Assembly: GCA_014904985.1 (NCBI GenBank)
Contig: MU129066.1
Span: 67,472 to 131,471 of the forward strand
From: Hydnum rufescens UP504
Taxonomy: Eukaryota > Basidiomycota > Agaricomycetes > Cantharellales > Hydnaceae
Direction: 5' to 3'
Length of the DNA stretch: 64,000 nucleotides
How positions within the stretch are numbered: position 1 is the first letter of the stretch; each line of letters starts with the position of its first letter. Positions 1 to 64,000 of this stretch are shown here, piece after piece. A program made the translations under genes and the position numbers. Below the pieces are notes generated by a model. That model was not told the origin of the DNA. It ran no database searches and saw nothing but the letters and a program-made list of their open reading frames with translations.

Positions 1-3000
1 CGCTCCACTAAATGCAAATCCACCACCCTGAAGAAAGGAAAGCACACTCACGGGCAAGCCTCTCCTTATTCTGCTGTTTCACTGTAATCCACTTCTCCTG
101 GAACGCCTTATTATCTTCGACATCAAGCAGTCCCTTCAGCAACTTGAGATCTTTGAGCCAAGGAGATTTGTCTCCTAGCACTTCGGTGATAAGATTGCTC
201 AGTCCGGGATTGCACTGATCCAGCCATCGGCGCGGGGTGATGCCATTCGTGATGTTAGTGAATTTGGAGGGCCCGTAGAAGTCCACAAAGTCTTTCAGGA
301 TTGTTGTCTGTGAATGAAATCAGTGAGTGTGGCTGAACACAAAATACGAAACGAGGTAAGCCTCGTTACCTGGACGAGTTGACTATGAAGCTATTCACCA
401 ACAAGGTCGACAACCGGTGTGAGCCATCGATCATGCAACCACAGAGGAAAGAAGACCCACCTCCGCAACTCCATTGATCTTGAAACTGCCCAGCACAGCC
501 AAATTAGCCATTCGGAGATACTTCGGATGGCTCTCTGATGAAGTGGAATTGAATATTAACGTATGAGACATCTCCAAGTATGTGAACTGACCGTCAATCA
601 GACTCATCCGTGCCAAACGCACCCTATCGCCGGGGAATCGTCTCTCGACGGCTATAGGGTTGATCGCGGAGACATGTCAGCTTTCAGTATGCAAAGTATC
701 TCGGGAAAGATCCCTGACCTTGAAGGAACGAGCTGTAAACAATAGTCAAGGATCAGCACGTGAATTGTAAGCTCATTCTAGAAAAAAAAAGAGGGGAGCA
801 TACGCGTTCTAGAAGGAAAAATGAGCAGCCATCCTTGAGCAATGCCTACGTCAACCCTCAGATAAGAAACTTACAATGTCATAAATAATTTGAATGTGTC
901 TAAAAGATATCACATATGATATGTTAACACATGTAAATCGTCATGGGCCAGAACCCCAAACCTGGGAAGAAGATTCTCCACCAGAGGAATAGGCCATTTC
1001 TCAAGTGCCTTTGAAAGAAACCAAGAAATGGTGTCAACGCATGAATCTCGGAATGTGAACGGCGTGAGAGACTTACTTCTGGGAGCACAGTATGATTGGT
1101 GTACGCAAAGGTGCGAGTAACAATCTGCCAAGCCGTATTCCACTCTACTTCCTCTTCGTCGACGAGAATTCGCATGAGTTCGGGAATGGCGAGTGTGGGA
1201 TGAGTCTACGTATGTGCATCAGCAGCGTCTAAGGCAACAATAAGAGCTCGTGTTCAAGGTGGGTTCACATACATCATTCAGTTGGATAGAGACATCTACA
1301 TAAAGCGATCAATCATCAAGACAAATTCCTTGAAACAATGCACGAAATGTGAACACCAACGCACATTGAGGGAACTCTGTAAACGGCTTTCCGAGATCCT
1401 TGAATCGCCGCATGATATCACTCAAACTGGCAGCTGTCCAGAAATATTGCTGCTTCAGACGAAGCTCCTTCCCAACTTTGACCAACCGACGCCGGATCAA
1501 AATCCCACAAAGGCGCATCAGAAACATGAACCAAAGAGAGAAAGAATAGGGGAATCACCCACCATCGTGATTGTCATTCGGATACAGGACGCGTGTAATG
1601 CTCTGGGCGGTATTGCTCGCCTCCACGGCCTTCTCGTAGTTTCCAGCTATGATCACAGACACCCGCCAATAGATAGTCAGCCCAAATCGAGGGCATTAGG
1701 CACAAATGAAACTGAACCCTGGCGTACCATTGAAACTGATGAGATCAAACCCGCTCTTCGGCTGTGCGTCCCATAGGCGAAGGTTATTTGTATTCCTCGT
1801 GGCATCTGAACTAGCGTTATCAGCGACACATCCCACCCCATGCAGGATGCAGGAGGACGATCGGAAAGCAACAGGGAAGCACTTACATCCCGGAATAGGC
1901 ACATCATATCGCAATAGCCTGCACTTCCTGTCCGGCGGTCCATAGCGCGCGTCCCCGATCGATACGCTCCGAGTGGCCATAGAACCTGACGTCTACTCGC
2001 ACATCGAAGCGAGGAATTTCCCATCTGTATTTGGCAGGTATACTTCAGTCCACTTAACAAATAGAAATCGGGAAACATGATCCCACGCATTCGAATGCTT
2101 GAGCCATGGGTCGGGACTGTTTTTTAATTCATCAGTATAATTGTCTAATGACGCAGAGGATACGATGAACAGACGCTTCTAGCTGTGATCCGTCAGGAGC
2201 GATCAGCTGCTGGAAAATCCCATACGTATAGCTGGACAATCATTGAACAGACGTATTTTTGGGTCAGTCCGAGAAGCATCAGGACGCGATGTACACAGGC
2301 ATACCGTAGTCCATATCCCCTATTCACAGGGTCACACAGACCGCGATCAGTTCGGACTCTCACGCAAAAGATCACATCAAGGGTGGCAATATACGCACCA
2401 GACCGGGAGCTCCATAGATGCACTAGAATCAAGATAACAAGCCGCGAGGCGTCCCAAACCTAGAAAATAGAGAAACGTCAATCTATTGCATGGTGTAGGC
2501 AAAACACGTACCTCCATTACCCAAGCCAGCGTCCCGCTCAGAATCCAAGATATCTTCCAAAGTCTGCCCAAAATATCAGTCGTCCCCTCAATCACATGGA
2601 CAAGGGACCCACGAAGCCGAGCTTGGAAATATTCTCCGAAAACTTGTCCCTTAGGCCGAGATTGAGGAGAGCATTGTCGAGCGTACGGCCTACGGTGAAA
2701 CCCAAAAATGAGCTTTCTCATATATTAAGTTCATATTATATTGTAAACATTACCCACTGTGGAGAATGAGTAGATCAGTTACGTCACTAATATATTAATG
2801 TGGAAGGACGTACTCAGAAATTCCAGCGAAAGATAATACGCCCTGTATTCCACAGGAAGTGTTAGACATTGTTGGGGGCCACATCAGCTATATACCTTTT
2901 GGGGGCAGTTCGAGTGAAGTGGGCTTGTGTGGCATTCCACTGCAATGAGCATGAACATAATCGCGTTCAGCGGACAGTCAAGGAATAAGGTAAGGAGCAC

Positions 3001-3506
3001 TCGACATTGATGATCAGATCATCCCGAACACTGAGGGCGACCGCTTGGTAGGCCCCGAGCTAGTTGAAGCACACAGATTCAGACTAGTGGGCGATTGCAG
3101 CAACTCGTGTACGTACGTTATCAAGGTTGTACGCCTGTCTCGCGAGAGTCTGATCGTCGCACGCATCGTCAGTGCACGTCCTCCTGTATATTTGGGAGAG
3201 AAAAAAGAGCAGGGATGGGCACACGCACCGTCTGAACGTGACGCACGATCGAATTCGAGATAGAATCATCGTCTGTCGGAGGAGCATTCGCAAGGCCTTT
3301 CTTCCATGTCCCCTCGTCTCCCCGAGGCCAGATCTCCTTCCCTGTGGCTTCGTCTCGCTCCGGGATGTAGCCTATCACATTGCATCATTGGCTGCCAAAG
3401 CGAACGAAGACGAGGACTGTCGCACACCTGTCGCGGTCCGCTTGTGAACACGGGGTCGTTGCTGGGGTTTCCCTATAACCGTAGGATCGAATATGGAGGC
3501 TGCCAT
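1..3506 (-). CDS. GPH1: Glycogen phosphorylase, N-terminal and central part (runs off the left edge)
   Basis: Glycogen phosphorylase (GT35, PLP-dependent) releases glucose-1-phosphate from glycogen in the cytosol. Translating the minus strand across many short introns gives the family in order. The start ATG is at 3506-3504 (begins [14 protein letters not shown]). It is followed by [201 protein letters not shown] and [14 protein letters not shown]. Exon 1 is 3506-3428; the last visible exon is about 307-52. A 21-nt microexon (LHSQLVQ) lies at 370-390. The C-terminal catalytic part with the PLP lysine is outside the window. One oddity: near 1907-1912 an extra base separates VQAIA from YDVPIPG, a frameshift or assembly error. 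Prefoldin subunit 3 lies 160 bp upstream on the same strand. Confidence 0.95.
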
Positions 3507-3666
3507 AGCGGGTGGGGCCTAACAAGAAGATCCCAGATATCTATGGTAGGTCAGATAATGGTCACGTGAATGCATGGAGCACCATACAAATTCAGCGACA
3601 ACGGACAAGCAACAGCAGCAAGACGACGACGACGACGGCAATAATAAATACAACTATGCGGAACAA

Positions 3667-4557
3667 TCAATCCTCTCCTTCATCCTTCCCCGCAATCTGC
3701 GCGGCTTCACGGCGCTCTCTCCGTCGCTTGACATCCCAGTTGTAACATCGAGCAGTGTTCACTTCCATCACCGTAGTCTGTTCCCGCAGAAATTCGAGAT
3801 CTTCTGTTGCGTTTCCGAGACTGAGCTTGGCAGCTTCGAGTTTCGAGGAGAGGAGTGCTATAGCGTCGTTTTGGGTGTATGATAGCATTACGTTGGCCTT
3901 TGCGGGGCGACATTAGAAATTTAGTAAAGATACAGCAGAGGGACGAGACTCACTCCCAGCCAGAGATAAACAACATCTGTATCTTCCAATTCAGCTTCCG
4001 CATAGAGGGTGTCATTCAGTTCAAACGTAGCAGTGAGCGGTTTCTGAGAATCTTCATCATCGTCGAGATCATCATCATCCTCGTCACCTTGGGCTTTCGA
4101 TTTGCCCAGCTGATAAGGATCATAAGTTTGAGGAGAGGAAAAGGCACAAGAGGGGGAAAATGGGACTCACCCTTCGATCACGCAGAAATGACACCATGCT
4201 TAGTGTCTTTTGTATATCAGGTATCTTTTCCAAGAGACCCTTCTTGCGTTGTTGTAAATTCAACTCCATATATCGATACTTGCTACGAAATCGGGAGCGA
4301 TTATAAGAACAGACATCTTCCAAGCATAGGTCATTCAAAACATACGCGATGGCCTCCTGGAATTGCTTGAGCGTGCTTTCGACCTCGACATCTGGGCCTC
4401 CGACGTGTTCCTCAACACTGGACTGCGAGGTATCGTGAGGCTCTACACAATTTGGTCAACGAACGCAACCCACGATGAACGGTGCACGGGGAATGCCGCG
4501 TGGATTAGTTTCTAATTTCCGCGTACTGGACCCTGATTGTTTGTTCGTGGTCGCCAT
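3667..4557 (-). CDS. PAC10: Prefoldin subunit 3 (VBP1/PAC10-like)
   Basis: Subunit of the hexameric prefoldin chaperone, which passes nascent actin and tubulin to the CCT chaperonin in the cytosol. Five exons on the minus strand join without a frame break: 4557-4470, 4442-4346, 4282-4171, 4109-3954 and 3897-3667, giving 227 residues. The N terminus contains NPRGIPRAPFI; then come VESTLKQFQEAIA, a first coiled-coil arm (KYRYMELNLQQRKKGLLEKI), an acidic loop rich in Asp, the beta-hairpin segment DTDVVYLWLGANVMLSY, and a second helix ending NTARCYNWDVKRRRER. These are the family landmarks in order, and the length suits an alpha-type prefoldin. It is transcribed divergently from the membrane-protein gene that starts at 4917. 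Confidence 0.95.
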
Positions 4558-4916
4558 GGTCGACGTTGGTGACAGGTGGTTGGAAGTGGAGCTGAGGTGA
4601 AGATCACGTGCACGGATGTATCAAACACAGCAGGATACGGTGACGAGCACCCGCCTCTGCTCTAAAAATGATAATAAAAACAACTGTGCAGGACACAGAG
4701 GAAGAGGGACCATGCCGTTGCTCAAGGCCTGTAAGAGAAAAAAAACCATTTCATGATCTTGGGCCAAACCCGAACGAATTCGAAATCCGAAGCTGTGCCT
4801 GTGTGAGATACCTATCCATTTCAACGTAGCGCCCATCCTTCGTTTGCTAGCAAGCGATGCCCACTGGGTACGATGAGAACCTTGTTGCCAGTGTGCCGGC
4901 TGCGTCCAGGGCTGAC

Positions 4917-5499
4917 ATGCAGGTAAGCACCGGCCCCCACCGCGGGCATCGTCAGCCACCCAGATGGTTCTGACGGCGCCCAACAGGCAGGCTATAATTT
5001 GGATCTCCTAGAGAACCGTGAGCCAACACCCGCCCTCCCGCGCAACGTCCCCGCTTCTCCTGGTGTCCCGGACCCTGTCATTCCCGGGCATGCCTTCGAG
5101 TCCGACGTCGAGTACGGCAACAACAGCACTACCATTCCCAAAGAGTACGCGAGCGCAGAAGACGGTCTTTTAGATCACAAACGCACGACTTCTTTTTGGC
5201 GCACCACTCGCGCAAAGGTCACTCTTGCCGTCCTCATTGCCGTCGTCATTATCGCTGCGGTCATAGGAGGTGCTGTCGGTGCTACAGCGGGAAAGAAGAG
5301 CAGCCACACCAACGCTACCACAGCTCCTTCACCTTCACATTCTTCACCCTTATCGTCTTCTACCTCTTCCAACCCGCTCCGTACACCTGCCCCAACTGCG
5401 GTAACGATCACTACAGCGACCGCGGGAGGGGCTTCAAACACTCTTGCGTCGGTGTCGGCTCCCGAGGCCTCTTCGCCCGCTCTCGGCACCCGCCTCTAG
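4917..5499 (+). CDS. Hypothetical single-pass membrane protein, Ser/Thr-rich
   Basis: Not a recognised family. The proposed model is a tiny first exon (ATGCAG, 4917-4922), a 64-nt intron with GTAAGC donor and CAG acceptor, and a second exon 4987-5499, giving about 172 residues that begin MQAGYNLDLLENREP. The long frame has no ATG of its own upstream, which is why the two-exon start was chosen. The protein has a polar N-terminal stretch of about 75 residues, one strongly hydrophobic helix (core AVLIAVVIIAAVIGGAVGA) and a low-complexity Ser/Thr/Pro/Ala tail. This layout is common for fungal plasma-membrane or wall-sensor-like proteins, but no globular domain is visible. A longer 3' splice form beyond 5499 cannot be excluded, as a GTGAGG donor-like site follows the stop directly. 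Confidence 0.6.
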
Positions 5500-6561
5500 G
5501 TGAGGACCCTCATACCAACCGTACGGGCCCCAGAAAGGTCCTGAAGCCCCACTTGTCCTTCATGGCCGATGGCACAGCAGCAGGTACTGCACGCAGTAAC
5601 TCTTGATTAGAAGTTGGGGGCACTCTCGACTCGGCGGCTTGGAATGTGACGAATCTCAATAGTTCATGAACCTTTCAAATCATCTGGAAGTGCTATGGGT
5701 TTTTTTAATTATCGATCTTGAAGCTACTGTATGCTCATTGCTTGTCCGCTCGATTCTCTCCTTTTGCGTTCTCCTCTCATGTTTTGCATTTTAATAATAC
5801 CGAGAGGTATTAGAAATTCTGCCCTCGGTTCAATTGCTTGGCGTGCATATATGCCTTGGAGATTCACTGATCTCGAACTATGTGCTTGCTCGTTTGGTGG
5901 TGATATCTTCCCGACACCCCAACGTCTGACGTGACAAGAGATGCCGTCAACGGGGACTTGATCACCATGGAACTACTTAAGCATGGTCATACACCGCTTA
6001 GAGTACTCGGCATAGGGAGGACCACTAACATGCTCTAGCCGGCAACATCGTCCAATGTTGTGCACCACTGGTCGGTTTGAGAAGCCAATAAGTGATGCCC
6101 CGTCAGAGGTCCAAATGGCTCGAAAGGGGAAAAACCCTGACGTGCATATGTCCGTCAACAGGTCAGTCAATGCATCGTCAATCGGAAAATAAGGTCAACC
6201 GCACCCGTTAAGCCTTACCAGGGTCTATCTCTGTCCACCAAAAGAGTGGAAATGAAAATACCTCTAGATAGATGCCCAAAAGAATGCTAGTGCGGTGGGT
6301 GACAAACATAACAAGGCATGGTGGAACAGCTGCATTGAGAGGAGAATCTCAGATTTGGAAGAAATTACATGTTGCTGGAGAGGTGGCGGCAGCGGCTAAT
6401 AGAACCGCCTAGGATCGCTGAACGATGGACCCTGTAGCTCAAGCAACTGCCATCTGCATAGGGGAAGGGGTGTGTTGAGAAATGAAGCGCCTAATCGGGC
6501 TGTCTTCCGTAAGGCAGTTACTTGTTCCGGCAAAGCCCAGGTCACTCAACGCCACCGTATC
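5500..6561. other. Intergenic, no gene recognised
   Basis: Only short ORFs without conserved motifs or a convincing ATG plus splice structure. No RNA gene or repeat stood out. It probably holds the 3' region of the membrane-protein gene and the promoter of the MICOS gene. Confidence 0.5.
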
Positions 6562-7552
6562 ATGGCCCAGTTTACTTTGGTATGCATTGCCAGCCTTTAT
6601 ATTGCTAAGGGCCCCGGTCCTAACACGACGACAAATCCGAATAGCCTCTGCGGACTTTTTCCACCGTGGCGGGGGTCAGCGGCATCCTACTTGCTTCAAG
6701 GCCATTACGACTCGATGCACCTACGCCTTCACCATCACCTTTGGCATCTGGATCTTCCTCATCCCGTAGGGTGCGCTGGTTCTCGTTTTTTGAGCCAAGA
6801 AAATCTCTGATCTTGGGGATTACGATAGTTATCAATTTACCCGGAGCCGGAGCCGGAGATCGTCCTCGTCGAGACCCACACCGAGCTAGAACGTCAAATT
6901 GGATCCGTCAGGGTCAAGGCAACCGGAGTATACAACAATGCCCAAGTACAGGTTCAAAGTGCGATATCCAAGTGGATTGGTGTGGAAGAAGCTGTAGAGC
7001 GTGAGCCCAACCATGAGGGCATCTTCTGGTCATCAATTGATTTTCTACCAATAGATCGAGTAAAATCTATTATACCCAAGGATGAAGCCTTCACGCCTGG
7101 GATTCTTTACATCGGTGTCGCTGCATTGGCGGGATCCATTTTTGCTCGATCGCGTGAGTGCCATTCTCATTTTCGTCTTCTCTCCCAGGATATAGCGCTG
7201 GCCGAAGGCTCATGTCCACCATTTATTCTATGTAGGAACCCTCCCCGTCCGTGTCCTCCTGCCGCCAACTCTTTTCATATTGGCCTTCCCACAATTCTTA
7301 CCCAAGACATCCGCCAATTTGCGGGGATACTTTGGCTCCCTCGAAGACACGTATACGCCCTCTATCGCTGCGCAACATGACGCTTTGAAGAAGAGCTTGC
7401 ATGATGCTTTTGTCCAGGCGTGGAAGTCCTATGAGAAAGCCAGCTCATCAACCAAAGAAGGCGTTCAAAGCACGTTGACAAAGGTGGAGGAGTGGAGTGG
7501 GCTGAAGCTGGGTGCCGACGAAAAGGGAAAGCGGGATTCATCCTCTCCATGA
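6562..7552 (+). CDS. MIC27: MICOS complex subunit MIC26/MIC27 (apolipoprotein O-like)
   Basis: Inner-mitochondrial-membrane protein of the MICOS complex, which shapes cristae junctions. Four exons fit without a frame break: 6562-6579, 6645-6770, 6829-7153 and 7236-7552, giving 261 residues. The N terminus (MAQFTL then a hydrophobic GILLASRPLRLDAP stretch) resembles a mitochondrial leader with membrane anchor. It is followed by the family signature LSIYPEPEPEIVLVE, the helical region ERQIGSVRVKATGVYNNA, TPGILYIGVAALAGSIFARSR (membrane segment), RVLLPPTLFILAFPQFLPK, and the NLRGYFGSLEDTYTP segment that ends the APOO domain. The C-terminal tail is charged and helical. Start and first exon are inferred from splice phase; the domain itself is clear. 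I cannot tell MIC26 from MIC27 by eye. Confidence 0.9.
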
Positions 7553-7822
7553 TAGAGCATCAAATATTCCTTAGAATGGCTGATGCATTTTACTGGATCG
7601 TTGACCAGTTTGCAAAATGATAAGGGCACCCAACAACTGCTAAAAGTTTTGCAAGACATGTATTACAGTAGCAGGGAGATACCACGTAGTATGGACTCAA
7701 ACGCGGGTCGACAAAAAAAAACCACCAGGTTAGAAACGAGCTGTGGTCTACGATATGGGGCCGGGAATCAGGGAAATGCGATATGCATGGCATACGCAAT
7801 GGAAGCCGAAGTAGACTGACCA

Positions 7823-7954
7823 TTATGCAAAGGCACAGCCAATGCTCTTGGTATTGTCACTGATCTCGATGTCTCGATGTCTACCTCGCCTGTGGTGGGG
7901 TCGGCTAATAAGGTTGCAGTGGACGCATCGAAGAACACGAGTGAGGAAATATAT
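7823..7954 (-). pseudogene. Decayed pheromone-precursor gene, third copy
   Basis: Read on the minus strand, this stretch aligns with the two intact pheromone genes at 13846 and 19238. The motif FFDASTATLLADPTTGEVDIE matches their FFNASTATSSPDLATGE region, and the aligned end reads C-A-F-A then stop in a shifted frame, in place of the CVIA of the intact copies. The start ATG is replaced by ATA, about 4 bases are lost in the first 33, and about 7 are lost before the CaaX codons, so no single frame joins start to CaaX. Upstream sequence to about 8150 is also related to the intact copies, roughly 70% by eye. The copy is inverted relative to them. Confidence 0.7.
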
Positions 7955-8470
7955 TTATGCAAGAGGAGCAGCAGAGGCCGGAGGGCTCGAACTACGCGCT
8001 AGATACTGGCTTGCTCCGTTGCAGAGACACGGAGACGTTTGGCACGACATTTTATATGCTTGTGAAACAATCAATGCAAGTAGAACGGGTTCACGCGCCA
8101 GACGGCACACCAGGTTTCTAGGGAGTGAAGGAATCCCTGGATGCATGGTCACAAGGATCCATGAGTACTCGCCGGTGCACCGGAAAGTGCCACTAGGGCC
8201 CTATTATGGCGATGTAATAGATAGATACTCTGGAGAAAGGCGGTCCATAGCGATCGAGGGCTATCGTCGCGGTGACCACAGGGATACCTGCGGTGTTGTC
8301 ATAGAGGAGAGCCTGGGGAGGAATTGTGGTGGCGGAGGTCTCCGAGACAGGTACCCCAATAAACGAGCTGCGGCGTCTTCCGAAAAGCCAGATATCTTCA
8401 TTTCGCAGCGAAATTGGGCAAGGCGGCTCCTTGTGCGCTTTCCCTCGTTCTTGTCCCGGGTGTACTCGCG

Positions 8471-11385
8471 ATGGATTCAAATGGCTTGTGCCAGACTACA
8501 GGAGTAGCTCAATCCATCAATTTACACCAGGTGGTAGACAAGGCTGACCCATTGCAACCAATCATACCTGATGGCGCTGTAACTTCCACTCCAGAAACAA
8601 CTTTACAAGATTCGACTTCCCAGTCCAGCTCCACTCTTATGCCTTCCACTCCCTCAAAATTGAAACAGCGTCGCGTCTCCACGTCGGCGCTTCCTACTAT
8701 CGCGAATGGCGAGTCCGGTAGTACTCATCCACTCAATTGGACTTTTCGTGATGAAATGGGGATCTCATCTCGTATTTCGTCATCCGCCGCGCTACCTGTT
8801 CGAGGGAATGATCGCCGCGAGTCTTCTGGCGGGACCAAGAAGGCCAAACCAAGGAGAGGGATGTCCAGTGAGATTAACGCCGCCACAGCATTAGCTCCTC
8901 CGGATCCCCCACGAAATCCCGTGGCGAAACGGCCAAGAAGGAATATGTGGACTGAAGCAGAAACCAAAGCTCTTGTCGATGGGTGTAACGAGGTCAGTCC
9001 CCTTTGTTTTCCCACAAATATATTAAATCTTATCCTCTGAAATGATAGCATGGCGTCGGGAACTGGAAGGCGATCCTGGACGATCATCGTTTCGAATTCC
9101 AAGACAGATCTCCGGTTGATCTCAAGGATAGGTGACTCCTCAGTTTTTCACCCTTTCTTACTGACCCTAAATTGGCCTCTCGTAGATTTCGCGTCTCGTT
9201 CCCTGAAGCGTATCGGAAACACTATCCTAATGCAAAGACCCACCTCTCCAAGCGGGTCACACCCGTCACAGACTCATCACCCTTATTTGAGAAGACTAGA
9301 CCGAATAAGCGCAGACCATTCTCGGCAGAAGAAGATGAAGCATTACAAAAGGGTTATGAGAAGGTAGGATAGGCTCTATTTATCAGTTCCACTCTTAGTC
9401 TCATAGCCCCCGTTTGGTATGCAACGCAGCATGGCCCTGTTTGGGCTACCATTGTGAAGGACCCTATATTCCAGTCCCGACGGAGCACAGACCTTCGAGA
9501 CCGATTCCGTAATGCCTTTCCAGACTTGTACGCCAAAGCCGGATACAAACCTCGGCAGAAAGTGAAGAAAACAGTGTCGGAACCGTCGACTCCTGCTGAA
9601 GATACACCAGCAGCTTCCCAACAACCCCTGATTGAGCGCAAACTTCGGCAGATGTCGGATGCCATGTCTAGACCGATCCTGAGGGTCATTAGAGGATCTA
9701 AGTCCCAGCGGTCTGTGGACGAAAATGCACCGTGCTCGGATTCGGATGAAAGCTCCAATGGAGGGGACGATGAATTTGACCGGACGACGAGTGTTCCGCC
9801 CATGTCCAATGGCACTACAATGGCGCTAAGTCCTAAACATGCCACTGCACTCTCCGTTGGGCCTCTGGAGGCCGGTTCTAGCCAAGCTTTACTTGTTGAT
9901 TCCGAGAAAAAACCGCTGCCTTCGGCACTCGAAAGCGGGAATTCAAGCCAGGCTCGGCTGGGTAGTCAAGGCGGTCACTCACTACCCGATGAGCCTTACT
10001 GGCTCTCAACTCCTACCTCTCCTTCGTCCTCTGAGTACCTGTTCTCAGCCTCATCCCCAGCTCGGATTGGGAACTCCGCGTGGGGTCCTTCGTGGCTTTC
10101 ACCCAATCCTCGACTTGATGGGCATGGCCCATTCAAAGATTCGTCTCTTAGCTGGCCTTCGATTCCAGAATACGGTGTGTTCGATCGGTATGACTTGTAT
10201 TCTGGTATTCCCGTAGGCCATGATTTTGCCTCCGATGCTGGAAATAGGCATTCGCATTCGCATCTCGATCCTGCAGGCGCATTCCCAGGATTCACGCACC
10301 ACCACTATGCCGGTGATTTGATATCTGGAGCGGGGGTTCTTCCGGGGCAAGATTTTGAATATCTCTCTACAACGTCAGGAACTTCTTATCTTGACGTCGG
10401 CCAACTTAGTATCCAAGGAGTCGAGGATTCTGGGGAAACTTTCGGGATCGAGGATGCTCTGACCTTGAACGATCAGTCTGTTTTTTCGGCCGAGCGCCCT
10501 CGTACGGCAGAACCAGGCACCCTCCGTCCATTTGGGCACAGTGAGCTCTCTCAGTCTAGGCGACGTTCCACGCCCATGAGCCCCTCGAATGCACTTCAGT
10601 TTGACCCGATGCAGTTGTATCCCCTAGCGAGGTCTCAAAACGCCGAACAAAATTCAATCACCCGCCTTACAGGACCGTTCGCTTCTCTAACTGAATCAGA
10701 TCGATCCTCGCCCATGGCAACTATCACTCCCCTTCACACCATCCATCCGACAGTACCAGTAGATAGCTTTCCCATGTCGTCTCTGTCATCGCCGCAAGCT
10801 CGCACCGCTCCCGTATCATTTGCGTCATTCTCTTCGTTTTCTGCATCTTCGTCTCGCCTGCAACATGCTTTCGATCCAGCATCACCTCACAATCGGACTC
10901 AAGCCCCGAACCACCATCATCGTTCATCCTCCCAGCCCCCACAGGAACACCGCCAAGTAATGCAGCGTTCGGCATCACTATACGATTACATCGGATTTGA
11001 TGACATGGACGTTCAAGGTCCCGTGCCACAATCCCAGCCTGCTTCCTTGGCACCTACCTACGTCGAGCCTCTTTCCACGGCTGCACTAGATCTACATTAT
11101 GGCGTCCATACTGGGTCTCCAGTATATCGTGCGCCTGGCTCTACGACCCGCAGCGATGCCAATAATAGCACCCCAACATCAAATATATTCCGTGGCGGCC
11201 CCTTTTCCTCGATCCCGGCTTTCTCTGCTCAGCTTATGATGAATGCGAGTGCAGGAGGCAGTAGAGCCCCCAAACACCTTCGTGGACAGTCGTTCACGGT
11301 GTCCCCAGCGCAATTGTCGGATGTTGGAGGCGCGGTGGGATACAAGAAGCGGAAAAGAGCGAGTTGGGATGGTCGGCCTGCCTAA
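8471..11385 (+). CDS. Double telobox-Myb telomere-repeat-binding protein (Tay1/Teb1-like)
   Basis: Probable nuclear protein that binds TTAGGG-like repeats at telomeres or in promoters, like Yarrowia Tay1 and fission yeast Teb1. Exons 8471-8992, 9049-9131, 9186-9363 and 9430-11385 join in frame to 912 residues. Myb 1 (about residues 156-215) has WTEAETKALVDGCNE, HGVGNWKAIL and the telobox VDLKDRF (197-203). Myb 2 (about 240-300) has FSAEEDEALQKGYEK, HGPVWATIV and the telobox TDLRDRF (281-287). Two introns sit at matching places in the two repeats (after the E/K before HG), as expected if one domain was duplicated. The remaining 600 residues are low-complexity Ser/Pro/Gln/His-rich and end in a basic KKRKR cluster that may be a nuclear localisation signal. 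The start is the first ATG of the frame. The family assignment rests on the paired teloboxes. Confidence 0.85.
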
Positions 11386-11515
11386 GTACTCAGGTCATTT
11401 AGATCGGCTGGCCCCGGACCTGGGGGGGCCAACAATAGCCCAGGGCGTGGAAAGGGATAAGTACAATGGCGCATGTATAGCTTGATTCTGTACAAGTTCC
11501 GTAGTCCCCAATCAC

Positions 11516-12760
11516 ACGAGCATTGGAGAGGATAGCTGCGGGACTGGAACGAGCTGCCTTTCCGAAGAATCGGTTAGCAAGGCCCAGTTCCTGCTCAGGT
11601 ACACAGGAACGATCGCGAGGTCCTCCATGAATACCTTTGTGTCATAAATTCTAAACTCGAGGAATGAAGGGCGAACAGGTACGAGGGCCCAAGCACCTCG
11701 GAAATATCGGAAGAAGGGGTCGATGGCTGGATGGAAGTTGATACCAAGAATAGCCCGAATGACATCTCTTCCACACTGAATGAGTCGAGCCAGGGAATCG
11801 ACCAGGAGCTGCTCACACCACACCACGATATTCTCCGCGACAGTTTGAAACTGCTCTTCCAGATGACCAGATCTGGAAAGGGTGTTACGAAGCAACCCCC
11901 AGGTACAGCATGGGGAGGTGGAACGTGTTCGGGAAATGTACCATGTAATTTGAGCATTTCCGCTATGCGCGAGAGGTCTTCGTCGGTCATCGAGTCGTAA
12001 ACTGGGATTCGAGACTCGGGAGCGGCATCACGGTGCAACTGGGTGTCCTCGTCGCAGTCCATCGGTTGGGTCGTCCGGATGCGAATAACGCCTGGGTCCC
12101 GTTTCCTGGGCAGACCGGGGTGTTGAATACAAAGCTTAGTTAGATGTGTGCGAGGACGTCAGAGGCCAATGAGTCGGACGGACCGTCGCAGTTGGGTGTA
12201 GAGGAACAGGTTCCCGGACTTGTCTACGAGCTAGTCCTTCTCGGCCTCCGTCACCCAATCCGAGGGGAATATCAAGACCAAGCTTCTGCGGAATTTTTTA
12301 CCAGTTCGATGGCGATGCAGAGGCGGATGTTTGCTGAACAACAGCGGCCTTGAGATCGCGAAGGACCGTCTTTGGGAGGTTCGAGGCTTTGTCAAACATT
12401 GAGGATAGGTGAGATTGAGGACGACTGATGATCAAGTAGGAGGGGGTTCGCATGTGAAGATGCGAATATCTGCACCCCCTTTCATCGCAGAACGTCAAGG
12501 AAGATTGTGAGCGGCGAAGAGAATTTGCTTTGAACAGTCATAGTTCCTTGCGTCCGAGTGTCAAATCTTCTCTCAGGGCTTCCACGTCAGCATCCTTGAA
12601 CCCTTGAACGTGGGATCTGATTGTGGGAGTTGGAGGGCGACGTAGGGAAGAGGGATCCCGCAAAGGTTTGACAGTGTCCGAGAACTATTGCTCCTGGTAC
12701 GGTCTTCGTTTTCAGTGACGGTTTTCGCATTTGCCAATTCCAGCAAGTCCGCCAAGCCAG
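11516..12760 (-). pseudogene. Unrecognised gene, degenerate copy A
   Basis: Minus-strand coding remnants shared with copy B, in reading order: ADLLELANAKTVTENE, DLTLGRKEL, SSLTFCDER, FDKASNLPKTVLRDLKAAVV, ESRIPVYDSMTDEDLSRIA, then a 127-residue open frame with SRSGHLEEQFQTVAE, LARLIQCGRDVIRAILG, INFHPAIDPFFRYFRGAW, LSRNWALL and LVPVPQLSSPML. The pieces fall in different frames. One base is extra relative to copy B just before the last block (near 11890), so copy A looks disrupted. I do not recognise the family and see no transmembrane pattern, so it is not a visible pheromone receptor. Copy A extends about 45 bp further at its 3' end than copy B. Confidence 0.5.
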
Positions 12761-14600
12761 TACGCAGGTGGAACCCGAACCGTTTGGAGGAACATTACCT
12801 ATGGGTAAGGAGCCTAAAGACTTGAGGGAGGGACGTTCCCACTAGGACCACTAGCCTCAACTGCAAGAGCTCGGCACCCAGTACCTAAACATCCTTGACC
12901 CCGAGCCATCGAAAGGTAGCTCACTTATAGACTAGGACTAGAAGTGAATTTGCGTCAAAGGATTCACCCGCGGATTTCGAAATTCGAAGTACGACGCAAA
13001 GGTGCTTCGATTGGGATATATCGTACTGTAATCTGGGGGAGGAGGCGGACCCAAAGATTTGGGCGTGTACAGTGGTCTGGGCGGTGAGACATCACCACAA
13101 TTTTATGTCATCTGATGCTTGTAAGCAGCTTCGCATCTTAAATAAATGAATGGGGGGCGGCAACTACTTGTCTGCAATTGAAAGCCTACCTGGTATACGA
13201 GTCCAGAGCTCTCCGATGGAACGTGTGATAACACTCAGGTGTTCCCTATATCTTTGGAACTGCTCCCCAAGATTATTTCTTGTCCAGGTGGGTCATACAT
13301 AGGCTTTTTAAGCCGCATCTCTTCCTGAAATTTGTGTCTAATTGGCATCGACGATGTGATAACAAAATAGAGCACCATTCCCGTCTAACAACTCCCTCTT
13401 CAGTCTTCTAACTGACAAGGTGAGCCAACATACCCGTTGAAAACTAGCCCTTTCCGTCAGTACTTGGTTCTGATGTTCTACGCCAGCTCCTCCCTACGGT
13501 ACTCCCTCGTATAAACCCTGTGCTGACTGCCCCCGCATAACCCTCTAATTGCCATGGGCCACCTTTCTCAATTGAGTATGTGCCTATTACACCGACATAA
13601 TGCGGAAATAAGAGGATTCCTGCCACTTTCCACTATTGGGTATGCACTCTTCCAGGGCTGCTCGGCCTCGGCAACTTGGTGCCCCATCTAGCGCCCGAAC
13701 CCGTTCTACTTCCACTGATTGTTTCTCGAGCATACAAGATGTAGTGCCACCTCTCTGGATTTCTACACCGGAGCAATCAGTATCCAACCCAGCATTTAAC
13801 GCATACATCGAGCCAACAGGCGGTCGCTGCTCCTCCCGCATCTAAATGGATTTCTTCAGTACTCTTTTCTTCAATGCGTCCACCGCAACCTCATCACCCG
13901 ACCTTGCCACAGGTGAGGGAGACATCGAGAACCAACAGACTCAGAATCCCAGCAATACTCAGCCCGTCTTGTGCGTTATTGCATGATGGTCAGTCTGCTT
14001 CTCTCTACCATTGCGCATTCCCCGCATAGTGCATTTTGCTCATTTCCTACTCCACATCTCCGATCGCAGCTCGTTTCCCCGCTCGTGTGTATCACGCACT
14101 GCCCTGGAAGTTTTGGCTGGTCTCCAGACTCTCCAGACTTGTCCTTCGTTCTGCGCACTGTCCTACACTTATTGGGGCTTGATTGGAATTGCTGTTGCGT
14201 CTTGGACCCATGTATTAGCCTATAGTGTACCCTCTCCCTGTTGATACTTGTATTGTATTGTATTGCGAAAGCTTGTTAGGTGCCTTCACCATTTCGCGAA
14301 CAAGTAATAGTGTAGAGAATGGATTTGCAATCGAGCCACAGTGGTTGTAGGAAGCGTAGTGTGCCCATGATGGGGACTCTTCGCAGGATGGAGTTTCGAT
14401 GTTCTTGAATGCCGCTGCGTTGGGGCGTACAGATCTTCCGGTACCAGTCCCTCCAACACCCACTTCACCTTTAAGTCTTTTCATCCCACTTTCAAACTGA
14501 CCTGCCTTTCCTCCGAGTATTCCGTCCCACCCTTTGTATCCCTGGGGCTCGTTACCCATCTAATCCATCATCATATGGCCAAAAGACGGATTGGAAGGAC
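11562..14600. repeat. Segmental duplication, copy A
   Basis: From GAAGAATCGGTTAGCAAGG at about 11562 this block matches 17118 onward in the same orientation through to the CCATCATCATAT sequence at about 14565-14576. By eye identity is roughly 85-90% with scattered small indels. Each copy carries a degenerate minus-strand gene followed by a plus-strand pheromone-precursor gene. Copy A lacks the LTR insertion seen in copy B and so shows the pre-insertion state. Confidence 0.85.
13846..13986 (+). CDS. Mating pheromone precursor, copy A
   Basis: A 46-residue ORF starting MDFFSTLFFNASTA and ending in CVIA then stop, a CaaX box for farnesylation and carboxymethylation. Basidiomycete pheromone precursors are typically 35-60 residues, often start MD(S/T/F)F, and end in C-aliphatic-aliphatic-X. 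The N-terminal part is acidic and polar (TGEGDIENQQ), and cleavage near the IENQQ site would release a peptide of about 12 residues ending NTQPVLC. Such peptides act through the STE3-type receptor of a compatible partner. The intact paralogue at 19238 differs in the presumed mature part (PVL against TIA before the cysteine). The upstream region is shared with the other two copies. The ORF is too short for automatic calling. No receptor gene is recognisable in the window. Confidence 0.78.
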   Translation: MDFFSTLFFNASTATSSPDLATGEGDIENQQTQNPSNTQPVLCVIA

Positions 14601-14623
14601 TTCAGTGTCCAGTTTAATTTATA

Positions 14624-15471
14624 CTGTTACGACCTTAGGTCATCACGTGATTTTACGTAAGCCCCAGGCACCAGTTGAAGTGCAGGTCACAGGGGGGCTG
14701 TGACCAGCGACCGACCCCCATCTAAGCATGTTGCCAGCAGCAAGGACTAGTGTGCTGAGCCATCAGGCCTTTGCATTGTGTGTCATCACCAGGGGCTCAT
14801 ACTCATTCAGTCTCTCCTACTTGTCACTCACATCTATGGAAGCCCTGAGAGCACTGGCTGATCTCCAGAGAACAGATGTTCAGTGCTATCTCAAACTTGT
14901 TGGTGCAACTGATGAGATGGAGGATATTTCAACAGTAGGTGATAATGCCCAGGAAGAAACCCCTACACTCCTACCAATGCAGATCTGACAGTTGTGACGT
15001 CCAAGCTGATGTAATCAACCTATCATCTGCAAAACCGAAACCGCCTGCCAGTAGCCCCTATGAAGAAGTTAATGATGATGCGGATGCTGCAGCAATCAAG
15101 GGGAACATCATTCCCACACCCTTGGGGCCACATCGGAGTGGCCGATCACATAATCCCAACAAGTGCTATGAAGGATGGTGGAATTATGAGGCGGATGAGG
15201 ATGTTAATGATGTTAATGTGGATGATGGTGATACTCGCAGCCATGCATCCGAGTATGATGATGACAATAGGGACAATTAGTCTGAGCACAAAAATGCCCA
15301 TATTTAGTAGTTTCCATATTAGGTGAATTCCATATTAGCAATTCCCATATATGGAATCAATTTAATTTGTGACCGCTTAGCTCGCCAGCCATTGTGACCT
15401 GTGACCACCCCCCCTCTAAGCCTTGCCATCAGGTCACTGTGACCTGTGACCATGACCTAAGGTCGTAACAC
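14624..15471. mobile_element. Non-autonomous DNA element with 18-bp terminal inverted repeats
   Basis: The left end reads TGTTACGACCTTAGGTCA (14625-14642), and the right end (15453-15470) is its exact reverse complement. TA dinucleotides flank the pair at 14622-14623 and 15472-15473, so a TA target duplication is possible if one more base is counted at each end. GTGACCTGTGACC-type subterminal repeats and a C-rich stretch followed by TCTAAGC lie inside both ends. The interior has an open frame (14939-15280, ending acidic with SEYDDDNRDN) without transposase motifs. The length of about 0.85 kb suggests a deletion derivative mobilised in trans. Confidence 0.8.
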
Positions 15472-17117
15472 TACAGTACATCTCCGTCAATCTCCAACAG
15501 ATTAACGGAGTTGTCCCCTGGGACTCCATTCGAGGATTTAGGTGGGTGGTGGGCAGTCCTGATGTACCAGATTTGGCTTGGAGCTGTTCAAACGGTTGGA
15601 TATACTGTAAACATTGTGGCTAGTAAACTGCGTACATCGCTACTGTCGCAATTCATGTTGCTGAGCATCGGCTTTAGGCTCAGCGATGTCAGTTCGGCCC
15701 AATGTAATTCATGAACCTCTCTCCGTTCCTCAAGTTGCACATGAAGAAACCTGGCCCAACTAGGGAGGAAAGCAAGCTTTTCAGTGCTGAGAAGTGGGCC
15801 GCATAGGGCTACAGCCATGAAAACACACGAGATAATTTACGTGCCACTGCCGAACGAGCCCGAGTGAACGTCCTTTCTGCTCTTGGCGCTGATGCGATCA
15901 ATGTCAAAGCAACCGATTGGGCGAATCTCGGTGCCAGATCGCTTCTCGAGGCCTGGATCCAAATCCGGAGGGAACTCCGATACCCTTGCGAAGTGGGAAA
16001 TGGGGGACTCCGGGGAGGAATGAAGGATAGCCCCAGGCGATATATGGGTGAAAAAAAAACGGGGTTGGACGTAGTATCCTTCCTGGCGAAGATGGTTCAG
16101 AGTATCGACGAGTCCCAACGAGAGGCCGTGAATCAAGTCAAATTGAGACATTTCATGCAGGCCGCCACCTACCTCGAGTTCTACACTCACAAAGGCTCTT
16201 GTCATTTGTAAATGTGGTGAAACAGGTAACGGAGGCCTTCTAACGAACAACCATGAGCATATTATACGAAGCTATCATAAGATCAAGACACACACCTCGG
16301 TAGAGTGGCTGCTGAGCGCTTTATTCCTCTTCACATCTCTTCTAGTTGATGCGCACACAGAAATATGGGGAGATATAATGGTGTGCGAGGTCCTATTCGT
16401 CGCGGAAGGCATCGCAAGGGTGGAGTCGTTTGATGCAGCATCAATACCATTCCTTCGATAAGGGATGCAATTCGGGAACGACTTCACGGAGCGCATCACG
16501 GATTACTTGGTGAAGCAAATACCGCAATTTATCCAGGCGTCCATTGGAAAGCAGGATGGGCAACAAAATGTGTGTAGTCCATTGAACCCTCCATGGTACG
16601 CACGTACAGTATAGGGCTTTGATGTGCTGTTGGGTCAGATGATGGGACTGTGCACAGAAAATCAGAGTTGGTGGGCACCATATGGACTGACATATTGCAC
16701 AGTCGAGGGTGCCGATGGTGAGGGGAGAGTTGGCAATAACTTTCTGAATGCCTCATCATGAGCGCCGTACTACGAATTGGGGGAAAAGAGGTCAACTAGA
16801 TTTTGAGCAGCACGTATAACATAGTGAGGCATACAAGAAATCTCTTGTATTCAAGGCAAGATCTCGACTCTTCCAACAATGGAGAGCCGTTCCGATGGAC
16901 AGACTCAAGACCGGAGGACAAACAGACAGTGCCGTGTAATCACTCAAATACAGGAAATCGAGGCTGAGTCCTCGACACCGAAAAAATGCTGAAAAGTGGG
17001 TTTTCCGCATCTTTTCATGTTGAACACTTCAGCACCTTTACCTAGACATTTGCTGCATTTGTCACCCGGTGACTTTCTCTGGACCGAGCTACATCCTGTT
17101 TTAGATGCATCGCCATG
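15472..17117. other. Spacer between the two duplicated blocks; unrecognised coding remnants
   Basis: Nothing here can be named. A plus-strand frame (15864-16211) and an overlapping minus-strand frame (15837-16250) are open but without known motifs. Further right, a minus-strand frame (about 16760-16450) reads coding-like, with NSPLTIGTLDCAICQ and LREVVPELHPLSKEWY before a stop. The sequence is CpG-rich like the left half of the window, so it is probably decayed ordinary gene sequence and not transposon. Confidence 0.35.
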
Positions 17118-17174
17118 ACGAAGAATCGGTTAGCAAGGCACAGTTCCTACTCAGGCCCACAGGAACGATCGCGA

Positions 17175-18490
17175 ACTCCTTCATGGATGCCTTTGTGATG
17201 AATCCATCCTAAATTCTAAACTCTCGAGGAGCGAAGGGTGAACGGGTACGAGGACCCAGGCACCTCGGAAATATTGGAAGAAGGGGCCGATGGCTGGATG
17301 GAAGTTGATATCAGGTATAGCCCGATGGGCATCCCTTTCACACTGAATGAGTCGAGCCAGGGAATCGAGCACGAGCTGCTCACGCGGCACCACGATACTC
17401 CCCGCGACAGTTTGAAACTGCTCTTCCAGGTGACCAGATCTGGAAAGGGTGTCACGAAGCACCCCCATGTACGGCATGAGGAGGCGAAACGTGTTCAGGA
17501 GATGTACCACGAAATTTGAGCATTGCCACTATGCGCGAAAGGTTTTCGTCGGTCATCAGGTCGTAGACTGGGATTCGAGACTCGAGAGCGGCGGCATCAC
17601 GGTGCAAGTGGGTGTCCTCATCACAGTCCATCGGTTGGGGTCATCGATGCGAATAACGCCTGGGTCCCATTTCCTGGGCAGACCGGGGTGTCGAATACAA
17701 GGCTTAGTTAGATGTGTGCGGGGACGTCAGAGGCCAATGAGTCGGACGGACCGTCGTAGTCGGGTGGAGGAACAGGTTCCCAGACTTGTACGAGCTAGTC
17801 CTTCTCTGCCTCCATCACCCAATCCGAGGGGAATATCAAGACCAAGCTTCTGCGGAAGTTTTTGCCGATTTGATGGAGATGAAGAGACAGATGTATGGCT
17901 GAACGACAGCGGCCTTGAGATCGTGAAGAACCGTCTTTGGGAAGTACGAGGCTTTGTCAAACACCGAGGATAGGTGAGATTGAGGACTGATGATCAAGTA
18001 GGAGGGGGTTCGCATGTGAAGATGCAAGTCGGAGAATATCTGCAGCACCGCCTTTCATCGCAGAACGTCAAGGAAGATTGTGAGCGCCGAAGGGAATTTG
18101 CTTTGCGAAGTGAGGTCAATAGTTCCTTGCGTCCGAGTGTCAAATCATTTCTCAGGGCTTCCACGCCAGCATCATTGAACCGTTGAACGTGGGATCTGAT
18201 TGTGCGAGTTGGAAGGCGAGGTGTGGGAAAGGGATCCCGCAAAGGTTTGACAGCGTCCGGGAGAAGAAGCTAGCCATTGCTCCTGGGATTCTCTTCGTTT
18301 TCAGTGACGGTTTTCGCATTTGCCAATTCCAGCAAGTCCGCCAAGCCAGTACGCAGGTAGAACCCGAACCATCGGGAGGAACATTACCATGGGTAAGGAA
18401 CCTACAGACTTGAGCGAGGGACGTCCCCACTATGACCACCAATAGCAGCATCGAGCTTGGCACCCAGTACCTAAACACCCTTGACCCCGA
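17175..18490 (-). pseudogene. Unrecognised gene, degenerate copy B
   Basis: Paralogue of the copy A remnant. Here the 5' part is better kept: FGFYLRTGLADLLELANAKT, then LRDPFPTPRLPTRTIRSHVQ, FNDAGVEALRNDLTLGRKEL, LLTSLRKANSLRRSQSSL and TFCDERR run in one frame. Later pieces are ASYFPKTVLHDLKAAVV, ESRIPVYDLMTDENLSRIV and LRDTLSRSGHLEEQFQTVA, LARLIQCERDAHRAI, INFHPAIGPFFQYFRGAW. In-frame stops and shifts remain, and the tail past 17210 differs from copy A. A multi-exon gene with some stops lying in introns is possible, but I could not build a clean model. The function is unknown. Confidence 0.45.
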
Positions 18491-19237
18491 GCGATCGAAG
18501 GGTAGCTCGCTTATAGACCAGAAGTGAACTTGCATCAAAGGATTCACCCGCGGATTTCGAAATTCGAAGTAGGAGGCAAGGGTGCTTGGATTGGGATATA
18601 TCGTACTGTAATCTGGGGGAGGAGGCGGACGCAAATATTTGGGAGTGTACAGTAATAAGGGTCCCGATTAAGTATTCCTGCGTGGTCTGCGGTGAGCGAT
18701 TTGTGCACTGCGTATGTCATCTGATGTTTGTAAGCAGCTTCACATCTTACAGTATGGAAAGTGCCAACTCCCTTTTTTCTCTTAGTGACTACGACAGCTA
18801 TGAAGCCTGGGAAGACCAGCATCATCTGGGTCCTGCCAACGTCTGCCTACCTGGTATACGAGTTCAGACCCGATGGTCCGTGTGACAACACTACAAGTGT
18901 TCCCATGGCCGCCGCGGCGATAACCCTCTAATCGCCATGGGCCAATCGAGTATGTACCCATTACATCGACATAATGCGGAAATAAGAGGACTCTGTGGGG
19001 CTGCCACTTTCCACTATTGGGTCTATGCGACTATGCACTCCCCCCGGGCCACTCGGCCTTGGCAACTGGTGCCCCGTCTAGCGCCCGAACCCGTTCTACC
19101 TCCATTGATTGTTTCTCGAGCATATGAGCTGTAGTGCCAAACCTCTCTGGGTTTCTGCACCGGAACAATCAGTATCCACCCCAGCATTTAACGCATACAT
19201 CGAGCCAACAGGCGGTCGCTGCTCTTCCCGCATATAA

Positions 19238-19378
19238 ATGGATTTCTTCACTACTCTTTTCTTCAATGCGTCCACCGCAACCTCATCGCCCGACCTTGCC
19301 ACAGGCGAGGGAGGGATCGAGAACCAACGGACTCAGGATCCCAGCAATACTCAGACCATCGCTTGCGTCATTGCATAA
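19238..19378 (+). CDS. Mating pheromone precursor, copy B
   Basis: A 46-residue ORF starting MDFFTTLFFNASTA and ending CVIA then stop (CaaX). It has the same length and frame as the gene at 13846. The two proteins differ at a handful of positions, several of them in the C-terminal dozen residues that would be the mature peptide (DPSNTQTIAC here, NPSNTQPVLC there). An R precedes the probable mature part (ENQR), close to the charged cleavage motif usual in these precursors. ATAAATGG places the ATG in an A-rich context. Different mature ends could mean different receptor specificity, or drift. Confidence 0.78.
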   Translation: MDFFTTLFFNASTATSSPDLATGEGGIENQRTQDPSNTQTIACVIA

Positions 19379-19900
19379 TGGTCAGTCTACTTCTCCCTAC
19401 CATTGCGCATTCCCCGCATAGTGCATTTTGCTCATTTCCGACTCCATGTCTCCGATCGCAGTTCGTTTCCCCGCTCGTGTGTATCGTGCACTGCCGTGGA
19501 AGTTTTGGCTGGTCTCCAGACTTGTCCCTCGTTCTGCGCATTGTCCTGCACTTATTGGGGCTCGGTTGGAGTTGTTGCGTCTTGGACCCATGTATTAGCC
19601 CATAGTGTGCTATCTCCCTGTTGATACTTGTATTGCCAAAGCTTGTTAGGTGCCCTCACCATTTTGCGAACGAGTAACAGTCTAGAGAATGGATTTGCAA
19701 TCGGGCCACAGTGGTCGTAGGAAGTGTAGTGCGGCCATGATGAAGACTCTTCGCGGAAGGTCTTTTGACGTTCTCGAACGTCCCCGCTTTCGGGCCTGCC
19801 GATCTGATGGTACCAGGTCCTCCAACAGCCACTTCACTTTCTGGTCTTTTCATCCCACCTTTCAAACTGGCCTGCCTTCCCCCGAGTATTCCATCCCTTC

Positions 19901-20278
19901 TTGTGAGAGTTACAGCGTTCGAGTAGAATTTCCCCCTGATTACTAAGCAGACGAGAACGAATTCGGATCGGCGAGACTAGAGGATTCAAGTGAAATAAGC
20001 AGCGGCAGGAAGAACACAAGACAAGTCCTTAGGATTTATGTGGGCTCAAGCCCGTCCTTTATACTATTTACATGAGGCACAGAAACACATAAGATGGGGT
20101 AAAATATGGGGTAAGGATGAAGTAAAAGTCCAATGATGGCAGCAAGAAAAAGATTGCCTGTGAAACCTATCTACAAGATCCTAGATAATTGAGGTCAGTG
20201 CTGTTTGCATAGCCCCCTAGGGGTCGCACTTGTCTCTGACATCATATCTGGCCATTCCTGTATCTGCTCACTCCAACA
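19901..20278 (-). mobile_element. Solo LTR (Copia-like) inserted in duplication copy B
   Basis: Read on the minus strand it begins TGTTGGAGTGAGCAG, has a GTATAAAGG TATA-like site, and ends CTCTCACAA. A perfect 5-bp target duplication CCTTC flanks it (19896-19900 and 20279-20283). Comparison with duplication copy A, which lacks it at the same place, shows the empty site. There is no internal coding sequence, so it is a recombination remnant. It is CpG-richer than the elements further right and could be younger. Confidence 0.8.
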
Positions 20279-20283
20279 CCTTC

Positions 20284-21007
20284 CAATCCATCATCATATA
20301 GCCAAATCCAAGTTCTAGTCCAAGGCATGAGGACTACACACACAGGCTAGTGAAACAAGGAGCAGAAACCCACCTAATGCACCCTCAAAATAGTACCTCT
20401 TAGGTGGTTTGAGTTTGCATCTGAAAACCACCTAAGAGGTGTTCTGAGTATAGGCATGTCTAAGACACACCTGAGGGGTATTTTTGGGGAATTTTTTTTC
20501 TAAGTTCACTATATAGACATGTCTAAAATAGCCTGCCATGTGATAGTATTTCTCATAGTATTTCTGCCCCTTTACCACATTATAACATCACTACAAGATT
20601 AAGACTCATGATTCCTCTAAATAGTATAATATGCATATGTTATGCAGGCTATACTATTTCATGCTGCTATAATTAACTTAGAGGGAAAGGTTCAGAGAGC
20701 AATGGAAGGAATACAGGAGACTAGAGAAGTGGATAGGACTATATTTACTCTGGGCATAATTGAATATTTTCAGCTTGGGGTGCACTGTTGCGGGATTTAC
20801 TGAGGCTTGATCAGCTTTCACAACTAGTTCTAAATGTCAGATAATCCTGGACCCTCAGAGACATCACTAAATGACAAGAAAAGGATAAGAGGAGAGGTAT
20901 GAGTATATTCACCTCAGAAATACCAAGAAAGTCAAGAATATCTTCAGTCTGAGGCAGCCAGGGGCCAAGGGCTGGGCTCCAAAAGGGGAAAACCCACTGC
21001 CACTCAG
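20284..21007. other. Repeat-derived sequence at the start of the CpG-poor compartment
   Basis: No gene. It contains self-complementary stretches built on CACCTAAGAGGTG-like and CATGTCTAA motifs (20390-20530) that recur at 35440-35660, so it looks like the remains of an LTR or DNA element. CpG becomes scarce from here on. Confidence 0.4.
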
Positions 21008-24000
21008 GTGCAGTCAATTCATATTCATAGTCACAGACATGGACAAGGACAAGTGCGGGGCCGCGGCCAAGGCAGACAACCCAGACTTGGCATGCCACCC
21101 AGAAATGCGGATAGCCTATCCTTGGGCAGTGAAATCCCAATTGACCCCATACTTCTCTCCAATAATGATACTATATCGGTCAGTATTCAGTCGTCACTAA
21201 GGAACTCCCCGCTTAATTATTATATGAACAGCTTCATGATGGCGGTGTCATGGATTTCAGTTCCCTACATGCCTCTATGGGTACCGATACTCCCATTGAA
21301 TATGAGATTTTCAATGGTGGGGATCCTCATAGTACTGAATGGCATGCATTGTGCATTCAACATCTTCATATTCTTGTTCAGCACCTCCCAGATGTTGGCA
21401 CTATTGCATCACAGGGCGACTACCTTGGGAGCTACATTCCTCAGTCTTATGAAGAGTGGTGACAAGTCTTCGGCATTGACAATTTTGGCGATTTTCTCAT
21501 AGACGACCTTAAATTTGGCCCAGTGTTTAAAGACTTCGCCAAGCAAGCCTTTGGGGATCGATACGAAGCTGAAGTGGCACTTGCCATGTTCTCTATGGGC
21601 AATTTCGAGAGTGTTTGGCAAGTTGCATGCTCGGTATCAATTGCGAACGCTCAACAGATGGATGGATTGGTGTTCTGGGCTTCTGGCGGTGTGGTAGCCA
21701 TGATTCCCAAGATGTTCCAATCCACTTTTACTCACTGTCCCACAGACCATGAGTCTGGACTTATTGATAAGTGGCTAGTTGATGTCTTGAACATGGCTAA
21801 GCAAATGTATGAATGACACGACACTGCCATAAGTGCACCCAATCCGTTTCGAGTGAAAGAAAATCTGACACAGGATCCAATGCCTTACTAGATTCCCCTT
21901 TTATCAGCACTGTCTTTGGCATCTACTGTTCATCCAACATCTCCCACATCTGCTGTTCACTCTACCTTTGCAGGCCATTCCACCCCCACCATTCATTCAG
22001 TATCTACACTTCCTTCAAAGTCTGCAATTTGTTCGACATCCACAATTTGTTCGATGTCCGCAATTTGTTCGACATCCACAATTTGTTTGATGCCTGCAAT
22101 TCCTTTGATGTCCACACATCCTTTGACACTCACAATTCCTTTGATGTCTATGATCCCTTCAATGTCTATGATTCCTTCAGCATCTATGGTTCCTTCAGCA
22201 TCTACGGTTCCTTCAGCATCTATGGTTCCTTCAGCATCTGCGATCTCGTCGGCATCCATGATCTCTTTGGCATCCACGGTCCCTTTGACATCTGGAGTCC
22301 CTTCGACATCCGCCAATGCCCCCTTCAAGTCTAGAACTGCAATGGGTGCCAACTTCATCACTAGGTTTGCACAGGCAGCTCTAGATCAAGATGTCAATTG
22401 GAGTCAAGATGTTGATAGTGGATTGGAGTTTGTTACCCCATCTGACTCAGAAGACTCTAACAATGAGCACTTTGATGATGTCTTCAGCAAAGAAGACGAG
22501 AATGGGAATGTTTGATCAGCATGCACCCAAACCGCAGGGAAGCAATGCCAGAAGCCAAGGACCAAGTCAAACCATCCTCACATTCCCAACATCGAAGCAG
22601 AACTTGCCAATCTTGAGGCCCAGGAAGGCATCTGGGATGATCAGCTACATGACAATAACAATTCAACTGCCGATATCCTCCCTAACATCTCGACTCTCAA
22701 AGATGGTCCATTGTCACTGGACCAATGGAAGATGTGTGAACTGATTTGGGGCCAATTCATGAAGGCTGTGGATTTTCTGGCGCAAAAATGGCAAGTCAAG
22801 CCCAGTAGGATTCTTGCCAAGGCAGGCCATGTGGTGTCAGTCCCACCCTCTTGAACTGAAAATCTATGGAATGCATTCTTGAGTTCTGAAAAGGATAATT
22901 GGCCTACAGATGGTACAAATCTCCTATTCATGCTAAGTAGTGGCTAATATATGAGTTTGACAGAGCTGTTGAAAGCTTGGAATGCATGAATGAAAGTTAA
23001 ATATGCAACACTATTTGAAGGTCTAAACAAGAATGAGGCTGCAGCCAAAAAAGACAGTCTCCTAAAAGGTCTACAGGAGAAGAGAGGTATTCGAGACTTT
23101 GAACAAGCAGAAGAAGGCCGGCAGGGGGCGATAATGGCTCGAAATGCAAATTCGATAAAAAAACAGGCATGTAGACCTGTCATAGATGCCTTAACTGTAT
23201 GGGCTCCATCACTGATACAGTATGTAGGCCTTACATTTGGACACATTCTCGAACATTGCAATGATTACATTTCTTATCAATTGAGACTTTCAAGATGGAT
23301 ATGCCACCGCACAGAACTGCACGATTACCGGATCGCCTGAGATTACGCAAGCACTTGACCCATTCAAGGCTAATATTCTTAAGACACTCCACAATGCCGT
23401 ATGAACTGCAAAGTATGTCCTGTTCTCTTTAGTTGACTGGTTATGGTGCAAATTGAGGTCAATCCAGTACTCTGAAAACAATGAACTCTGGGGAAATTGA
23501 ACCCGAGCAACTAGTCAAAGAGAAGAAACACAAGGCATTGATGAACTGAGACACTGCTTGTGCTGCTCTGTCAGCATTTATGAAACCAATTCTAGGTATT
23601 TAATGATTCCTTTTTGTTGCGAGTCACAATGATTATAGCAATTTCTTCAGAACCCCATGGCATCAGCATCCTGAATTCCCAGGATGGCGCCAAATGGGCA
23701 TTTCCTATGAAGCAGCTAGGTCTTAAACTTTGCGTGAAGGAGCTGACCTTGGTGGGCTGGCCTGATGACCTGTGAGTTCCAACTCCAAATCAATCTGAGT
23801 ACTCGAAGGACGAGTTGGTGCCATTCATCAATAATTGCACATTCAGCTCGACATGCCACCTCCACATTCGCAAATGGAATTCCAGCGAGTGTTTTGTATC
23901 TACCTCTGATCCATTGATTTGTCTGAAATAAGATTGCTAGTGGCTAAGGATCCTGATGATGTTGACCAATACCCACTCATCAAGAACAATAAAGGAGAGA

Positions 24001-24810
24001 CTCTTCTGCGCGTCTGCAATATTCAACCATGGCTCCCCAAGAAATCTGGCACACATAAACGAGACAAGAAGGCGAAAACAAAGCTTCATTCTGATTCTGA
24101 CTCGAATCCCTCTCGCAGTAATTCACCCTCAATGTCGCATTCACAGAGGCAACAGCAAGCATGACGATCCCAGTCCCACTCCTGTTCACACCAGCAGAAC
24201 AATACTTTGTCCATTGGCGCTCTCGTTCACGCTCTCACTCTCGCACCTGCTCTGATTCCTGCTCTGATTCCCACTCTCGCACCCAATATCGTTCTTGTTC
24301 TCAACCTACTCTTCAACCTCAGTCTCAACCTCAAAGTGATCCAGGGCAACAGCCATGACCACAACCAAGAGGTGCCATGGCGGCACACAATGTCCGATCT
24401 GTAGCCTCTACCACCACGTCTTCCACCCGATCTGCCAAGCCATTATCTTCTCACACTCTGTATTCGAAATCAAGAAATCCAGTTGGAGCAGGGAATTCAT
24501 GTAGTGCAACCAAGCCGCTCCCTGCCTCAGTGCCGAATAGGACACGAGTTACCTCATCTTCAGGTGCAGGTAGTGGTACTGGGAACTCTGGTGCACTTGA
24601 TTCAAAACTGTCGGTCTCGACAACAATGGCATGTTCGTCTCTAATTGAAAAATCCACTTCGAGCCACCTGCACAATATACAAGATTCTACTTATGGTTTA
24701 CCCTCGATCTCAGAGGGTAGCGAGCCTGATTTTAGAGACCCTGATGTTGGGGATAATCACCTGCCGCCTGAGCCTCTTCATCGTGAAGATCTATGCTATG
24801 GCCAGTGAAA
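21008..24810 (+). pseudogene. Broken hypothetical ORF series, transposon-associated type
   Basis: A run of plus-strand pieces separated by stops and shifts. These include FGDRYEAEVALAMFSMGNF (21523-21816), a hexapeptide-repeat region (21916-22515), GPLSLDQWKMCELIWGQF, a coiled-coil-like piece EGRQGAIMARNANSIKKQA (22990-23340), LCVKELTLVGWPDDL, and a Ser/Arg-rich tail (23919-24360). I do not recognise a domain. The layout (variable N part, conserved middle, R/S/P-rich tail, many near-copies in a genome) is that of proteins common in mushroom genomes and often linked to KDZ or similar elements. Several breaks are TGA codons. Confidence 0.4.
22020..22310 (+). repeat. 18-bp coding minisatellite (hexapeptide repeats)
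   Basis: Two blocks of degenerate 18-bp units, first CAATTTGTTCGATGTCCG-like, then TTCCTTCAGCATCTATGG-like. In the plus frame they encode hexapeptides such as PSASMV and PSASTV. All frames stay open across the block because the unit is a multiple of three, so the antisense ORF here is an artefact of the repeat. Confidence 0.8.
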
Positions 24811-25109
24811 CCCGCCTCAACCTAAGTATTGATCAAGTCACTGCCTCTCACGTATCGTATTTGTACTTATAGAGATTTCCATCCTGCTCTAGCTCTACCA
24901 CAATTGATGACTCCAATAACTCATCAAACGAAGAATGGATTGATGATCAAGGTTCGCCATCTTTCAAAGATGCTGCTCAAGGGGACTACTCTGAGGGAAA
25001 TTATTATCCAATGGAGTTTGAAAACAAAACCTTGTCATCTCCCAATAATACTGATGATGGCAATTCACAATACTATGAGGATGAAGCAAGTGTCTCTCAC
25101 GACTGGGCC

Positions 25110-25610
25110 TCTGGACATACATCTCTCCATGAGTCCCACAAACCTCCTCCTCATGAGTCTCGCGAACTTCCTCCTTGCGAGTCTCATGAACTTCCTCCTT
25201 GCGAGTCTCGTGAACTTCCTCCTCATGAGTCTCGCAAACCTCCTCGCAAGTCTTGTGAACCTCCTCACAAGTCTCGTGAATCTCCTAGCAAACTTCATTG
25301 TGGGTCCCATGAATCTTGTGGAGTTCGTTGTGAGTCTCGCGAACCTCCTCGTGAAGTTCATCGTGACTCTCATGAACCTCTTTGGGAGCCTTGTGAACCT
25401 CCTCATCAGTCTCATGAACCTCCTCATGAAGCTCATCCCAAGTCTCGCCAGCCTCCTTGTGAATTTCATCATGAGTCTCCTTATGAACTTCATTGTGACT
25501 CTCGCCAACCTCATGAACTTCCCCATGAGTCTCAATCTCATGAACCTCGTCGTGAGTCTCACAAACCTCGTGAACTTCATTGCAAGTTGTGAAGCTTGTG
25601 CACTTCATTG
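25110..25610 (+). repeat. Minisatellite of CATGAGTCTCGCGAACCTCCT-type units (20-24 bp)
   Basis: Degenerate tandem units of about 12-24 bp, CATGAGTCTCGTGAACCTCC-like. The frame at 25011-25592 reads HESREPP-like heptads; other frames read Leu/Val/Asn-rich or Arg/Met-rich strings. Three overlapping long ORFs come from this single repeat and I call none of them a gene with confidence. Confidence 0.75.
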
Positions 25611-25834
25611 TGAGTCTCATGAAGTCTGTCACCCGCAGCACTACCTGCCTTCTGAATATTCCTTGCTTCAGCCCTTTCAAGAATTTTCTCCTTCCAAATG
25701 TGCCTAGTTTTAGTTTTCTTAATTAGTTGATGGAAACTTAATCTCAATGGATTGATTGTATTTCCTTTGCCCTCCCACCTTTTCCATAAGCACTTAAACT
25801 GTACATACTTTATCTACTTACATGCTGATGCTCA

Positions 25835-25950
25835 ACTGAGTCAAGTCAAGTTGAGTCAAGTCAAGTTGAGTCAAGTCAAGTCGAGTTGAGTCAAGTTGAG
25901 TCAAGCCGAGTTGAGTTGAGTCAAGTCGAGTCGAATCAAGTCAAGTTGCA
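25835..25950. repeat. Short tandem repeat (GAGTCAAGTCAAGTT type)
   Basis: About 115 bp of 5-bp-based repeats (AGTCA/AGTTG) in higher-order 10-20-bp units. There is no coding value. Confidence 0.85.
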
Positions 25951-26003
25951 GAGTCACCAACTACAACAGATGAGAGAGATTTTCATGACTTCGAGTTGCA
26001 GAC

Positions 26004-26115
26004 ACTAGGCAGACCAACCCCTATCTGAGGATCCCATGGCCTAATTCAGGTGTCCCACAGCCTAACCCTGGGTGTCCCAAGGCCAACTTTGGGTGTCCCC
26101 AGACCAAGAATTCCA
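26004..26115. repeat. GGTGTCCC-rich repeat, left copy
   Basis: Four to five units of about 20-25 bp (GTGTCCCAAGGCCTAACTTGG type) after a GAGGATCCCATGGCCTAATTC lead. It matches 35144-35275 in the same orientation, so two similar blocks flank the 9-kb interval with the KDZ and GRF genes. Confidence 0.7.
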
Positions 26116-26268
26116 GAGTTTGAGCTGAGTCGTGGAAACACTAGTTTGTCAGTGCCATATTCCATCTGACCTCGAACTTGGAGAGCTATCTAAACCCGAC
26201 TTTGTTCCAATACAATGGAATGTGACATTGATTTTATTATCTGTCAAATCCAGACACAATGCAAGACT

Positions 26269-28560
26269 CTATTCGGATTCATAGGTATTTACAGAGTCAT
26301 CAGAGCAGATGTCACATTGACTGCATTCTTTGTCATCATCTATTTTCCTGAGCACCTTGGAGGTGACTGCTAGAATTTCACATTGTTTGATGCAATCTTC
26401 ACTGTCTGAATCAAGCTCATGTGTCAAACCTTCGGGAAAGGGTGTAGACAGAGTGTGGACACATGTGACATCTGCATGTACACTCTTCGAGGCAAAAGGC
26501 ATGATAGATCATAGGTTGGAAGGGTAGGGTAGTCAAGAGAGAGAATGATCCCACAATTCTCCGAGGTTGTTGAGATCTGTGAATTTGTGTAGAAGGTGAA
26601 AGTGAAGGGCAGAATCAGTTCCTGCAAGTGATTATAAGAATTCAAGTCAACATGTGTCATTGGAGTGCATACCGGCCTCATGGATCACTGTCTGAATAGC
26701 ATTGTGTTCCTCTGCATACCAGACATGCATGTTTGCCACCTCACACTTGATGATGTTGAGTTCAGCGTGGCAACCCTTCCAGTCTAGATATGCGATAATT
26801 GCCACCTGCATGTTTTCATCTGCCAACCATCGTGGTGGCACACAATTGTCACCTAGTCCAGCCTCAAGGATATGCAAACCCTTCCAGATAGCACCATCAA
26901 CGTCAAGAGAGAACAATCCCTTTTGGTCGAGCTTTTCTGGATGGATCGCGCCTCGAGGGGCATCATCCCAAGCATCTAGCATATGTTCGATTTCTTTATT
27001 GAGTTGGTCAAGGCAGCGTACGATGGCAGGTTGTCACTTCTTGTCCGCTTTTGCCTCATGAATTCGGGCTTTGTGATCTATTGGCGGTTCTTGGTATCAG
27101 ATCAAGTTGATGGGCCTGAACCATCGTACACACCGAGGATATGGCTGTGGTAATCTTCAATGCATTGAGTAATCATAAATTTATGACTGATTAAAGCAGC
27201 CACGAGGTGCTGGTAGTGAGCACGAGCACAAACGAGTGCATTGTACCATTGCGAAGACTTGATCTTTTTGAGATCGCCTCATGTCATCTTACCATGAAGT
27301 AACAAATTGTATTCTTTTTTCGCAAGCTGTGATTCAACCTGTTCTAATGACGATCGCAGTTGATCTAAGTGATCAAGTAATTCGATGCAGTCAGGGGATG
27401 AGGGATCATGCAGAAGTATAGACACTTGTTGACTCAAAGTAAGCATAATCTGTCATCGGAGAGTGGTACAAGTCCATAGGAGGTTGAGTATAGATTTGAT
27501 TGTCTTCATCCCTGCATCCTTTTTGGGGACTAAGTTGCCTGATGTCAGTAAATTTATCTGGAGAAACAGATTTAACACATGAGGTGGCTCAGCCTGCTGT
27601 GTGGACAACTGCTTGGCCCATGCAGTTTGGATCTTGTCGATTGGAATCCCTAGTCTGTCCAGAGCACCCTCCGCTTCATCTAATTTAGCAACCACATCGT
27701 CAAAGTGCCATTTCTGACAGCTTGCAAGCTTGCGCAGGTTTTGTCCATTGATATATGCTTGTTTGGTATTTATCACAAACAATCGGCGATAGAACTGTAT
27801 GGTCATAGAAGACTTAGTATTCAGTATTGTAAAGGAGTGGGAGACTTACACCTGAAATACGACACATTGGAATGACACCATTTAGTAAATTCCACTCTCT
27901 CTCGCATCCTTCACCATCAGTGTGACCGAACTCGGGATTTTTGTATGGGTGGTATGACAATTGGCACAGCCATTGATGACCATACAAGTGAAAAATGGGT
28001 GTGGCAAATTTGAGATGCAGCAGACAATGGGGCAACAGTTGCCACTGAGGGCTGATAGTCAATACAATGGTATAGGTTGATCAGAACGAATCCCATGTAC
28101 CCATTCCATTTCTCAATGCAAAGCGCATATTACATCATAAAAAAAACCAACAGTAAATGACTCAGGTAGCTCCCTAAGAAGCCATTGCATCATAGCAAGC
28201 ATAAAATATTGTTTTTCACCATTTGGACCCATGTTGATGAACCAAAGGACGCAGTTGTGTTGGCAAACCAAGACAATAAGGCCCTTGTCTGAGAATTCTT
28301 TCATTATTTTGATGTGATAATCTTTAGCTGCAAGGTATGAATCCTTGCAGCAATCAATGACATCATTAATGACCGCCATTCCCCTTTCTTGAACATCGGT
28401 AGAGCGATTTGGATTTGTAGACTTTCCCGCTGCCTTGGTCTCTGTGTAATATTTGCTCATAGCTGATGTCTCGCTCGTTGAGAGAAATAGATTGCGTGGT
28501 GTCCTGAAGGCATAATCTTGCATTCCATGCCTATTGTGTTGCCATTGTTGAGTGGCGCAA
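26269..28560 (-). pseudogene. KDZ transposase, C-terminal part (split gene)
   Basis: Minus-strand exons of a Kyakuja-Dileera-Zisupton (KDZ) transposase, a DDE-type DNA transposase. In reading order: an upstream segment with ERGMAVINDVIDCCKDSYLA; the core CQHNCVLWFINM, GEKQYFMLAMMQWLLRELP and VGFFYDVICAL (28523-28113); HLYGHQWLCQLSYHP and the DGEGCER segment (28062-27814), expected to hold the catalytic acid; then RLFVINTKQAYINGQNLRKL (27806-27453) and PRWLADENMQVAI (26982-26647) near the C terminus, and an acidic tail ending at 26269. Some gaps have GT-AG introns. The gene's 5' part lies beyond a 1.67-kb insertion, at 30246-32409. Frame breaks suggest it is inactive. Confidence 0.8.
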
Positions 28561-28767
28561 CCATCACCGGTATAGAAGAAGGGTTGGGAGCTCTGATGAC
28601 TGTCAAATCAAAATCTGGTTCAGCCAGTGTGTAGATGGGAGACTGTATTTCTGTTGTTATTCATTGGGCTGGTTTGCTTCAATGGTTGATCACACTCTGC
28701 AAGACATGTATGGTGTTCAGTGGAGAATAGGAAAGGATATGGACTAGCTGTAGTCAATGATATATCA

Positions 28768-28895
28768 TTTGGGATGCTTATAGAAAGGCTTATATGTCTG
28801 TGATGCTTGTAGGAAGGCTTATGCATCGTAGGGGATGCTTGTAGAAAGGCTTATATGTCTGGGATGCTTGTGGAAAGGCTTATACATTGTTCGTG
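28768..28895 (+). repeat. Tandem repeat, about 27-30-bp unit
   Basis: Four units of GGGATGCTTGTAGAAAGGCT followed by TATATGTCT or a variant. The same array with more units is in copy 2 (45411-45565). Confidence 0.85.
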
Positions 28896-29617
28896 TTGTG
28901 TTGGTCTGTTTACTGATATTTGTGTATACTTGTTTACGTTCTCCTGGTCAAAATGCGGATATCTGTGGGTTATAGACTGGTCAGTGCTTGGTTAGTCTTT
29001 GTTAGTATGTTTCTTTCTTCTTTCTTCAAAACCTGATATGTATTTCATTATGCTTACTTTTCCTTGGATGTCCAGCAACTCTAACCTTAGGTCCTGCAAC
29101 TATCCTTGGCTTTAGTGATTCGCATAGAGGGCTACCAGTGGCTTTGTCTCAACAACCTTGAAGATGACTTAGCTCCAGATGGCTTATAGATAGACTGTTC
29201 TTTAGAGGCAAGCAGAAAAGTTGACAGTGGTTGACAGTGATGATTTCCAGAGAGGAGATGATTGTCTGGGGATGCAGGAAATCTACCTGCTTTTATACCT
29301 TTCTGAAGGTGGCTGTGTTTAAGAAATATGACTCCCCCATGGGTGAGTCATATGTGAGTCATAGGTGAGAACAAAAGAAAAATAACATGATGATGTAATA
29401 ATGCAGTCATAGCTGAGTCATTCATAAGAGAACAAAAGGAATCATGAGGGTGATGTCATAGTGATGTCATTCATGAAGAGAACAAAAGAAATCATGAGGG
29501 GGGGTGATGTCACCAATTTGCTGAGCATGTGGAATGCTTGGAGCATGTGGTCACTGACCATGTGGAGCATTCTGGAGGTGAAATGAAAGGATATCTCCGG
29601 GTTTTGGAGATTAATTT

Positions 29618-29693
29618 GAGCATAGTCCAGTGGTTAAGGTGTTTTGTTGTTGGTTGATAATGGGGACAAGTGCATGGGATGGGATTCGATGCA
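29618..29693 (+). promoter_or_regulatory. tRNA-like pol III internal promoter in the dispersed repeat
   Basis: Box A-like TAGTCCAGTGGTTAAGG at about 29623 is followed about 55 bp later by box B-like GGGATTCGATGC (29681-29692). This is the spacing and order of a tRNA gene. A real tRNA fold is not evident, so it looks like the head of a tRNA-derived SINE embedded in the repeat. Confidence 0.5.
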
Positions 29694-30245
29694 GAAACAG
29701 TAGTTTGCATCCGTAATAGACGCTCTTGGTATCATTAGATGCGGAGTTTTAACAGCTTTCTGGGCGCGGTTGTTCCGAGCAGATCCGGTGTAAACTGACA
29801 GAGAAATTCGTTTTTACTGATGGGTGTTGATTCTAATAGTAATATCATTCTGTAGAGTTCAGTTTTGATCTGTTCCTCACACGCTCGGTACCGTTGGATA
29901 CGGATTTTTATATCTTTCTAGGCACGGTTGTTCCGAGAGGATTGAATGCGAACTGATGGAGAAATTCGTTTTTACTGGAAATCCCGGATTTTGGTAGTAA
30001 AATTGGCCTGGAGAGTGCAGTTTTGGTCCGTTTGACTTGTGTTTGGTACCGTTCGAAAGGTGTGAATCGTAGCTTTCTAAGCGTTATATGGGCGCACTTC
30101 TCCGATCAAAACTGACTGAGTTATAGAATGAATTTGATTTCTGTGCATAGCTGTAATTAATTTCGTAATTGGTCATGTGATCGTCCAAAGGCTGGGAGTG
30201 GTGTGATTCCGTGTTTTCTGATACTGGATGTTTTTATCTTCCACA

Positions 30246-32409
30246 CCAGCAACAAATACACTGGGTCTGAGGAAACAAAGGTCCAGATCTCGTCATGGGA
30301 ATTTATCGAGAATGAACAAGTACGTACTGGCCATCCTTAGGATACTGTGTCCCCCCAAAACATGCTGGGCAGCAATATTGAAGGTAAATGCTGGGTCGAG
30401 TGTCGTTGGTCATTGGTTTGTGGTTTTCTGGATCCATGTGATATGATCGCATGAAAGGATTGGCAGCTAGATCTTCTAATGTAGGCATTGAATATGGGGG
30501 TAAGGGTGATAGAGGGGGGCTGATAGATGCGAGGATAGAGAGGGCCAGATGACAAGGCACAGATGTGACGGACAAGATGAGGGACAAGATGATGAGGGAG
30601 CAGATGGGAAGGGCACAATCCAGATCCCAAAGAACCAGATGCCAAGGGGCTCGACAAGGGTCTGACGATGAGGGGCAGACGACGAGGGCCAGATGATGAG
30701 GCTGGATGATGAGGGGCTGGACTATGACGGGGCTGGATGCATGCAGGGCGGTGTGAGGATGATGAGGGCTGATGATTTGAGGGGCTGGATGACTGATGGG
30801 CTGGATGATGACGGGCTGGATGATGATGGGGCTGGACTGCATGAGGCTGGATCGATGAGGGCTGGACTGATGACGGGGCTGGATGATGAGGCTCGGATGA
30901 TGAGGGGCTGGATTTGAGGGGCTGTGATGGGGTGATATGAGGGGCTGGACTGATGAGGGGCTGGATGATGAGGGGCTGGATGATGAGGGGCTGGATGATG
31001 AGGGGACTGATGATGAGCTGGATGATGAGGGGCTGGATGATGAGGGGCTGGATGATGAGGCGAGACTGGATGATGAGGGGCGGATGATGACAAGAGGGAG
31101 AGGACTCACAAACCATGCTGTCCAGGGGCTGACTCAGGGGTGCACTCGCCTGTTTGCTCTTTTTCACTAAGACAATGGCATTGTTCACAACTTCCTCCAT
31201 AGAACTAAGTAAGATGTTGTAATATTGAAGTGCTTTTCCAAAGTGCCATTGTAGCATATCCTACAAAGGAGATATTAAGATAGAGTAAAGGTAGCTGGGT
31301 GATCTGTACCTCTCCATCTAGAACATGCCCTCATTTGCGCAAAAAATATCTGCAGTGCGCTTGTCCACCTGTGGATGTTAGGCTGCTCGACTCTGAAGAG
31401 GGTTGATGTGAAGTCAAGGAGGTCGAGATCAATGGCTAACGTCAGATGAACTGGTGCTGATGGGAAAAGACCAAGTTCGAGGAGAAGCATCACAGCAGGA
31501 CGGCAGCTGCAGACGTTTAGAGTAATCTCATTAATACCTGTATAGGAAGGAAGATGAGATAACGTTCATGCCACTGGAATGATCAGCTGCATGCACTTTG
31601 AGTTCAAATACACATCACATGGAGTGTTCTTGGAGAACACCCTGCATTGCCATTGCATGGTGGTAAACCAGCATTGAAAGACAATCCACTATCCCAGTTT
31701 GTTCCAGCAACCTGTCTGGAAAAGGGGACAATAAGGTGGGGAATGAGCTCATTCCATTGCTGTGCCAATGCTCCATGAGATACTGAGCCATGTGACTTGG
31801 GCTGCTTTGCAGGTGTAGGGGCTTCGCTAACGAATAGATCATTCAACCCATCACTCTCCAATGTCGCAATAGGGTTCCAGCTGCGATTATCATCCTGCAA
31901 CGATGTAGAATCAGGACAAGTGGAGACTCCGTTATCGCGATTTTCAGAAAGAACATCAGGGGCCAGGCCCACTGATGAGGTGACCTGGAGAGACAAATGT
32001 GAACATGGGGAGTGTGCTTAGAACCAATCATCCTATACAACCATGTCTCGCCTGAGTTGGCATCCTGATGTAGTCCGTGTTTTTCATGTAACCTGGGTTT
32101 CTTGGGCAATATAGGAGGTACACAAATGTCATGAGCCGGAATCATATTGGGTGGGATTGCAGGGCTGGATGATGGTGCTGTCATACCAATGGATGAGAAA
32201 AATGACATTCCCATACCGACTTCTTCAAGGTCAGCTTGACAATCGATACTGCTGGAACGATGTGGACGTTTGCAACTTGGGCGTGGGTTTGGATGGGGAG
32301 AGGAGTTCGGTAGAGAGGCAGGTGGCAATAAATCAGATGTATTGCTGAAAAAGTTTGGGATAATGAGTGGTTCAGATACAGCGCCAGGGTTTTTGGCTTT
32401 CTTCCGCAA
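30246..32409 (-). pseudogene. KDZ transposase, N-terminal part with CxC1-like cysteine-cluster region
   Basis: In minus-strand order: a basic N-terminal frame (32409-31843, KKAKNPGAVSEPLI), then QQWNELIPHLIVPF (about 31735), the CxC1-like region ending PAVMLLLELGLFPSAP with LAIDLDLLDFTSTLFRVEQP (31493-31275), and WHFGKALQYYNILLSSMEEV (31257). A low-complexity Ser/Pro tract made by a minisatellite follows, and then SIYLQYCCPACFGG (30410-30350), the segment that normally precedes the KDZ core. This order equals the usual CxC-KDZ protein, so this is the front of the gene whose rear is at 26269-28560. No clear ATG was found at the front. Stops and the repeat tract make function unlikely. Confidence 0.7.
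30650..31095. repeat. 15-bp minisatellite inside the KDZ gene
   Basis: Degenerate tandem units GATGATGAGGGGCTG (15 bp) with variants. On the minus strand they read as Ser/Pro/His/Gln/Ile strings in every frame. It lies between the YYNILL and CPACFGG parts of the transposase, in a place where other family members have ordinary sequence or an intron. Confidence 0.85.
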
Positions 32410-33243
32410 TTGTCGTGGCTGCCGTGGTTTCTGCGGTTTCGTTGCTGTCAGGGGAGCTGAGGAATTTGTGAATGAAGGATTTTGAGACTACCTGGTGACA
32501 TGCCTTGGGGATTGTTATGTGAACACAATGAAACTGCGGCTGCCTGGACCACACCCCCATGGGAAGTGACATGTGGGTTTGAGGAGCGCCAGAAGGTGGT
32601 AGCATTGATGAATTTAAGCTTGAGGGGTGTGAGACATGGAGGATATGATTTCCATCCCATTGACCTTGTACAAGTGATGTTGGTGGTGGATGCTGAACTG
32701 CAGGCTCCCATTCAAGAGAGTTTGAGTTTCCTATCTGTTGCCAGTGGCCTAGGCTGCATTGGGATTGGCTTTTCATTGATAGATTGTGTAGGAGTTCTTA
32801 TGCTCACATGAATTGACAAGCCTGCTCCAACCATAAGGGCCCTTCAACCCCACCAGATTTCTCGCTGATGGGGACTGGTAGGGAGGCAGTTGAAATGACT
32901 GACAGTATCACTCATTCTGGAACGTCACACATAACTAGACTAATGAATGGAGTGACAAGCATAAGGCATAAGAGGATTTTAGACAAAGCAGAAGTGGTGC
33001 AAGTACATTGACGTTCCACAGATTTTGCCATCATTAGCAAATACAGCAAATCTCACTCAACAGCATTGTCTGTAAGAAGGCTATAGAGAGTACCTATATC
33101 AGCCCACATCTCAGACATATCTGTGTGAAGACCGGAAACTTCGTTTCGAAACATGGCTATCTCCAGGTGAATGGCAGCCAGCTCAGCTCTTATGTGCTCA
33201 AGCTTCAAAATTATCTATTGTAAGAGAGATGGTGAGAAATAGT
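32410..33243. other. Upstream of the KDZ gene; open frames on both strands, none recognised
   Basis: A minus frame (32776-32372) and a plus frame (32482-32811) overlap. The minus frame runs into the KDZ N-terminal frame by position and could be its first exon, but it has no known motif. Nothing else was seen. Confidence 0.35.
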
Positions 33244-33489
33244 CTAGATGTGTAGAATGATGATTTGAACCTCAGATGTTTCTGGTATACCCTTTCTGGA
33301 TTTGGTTGCAACAGGGTGGGAGGGAGACATCGAATCAAATTCAAACCTCACCGCGGGCTTGGATGGCGATGAAGATTTGGAGGATGATCGTGTGTTTTTC
33401 ATTTGCTGGGCTGTCCGCTTTGAGGGGGAATCTGTATGAGCAGATCCTATTAGTTTTTGACTATGAACAAAGTAATGATACTGTCCCAC
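33244..33489 (-). CDS. Small hypothetical ORF, Ser/Lys-rich
   Basis: An 81-residue frame with SKRTAQQMKNTRSSSKSSS and FEFDSMSPSHPVATKSRK. It is basic, low complexity and without a known domain. An ORF of this kind next to a KDZ gene may be an accessory or chance frame. The start codon is uncertain. Confidence 0.3.
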   Translation of the reverse strand: MGQYHYFVHSQKLIGSAHTDSPSKRTAQQMKNTRSSSKSSSPSKPAVRFEFDSMSPSHPVATKSRKGIPETSEVQIIILHI

Positions 33490-33911
33490 ATACTGGAGGG
33501 TGAAGGTCCTGAGTGTTTGGAGTGTTTGGAGTGTTCAGAATGTGGCAAATGTCCTGAAGATTGCAAATGCGACGTTTGTCAGGGCGACACTGCCATCAAA
33601 GCCACAAACAGAAAGAGGAAAGAGATTAATTAACCACATGCTATCGCAGTGGGAATCCTGAGTATACACCACACAACAAGGGACACACAAGTCACACACC
33701 TATCGCAGTGGGAATCCTGAGAGATCGAAACTGGTGATCCCCCAACTGCAAAGGGCTATAAATACTATTTCCTGCACACAGCCTCCAATCTTCCAGAGCC
33801 TTCCGCCATCTTCCATAACCTTCCGGATCCTCCTAGAATGCCGGCTCCACAGCCCATCAGTCAGCCTCCACAGCCACCATCACTAAGCCTCACTAAGCTG
33901 ACACAGCCGTG
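33490..33911. other. No gene seen; contains a short direct repeat
   Basis: The stretch CTATCGCAGTGGGAATCCTG occurs twice, at about 33642 and 33701, with related flanking sequence. No coding signal was seen apart from the start of an open plus frame at 33838. Confidence 0.4.
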
Positions 33912-34346
33912 TTACGAATCCTGTGCGCACCTCCACATGGCTATGCCCCAACTTCCATATGTATCCCCCTTAGCATATGTACTTCCAAGGAAGTGTATGC
34001 CTGGGTACTCCAAAGGTGTCCAAAGTGTCAAAGGACCATAATGATGTGGATGGAGTACGGATTGGGACAGGTGATGTGGATTCAGGGACTGGGGTAGAGG
34101 AGGAGGAGGGGGAGTCTGGATTGGCAACTCCATGGACTCACGTGGGGAGCGAGGGAATGACAGGTGCTGACAAGGGCGCCAATGCTGCCACTGGTTGACT
34201 ACCCAGCCCATAGCCCGCTGGCCGAGGCCTGATAGAACAAGGGCAATAATAATAAGAGAAATGCCAATAATGGCAAGGATGACAATAACCCCCATAGTGA
34301 ATGGAGGGAGAGAGGAGACAAGAGCATTTGAGGAAGTAGGTGCCAT
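33912..34346 (-). CDS. Hypothetical protein with one membrane helix; may be the tail of the GRF gene
   Basis: It starts at a true ATG (34346, MAPTSSNALVSSLPP) and carries one strong hydrophobic helix (MGVIVILAIIGISLIIIALV) followed by a Pro-rich region with PPPPPLPQS. 144 residues. It lies directly downstream of the GRF zinc-finger frame on the same strand, and could be its last exon (GRF domain plus C-terminal membrane helix) or a separate gene. No family was recognised. Confidence 0.45.
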   Translation of the reverse strand: MAPTSSNALVSSLPPFTMGVIVILAIIGISLIIIALVLSGLGQRAMGWVVNQWQHWRPCQHLSFPRSPRESMELPIQTPPPPPLPQSLNPHHLSQSVLHPHHYGPLTLWTPLEYPGIHFLGSTYAKGDTYGSWGIAMWRCAQDS

Positions 34347-34399
34347 ATGATAGGGTCGATGAAGAATGATACTCTGATGGGTAAGTCCTTAGGCAGAAG

Positions 34400-34854
34400 C
34401 AAATGTCAATTTGATCCTGACAACGTTTCCTGCTCAAAGTCGGACCCGTTACCCTCCACACCATCGTTGTTTGGCTCGGCTTCATCATCCTCAGCATCGG
34501 GGGTTGCTCAGCCTAGTAAATAAAAGACATGAGTCCACTGCAAAGGCACCCGGGGGCTGCCAAAGGAGGACACACCCAAACTGAGAAGGGAAAAAATCAG
34601 ACTTGCGATGAATGAAGGAGAGCATGCATTCACCTTACAAAGAAAGCCACACTTGGAGCCACTACCGCATGCATAGAAATGTTTGTCTTGGTTAGGGCCT
34701 TCAGTGATCATGCAGATCCTTGCTATAACATCATAATTAGTTCAGTTTAGGAGAATAAACAGGGAAGGAGATGATACTTACTGAAAACAGAGCATTTGCA
34801 CAGCAGCTTGTTGTTCCTGAACTCGACATTGCACTTGATTACCCACCTTCCCAT
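34400..34854 (-). CDS. GRF-type zinc-finger protein
   Basis: The ATG at 34854 opens an exon (34854-34782) with MGRWVIKCNVEFRNNKLLCK and CKC, a GTAAGT donor, then exon 34722-34634 with EGPNQDKHFYACG and CGFLCK. Together they make the GRF zinc finger pattern (CxC ... GPNxGxxFYxC ... CGF), a single-strand nucleic-acid binding module found in topoisomerase III, APE2 and many mobile-element proteins. The two exons join in phase (54 codons). The following exon (after a TTTACTAG acceptor near 34512) is either an acidic tail (EDDEAEPNNDGVEGNGSDFE) or a longer cysteine-rich frame; I cannot decide. The W of GRF is not visible, and the metal ligands C-C-C-C are present. Confidence 0.65.
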
Positions 34855-35143
34855 GATTAGTTGGAGGTGAAGGTGAGAATTGGGGCATTGTATTTGCATC
34901 CATACAAGCCTGCAGGTAGAATATCTCAATGGGTACAACTGGAGGATGCAGAGCAATGAGAACTTATGCGGAGTTAGATATTTGTTAGCCTGAAATGACA
35001 ATGGACACCTCATTCTCTGAATCAGTGTAGGATCCACAAAGTTAGGTCCTGGGACATGGGGGAAGCATAAGTGAGGGATTGGTAGCCCCAAGGAAGGGGA
35101 TGGACGACCAAGTGAGGCTGCGGCCAAATTTGATTCTGCAGCC

Positions 35144-35275
35144 AGGCAGACCCACCTGTTCTGAGGATCCCACGGCCTAATTCCGGGGTCCCATGACCTA
35201 ATCCAAGTGTTCCAAGGCCTAACTTGGGTGTCCCCAGGCCAAATTTGGGTGTCCCCAGACCAAGAACCCTGGAGC
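35144..35275. repeat. GGTGTCCC-rich repeat, right copy
   Basis: Direct-orientation partner of 26004-26115, with the same lead (CAGGCAGACC then CTGAGGATCCCA) and ending TGTCCCCAGACCAAGAA. Confidence 0.7.
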
Positions 35276-35320
35276 TTCTCAGGGCTACCACCCCCAAACC
35301 CCCGGGTTTTCTGGAGGGGA

Positions 35321-35346
35321 CCCAGGGCTGAAAAATCAGCCCTGGG
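35321..35346. repeat. Perfect inverted repeat (hairpin)
   Basis: CCCAGGGCTGA, a 4-base AAAA loop, then TCAGCCCTGGG. It sits just outside the right GGTGTCCC repeat and could mark an element end. Confidence 0.7.
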
Positions 35347-35929
35347 GAGCCCTATTTTTCAAGCAAATAGATAGGTGAGTATTCCAAGTGTACCATCATA
35401 AGTTGTACCTCTGTAGGTAGGATGTGCCTATAGGGTATTACATAGCTAACTAGGTACTTAAAGGTGTTTGCCTAAGGTGAATTTAGGCATGTCTAATAAG
35501 ATATTTTCTGGAGCCTTAGAGGTGTCTATCATCCTTACTGTGTGTCTACTGGTGTCTAAATCAACATTTTGAGCCCAAGACCTCTGGTGGCAGTACTAAT
35601 AGGTGTCTAATGTTGTCTAGATCCAATAATAATCCAATAATAATGGTGCTATTGTGGATGCATGTCTACTAGTGTCTAAATTAGAACAAAGTGTAGAAGT
35701 ACAAGCATATCTGGGTCAAAGAAACACTTTTTAGGCTATTTCAGCTCTAAGTCTTACCAGGCAGCCACACTAGTAAAGCTGGGTGACCTAGACATGTAAT
35801 TAGGTAACCTGGTAAGGCTCGCCTCAAGACTTAAGAGTCCTTTTGATCCATAAATGGTAGTCAATATTGAGGGGAACATTAAGGGCCATAGCAACACCAT
35901 TAGGAGATGCTGTGCTCTTCTAGAACATG
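35347..35929. other. Non-coding repeat-derived DNA
   Basis: It contains several TGTCTA(C/A)T(A/G)GTGTCTAA motifs (35500-35690), as at 20.4-20.5 kb. A 30-bp stretch at 35695-35724 is identical to bases inside the gypsy element at 42449-42478. No gene was seen. Confidence 0.5.
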
Positions 35930-36665
35930 GAATCCACCCTTCTAGAACCATTGCTGTGCTACACCCTTCTAGAATGTGTGAGTCATAAGATATTTTTAGA
36001 GTAGAACAATAAGTTCACTTAGGAACAATAGGCATATGAGTCATATATGAGTCATAGATGAGTCATAGGTTATTTTTAGGATAGAACAAAAGGTTCATTT
36101 CCCATCCTTCTATAACTAGACAGGGGAATGCTTTGTAATAGGGGCTCTCTGAAAGGCATAAAAGGAGGGGGAATCTTAGGTAGAAAGACAAGAAAAAGAG
36201 GGGATTCCCCAATATTCACTCTATTCTTCACACATTCAGATCACCTTAGCCACACTAGACTAAGTTCTACAGTAGAAAAGGAGAAATCTGACTTCACAAG
36301 TATTGGAAGACCAAGCCCTCAATAGCTTAAGCCTAGCATAAATAAGTCTAGCACAGCTTATCAAGAGGAAGATCTTCAGTACACTTGGAGAGGATTTAAG
36401 GCCCTTAGTAACCTGTAACAAGTCTTACCTAAGTTCTTGATCGACTTCACACCCTTCTCATGCTTTAGCCCTATCCATCAACCTTTCAACCTTTCACCTC
36501 TTTCATCCAAACACTCCACACACACTCTCTACCCCTATATCCAGTCCTTGATTCTTACGCCTATCTCAGTAATAAGAACCAGTTCCTTGTTGTTTACTAA
36601 AGACTAAGTCAAGACTCTGTCATTCGACTTGCTCTTGTTTTCTTCTGAACATTGGCAGAAAACTC
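35930..36665 (+). repeat. Possible 5' LTR of the gypsy element
   Basis: It lies just upstream of gag. It has repeated TTCTAGAA and GAGTCATA motifs, a CATAAAAGG TATA-like box (about 36158), pyrimidine-rich sequence, and a possible primer-binding segment after it (ACTGGTGGTCCTTACAG, about 36678). No matching 3' LTR was found after 44062, so the LTR call is inferred from position and composition only. Confidence 0.4.
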
Positions 36666-36879
36666 CTAACAAAACTGGTGGTCCTTACAGGGAAGTGGTT
36701 TTACCATTCTGACATAGGATTCTAGTCAAACTGGATACTCTAATCAACAATAACTCTACCAACTTCAATTTCAATCTACTTACAAAATGTGACCCAACAC
36801 ACCCACAAATTACTCTTCAGACTCAGAGTCTGAGAATCCCAACACAACCAACATATGTTTTCAACCCATTCCTCAAGGT

Positions 36880-37803
36880 ATGAGAACAGGTAACATTTTT
36901 CAATCTAGCTCAGTCATGCAACCTGGAAATAATAACCTAGAAGGTCATGAAATGATTTCTGAAAGGTTAGTTGTGCACTCTTCAATGCCTATGCCTTCAT
37001 CCAGAGATGCTCCCAAGTTCACAGGAAGAAACCTAAGGGAATTCCTAGTGGACTATGAGATGGGCACTGGGGAGGCAGGATGGGATGAATCCCAGAAGTG
37101 CAAGCAGCTACCTCTGTACTGTAAAAAGGCAGTCAGGGATCTAATCAGCACCTTTGAGGAAGTGACTTCTGGTCATGGATGGGATGCCTTAAAGAAAAGG
37201 TTATCTGATCTCTACCAACCTGATTACCACAAACCTCATTACACCAGAAGGGACATTGAGAGATTTATCAAGAAGAAGTGGATAATCTCCAAGCATTCCC
37301 ACTTTGCACAATACTATTGTGACTTCATGACTAAGGTCCAATATGTTAGGCCCAAACCTTTAAATTCTGAAGATAAGAATTTATTCTTTTGGGAGGGTTT
37401 GCCTAGGTCCCTCCAAAAAGATATATATGAAGATCTGAAGATTTCAAACCCTAACTTGGACCAGTCTGTAGCTCAAGATGTTGACATTATCAAAAAGATT
37501 GCTCTGTCTATCTTGGATAAGGATTCAGTTTACTCTCGGATTACCTATACCAGATCTCGAACATCTGACTTTGAGTCTGATGATTCAGAAGATGATGAAA
37601 GGGAAACCCGAAAGCCAGCTAAATCTAAGAAGACAAAGAAATCTTCCAAAGACCTATACAGTGATCTTAAAGATAGTGATAGTGAAGACACTGAATCAGG
37701 CAATGACTCAGACAGTGAAAGCTCTTCTGAAGATGACCCTAGCAGCTCTGAAGATGAGAGGCAAAGGCATTGTTCTTCAAGGAAAGAGCGATCTTCTGTC
37801 TGA
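36880..37803 (+). CDS. gag: Gag N-terminal part of the gypsy element
   Basis: A 307-residue frame: a capsid-like helical region (APKFTGRNLREFLVDYEM, KCKQLPLYCKKAVRDLI, FFWEGLPRSLQKDIYEDL) and a long acidic and Lys/Ser tail (SDSEDTESGNDSDSESSSED). It ends at a TGA after SSV. The downstream frame continues in another register with TEDVR*LTLQLE, so the stop probably does not mark the original end of gag. The RNA-binding knuckle lies after it. Confidence 0.8.
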   Translation: MRTGNIFQSSSVMQPGNNNLEGHEMISERLVVHSSMPMPSSRDAPKFTGRNLREFLVDYEMGTGEAGWDESQKCKQLPLYCKKAVRDLISTFEEVTSGHGWDALKKRLSDLYQPDYHKPHYTRRDIERFIKKKWIISKHSHFAQYYCDFMTKVQYVRPKPLNSEDKNLFFWEGLPRSLQKDIYEDLKISNPNLDQSVAQDVDIIKKIALSILDKDSVYSRITYTRSRTSDFESDDSEDDERETRKPAKSKKTKKSSKDLYSDLKDSDSEDTESGNDSDSESSSEDDPSSSEDERQRHCSSRKERSSV

Positions 37804-38042
37804 AAACCTGATAAGATCAAACATCACTATTCAGAAAAGACATCATCAGGTGAAATGTCATTGGAAAACAGAAGTCAAGTGACCCTTGAGTAGAACAACT
37901 CACAGAAGATGTTAGGTGACTGACTCTTCAGCTTGAGACACATGACAAATCCCTAGGGTCTGCTCAAAAATTTGGCAAAAATGCGGCAGACACCAGGGGA
38001 TCTGATGACAAAGTAGACCAACTGGCAGAAGAAGTAAGGTGA

Positions 38043-39191
38043 TTGTCAAGGCGAATCTCTGAAAAATCAATTGGAGAAGAAAGACCTGGCAGACTAGGGG
38101 GTAAGTGCAAATTATTTGATCCTGGAACCAAACCTAGATCAGATAATACCCCTAAGTTCTGCTGGTTCTGTAGACAGATGGGCACCCATGTACCTGGTAT
38201 CAGGAACTGTCCAGAATGTCACCAATTGTTGAGAGAAGGCCTACTAATTGACAATGGGTATAGGATCTTGATGGCAAATGGTGACCAACTTCCCAGTTTC
38301 CAGGATCTTGGCAATGAAACTGTGGAGCAATATATCCATAAAATGCATCATAAAAAGGATACACCACCCCATCAAAGTCATACCTCCTCTGCAACACTGG
38401 TAGCACCCTGGAGTCAGGCTCCAGATACAGATCATCATATAAACAACAGCAATTGGTTTTCCATGGATGCTGAGCGAACTGAGAAGAAGAATGTCTGATA
38501 TGACCCTATAGCAAGACCTGATCCTCATGTAACTTGGGCACCTTCTCAAGGGAAACCATATGTTGATGTACCTCCTAGACCACGGCCTAACCCTCCTAAG
38601 GTTTTAGCACCTACACCTGCCCCAAACAGAAAAGATGAGACTGAAACAACAAAGGCCAAACCATTCACACCTTCAAATCCTCCTACTATCCTGAAGCAAA
38701 TGGCTGAGCCTAGGCCTCCCTTAGCTCATAAAAAGGGCATGAATAATCTACCAGATGAAGACATTGAAATGGTGGATGATTCAGGTGACAAAGGAAAGAA
38801 CCAGGAGAAAGTCTACATACCCAGAAACCCTCCAAAGATGCAGTTCACAACTGATTTAAGGCAAAAAGTCAACATATGCCAAGTTATGGATCAGTTGTAT
38901 GAACAAGAAGTTAAGCTACCTTTAGGAGTCATCCTAGGAATATCTGGGGAAGTGTCCAAAGAGTTTAACAGTGCAACTCGAACACACAAAGACTATGTAG
39001 GTAAAGCTAATAGAGCCCAAGTGGTACAAACATATGAGGAAACAGATGAAAGTGATTACCACTTGGACCTAGATGAAACTGACCCAGAAGAATGGCCAGA
39101 CTCTAGCTATGGGTTCATGTCTCAAACTGTGGATGTTGGAGATGTGAAACATAACCTGGAGCCTGCTCTTCTTGCAATGGGTACAGGTTGA
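38043..39191 (+). pseudogene. Gag-pol linker with zinc knuckle, broken by TGA stops
   Basis: The first frame (to 38498) has the Cys/His cluster CWFCRQMGTHVPGIRNCPEC, a knuckle-like RNA-binding motif typical of these elements. After a TGA (ERTEKKNV*YDPIARP) the same frame continues with a proline-rich linker and an acidic region up to DVKHNLEPALLAMGTG and another TGA (39189), just before the protease. Both stops fit CGA to TGA change. Confidence 0.7.
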
Positions 39192-39575
39192 CTAATAGTC
39201 AAGGTTGGAGCAGCCAAGCAAGTCTCAGCAATGATAGACACTGGATCTGAAATCTGTTTAATTTCCAGGCACATACAGGAAGCACTAGGCTTGCCCTTAG
39301 ATCCTGCAGGAGCAGCCTGGGGAACTAAAGGAATAAATGGAGTCACTGAAACCCTGCATGGATGCTGCAGAAAGGTTCCTATTGAGATAGGTGGTCTTAG
39401 GTTTGACCATGCCTTCTTTATCAAGAAAGCTGGTTTAGGCAATGACTATGACCTACTCATGGGACAACCTTGGCTGAAGGCTGTGGGAGCAGAGATTCTA
39501 TTTGATGGAAGTGAGGATTCAGGACCTATGAAAATTCAATTTTTGAGAATGGGAACAAACTTGGAAACTCAGTAA
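39192..39575 (+). pseudogene. Aspartic protease domain of the gypsy element
   Basis: The active-site motif AMIDTGSEICLIS is followed by LPLDPAGAAWGTKGINGV, GGLRFDHAFFI and YDLLMGQPWLKAVGAEILF, the standard retropepsin pattern (DTGS/A ... ILGxPWL). In the element it would act as a dimer cutting Gag-Pol. Confidence 0.85.
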
Positions 39576-40716
39576 TTGTCAATCTCCTTGTGGACCAAAG
39601 AATGTGAAGCCACAAAGCTCATCCAATCTGCAGAACTCATCAACAACTCACCTGATCGGGAGCACCTGAACCTCCTATCATTCCTAATTTCCCTAATCCA
39701 CTACTTAACAACCCTGTTATTCCTTCCACCAATCACAATCCCACCTCTACTTGCTTGGTAGTCCAAACACCAAACAATCAGCGACCATCTCATAATCCAC
39801 ATGCCATAGACAATCCACCTATCAACCAAGCTAGAAATGAGATTTTAGCTGCCAACACATCCTACCATAATCACTCCTCTTGGCTTTGGTCCTACCAAGA
39901 ACCAACACCAGAAGACATTGGCCAGGAGACAATCAGCATTAAAAGGAATAAAGGAAATAGGGTTAGCTCCATCCAAGTTGAGATCCCAGTAAGTGTGAAC
40001 CACTCAGGAAAAGACCCACCTCGTGATCTCACACTTCCATGTGATCAAGATGAGACAGATGATGAGACAGCTTACCTGGAAGTTGATGACCAGCTTCTAT
40101 CTGAATACAGACAGTATGGTGCTCGACCTTCAAAAAATGCAGAAAACAATGAAGAACCTACCATCCCATCCCTTGGATGAAAGCTCTCTGAAGCTCTCTG
40201 ACTTCCAGAGACATGTTCAAGAGATCCAGACCTGGAGCACAATCCTTATCTCCTAGGAGTATCTATGCAAGAAGGAGGAATGCCTGCAGAATATCTGAAT
40301 GCAGTCTGGCAGACCTCTGTGGCCTACAGAACACAGAATCTGGAGGACAATCTTGCACGTGTCTTAGCAAAAGCCAGAAACAAAGAAAGCAAAAAGTACA
40401 CTGGACCTACAACATACGAACACCAACTGGCATGCACTATAGGATATTTTGTTAGATCTTCTGGAAAAGGGAAGTATAAACCAGTTGCCAAGAAGAAGCT
40501 GCCTATACCTATGAGTGTACCAGACCGAACCCCTGAAATTGCTACATATAAGCCCATCATGACATCCACATTTAAAGCCCTTACCTACAAGGCCTCCTCC
40601 AATGAGCAAATTCCACTACACAGACTGACTCACCCCTGAGAGAATGGAGGTAATCATGAAGAACATACCCCAGGATTTCCTTCAACCTCAGGAACTTGAC
40701 TTGATGGTCTACATCC
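39576..40716 (+). pseudogene. Protease to RT connecting region
   Basis: A poorly conserved linker in several frames. A 124-residue frame (40265-40639) has YLNAVWQTSVAYRTQ and KKLPIPMSVPDRTPEIATYK, which lead toward the RT N terminus. A further TGA separates it from the RT domain. Confidence 0.5.
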
Positions 40717-41530
40717 TTGGACAAAATGAAAAAGCTATTTCCTTCACAGACAATGAATGTGGTCAATTCTAAAAGCGATTATTTTCCATATTACATAATG
40801 GAGACAGTGCCACACATACCTTGGCACTTACCTCCAATCCCCATTCCCAAAGCTGTCAAACCAGACCTAATTGAAATGCTCAAATCCCAAGTAAAGGCTG
40901 GCACCCTTGAACCCTCTTGATCCTCCTATCACTCTCAAGTATTTGTAGTTGCCAAACCTAAAGGTGGTTGGTGAGTTGTCCATGATCTTCAGCCCCTCAA
41001 TGCAGTCTCAATCCAAGATTCAATGTTACCACCAAATGTTCATGAGTTTGCTGAATCATTTGTGGGATATTCAGTCTATGGTGTAATTGATCTCTTCTCA
41101 GGCTACCACCAAAGAGCCTTACACTGGGATTCAAGACCTTTGACTGCATGTCAGACTGAAACTGGAAACATGCAACTCACATCACTTCCTATGGGCTATA
41201 CCAACTCAATGCAAGAGTACCAACAAACAACTGTCCATACAGCATCCCACATGATCCCAGATTGTGCTGGTGTTTTTGTGGATGACATTGGACTAAAAGG
41301 ACCAAAAATGCGGTACAATGACAAGCCAATACCGAAAACCCTGTAATATGACAATTCATCTGGGAGTATGCCCACACCTTGAATGAAATGCTTGCAACAT
41401 TCATAGAGGTAGGATGTACTGCAGCTGGAAAGAAACTCGTCTTAGCCACTCCAATGGTACACATAGTGGGAAACGTCTGCTCACTAGAAGGCTGAAGACC
41501 TCATCATGAAATTGTAACTAAGGTTTTAAA
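40717..41530 (+). pseudogene. Reverse transcriptase domain of the gypsy element
   Basis: In order: HIPWHLPPIPIPKAVKPDLI, SYHSQVFVVAKPKGGW*VVH (stop where R is expected), DLQPLNAVSIQDSMLPPNV, GVIDLFSGYHQRAL (catalytic Asp region), TACQTETGNMQLTSLPMGYT, and FVDDIGLKGPK (paired catalytic Asp). A frameshift follows near 41346, and the frame then continues with IWEYAHTLNEMLATFIEVG and VHIVGNVCSLEG*RPHHEI. The domain is complete in outline but not translatable. Confidence 0.85.
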
Positions 41531-42164
41531 CTGGCCTAGACCCCAAAGCCTTACTGATGTCTGAGCCTTTCTTGGGACAGCTGGTGTGGCTAGGAACTGG
41601 GTCTGGCAGTTTGCTAAAATTGCAAAACCATTGACAAGGCTTACAAAGATACCAGCAAGTGAATTTCAGTGGACTGAAGAAGCAGAGGAAGCTATGGGAA
41701 TCCTTAAACAAGCCATTACTATCATACCTGCTTTAAAGACACTGGATATAACATTAGCTAAGGTACCTTGGCAGGAAGAACATGACTCTGACCTAGGACT
41801 GGTCACAATTGCTGTTGATAGTTCACAGACAGCAGTTGGATATGTCATGTACCAAACCCTTGAAGATGGAAGACATCCACTGTTATATGGATCCATAACC
41901 TGGAATGATGTTGAAAGCTGCTATTCCCAGCCAAAAATTGAATTGTATGGCCTATTTCGAGCATTAAAAGCACTCAGATATGACCTATGGGGAATTCACT
42001 TCAGAGTAGAGGTGGATGCTAAGTTTCTGAAAGAAATGATCAATACTCCAAGCCTACCCAATGCTGCTATGACTAGATGGGTCTCCTACATACAGCTGTT
42101 TGATTTTGAACTTCATCATGTCCCTGCTGAATGCCATGCTGGACCTGATGGTCTATCTCGGTGA
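41531..42164 (+). pseudogene. RNase H and connection domain of the gypsy element
   Basis: LTDV*AFLGTAGVARNWVWQ begins the connection, with FAKIAKPLTRLTK and EFQWTEEAEEAM. The RNase H-like part has VTIAVDSSQTAVGYVMYQ, the acidic region SQPKIELYGLFRALKAL, DLWGIHFRVEVDAKFL and the C-terminal FELHHVPAECHAGPDGLSR, followed by a TGA. It is a good match to the gypsy RNase H1 pattern. Confidence 0.85.
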
Positions 42165-44062
42165 AGACATACATCTGAAGATTCTTCAAATAGTGAGGAT
42201 GAACTAGAAGCAGATGAGAGCAGTCAATTCATATCAGGAATGAACCCCAAGGAGCTTGAGGAGTACACACCCTTCCAACTTTCCACCAAAGATAACAAAT
42301 TCCTCTCTACAACCCAACTCCAACTTGAACCTGATGAAATACCCAATGCAATCCATCACCTCAAAACCTCAAGAGAATTCTATTCCCATGATGATGCCAA
42401 TGACACCCTCTGGATCACAGCCGCATTTTCAGAAAATCAAGTGACCCAAGAAGTACAAGCATATCTGGGTCAAAGAAATGAAAATGAAAATGCAAATTCA
42501 GACTCAGATTCTGAGGACATCCTGGATCATCAACACAAGCAAAAAGACAAGGATAGTGACACCTATTGGGACCAGATTGAACAGTACCTTAACACTCTAA
42601 AGGTCCCAAAAGGAATCACTAACTGAAAGTCATTTATCCAAACAACATGCCAATACTTCCTATATGATGACTGAATCTGGAGATGTCACCATGGCCTACC
42701 CCAACTTGTTATACGGGATCCTGAGAGACGAATAGAGCTCATGAAGGAAGCCCATGATAACTCAGGCCATAGAGGGTGAGATCCTACCTACAAGAAACTT
42801 GTTGATTCTTACTTCTGGCCTAATATGATGATAGATGTGGCTACCTATTGCAGAACATGCAGGGAGTGCCAGCTAAGATCATCATACAGGCCAAAAGTAC
42901 AGTTGAGACCCACACATGTGCCCACAATCCTGCAGAAGTTCAATATAGATGTAGTAGACATGAGTCTGCCATCTAATGGCTTCAAATACATTGTAGATGC
43001 ATGTGATGACTTAACTGGATGGATTGAAGCACAGATGCTCAAGAAAAAAGGGCAGACCTAGTAGCTGAATTTGTTCTACCAAGACATCATATGTTGCTTT
43101 GGATGCATACCACAAATAACCTCAGATAATGGAGGTGAATTTGAAGGTGCATTTGAGATTCTAATGAAAAAGTATGGAATACCCTTGGTAAAGGCCTCAC
43201 CCTATCACCCCCAAGGTAATGGAATGATAGAACATGGCCATTGCACTTGGATTAATTCCATCTGGAGACTTTGTGAATGTAAGAAACATCATTGGAGTCA
43301 GTACTTCTATGCTGCTTTGTGGGCTGACAGAGTCACCACAAAGAGAACAACAGGTTCTCTCCCTATTTCTTATTGTATGGCAAAGCTCCTTTGTTCCCTT
43401 TTCATATCTCAGACAAATCATGGCAAATGATTGACTGGCATAAGGTCAAAACAACAACAGACTTATTAGCCATGAGGACTAAACAGTTTGTGGCCTTGAA
43501 CAGAGACAGACAGCTTGCTGCAAAATCCAATGAAGAATCCAGAGTTAGAGCAGCTCAGGACTTTGCAAGAAGACATGCAAAAACTCTTACCACAGACCCA
43601 TATTCACCTGGTACTCTAGTGCTAGTCTACCAAGCAAAATTTGATGTCAATAATAAATTTGCTGGTAACAAGTATAGAGACAGGTGGGCTGGACCATTCA
43701 GAGTAAGAAAATGCTCATCTTCAGGTGCCTATAAACTTGAGGAACTGGATGGGACACCTATGAAGGGATCTATTGCTGCTAATAGAGTCAAGGTATTCTT
43801 CAGAAGGACTGGGGAACCTAACCTTCTCCAAGCCCAGGATCTATCAGACAGTGACTCAGACTCAGAGGAATTAGAAATTGACCCCTTAATTGATAAGACC
43901 ATACCTTCTGGATCCACAGCATATTTCTGTAACCCCAACCTCCTAACCTCATACAGGAGACCACCTCCTGATTGGCAATCAGTGTGGGACTGTTGGCAGG
44001 AGTGGAAACGAGCCCTAGGTAATGGTAACAATCAGAACATGGAAGATCCAATCCACAATTAG
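42165..44062 (+). pseudogene. Integrase of the gypsy element
   Basis: The N-terminal zinc region HDNSGHRG ... CRTCRECQL gives the HHCC motif (42740-42880). The core has KFNIDVVDMSLPSNGFKYIV (first catalytic Asp), TSDNGGEF (second) and KASPYHPQGNGMIEHGH (Glu). The C-terminal part (43373-44062) has YSPGTLVLVYQAKFD, YRDRWAGPFRVRKCSSSGAY and ELDGTPMKGSIAANRVKVFF, then an acidic tail. A TGA sits inside HRG*DPTYKKL, and a frameshift near 43060 and another near 43430 break the frame. Confidence 0.85.
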
Positions 44063-45211
44063 AGTGACTCACATTTCTACAAAATGGCTGAGGCCAATTT
44101 CAAAAGTCTGTGCCACATTACACCCAATATTGGCACATATGGCCCAGCAATCAACCCAAAGTCCATCAGAACTCAAACTGGGATTAAATTCATACCAATG
44201 AATTTCCACACCTCCTTTATTCAAGGATGTGCGACTTCAAGTGTTATGAGTTTTCTATCCAGAGCATCTATGTAACCCTAAGTCACCAATCCCTATTCCC
44301 AAATCCTCCAAAAGACAGATCCCCCTACTCCATTTAAAGATTACCAGGAACTCGATTAACTGACAATGGATACTAGGACCCACCAAACATCAATCCCCAT
44401 GATTCCTGAGTGAATCTAAATCCAATACCACAGAGACTGAAAGTATGCCCAATGACCAAAGGATTACTACACCAAGAAAAATAAATCAATACTGACACTG
44501 AAAAACAAATGAAAACATTACCATTGAGCCTGATACATCACCTGCACTTGGCCAAACTACCTTAGTCTCATGTTACAATGACCGCAACTCACTGGTTGTT
44601 TCATCTGACTAGATCACTCACCAACTGTGCTGAGGCATCACCATATGAACACCGAAAGAGTCACTAACGCTATAATGACTTGATTGTAACACAAATCATG
44701 CTGCCACCTGTAGAAAGGCATGTTGGAATCCCAGGTGCCATTCATACCACCAAGGTGCTGGCAAAAGCATCTTTGTTGCAATTCAAAACCCAGAAAAACT
44801 ACACCTACTGTTGTCTTAAGCCCACCCTACCTACACTTCTCTGCATTGGGGGCCATACATTCAATCTCTCCCTTTGATAGGTGATCTTTGCCGATTTGGG
44901 ATTGCAACAAAAGATGGCTCGATAGTCATGATGTGCAGTACCAAATGAAATCTCAATCTGAGGGATGCCATGCTGCACTGAAGTCCATGCCCCATAGCTT
45001 GTGCAGGTTGTTGTCCTTTGTTCAAGTGCATTCGCCCTTGCACATTCAGATTAGCACAACAGGATGGTTGTCCCAGTACACAGGAAGCACCTCGATGTAT
45101 TCGGATATAGTAGCTGAATATGGAGAAATGCATGTACTATGTTCTGCTTTGATAAGTATGGTGAAAACTCCACCAGTTGACTTGATACCAGTGGAGAGAG
45201 CAGCACAATGG
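44063..45211. other. Sequence between the gypsy integrase and the second 1.67-kb repeat
   Basis: There is no recognisable gene or 3' LTR. From about 45002 to 45200 it matches 47787-47990 in direct orientation. The shared minus-strand frame reads ESTGG(I/V)FTILI(K/E)AEHS in both, a hint of an old coding region now decayed. Confidence 0.4.
45002..45200. repeat. 200-bp direct repeat, left member
   Basis: Related to 47787-47990 (roughly 85% by eye). The second 1.67-kb element sits immediately to its right. Confidence 0.65.
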
Positions 45212-46912
45212 TATAGAAGAAGGGTTGGGAGCTCCAATGACTGTCAAATAAAAATCTGGTTCAGCCAGTGTGTAGATGGGAGACTGTATTTCTGTTGTTA
45301 TTCATTGGGTTGGTTTGCTTCAATGGTTGATCACACTCTGCAAGATGTGTATGGTGTTCAGTGGAGAATATAATGGGATATGGACTAGCTGTAGTCAATG
45401 ATATATTGTTTGGGATGCTTGTAGAAAGGCTTATACATAGGGGATGCTTGTAGAAAGGCTTATATGTAGGGGATGCTTGTAGAAAGGCTTATACATTGTG
45501 TGGGGTGCTTATAGAAAGGCTTATATGTCTGGGATGCTTGTGGAAAGGCTTATATGTCGTTTGTGTTGTGTTGGTCTGTTTACTGATATTTGTGTATTCT
45601 TTTTTACATTCTCCTGGTCAAAATGTGGATATCTGTGGGTTATAGACTGGTCAGTGCTTGGTTAGTCTTGTTAGTATGTTTCTTTCTTCTTTCTTCAAAA
45701 CCTGATATGTATTTCGTTATGCTTACTTTTCCTTGGATGTCCAGCAACTCTAACCTTAGGTCCTGCAACTATCCTTGGCTTTAGTGATTCGCATAGAGGG
45801 CTACCAGTGGCTTTGTCTCAACAACCTTGAAGATGACTTAGCTCCAGATGGCTTATAGATAGACTGTTCTTTAGAGGCAAGCAGAAAAGTTGACAGTGGT
45901 TGACAGTGATGATTTCCAGAGAGGAGATGATGGGGGGATACAGGAAATCTACCAGCTTTTATACCTTTCTGAAGGTGGCTGTGTTTAAGAAATATGACTC
46001 CCTCATGGGTGAGTCATATGTGAGTCATAGGTGAGAACAAAAGAAAAATAACAAGATGATGTCATAATGCGGTCATAGCTGAGTCATGCATAAGGAGAAC
46101 AAAAGGAATCATGAGGGGTGATGTCATAGTGATGTCATTCATAAAGAGAACAAAAGGAATCATGAGGGGGGGTGATGTCACCAATTTGTTGAGCATGTGG
46201 AATGCTTGGAGCATGTGGTCACTGACCATGTGGAGCATTCTGGAGGCGAAATGAAAGGATATCTCTGGGTTTTGGAGATTAATTTGGGCATAGTCCAATG
46301 GTTAAGGTGTTTTGTTGTGGGTTGATAATGGGGACAAGTGCATGGGATGGGATTCGATGCAGAAACAGCAGTTTGCATCCGTAGTAGACGTTCTTGGTAT
46401 CATTAGATGCATATTTTTAACAGCTTTCTGGGCGCGGTGGTTCCGAGCAGATCCAGTGTAAACTGACAGGGAAATTTGTTTTTTACTGATGGGTGTTGAT
46501 TCTGATAGTAATATTGTTCTGTAGAGTTCATTTTTGATTTGTTCTTTGTGCACTCAGTACCATTGGATGCGGATTTTTTATATATTTCTAGGAGCGGTTG
46601 TTCTGAGAGGATTGAATGCGAACTGATGGAGAAATTCATTTTTTACTGGAAATCCTGGATTTTGATAGTAAAATTGGCCTGGGGAGTGCAGTTTTGGTCC
46701 GTTTGACTTGTGTTTGGTACCGTTAGAAAGGTGTAAATCGTAGCTTTCTAAGAGTTATATGGGAGTACCTCTCTGATTAAAACTGATGGAGTTATAGAAT
46801 GAATTCGATTTCTGCACATAGCTGTAATTAATTTCATAATTGGTCATGTGATCATCCAATGGCTGGAAGTGGTGTGATTCCGCATTTTCTGATACTGGAT
46901 GTTTTTATCTTC
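45212..46912 (+). mobile_element. 1.7-kb dispersed repeat, copy 2, with 8-bp target duplication
   Basis: The same repeat as 28571-30241. CACAATGG stands directly before (45204-45211) and directly after (46913-46920), a perfect 8-bp target-site duplication that fixes both ends: TATAGAAG at the left, TTATCTTC at the right. There is no terminal inverted repeat, poly-A tail or protein domain. It carries the longer version of the GGGATGCTTGTAGAAAGGCT tandem repeat and the tRNA-like stretch. Confidence 0.8.
46287..46360 (+). promoter_or_regulatory. tRNA-like pol III internal promoter, copy 2
   Basis: TAGTCCAATGGTTAAGG (46291-46307) and GGGATTCGATGC (about 46349-46360). This box A is even closer to a tRNA consensus than that of copy 1. 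Confidence 0.5.
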
Positions 46913-49900
46913 CACAATGGACTTCTTGCGCCTCTCCAAATCTATTGCTGAGTGTGATGGCGACTTGAGCAGCAGCATTAGTAGGTGGCCACCTCACCCA
47001 AGTTGATAGACTTGTCAGGTCCCAAACAGTGCCAGCAAGTCAGACAAGGGTCTGATAATATGAAGAATCTGAGTTGACTCACCAACTGAAATGGTCTCCT
47101 GCAGATAGGACTCTGTCATTTGCTTGCATGTGTTCCAAAGGGTTCATGGTACCCTTAAGCATCAAAGTCAATGCCTGACAGCTTGAATTCACAATGCAGA
47201 TTGTGGTCCTTAGTTCATACTGGTCCACCTTTGCATACTCAGATCAGCGCATACACCAGTAGTCCAGATAAGTAGTCAGAGCATGTCATTAACATGCAAA
47301 AATCACACATACTATATTCGATTTTGAGGAATCCTCTCCCTATGCCCCAGTCCCAACGACGCAAGAATCATGCAGAAGTCCTCTACAGTGACTGCACACT
47401 ATAGTCTGTGCTCATAACCCAGCAATCCATCAGCCATGTCCCCAAATCTCCTCAACTGACTTGCTTTGTGATGCCCATGGTTCCAATCAGCTACAGTCAG
47501 ACTACAGGGATACAGAAAACAATATTGATGATGCCACTTCACAGCTGAGGGCTGCTAACACTCAGGTTCTTGTCAAATCCAGGTTCATTCTAACAATGAC
47601 CTTTACCATCACCATACATGTCACTATAGTTCTCACCCAGGCCACATATATTGTGCCTGTGTAGCAAATTCACTGCAAGTTCGGCTGGTCAGTATATAAA
47701 TCAGGATTGATAGACATACCAAACATACATGTCATAGACATCTTGTGTCTTGTGCAGCAGGATATTGTTCCAGCTTAAGAGCATGGGTTGTTGTCCTTCA
47801 TTCAAGTGAATTCGTCCTTGCATGTTCAGATTAGCACACCAGGACCGTTGTCCCAGTACACAGAAAATGCTTCAAGGTGCTTCAATAATTAACCACTGGA
47901 CAGTAGCTGAATAATGAAAAATATACATACTGTGTTCCGCTTCAATAAGTATGGTGAAGATTCCACCAGTTGACTCAATACCAGTGGAGGAGGCATTGAC
48001 GGTGGGAGCAATTGAAGACCCAGAGTTAGTTTCTGAGGTGACTCTGCCCCATTTGTCATGGGTGGACATTCATGCCCCCTTACCCTTTTGAAAGGATGAG
48101 GTGGGAGAGCTTTTGAAAGATTCATTAGACAAACCAATAGCACCAAGGGACTGTCAATGATCATTTACTGTTCGATGCATAGAGCGTCTTCCTGATGAAT
48201 CCATGGTGAAAGACCTGGAAAGATTGTTAGTGGCTAGATTGTATTTGTTGTGAAACTATAAGAGAATGATGATCACCAGGGCCACAATCACTCGAGACAT
48301 GACTGCAGTCCACTTACCAGCCTCAAAAACTGAACTGGTATCCATCTCGGCGACCTATAACCCGCAACATGAACATCCAAAATATGTTCTAGGGAGACAA
48401 AAATCTACACACCTCAAGATTGAAACTAATGAAAGTAACTAACCGCTCAAGGTGAAAGGCTTTGTGGACCTGGTGATAAAGAGTAACTGTTGACAGTAAA
48501 TGTCAAAGTCTGCATGTACATTGACCACAAGATGATCCTCACCATCACCCTCACCTTTGCTTTCTTCATGTCTGAACTGTGAGGAGGAGAATGTGCACCC
48601 TAGGATGAGGAGTGGGAGTGGTGAGCATGCTGAGCATGAAAAACCTGAATGATCGCATCAAGGTGTTACTTCCCACATTGGGCTCACTCAGCTTTCGCTT
48701 CCTCTGTCTTCTTCAGGAACTGAATAAAACTCATATAAGTCCTATGATCCTATGACTCTTCTTGATGAATGAAGCCACACACCTTGACAGCATCCTTCCA
48801 TGAAACCAAGATGGCTTTCAGCATTGCTTTAACCACTGTCAGCATATGCTTTTCTTTGGCTATCCTTTGTTTGTCATCAGCACGAGCAGCCTTCTCCCAA
48901 TGGGTGGTGATGATATGCACCACATACCTCAATTCATCCTCAGCCTTCTGGCCTCTCAACTTGCTTTAGACATGGTGGTTACACTCTCCCATGGTGGTTC
49001 CAGGTTAGAAGGACCAGTCCCTTAACCCAATAGGGCAGAGAATTCATTGTCAATTCACCAGCTTGCCCTAGTCTCGATACATGGTGACTCACTGAATTTT
49101 GAGAATATGTATGGTCAAACCAGATACCAAAGTTGAGGCCAGCAAACCTACAGCTGACCCTTCCAAAGTGGCACATCCAACTTGTGCAAGTGTTACAAAG
49201 GTAACTAGACATGAAGATGGAGACAATGGAGTCCTATAGAGCAGTCCCCTGTTCGAAGCTGTCCCTGATCTCCTTGTGTACATGTTGTAGTATCATGTGA
49301 TCTATGAGCAGTCCAGTGTGTCATTTTGGGCAGAACATGCAGGATGAAGTAGCTTGATACCAACCTCCTTATTAAAGACTTTGATTGAATCTCTTGCATG
49401 AGAATTCCCTTCGCTTACCAATATAGTCAAGGAGAGCATCAGAGAATTGCTTGACAAGTAGCAACAATCAAACAAATGGCACACTTATTATTCAACTTGT
49501 TAACCACACAGTGATTGCATCTAAGCTTGTTATCGCCATATTGGAGAGTATTAGCATCGCAATACAAATCTGTGGACGCGAGCCTTTGGGTTACCAAAGA
49601 TGATGAAGAGACCCTGGCAAGAGCACTGGGAATGAGACCAAGTGCCACTTCCTTTCATCTAGTCATCCGAGGCATCTAACAGAACCCTAGCAACAAGATC
49701 CAAAGCCCACCAAGTTTCAGTTTTGTTGTGAAGGGTAGCAGCAAGGTGCTGTTGCTTTCAAGCCATGCAAGATCCTGTGCCATTGTTTTCTGGAGCCAGT
49801 GCTCTTCTATTAGGTCCACACAGTTCACTTGGGCAGTACTGCGCTACCAAATGCAGTATGTGTGAGGATGATCAATGTGGACAGAACATAAAAATGCACC

Positions 49901-50839
49901 ATCTAGCAGATCCACCCATCTGAAAATAATGTGGAGGAAACCCAGCTGGGCTCTTCAAAATCAGCAAACCTGAACTTGAACCACACTTGATTGAAAATTC
50001 AGCATAGAAGCAAGCAGTTGCAAATACATATATGACTCACATCTTGTAAAGAGGAAACTCTTGCACAAAGTGAGGCAAGCATCAAATTCATCTGACAAAA
50101 GCAATTGCTATTGGCAACAACCGAATGCTTTCTAGAACAACAAGCAAAAGATATCAGGGTTCCACCTTATCAAGACCAAAGAAGAAAACACCATGCTTAC
50201 CAGGGGTTTTCCTCAGTAACCCTTCTGCAAACTGGTAAGCCCCCTTGGCAACATGAAAGGTGCAGGACCAAGGAAATTCTGGCATCTCCACTGCCTACTG
50301 CCATGGGTCATCAAAATTTGTCAACATGAAAAGCTGTGACAGTGAAACTTGAGTGCGACTGTAGATTCCTGCAGGCAACTGGAAGACTCTGTGAGCTGGA
50401 AATTGCCAAGCTTTGCCAGAATGAATTGCCACACCATCACCTCATGGCATAGTCAATGTTCTGAGGGCACCCAATGAGCCCAGTGAGTTCAGCATACCTG
50501 ACTTGACCAAAATCACACAAACTATACAAGACCTCCTAATCCCCAGAAACCATAGATGACTAAGGAAGCTCAGGTGACGATCCATCCTTTCTCCACAGTT
50601 TTCACCCCTGGAAACAGTCCGTGAGGGCAATACTGACCCAGTAGCTGACTTGGGTGCCTTTTTGGAATGATGCTGTGTGGGATCCTTGGATCACCCTGGC
50701 TGACTTTAAAAGAGGAACCTGATGACACCTGTGGTCCGCCCTAAACCTCTCTTTCCTTCTTTCCTTCACCTGTTATACACTCCATCCTCCATTTCTTCCT
50801 CTTTTTCCATCCATTCTTTCACCCTTCTTCATATCCACT
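46913..50839. other. Decayed mobile-associated DNA, no gene named
   Basis: Many stops in all frames. Short coding-like pieces include a helical, charged minus-strand frame at 48959-48750 (DELRYVVHIITTHWEKAARA, KAMLKAILVSWKDAVKVCGF) and the block 47787-47990 repeated at 45002. No transposase, RT or host domain was recognised. CpG is rare and TGA frequent, as in its neighbours. Confidence 0.4.
47787..47990. repeat. 200-bp direct repeat, right member
   Basis: Partner of 45002-45200. The shared minus-strand peptide ESTGGIFTILIEAEHS suggests a former coding exon. Confidence 0.65.
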
Positions 50840-51190
50840 ATGCCTGATGTGTCCTGCAACCATGAGTCGATAACCAGTTTATCACAAATGGACTGTGGAG
50901 ACATGACAGATTTGGATTCTGGCAATTCATATTTTGCAAAAACTATGTCTCCCCTTCCTCCAGACACCAATCCTCTCATATATACTGACAACCTGTTGAA
51001 CAAAAACCAATTCCTGAAGCCTGAGTCCACACTTAGACTCTTGCTGTTTAACCATGGCAGCACTCTGGAATCCAAAACTGATGATCGGCAAACCATGCAT
51101 CAAACCATTTCACCTCCACTACATCCTCCCTCTCCTGACCAAAAACATCCACTCCAACAGGCTGGTCAGTCAAATTGGGGACCTAATTAG
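50840..51190 (+). CDS. Hypothetical ORF at the left border of the palindromic element
   Basis: A 116-residue frame from an ATG (MPDVSCNHESITSLSQMDCG) with no known motif. Its last codons (NWGPN, stop) fall in the GGGGACCTAATTAGG sequence that opens the element at 51177, so the reading frame may have been cut short by that insertion. No continuation was found beyond 55270. Confidence 0.35.
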   Translation: MPDVSCNHESITSLSQMDCGDMTDLDSGNSYFAKTMSPLPPDTNPLIYTDNLLNKNQFLKPESTLRLLLFNHGSTLESKTDDRQTMHQTISPPLHPPSPDQKHPLQQAGQSNWGPN

Positions 51191-51637
51191 GTGCCATTTT
51201 CGGGGCAGAAAATGGTACCTAATAGGTCCCCAGACAGTATGGCCAAAATATGGCCATTCTGATTCATTTCAGCTAATCCATGGCTGTGCTAGATTATTTA
51301 TTTATTTACTATTATTTGTTCACTATTTATTATTATTATTATATACATATTATCCCCCCCCCCCTGGGGTTTGCCACTGCAGGGGGGGATGGTTCATGCA
51401 GGCCACACACCTGCATATACCCACCACACCCACCACAGCAGGTGGGGTTCATATGCCCCAGTTGGGGCCAGTTCCATTTGGCACTCCCTTGAGGGTGTGG
51501 GTTTTTGTTCATGGGGGCTCATTCATGGTTTTCGTTTGCAGTGCATCATTCAGTGGGTTTGTGGTTGGGGGTTTACACAGGTTCTGGTTCAGGATCTGGA
51601 GAAATTAAAAATGAAACATTAGTTTAACAGTAATGCA

Positions 51638-51673
51638 GCACAAAAAGAGCAGCTTATGCTGCTCTTTTTGTGC
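51638..51673 (-). repeat. Hairpin 1 in intron 51709-51596 (minus)
   Basis: Stem GCACAAAAAGAGCAGC (16 bp, perfect) with loop TTAT. The intron has donor GTATGT, branch AAACTAATG and acceptor TCTCCAG on the minus strand. Confidence 0.85.
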
Positions 51674-51973
51674 CACAAGAATAAAAAATAAAATGAAACA
51701 GAAACATACCTTGCAGTACCCCATGCCTGCTGCAGTGGGTGTGGGGTGCTGGGGCCCTGTACTCTGGCTCATATGGTGGGTTGTATGGGTCCTCCCTGCA
51801 GTTTTCATTTGTGGGGGGTTGTTTGTGGGTTTCATTCATGGGTTTCATTCATGGGTTTCATTTGCGGGTTTCATTTGCAGTGTGTCGTTCTGTGGGTTTG
51901 TGGTTGGGGGTTCATGTGGGTTCTGGCCAGGAGCTAGAGAAATAATAATAGGTTAGTTGAAAATGAATGCAAT

Positions 51974-52006
51974 GCAAAAAGAGCAGCATACACTACTCTT
52001 TTTGCA
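51974..52006 (-). repeat. Hairpin 2 in a minus-strand intron
   Basis: Stem GCAAAAAGAGCAG against CTACTCTTTTTGC. The single non-Watson-Crick position becomes U-G wobble in minus-strand RNA, the strand that has the donor GTAAGT, branch AACTAACC and acceptor TTCTCTAG. Confidence 0.8.
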
Positions 52007-52569
52007 CTACAAGAATAAGAAATACAAAAAATGGAACTTACTTTGTAGTACCCCACACCCACTGCAGCAGGTATGGGGGCTGTGTACTCCTGCTCATACA
52101 TATGGTGGTTTGGACAGGTCCTCCCTGCAGTCATCATTTGTGGGGGGTTGTTCCCAGTTTTCATTCGTGGGGGGTTCATTCATGGGTTTTGCTCACAGCT
52201 GTCATTTGTGGTTTTCATTTGGCAGGTTTGTAGTCAGGGGGTTTGCACAGGATCAAGTCTAAAATCCAGAGAAATAGAAAATACATTAGTTAGAAATAAA
52301 TGCATGCAAAAAATTAAAATAAAAAAAAACTTAGCTCATAGCACCCCACACCTGCTGCAGTGGGGGTGGGGTACACAGTCTTGCACAGGGCCTGTGCCCT
52401 CAGGCTCATATATAGTCTTGTGTGGCAGTTTGTGTGGGTACTCCCTGTGCCCCATCATTCAAGTGTCGACAGGGGGGGGGGGTTATGGGGGTTTTCACAT
52501 CAGTATTCATTCACGCAGGAGGTGAGGACCTGTAATAGAAGCATATATGTTAGTTAAAAATTAAACACT

Positions 52570-52604
52570 GCACAAAAAGAGCAGCTTTTGCTGCTCTTTT
52601 TGCG
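52570..52604 (-). repeat. Hairpin 3 in a minus-strand intron
   Basis: Stem with AAAAAGAGCAGC and loop TTTT. Donor GTGAGT, branch AACTAACAT and acceptor ATTACAG on the minus strand. The neighbouring unit at 52260-52350 has similar intron edges but no hairpin, and its donor appears changed (GAGCTAAGT). Confidence 0.8.
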
Positions 52605-52895
52605 TGGGTGTATCTACTGGACTCACCTTATACAGGTACCACACCTGCCATGGCGGATATGGTACCTGGGGTACTCATTTGGCATGGTTGTGTTACTGTT
52701 GGGCACATTACCATATGTCATGTCTTCATTTGGCATGTCCTCATTGGGCATGTTGCCATCTGTCACATCATTTGGCATGTCTTCATTTGGCGCATTGCTG
52801 TTTGGGCCCTCATTTTGCAGGTTTTCATCATGCCTTGGATCCCAGGCCTCAATATAGAAAAATACAAAATGTGTTAGTATAAAGATTCAAAAGAG

Positions 52896-52930
52896 TGCAA
52901 AAAGAGCAGCTTTTGCTGCTCTTTTTGTGC
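52896..52930 (-). repeat. Hairpin 4 in a minus-strand intron
   Basis: Stem AAAAAGAGCAGC with loop TTTT; donor GTGAGT after GGTCATAAA, branch TACTAACAC, acceptor TATTGAG. This is the innermost intron of the left arm. Confidence 0.85.
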
Positions 52931-53329
52931 CATTGTATCTACTAGTAGAAAAACTCACTTTATGACCACACACCTGTGGTGGCGGGTGTGTGGTCACATG
53001 CTTGCCTTTCCAGGCAGTTGTTTGTTGTGGTTTTGGAGATGAGAAGTAAGATGTGAAATTCAATGCCAGCAATTGCCAATACTCAAGAAGTGCCCAAGTG
53101 CTGATGCTTACAAGTACAATCCAGATTAATAGCAAGCATGTAGACATGGAATATAAAATATATAATAAATATTTGTTTAAAAATGTGAAGAAGAGGATGA
53201 TAATGAGCCAGAGCTCAATAAGGGACAATATGCCTCATTGCAAAGTGGATTGGGTCACTTCCACACATCAGAATTGGGCCAAATTTAAATATTGTGATGA
53301 TATATACACACCCTATATGGGCAACTAAT

Positions 53330-53440
53330 TATATTGGATGATTCTGGCATTTTTCAATTTTTCATGCCTTCAATTCCCTAAATAGGGAATTGAAGGCATG
53401 AAAAATTGAAAAATGCCAGAATTGTCCAATATAATTAGTT
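53330..53440. repeat. Centre of the 4-kb palindrome
   Basis: Nearly perfect inverted repeat with TTCCCTA-AA-TAGGGAA at the middle (53374-53389). Inverted similarity continues outward on both sides: the peptides read inward at 53053-53328 (plus) and 53758-53435 (minus) are almost the same (both contain TSTIQINSKHVDMEYKIYNK). Confidence 0.9.
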
Positions 53441-53873
53441 GCCCATATAGGGTGTATATATATCATCACTATATTTAAATTTGGGCCAATTATGATGTGT
53501 GGAAGTGACCCAATCCACTTTGCAATGAGGCATATCATCCCTTATTGAGCTCTGGCTCATTATCATCCTCTTCTTCACATTTTTAAACAAATATTTATTA
53601 TATATTTTATATTCCATGTCTACATGCTTGCTATTAATCTGGATTGTACTTGTAAGTGTCAGCACTTGGGCACTTCTTGAGTATCGGCAATTGCCGGCAT
53701 TGAATTTTGCAAGTATGCAGCCACACACCCAGCGACAGAAAGGCGAGCACATGACCATGACACAACAGCAACAGTAGCAGCAATAGAGGCAGCCTCAGCA
53801 CATGACCATGACCACACACCCACTGATGCAGGTGTGTGGTCATAAGGTAAATTTTGTCTCAGTAGATACAATA

Positions 53874-53909
53874 GTGCAAAAAGAGTAGCACAAGCTACTC
53901 TTTTTGTGC
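53874..53909 (+). repeat. Hairpin 5 in a plus-strand intron
   Basis: Stem AAAAAGAGTAGC against GCTACTCTTTTT. It differs from the common GAGCAGC/GCTGCTC by a change on each side that keeps pairing. Donor GTAAAT after GGTCATAAG, branch TACTAACAT, acceptor GTCTAAG. Confidence 0.85.
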
Positions 53910-54123
53910 CACTTTAAACTCTTATACTAACATAGCTTTTATTATTTTACATTATGGTCTAAGGCCTGAGACCAAAACCCACTGCACAATGAGGGCCTGA
54001 ATGGCAAGAGTCAAACCAAAAGAAACAATGGACCACCCAATGGGTGGCCCCAGGAACCACACCCACTGTGGTGGTGTGTGGTACTATTTAAAGTGAGTTC
54101 CCCCCCCCCCAATAGATACCATG

Positions 54124-54159
54124 GCACAAAAGAGCAGCAAAAGCTGCTCTTTTTTGTGC
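54124..54159 (+). repeat. Hairpin 6 in a plus-strand intron
   Basis: Stem GCACAAAAGAGCAGC with loop AAAA; one unpaired T on the right side. Donor GTGAGT followed by a C tract, branch ATTAACAC, acceptor GCTTTAG. Confidence 0.85.
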
Positions 54160-54377
54160 AGGTTTTAAAAATTTTATTAACACTTTTATTTACTGCTTTA
54201 GGCCAAGCTGTCCCACCCACGAATGACACCCTGCATATGACCATGTGAATGGCCACATGTGAACAAGCAACAATGCCCACAGGAAGCCACAAAGAAGAGC
54301 AGGAAAACAGGGGCCACACACCCACTGCAGCAGGTGTGTGGCAATATAAGGTATGTAATTTTTTTTTAATAGCTCCA

Positions 54378-54419
54378 GTTGCACAAAAAGAGCAGCAGTC
54401 ACTGCTCTTTTTGTGCAAC
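54378..54419 (+). repeat. Hairpin 7 in a plus-strand intron
   Basis: The longest stem, GTTGCACAAAAAGAGCAG (18 bp, perfect), with loop CAGTCA. Donor GTATGT, branch TAACTAATG, acceptor TTCTCAG. The GTT/AAC extension is unique to this copy. Confidence 0.85.
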
Positions 54420-54796
54420 CTTTGAATTTTAACTAATGTCTTAGTTTTCTCAGGCCAAGCTGTCCCAGCCCAATGTGCAAACCCATGCACTCAGGAGCCC
54501 AAACCCACCCACCCACCAGTATGCCAAAGAAACCCCCCCCCAAACAATGAGGCCTGATCAGTGAGGACCCCAGCGGCAATGTGTGAACAGTGAACATGCC
54601 AAATGAAACCCAACCAAACAACCCAGCCAAATGACACCCAGCCAAACAAAACCATGCCAAACCGCACAATGCCATACCCAATGAAATGACACCAAACAAA
54701 AATGTGAGAGGTGGCCATGCGCCACCTGAGTGACCATGCGAACCACACCCACTGCGGCAGGTGTGTTATAATATTAGGTACATCTAATCCCACTGG

Positions 54797-54830
54797 TGCC
54801 AAAAGAGCAGCAGAAGCTGCTCTTTTGGCA
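54797..54830 (+). repeat. Hairpin 8 in a plus-strand intron
   Basis: Stem TGCCAAAAGAGCAGC (15 bp, perfect) with loop AGAA. The outer GCC/GGC pair replaces GCAC/GTGC on both sides together. Donor GTACAT, branch AACTAATG, acceptor GTTCTAG. Confidence 0.85.
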
Positions 54831-55034
54831 TCTCTGTTTTCTTTTTTTTTAACTAATGTATTATTATTCATTGTTCTAGGTCCCTTCCATACATGAAATG
54901 ACAATGCAACACACCAAGGAACACCCCCCAGATGAAACTCAGGACTGAGAATGCACAATGCAGGACCACAGGGACCCCAGACAAACCACACCTGCTTTGG
55001 TGGATGTGATAATTCTAAGGTAAATACAACCACA

Positions 55035-55064
55035 CAAAAGGAGCAGCATACGCTGCTCCTTTTG
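55035..55064 (+). repeat. Hairpin 9 in a plus-strand intron
   Basis: Stem CAAAAGGAGCAGC against GCTGCTCCTTTTG with loop ATAC. The A-to-G change on the left is matched by T-to-C on the right. Donor GTAAAT, branch TACTAATG, acceptor ATTCTAG. Confidence 0.85.
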
Positions 55065-55270
55065 CATGGCTTTGCTTGTTTTTTGTTTTTTTTTACTAAT
55101 GTATTATTTATTATTCTAGGTTGTCATCTGGACTCACAACCCCCATGACCCCACCGAACAAATATGGGGGAATGGCAGCCCACCCACCTCAGACAGCTAT
55201 AAGTCTGGTCCTTCTTAGGTAGCAAATCCCAGACATGTTTTGGTACCTAACTAGGTACTCGAGACTATGG

Positions 55271-55508
55271 GGGCCCAAATGCACCCAATGATCATCCATG
55301 ATGGGGGCCCAGTGGGGCCCAATGGGGCCCCAGAACTCTCACTTAAGATATTCTCTCTATTTAGTATAGGTACTGGGGGTTAACCAAATTAGCCAAAGTA
55401 TGATGCAGAAATCAACAGTTTATTGCTAAGGAGGTACTGAGATCCTTAACCAAATTAACTAAAGCATAGTAACTAATGTAGCCAAAATATAATCTGGAAA
55501 TCAATGGC
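55271..55508. other. Non-coding flank of the palindromic element
   Basis: It contains two related stretches ending CAGTTTATTG(C/A)TA (about 55420 and 55510) and GGGGCCC-rich sequence. No gene. Confidence 0.4.
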
Positions 55509-56924
55509 AGTTTATTGATATGGAGGCCAACTTGTAGAGTCACTCAATAAGTTGGTTGTTGCAAAGGATGAGTGTGTGGAGAGATTGGCATCAAGAGAGG
55601 GATCAAATGGCATTTGACTTATCAAGCTCACTAAGGCATCAAGCTCAGCATCTGTGCCAAGATTGAAGTTTGGCTGAGTGAATGAACCTGGAAAAGGGGG
55701 GTCCCCCTCAATGTCTCCACCAGAGAGCAGTGGTACATTAGTCAGTTGAGCCACTGTACTGGGCGGAATTGTAAAGTGGGGTTTGGGACATGGCTGTGAA
55801 GGTCCAGGAAGAGAGGTGTGCACTGGCTTGGAGGTATTGGACAATGTAGTTGAAGCATGATTGTACAGGCCATCAGGGCTGTCTGCCATATCATCTTCAC
55901 TTGAAATAGTTGCTGCAGACTTTAGGGTCTTCTTTTGCTTTCCTTTATGCCCAACACCTGCAGCCCCCAGTAAACTTGCACCTCACAACTTCCTGTGCTT
56001 CCCTGTGTCATAAAGATCAGCATCCCCTTCACTATGCTTCACACCAAGCCCTGATGACCCCTCAGATCCCTTCTTGGCCACAGAATCCCTCGCAGTCTGC
56101 AGAGATAGTATCACTGCACCCTCCCTATCTGTGATGAGTGCAATGTCATCTGCATCACTGTCTGGCCAGTTGTCTAGTTGAGAGACCCCTATCCTTTTAT
56201 CAGGACTTGTCTCCTCAAGTGCAAAGTATAATGCTCTGAATTCATCAGTTGAGTGGCCATCAACATAGGAAGATCTGAAGTTGGGGAACTCGCAATCCAG
56301 GACAAAGTTTGTGATACTGAGTTTGTGCTGGATGAGAATCTTGGCCAGGTTAGTCCAAGGGAACACGGACATCTTGACAAAGGGCCTGAAAAGGCGAATT
56401 AAGTGATCCTTCACTGTGGTCCTGGTCTTATACACATTGCTGAGATCCTCATTCTGCTTTTTCAAAGTGTCCTCCTCCATAAATTCATGCAATTCCTGAT
56501 ATTGTGAGCACCACACAAGGATGAACTGATAGATATCAGCCAACTGCATTGGTATGTCAAACTTCAAGTGGTACCATGCTGCCATCTCTTCAGATCCAAG
56601 TTGACACTCATTCTGGGCATGTGCAGCAGGGGAGGCAGCATTCCCACTAACCATTATAATTAGCAAATGGATATCCATAGTGGCAAGCCAGTGCATGTCA
56701 TGCATCCACTTCTCCTTCTGGGAAGACATAATCTGCTCAATATCACCTCCAGATTGAGCTATCTGCTTGGCAGCTCCTGCCTTCACACCCTCATGTTCTG
56801 CAACCAGCCTTGCTGCTTCAACTGCCCACTCTTCAGTATCTTCACCTCTGAAGGATTGGATCAAGGCATTGTATGCAGGTTTAACCATGTGTGCAGTATA
56901 GTCCAATGCAGTAACTAGAGTCAT
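55509..56924 (-). pseudogene. Hypothetical 470-residue ORF with one in-frame TGA
   Basis: Two frames are in register across one TGA at 55985-55983 (HRKL*GAGVGHKGKQKK). They make about 470 residues from the frame start at 56924 (TALDYTAHMVKPAYNALIQS). The protein is helical with EEWAVEAARLVAEHEGV, KWMHDMHWLATMDIHLLIIM, LADIYQFILVWCSQYQELHE, LIRLFRPFVKMSVFPWTNLA, FPNFRSSYVDGHSTDEFRAL and a disordered Pro/Ser tail. I do not recognise the family, and the TGA fits CGA-to-TGA decay. It is otherwise the best-kept frame of the right half, so the change may be recent. Confidence 0.55.
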
Positions 56925-57714
56925 ATAGTGTTAGTACTTGGACCGAAGGGGACATGAATGGAGAACAAACACACCAGATGGATCTGTGTTAGGGTGGGAC
57001 TGGCAGTACAAATATTGGAATGCATTGGGACTTGGATGGTGCTGCAGCCCCCAACAGCCCCAGATGTCCACAGATGTCCAATCCACAGTTACACTAGTGG
57101 TACCTGCAGGTTAAACCAAGTCAGGATTCTGATGGGGCAGAAAAAAAGATGTTGCATCTCATGGCAAGTCCCACTGAACTCAACACTGGGGTGGAAGTCC
57201 ATTTAGGTCCATAATGCACACGGAAGTAGATTACTAGTTATAGTTTAAACTTGAGAGAACCTGGCCATGGGTGAACTTGAGGAAAATAAGGGGGGACTTC
57301 CAGAAATGGAAATTTTTGACCTCTCGCACACAGGGGTGGTTCATATGGGGGATGAATGGAAAGTTGATATAATGCTGGGGGGTACTGTAAAAGGTGACTT
57401 CCCAGATGTCCTGCATGGTTCATGTGGGAGCATTGGGTTGGGTGGATAGTTTGATCTCTTGATTTACCCAGGTTTCGAACTGGGCAATGCCAAAAAGAAC
57501 AGTAACTTATACTGTGTGACCCATTTTGCTGTGGCAGCAGACACAATAGCCAGTAATATTGGATGTATATAATATCATCTTGATGCCAGGTGAGCCAAGT
57601 TCTCATCCTGATGTTGCTCTCAATGCCTGACCTTACTTGTACTAGTCAGACAGCTTAATGGAATGACTGAACACATATAGAATCAATAAATTTGGACCAA
57701 ACAATGAAGAAGTA
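56925..57714. other. No clear gene; decayed coding on the minus strand
   Basis: Short overlapping minus frames (57606-57238 and 57416-57234) and short plus frames. No motif recognised. It lies between two minus-strand hypothetical ORFs and may hold introns or lost exons of one gene. Confidence 0.35.
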
Positions 57715-58305
57715 TCATACATCATTGAATTTTGGATACTGGGGACAATCTCTTGTCAAGTCCAGTTTGATATGCCAAGCAGAGGGATCTTTGGAGAAAC
57801 CAAACATTTCATCTGCAACCAGATTGGTGGTGAGAGTGCTCCCAAAAGCTGCACTAGCCATCCAGCATATGTGATGAATGACACTGTGAACTGGCCCTTC
57901 AGTAGGCCACATGGTGACAACAAAACCAGCACCAAAGGCACAATGTTTATGAGCACACATAAGGAGCTCCATGCAGTGAAGAGGAAGGTCAATGGAAGTT
58001 GGTGGTAATGAAGCAAGCTTTTGGATCAACCACTCTGTATCAAACTCAACACATTGAAGTTGATGCAACCTGTTGAGCTTTGACACTGCAGGGCCAATTA
58101 CAGGAGGGAAAGTGTCATAGCTGAGGAAGATATTGCCATAGGAAGCCCTGTCAGCATGTTCCTTCAAGTATCGGGGTGCCAGGTTCAAAAGGTCTTCAAG
58201 TTCCTTCCTAGTATGAGCATGAGCATAAGCTTGATCCACATATTCCAGATCCTTGTGACTTGTGAACCGATCGGTGTAAGCAGGATTGTTATTGAACCAA
58301 TCCAA
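57715..58305 (-). CDS. Hypothetical ORF fragment, 196 residues
   Basis: An open frame with MDWFNNNPAYTDRFTSHKDL, LEDLLNLAPRYLKEHADRA, LQCVEFDTEWLIQKLASLPP and ADEMFGFSKDPSAWHIKLDL. It has balanced amino-acid use and a conserved look but no domain I know. The genes at 55.5 and 57.7 kb share orientation and could belong to one mobile unit. The start codon is not certain. Confidence 0.45.
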   Translation of the reverse strand: MDWFNNNPAYTDRFTSHKDLEYVDQAYAHAHTRKELEDLLNLAPRYLKEHADRASYGNIFLSYDTFPPVIGPAVSKLNRLHQLQCVEFDTEWLIQKLASLPPTSIDLPLHCMELLMCAHKHCAFGAGFVVTMWPTEGPVHSVIHHICWMASAAFGSTLTTNLVADEMFGFSKDPSAWHIKLDLTRDCPQYPKFNDV

Positions 58306-58929
58306 CTACTGTCCACGAGGTTGAGCCGGGGACAAAAGAGGGGACCACAGATCTAATCTGGTTGTTTAGGTTCGAGTGGAGGAAGGTCTTTTGGACAGGG
58401 GGAATTGCAGTGAGCCAACAAAGCCCAAGCAATTAAGTGAGAATGTGTATTTCAGTCAAATTACCACACCCTAAGAATCCCTTCTTGAGACCTTAGTCAA
58501 AGTGTAGTTGGAATTCGCTTTTTGTAGTGAGAAATCACCCAGGAACCAGCAGCTGTTCAAGGAGCTTCAAACTGGAGGGAGGGGGAGAACTAATGAATTT
58601 GTGTGCTAGCTGCACCTAATATACAATCCAGACTTCGACTCAATAGAAAGTGAAAAAGTCGGACTTAAGGGACACACAGAGAAAAAAAAATCAAGTTAAA
58701 ATATTCAAAACTGATGGAGATATTCCAATTTCAAGATAAAAGGGGAGATTGACACATTACATGCTATTCCTCCTTCAAACATGGACAAGTTCCCTTAAGG
58801 AAAAGTGGAATAGGTCTCCCTGAGGGTCTTCTCCATCGGACATAAGAGGGCTGGAAGTAATTCGCTATTTTGAATGGTGGAGCAAGGGGGAGTCATGGGG
58901 AGGGGGTTGTCTTGTGAAAAATGGAGTTC
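58306..58929. other. No gene seen
   Basis: AT-rich sequence with simple A runs and no open frame of note. Confidence 0.5.
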
Positions 58930-59205
58930 ACGTCCGCTCGTTTTTCCCTTGGTACCGTTCGATGCGCATTTTTAACAGCTCTCAGGGTGTGGTACTTGCG
59001 AACAAATCAGATAAGAATTGGCTTCGAAAATCAAGAAATACTCCTTCAGAGTATGAATCATGGCAAGATATTGTTACAGGGACCGCATTTTTGATCCGTT
59101 CATTTTGTGTTTGGTACCGTTCGATAGGTACGATTCGTATCTTTCTGGGCGCGGTCGTTTCGAGTCGATCCGATCAAAAATGATGGAGAAATTCGAAAAA
59201 TACTC
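58930..59205 (+). repeat. Two modules related to the 3' half of the 1.67-kb repeat
   Basis: GGTACCGTTCGAT then TTTAACAGCTCTCAGGGTG (58952-58990), and GGTACCGTTCGATAGG then TTTCTGGGCGCGGTCGTTTC (59115-59162) followed by ATGATGGAGAAATTCGA. The same order of words occurs three times in each copy of the 1.67-kb repeat. These modules keep more CpG than the copies at 45-47 kb. Confidence 0.7.
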
Positions 59206-59736
59206 CTTCAGAGCAGTGCAGCCCCTATCTGGATCATGTGACAAATCCGCGAGTCCAGAATTGGAACTAGGCCTGGTCCGCGTCGTTACATAATCACAAT
59301 TCATCGCCCTTAAGGCAATAGGATAGCTTGGAAGAGCAGGCAAGTCATCCAGTCTTGAGGAAAGATGGCAAGTTGAATTGCCTTGTCCAAGGAAAATGGA
59401 CTTGAAGTAGGGCATAAACTGCCCCTTTTTGATGAGGACTGTTGAAGTCCGACGGATAGTCAATAAATTGACTGGTGGACATGGTAAAGGAATGAGGCGA
59501 TATTATGGGTTGGAAAGGGGTAGGAATCCAATTGATTTCTTGAATAAACAAATGGCGATAAAATTAAATGAACGCGGTGTCATATAATTGATTCGTTCGT
59601 AGGGAAAATGGACCTCGGATGAGGATTCTATGGTGTAGGGATTTATCCCTCCAACATTGGATGGTGCACTTGGTTCATCAATTGTGTTGACTCCAACCTC
59701 TGCGCCATGAGCCCTGCGCCACCCTTGTAAAACATC
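59206..59736. other. No gene recognised
   Basis: A minus-strand frame (59463-59074) is open for 129 residues (FMPYFKSIFLGQGNSTCHLS) but overlaps the repeat modules and has no motif. Confidence 0.35.
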
Positions 59737-60690
59737 TCACAATTCATCATGTTTCTGCTGACTTTTTAACAGTAACTGGACATTTATTTTGGTTTTCCAG
59801 CATAGTCTTCTAGAGGCAATAACCTGTGGGTACAGATCTAGCCAAACCTCAGGCTCCTTGAAGCCATCTGGAAGGGGACCAACATCAATGGCAAACCACT
59901 GGCCAAGTTTGACAGGCTCATGAGCTGCTCCAGTCATTTCAGCAATGGGACCAGAAACAACACTAGGATGAGCAATGATCCTATGAGAACCACTAATGGG
60001 TTCACCAGGACCACTGGCAATCATTGTTCCAGAACCAGTTACATGACTTGGATTGCCATGAGAAACTGCTGAGTGAATCAAGATTATAAGAAATAAGGAT
60101 AACTCTCTAGGGTGAGATGTTAACATACAATTAAAACCTCATCCCACAGCTTGTCTAGCACCAAGAGGGGAAGTGGGAATCATAGGATGTGTGCCCAATG
60201 CATGGCGCTGCTGTGAATTATCCCTCCAATCATCATGCACAGGTGCCCTTGGGTCATGTGCCAACCTTCTCCCTCCTGAAAACACTGGTCGCTCATCCCT
60301 CTGCATCGGATGTGCCCAATTGCATGCACAAGGATACGCATTGTCCCAATGAGGATGAGACCCAGGTGAACGGGAACAGGGATCATGGTCACATGGCCTA
60401 TACTGGTCTTCATGCAGAACATGGTGAGACGCATTGAAGCCTGTACTAAGGTGGGAACAAGGGGGGGAGTGAGGAGGTGAATGCAAATGCAAATGATGAG
60501 AATGGTAATGAGAACGAGAATGAGAATGGGGATGGGGACAGGGATGGGGACCAGGACCAGGACCAGAATGAGAGGGTGAATAAGATTGTGTAGAAGGATG
60601 TGAATAAGTCTCAGTCTGAAATTGGCCAATGTGGTTCACAGGCGAAGTCTGTTGCCCATCAAGAACACTGGGGGAAACCTGTGGAGGCAA
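59737..60690 (-). pseudogene. Hypothetical His/Pro/Ser-rich ORF with one in-frame TGA
   Basis: Two frames in register: 60690-60142 (His/Ser/Pro-rich: PHPCPHPHSHSRSHYHSHHL) and 60126-59737 (EPVKLGQWFAIDVGPLPDGF, KEPEVWLDLYPQVIASRRLC). They are separated by a TGA at 60141-60139 that fits a lost CGA. The C-terminal part looks conserved, the N-terminal part is low complexity. No family recognised. Confidence 0.45.
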
Positions 60691-60721
60691 AGAATTTTGA
60701 ATGGTAGGAACAGTGACAGAT

Positions 60722-61138
60722 TTAGTCTGAGCTCCCCCCCCCCATGTCCTCTAGCTCCAAAAAGTAAGAATTGGGTGACAGAGAGACTATAAGGGAGGGG
60801 AAACAAAGGGGCTCTTTCTGAGCAATTGGAGCCAGTGTAGATGGGGGAAGTGCAGACTCACATAAAAAGGATTCTTGTGGACTGGACTCAGGAGTGGGCT
60901 GGTGAGGTGTGGGCTCAGGGGTGGGCTGGAAAGGTGTGGGCTTGGGGGAGGGCTCATGAGGTGCGGGCTTGTGAGTGGGCTTGTGAGGTGCGGGCTCAGG
61001 GGTGGGCTTGCAAGGTGTGGGCTTGGGGGTGGGCTCATGAGGTGTGGGCTCTGGAGTGGGCTTGTGAGGTGTGGGCTTGGGGGTGGGCTTGTGAGGCATG
61101 GGCTCGTGAGTGGGCTGGGAAGTGGGCTCTTGAGGCAT
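60722..61138 (-). repeat. Pro/Thr/His-rich coding minisatellite
   Basis: About 15 degenerate units of 18 bp (GGTGTGGGCTTGGGGGTG-like on the plus strand). The minus frame reads PTPHKPTPEPTPHEPTPKP-like repeats; the plus frames read Trp/Gly/Cys-rich strings and are artefacts. It follows the 593-residue ORF but in another frame. Confidence 0.75.
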
Positions 61139-61142
61139 GGGC

Positions 61143-62924
61143 TCAGGAGGAGTGGACTCCAGGGGTGTGAGTCCAGGTGAAGTGATGTGAGTCAGTAAGG
61201 TTGAAGCAGGCTGGGGGGGACAATGGGGGGAGGCAGTTGGGGGCTTCTGGTGGTGGAGGTTGAGAACTTGAAGACAACCCTAACCCAGAGCCACTGGCAA
61301 CCTCAGCGGCCTTGGCAGTTTTGTAGGCAGTGAAGTGTCTGTGATGTTTCGCTTCATTCCTTGCTGCATTATCCCTGCCAGGAACTCTCCACTCTGCTAT
61401 GATACATGCATCAAACTCACTTAACTTCTTCTTCTTCTTCCCAATGGCTCCATGCAGCCTATGTTTCACCTCATCTAGAGCAAACATATTGCCATCCTTT
61501 TCTCGCTGCATTAAGTCGCAAGCATCTCTTGCAGCAACAGCCATCCACTCATCCACTGCAACTTTTGCTTGCCTTAGCTTGTTGAACCCAGCCTTGCGCC
61601 ATGCCAGATAATCTTCATACAGCTCACCTCTGATTGACTGGACATAATCAGGTAGCCTTTCTTCTTCTTCTTCTTCCTCATCATCATCTTCTCCTCCATT
61701 CCAGAATGCATCCATTTGCTCTACAGTGGGTGGAGGCTCTGCAAACAACCTGGGCCACAAAGGGGGATGCATATCCCCCCTGAATGTGTCTGGTGGTGGT
61801 GATGGTGAGGAGGTGACTGGAGAACCGAGAAGAGAATCCTGCAATGAGTGTGATGATGTGCGTGAAGGTGAGGGTGATGGCAGAGGTGAATGTGAACCCA
61901 GACGTGATGAATAAAGTGGAGGGGGAGTGAAGGGCCCAGCACCAAATATTTGATGAAGAGAAGTATACATGTGAGAGGAAGGGGATGTTGGACCATTGGA
62001 GAAAAGCACATTGAAAACTGTATCTTCCATACTCATGCCAAGAGGTACCCCAGGATAGGAGGTTGGAGTGATAAACCAAGGAGAGGGGCAATCATGCTCT
62101 ACGATGAGCTGCACGCAAAGATCATGATAGGCTATGTTGTTGCCTTTCTTCTCCAGAGTAGCCTGCAGCTCCTCTCGACTGAAGTGATCACCCAACTGTT
62201 GAGTGGCCTTGACATCCATTGGGCAATCTCCAAACCAAATGCCCCACAATGGTAATCCATGCGATACGAAATTCATGAGCCAGGGCCCCATTGCTGAATG
62301 CAGATACATCATTCCAATGAGGTTGTCATTGACCCCAAAATGAGGATGAGGGTGGTGAGGCATGGAACAAATATGATCAATACACATGTGCATAATCATA
62401 TTGGCCAAAGCACCATATTTGTATGTGGCATGCAGAAAATTGTTGACTAATTGGCCCATAGCCTCGCAATTATTCATCATAGATGACAACAGATTGACAG
62501 TAAACAGGGAGTTGGCCAGGATTTGGGGCCCCACGAGGTGGACAATATTAGACATTTGTTTGTCAAGGTCCATCTTTTGGGCAACCAACCACCAGTTCTT
62601 GTACCAAGTATGCCTATCACTGATAAAACCCTCGAAATGTTGTTGACAGGAGTCGGTCAGTTGGACACCATCAGAAACCTGCTCAACCTCCACATGAGCC
62701 ATGACTGGATCATCAAGAGTATGTGAGATGTAGCCAAGGTACAGCATTTGTGACGAATACATGGTGGGAATCCATGTGTAATCTAATGGATAAAGGGCAC
62801 CCACATCCCAGTTTGCAAACCATGAGCAAGAGATAGAAGACTGATCCTGGTCATAAATGATGGAGTCTGTGTTGGGAGGACACTGCTGTGTGTATTGGAA
62901 AGGACAACAACTATTTGAAAACAA
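61143..62924 (-). CDS. Hypothetical 593-residue protein, transposon-associated type
   Basis: The longest intact frame of the CpG-poor half. The N-terminal half is folded-looking: WFANWDVGALYPLDYTWIP, QQHFEGFISDRHTWYKNWWL, VNNFLHATYKYGALANMIMH, ICSMPHHPHPHFGVNDNLIG. The middle is Ser/Pro-rich with an acidic run (EDDDEEEEEEERLPDY). The C-terminal region is helical and basic with YLAWRKAGFNKLRQAKVAVD, RHFTAYKTAKAAEVASG. No domain recognised. Its size, isolation from host genes and neighbours suggest a gene family carried by or living among mobile elements. The start is taken from the frame start and may be preceded by an exon at 63.0-63.5 kb. Confidence 0.5.
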   Translation of the reverse strand: MFSNSCCPFQYTQQCPPNTDSIIYDQDQSSISCSWFANWDVGALYPLDYTWIPTMYSSQMLYLGYISHTLDDPVMAHVEVEQVSDGVQLTDSCQQHFEGFISDRHTWYKNWWLVAQKMDLDKQMSNIVHLVGPQILANSLFTVNLLSSMMNNCEAMGQLVNNFLHATYKYGALANMIMHMCIDHICSMPHHPHPHFGVNDNLIGMMYLHSAMGPWLMNFVSHGLPLWGIWFGDCPMDVKATQQLGDHFSREELQATLEKKGNNIAYHDLCVQLIVEHDCPSPWFITPTSYPGVPLGMSMEDTVFNVLFSNGPTSPSSHMYTSLHQIFGAGPFTPPPLYSSRLGSHSPLPSPSPSRTSSHSLQDSLLGSPVTSSPSPPPDTFRGDMHPPLWPRLFAEPPPTVEQMDAFWNGGEDDDEEEEEEERLPDYVQSIRGELYEDYLAWRKAGFNKLRQAKVAVDEWMAVAARDACDLMQREKDGNMFALDEVKHRLHGAIGKKKKKLSEFDACIIAEWRVPGRDNAARNEAKHHRHFTAYKTAKAAEVASGSGLGLSSSSQPPPPEAPNCLPPLSPPACFNLTDSHHFTWTHTPGVHSS

Positions 62925-62998
62925 AACACTCCATTCAATCCATCAGATAATGGGGACTGGCTTGCTATCATCATATGTCCTCTGATCTAGCATAAAAT

Positions 62999-63558
62999 CT
63001 AAAGCTTTTGGTCAGAAAACTCATCCCAACCCAATGATTTTCCATACAACTTACCATCTTGGCAATGATGAGACCAAGTTTTGTAGTCATTAACAGTCAT
63101 GTATGGGGCCCCCGAATGAATAGAATTGGCTGGAAGATCCTGAATCGATCCATCTGCATCTGCCAATGTTACTGGTTGATGTTTCCAGGAGTTCTCACCT
63201 GCCACCATGCTAGAGGAAATGACATGCGAAGAACCTTGGCCATACTGAGAGCCTAGAGTTGACAGATGCAGTGGATCGCTAGGGTAAATGCCCCTCGCCA
63301 TGCTAATGACAGTGACAGACATACCATGCAGTGGCTGATTGTGCAAAGTTTCCATAGGCAGATAATTCCATGGAACTTTCCAGGGCAGCCTTGTTCAAAA
63401 CTCTGACACTCACTCTTCACTGATGAGTCCATTGTGTCTGATAGTGTACTGTAGCTCTTGCCTACAGTGTGTCTCAGCCAAATACATCTGGAACTTTCAT
63501 CTTCAAAATGCCTAGTACCTTGCAGCTGCAATACATCAACAATGTTCTTGTCTGTCAC
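62999..63558 (-). pseudogene. Overlapping minus-strand frames, possible 5' exons of the 593-residue ORF
   Basis: Frames 63558-63253 (RHFEDESSRCIWLRHTVGKS) and 63355-62999 (TVNDYKTWSHHCQDGKLYGK, SLGWDEFSDQKL) are in different registers. The order and strand fit exons upstream of the large ORF, but no splice model could be fixed. Confidence 0.35.
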
Positions 63559-63779
63559 TGTCCATACAACCCCTTACCTCATATGTTTCAACACCTTCTT
63601 CACATCTGTCTGAGTTTGCTAATCCCTGTCCTAGCCCACCATTTCCACTCATGCCAGGAGAGGTCAATGGGAAGAGGCTTTTTCAAGTGTTCGAAGGAAC
63701 CTTTTGGATGCAAGTTCTGGGGTGAGCGATCCCATGCAATCGTAGGCATGTAGTGACTAACATTCTATTAGTGTGGTCG

Positions 63780-63950
63780 GGTGAGGATGATCCCAATCTT
63801 GTATGATCCAATCTGATCCCCAATGCGCCCCCATCCAATTTCATCCCCAATGTGTCCCCATCCAATTTCGTCCCCAATGCATCCCCATCCAATTTTGTCC
63901 CCAATGTGTCCCCATCCAATTCGACCTCCAATGCATCTCCATCCTATTCT
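63780..63950. repeat. 30-bp tandem repeat
   Basis: About five units of CATCCAATTTCGTCCCCAAT plus GTGTCCC or a variant (30 bp). The plus frame reads 10-residue PQCVPIQF-type repeats, the minus frames IGWG/DGDALG-type repeats. It is open in all frames, so a gene is not implied. Confidence 0.85.
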
Positions 63951-64000
63951 CAACCTTCCAGCACCTCCAGTACAACCCTTGTCAACTTGCTTCAAAGTGA

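Follow-up and report, generated by a model that had tools for sequence, protein, structure and literature searches.

What kind of genetic entity lines up similar intron-like units, most of them enclosing a hairpin, head to head around a palindromic centre? Such an array lies in the window, i.e., the whole 64-kb stretch of Hydnum rufescens DNA analysed here. The original prediction, made from the letters of the window alone, offered a fold-back DNA element, an introner-like family or a repeat-exon gene that became palindromic as possible explanations, and named a satellite or an assembly artefact as what might undo them.

A dispersed palindromic DNA transposon

The array represents a single copy of a mobile DNA element that occurs several hundred times in this genome. 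The window copy runs from 51158 to about 55188 with its left end present and its right end lost; a right terminus was sought in the window and none was found (Table 1). As predicted, it holds nine hairpins of the CAAAAAGAGCAGC/GCTGCTCTTTTTG family, four in minus orientation left of 53381 and five in plus orientation right of it, and their spacing of 236 to 598 bp inside the arms (979 bp spanning the centre) agrees with the 240 to 600 bp first described.

Genome searches revealed a dispersed family with 361 palindromic centres (control: 0) and 6031 hairpin sites; among the first 50 places listed of the 361, the centres are spread over many contigs. A centre search in which 40 of 921 candidates were scored gave at least 116 matches, counted by eye, at these 40 places, with both arms longer than 270 nt at 38 of them and a short second arm at two. 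The left-end type of the window copy (TIR-like CAGGCTGGTCAGTCA) is found at 332 genome sites at no more than 3 mismatches, compared to none in the control. Complete elements are about 4.6 kb long with termini 5'-CA..TG-3' at conserved boundaries, and the number of units differs between copies. Eight of 14 insertions are flanked by target duplications of 7 to 8 bp at no more than one mismatch (five of them exact), compared to 0 of 182 mispaired control flanks, while six show no recognisable duplication; these insertions were picked by their CA..TG ends and are hence no independent test of the ends. A 1-kb copy with arms of 458 and 45 nt (L063; 98%) had no target duplication when its flanks were rechecked. 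Finally, the window itself contains an empty site of another copy, where 73 of 73 bases match the joined flanks of that copy and the target duplication of 7 bp is present once.

Dispersed copies, CA..TG ends, target duplications and the empty site therefore identify a DNA transposon and not an artefact, satellite or gene. This bears out the fold-back option of the original prediction, as the ends are TIR-like and the long, internally repetitive inverted arms make up the bulk of the element as in Foldback-type transposons. Perfect palindromes are known to cause misassembly and the hairpin units do stand in tandem, but an assembly artefact or satellite array is hardly conceivable given the 361 centres, with the listed ones on many contigs, the varying unit numbers, the target duplications and the exact empty site.

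Table 1. Features of the element copy in the window and the empty site of another copy (positions in the window)
Feature	Position	Strand	Remarks
Empty site of another copy (contig 39, 12038-16724)	43476-43548	+	inside Gypsy-like retrotransposon
Window copy of the element	51158-55188	.	left boundary conserved in other copies; right homology to eight compared loci ends at 55188
Left terminus, TIR-like 5'-CAGGCTGGTCAGTCA	51158-51172	-	outward reading TGACTGACCAGCCTG
Subterminal hairpin GGGGACCTAATTAGGTGCCATTTTC...GAAAATGGTACCTAATAGGTCCCC	51177-51231	.	homologous hairpin in end of KDZ-encoding element
Predicted intron, hairpin 51639-51672	51596-51709	-	from intron listing
Predicted intron, hairpin 51973-52006	51934-52041	-	two G-T pairs on predicted transcript strand
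Intron-like unit without hairpin	52255-52335	-	donor slightly off consensus, GCTAAGTTT; limits by eye, approximate
Predicted intron, hairpin 52573-52602	52530-52626	-	from intron listing
Centre-proximal intron, left arm, hairpin 52898-52927	52854-52958	-	acceptor AG lost; limits by eye against other copies
Exonic hairpin example (CACACACC..GGTGTGTG)	52964-52995	-	directly upstream of a donor
Central inverted repeat, left arm (325 nt)	53056-53380	-	predicted outward promoter region; 2-nt spacer to right arm
Central inverted repeat, right arm (325 nt)	53383-53707	+	96% complementary to left arm
Centre-proximal intron, right arm, hairpin 53877-53906 (GAGTAGC/GCTACTC variant)	53847-53950	+	acceptor AG lost; limits by eye
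Predicted intron, hairpin 54125-54156	54093-54201	+	from intron listing
Predicted intron, hairpin 54382-54415	54351-54453	+	from intron listing
Predicted intron, hairpin 54797-54830	54778-54879	+	acceptor automatic; donor ATTAG/GTACAT by eye
Predicted intron, hairpin 55035-55064 (GGAGCAGC/GCTGCTCC variant)	55020-55119	+	acceptor automatic; donor TAAG/GTAAAT by eye

Splice signals and hairpin stems

The splice grammar of the hairpin units is real. Strict signals (GTRNGT + ACTAAY + YAG) are found in 137 of 205 oriented units from 21 loci and neither on the opposite strand nor in any of five shuffles (0 each), with the limitation that orientation in this count was assigned with signals overlapping those tested; with orientation by geometry alone, the same strict signals are present in 73 of 106 units read outward vs 1 of 106 read inward. 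The branch-acceptor distance has an interquartile range of 22 to 25 nt, and GT-AG ends with a properly spaced branch site characterise these units as spliceosomal introns at the sequence level. Subtracting the hairpin leaves an intron span of 73 nt (median of 62 introns), and the longest perfect exonic stem before the donor has a median of 10 bp in 188 units, compared to a mean of 4.8 in shuffles. In the window copy, donor, branch site and acceptor are all kept in seven of the nine hairpin introns, so that the claim of a complete intron around every hairpin stands for these seven and fails for the two nearest the centre; these have lost their acceptor AG (TAT near 52854 and TAC near 53950) and are missing from the list of complete introns. 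For the introns at 54778 and 55020, the automatic donors fell within the exonic hairpin and donors read by eye were used.

The stems of these hairpins covary. Watson-Crick pairs make up 2577 of 2665 stem pairs in 205 hairpins that had been preselected by at least 10 of 13 pairs. When all 163 distinct hairpins are placed in register, 93.7% of cells pair (mean of 500 shuffles 88.5, highest 89.4), and double changes affect 11 of 16 stem pairs (shuffles: mean 7.6, highest 10) and 186 cells (highest of 500 shuffles: 92). The covariation score of 62 hand-picked hairpins is 0.232 vs 0.128 and was reached by 0 of 500 shuffles. On the predicted transcript strand, the ratio of wobble pairs to A-C mismatches is 10:2 in young copies (p = 0.04) and 15:13 in old ones; once possible CpG decay is set aside it is 5:2 and 7:4, respectively, which is not significant, and the wobble excess therefore gives no demonstrated support for an RNA role of the stem. 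In folding predictions for 62 young introns, pairing is higher at the 5' splice site than in the remaining intron sequence (unpaired 0.36 vs 0.58), which counts against the simple idea that the hairpin aids splicing, and slightly lower at the branch site (unpaired 0.63) and acceptor (0.83). When the same three introns are aligned from 21 copies, variability in splice-signal columns is not significantly below background (p = 0.18) and in stem columns only moderately below it (p = 0.003), so that copies appear to decay freely once inserted. A table of pairwise divergence favours stems and signals, with a bias from features having been picked in the reference copy.

These data bear on an unlikely reading in which the hairpin-intron units are DNA-level repeats, i.e., subterminal binding or structural sites for a transposase, and the splice-like signals are left over from a captured gene fragment. 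Stems that are near-perfect Watson-Crick palindromes and that, away from CpG sites, show no clear excess of wobble pairs are consistent with this reading, and so are the subterminal hairpin at the element ends and the long, repetitive, inverted arms reminiscent of Galileo, whose long TIRs reportedly hold multiple transposase-binding sites (PMC3688188). However, it leaves unexplained why a donor, a branch site and an acceptor recur as a set, tightly spaced and oriented outward, in otherwise diverged units. We consider it very unlikely that hairpin introns spread into host genes by themselves, like introners, and are clustered here by chance. Introners have been proposed to originate from non-autonomous DNA transposons, many of them bearing target duplications or TIRs (PMC9860276), and the introns of the element share a layout and have stem-loops, but target duplications and empty site border the whole 4.6-kb element and not single introns, exons are repeated along with the introns, and each of the three seemingly isolated hairpin places inspected (L059-L061) proved to contain more hairpins, one being 1.1 kb away from a centre. 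The introner-like option of the original prediction is unsupported because the introns lie inside a larger transposon and are bordered by its own exons.

Coding capacity and related KDZ elements

The mobile element shows no sign of protein coding and is non-autonomous at most. Exon substitutions are evenly spread over codon phases (301/308/315), only 303 of 1193 exon indels are multiples of three, exon lengths fall 51/36/34 by mod 3, 69 of 121 exons have no open sense frame, and homologous exons of a CpG-rich array (L062) are read in different frames. Head-to-head duplication of a protein-coding gene whose repeat exons expand could account for the regular exon-intron layout and for an open frame of 248 codons in one spliced arm of L062, which exceeds 98.5% of shuffles, but the flat substitution phases, the indels and the shifting frames render it extremely improbable; this option of the original prediction is unsupported because the exons lack reading-frame constraint. 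No Pfam match was obtained for nine of the longest frames from five array-bearing copies, and no transposase was found among the frames of six such copies (L013, L014, L015, L017, L050 and L051; L015 has a 1.4-kb gap).

A related terminus, TGGTTGACCAGCCTG, is present at 40 genome sites. At 18 or more of these, a KDZ transposase match lies 1.66 to 2.37 kb inside on the same strand (expectation 0.0036 per site), judged from 150 listed places of 584 candidates; among these listed matches, none is inside a TGGTTGACCAGCCTG end on the opposite strand and one is outside an end, and 22 of the 40 sites have no listed match within 3 kb. A KDZ-encoding element shares about 70 bp of terminal homology with the intron-bearing element, including the subterminal hairpin, and no single element was seen to combine a KDZ gene with an array of introns. 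These related termini suggest that the element is probably moved by transposases of the KDZ superfamily, which comprises Kyakuja, Dileera and Zisupton lineages. The genome also contains hAT dimerisation domains (90 matches), and a hAT transposase is another candidate mover. The view that the array matches no known family thus gives way at the termini, which link it to KDZ transposons, and holds for the interior, as no published counterpart of the intron array was found in the open-access literature.

Proposed mechanism and known systems

Our preferred reading, which we consider likely, is that the array belongs to a family of hundreds of mobile DNA palindromes, about 4.6 kb long and with no sign of protein coding, which are probably moved in trans by KDZ transposases and whose two arms would be transcribed outward and spliced. 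A bidirectional promoter within the central inverted repeat would drive transcription of both arms, which may have grown through tandem duplication of an intron-exon unit of about 260 bp. Strong introns would allow efficient splicing of the outward transcripts, with each hairpin folding some 30 to 35 nt out of its intron so that about 73 nt would remain. Transcription and splicing of the arms, as well as the role of the hairpin, are predictions from sequence features here. In Cryptococcus, poorly spliced transposon RNA is silenced by SCANR, and it is a matter of speculation by analogy that efficient splicing might let the RNA of the element escape SCANR-like silencing. A bolder proposal, which we hold to be improbable, is a transposon class whose entire cargo would be two mirror-image multi-intron genes for non-coding RNA, with a palindromic promoter, outward transcription and hairpin-intron splicing that would serve as shield or decoy against splicing-coupled RNA silencing for the element and its KDZ movers.

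In the usual view, introns either weigh on transposons, which then avoid them, or arise when a transposon inserts and turns into one. The element described here, in hundreds of copies, is for the most part intron and non-coding exon, and its otherwise diverged units have a splice grammar in common. If its arms are transcribed and spliced, they offer thousands of natural replicates of how splicing responds to a hairpin placed between the donor and the branch site and a test bed for whether splicing aids transposon escape from silencing; if they are not, the retention of splice signals by a transposon needs explaining. The element would also add a non-autonomous layer, of which we found no earlier report in the open-access literature, to the KDZ elements that have expanded in mushroom genomes.

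Pack-MULE-like transposons are non-autonomous and carry captured gene pieces. The element resembles them in being non-autonomous and in carrying exon-intron sequence, yet no source gene was found here and the units are tandemly amplified, mirrored and non-coding. Like the Foldback-type elements Drosophila FB, Galileo and Tetris, it consists almost entirely of long inverted repeats that contain tandem subrepeats, but in the descriptions compared those subrepeats are not presented as introns, the hosts are animals and Galileo is a member of the P superfamily. With the fungal Kyakuja (KDZ) elements of Agaricomycotina it shares CA..TG termini and similar target duplications, reportedly 7 bp there and 7 to 8 bp here (PMC12730594), and it is related in terminus and subterminal hairpin to the KDZ-encoding elements of the same genome. 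Unlike these, no transposase gene was found in it and its long inverted arms are hairpin-intron units; its TIRs are short and imperfect, whereas Kyakuja-1_LB and -2_LB reportedly have none (PMC12730594). Introners and introner-like elements (PMC9860276; fungal ILEs, PMC4457414), as far as these accounts describe them, likewise tie a non-autonomous transposon to the multiplication of similar spliceosomal introns, but an introner is a single intron inserted in a gene, whereas here arrays of introns and non-coding exons are contained within the transposon.

A mobile palindromic element with defined ends

The nine hairpins of the original prediction belong to one family, and their proposed head-to-head arrangement is borne out: four hairpins are oriented minus and five plus, divided by a central inverted repeat (arms of 2 x 325 nt, 2-nt spacer, 96% complementarity). 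Outward from this centre, a typical unit consists of a T-poor exon closed by an exonic CCACACACC-N-GGTGTGTGG-type hairpin, a GTRAGT-like donor, the intronic hairpin, an ACTAAY branch site and a YAG acceptor. The further claim that every hairpin lies in a complete intron holds for seven of the nine, which keep all signals (two of their donors were corrected by eye), but not for the two centre-proximal ones, which lack the acceptor AG. One additional intron-like unit of the window copy has no hairpin.

The window corresponds to positions 67472-131471 on contig 158 of the 63.2-Mb genome. Searches of this genome with the centre and the hairpin reveal that the array is not confined to the window and represents a family of dispersed copies. 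A search with the centre scored 40 of its 921 candidates and, counted by eye, yielded 116 matches distributed over 40 places, 38 of them with both arms exceeding 270 nt and the remaining two with a short second arm. Pattern counts yield 361 palindromic centres (up to 3 mismatches; control 0), 6031 hairpin sites (up to 2 mismatches; control 0; equal on forward and reverse strands because the hairpin pattern is palindromic) and element ends of two types (354 and 332). If each unit is about 260 bp long, hairpin units by themselves would account for near 2.5% of the genome. Whole copies at four loci (L013, L014, L015 and L017) span 4542 to 4727 bp, including a 1.4-kb gap in L015, and the CpG observed/expected ratio among 21 copies ranges from 0.03 to 1.01 (0.12 for the window copy; 0.97 for L015, N excluded). 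A MITE-like derivative (L063; contig 27, 53220-54320) is a 1-kb near-perfect fold-back with the same type of end at both sides, in which exonic hairpins are present and intronic hairpins absent.

Element copies terminate in 5'-CAGGCTGGTCAGTCA or 5'-CACCTTGGTCAGTCA, each accompanied by a subterminal hairpin. A third terminus type (..ATCTAGTTAGA..TTGGCTGACCAGGCTG) adjoins hairpin-intron arrays at L016, L018, L020, L023 and L010, and there are therefore seemingly at least three end subfamilies. Target duplications of 7-8 bp with at most one mismatch flank 8 of the 14 insertions for which both ends are available, five of them exact, compared to 0 of 182 for mispaired flanks. For the contig 39 copy (12038-16724), the joined flanks plus one copy of the duplication match the window in 73 of 73 bases; this stretch is the empty site of that copy and falls within an open frame of the window's Gypsy-like element. 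For the other seven joined flanks, no exact empty site was present in the DNA compared. With defined ends, target duplications and an empty site, the element is a transposon, and the array in the window is real, repeated and mobile.

Features of the window and their positions
Feature	Position	Strand	Remark
Palindromic array (window copy)	51158 to about 55188		nine hairpins
Gypsy-like LTR retrotransposon	28567-46919		about 18 kb
LTRs of Gypsy-like element	28567-30250 and 45210-46919		roughly 1.7 kb
RNase H domain of Gypsy-like element	41586-42164		
Open frame of Gypsy-like element	43373-44062		
Empty site of contig 39 copy	43476-43548		
Stretch with peptide CCPACFGGT	30303-31109	-	
Left flank and arm end	50020-51538		
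Sequence recurring beside palindromic elements	58275-59323		
Pair of similar stretches	11656-14384 and 17223-19754		about 2.6 kb each
Tandem array	60856-61179		27-bp period

Among nine window ORFs, the sole Pfam match is the RNase H of the Gypsy-like element, and pieces resembling the LTR of this element lie in or beside several other copies of the palindromic element. The stretch with CCPACFGGT sits just inside one of its LTRs, and this peptide resembles by eye the Cys motif RCPLCFGGS of a frame at L053 from the KDZ (Kyakuja, Dileera, Zisupton) transposase superfamily. The left flank and arm end of the window copy share 96% identity with a stretch of contig 354 (L009), which by this alignment is a segmental duplication whose element copy has an additional LTR inserted. 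The recurring sequence to the right of the array, found beside palindromic elements at L010, L019, L016, L018, L011 and L022 (65-94% identity), could belong to the outer region of the element or represent a repeat that inserts alongside it. The paired stretches lie 5.4-5.6 kb apart and share pieces of 86-94% identity, and next to the tandem array is a minus-strand open frame of 593 aa that has no Pfam match. A host-like ORF is matched best by Cantharellus anzutake (42%, full length) and, among named matches, next by Botryobasidium (37%, half the length), pointing to a host in the Cantharellales.

Relation to KDZ transposons

KDZ transposases are abundant in this genome and form a large expansion, with at least 150 matches listed from 584 candidates, all above the Pfam cut-off; many of those listed carry TGA stops, which would fit CpG decay. 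A related terminus, TGGTTGACCAGCCTG, occurs at exactly 40 genome sites, and 18 of these have a listed same-strand KDZ match 1.66-2.37 kb towards the interior (0.0036 expected per site); no listed match lies inside on the opposite strand and one lies outside an end. A wider 292-bp end query has a KDZ match inside at 9 of 39 places. Over about 70 bp, a stretch that takes in the subterminal hairpin, the ends of our element can be aligned to the KDZ-associated ends. In Pfam, an intact member matches KDZ and CxC1. For the Kyakuja families in Laccaria bicolor, PMC12730594 describes CA..TG ends together with duplications of 7 bp and a lack of TIRs. Given the related termini with KDZ matches inside and the Kyakuja-like ends and duplications, the element is probably a non-autonomous KDZ transposon.

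Inspection of the frames in six array-bearing copies, with nine of the longest also compared to Pfam, found no transposase gene. An autonomous copy was sought in four end pairs 8.2-9.0 kb apart, and no transposase of their own was seen: L050 contains only more array, a gap of 5.9 kb interrupts L049, an LTR lies in L051, and in L052 two other ends enclose frames that by eye are Copia-like.

Splice grammar and stem covariation without coding constraint

The original prediction had considered an expanding repeat-exon gene, a reading that fails at the exons, which are not coding: across 160 exon pairs, substitutions are flat over the three phases (301/308/315), and of 1193 indels only 303 have a length divisible by three. 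One spliced arm of the CpG-rich array L062 has a 248-codon open frame; coding was rejected for this array, where homologous exons occupy different frames. Nine of the longest frames from five array-bearing copies have no Pfam match. In L062 and L014, no Rfam family reached gathering level; the 29 weak matches (E <= 0.5) are to miRNA/sRNA models, and the strongest of them (76.2 bits; cut-off 95) falls on the central palindrome of L062, a match that any long stem could give. The idea that the exons act as antisense to particular targets was rejected with 0 matches (E <= 1e-3) to KDZ genes, the Gypsy-like element and the window flanks.

Leaving out 11 of 216 hairpins without assignable orientation, strict splice signals are present in 137 of 205 oriented units, compared to none in antisense or in any of five shuffles, with orientation assigned from overlapping signals. 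When orientation is taken from position relative to the centre, strict signals occur outward in 73 of 106 units and inward in 1 of 106. The predicted introns have a median length of about 105 nt (n = 189; automatic donors are approximate and some fall inside the exonic hairpin), and for 62 young introns the predicted span minus the hairpin has a median of about 73 nt.

The intronic stems covary. A 40-base register fitted 188 of the 205 hairpins, 163 of them distinct, and across these 93.7% of cells pair (highest of 500 shuffles 89.4) with double changes in 11 of 16 stem pairs (shuffles at most 10) and in 186 cells (at most 92), in a set that favours intact hairpins since pairing was required to find them. 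A hand-picked set of 62 hairpins, from 120 of the 163, gives the same outcome, with slid registers all far below. In columns across copies of the same introns, stems are more constant than their surroundings (p = 0.003), and splice signals are not significantly so (p = 0.18). We read constraint as acting on active lineages, with copies decaying freely after insertion, in line with the spread of CpG ratios among the 21 copies. As a test of strand, wobble pairs were counted against A-C mismatches, giving 10:2 in young copies (p = 0.04) and 15:13 in old ones; without sites of possible CpG decay, the counts drop to 5:2 and 7:4. Contrary to expectation, predicted pairing at the 5' splice site is higher than around it.

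A possible mode of propagation

A KDZ transposase would move the element in trans. Its centre may be a bidirectional promoter; a block near it, CAATYGCCGRYRTTGAATYT, is common to two subfamilies (797 genome sites with up to 2 mismatches; control 0). The arms would be transcribed outward and then spliced. Arms may have grown by tandem duplication of units, together with an exchange of ends that would yield same-end pairs such as L063.

As far as we found, this architecture has no published counterpart in the open-access literature; the transposon is of a known kind, and its interior is not yet accounted for. In Cryptococcus neoformans, SCANR silencing targets inefficiently spliced transposon RNAs, as a review describes (PMC5851062), and by analogy we propose that, given a comparable pathway in this fungus, efficient splicing would shield the RNA of our element from silencing of this type.
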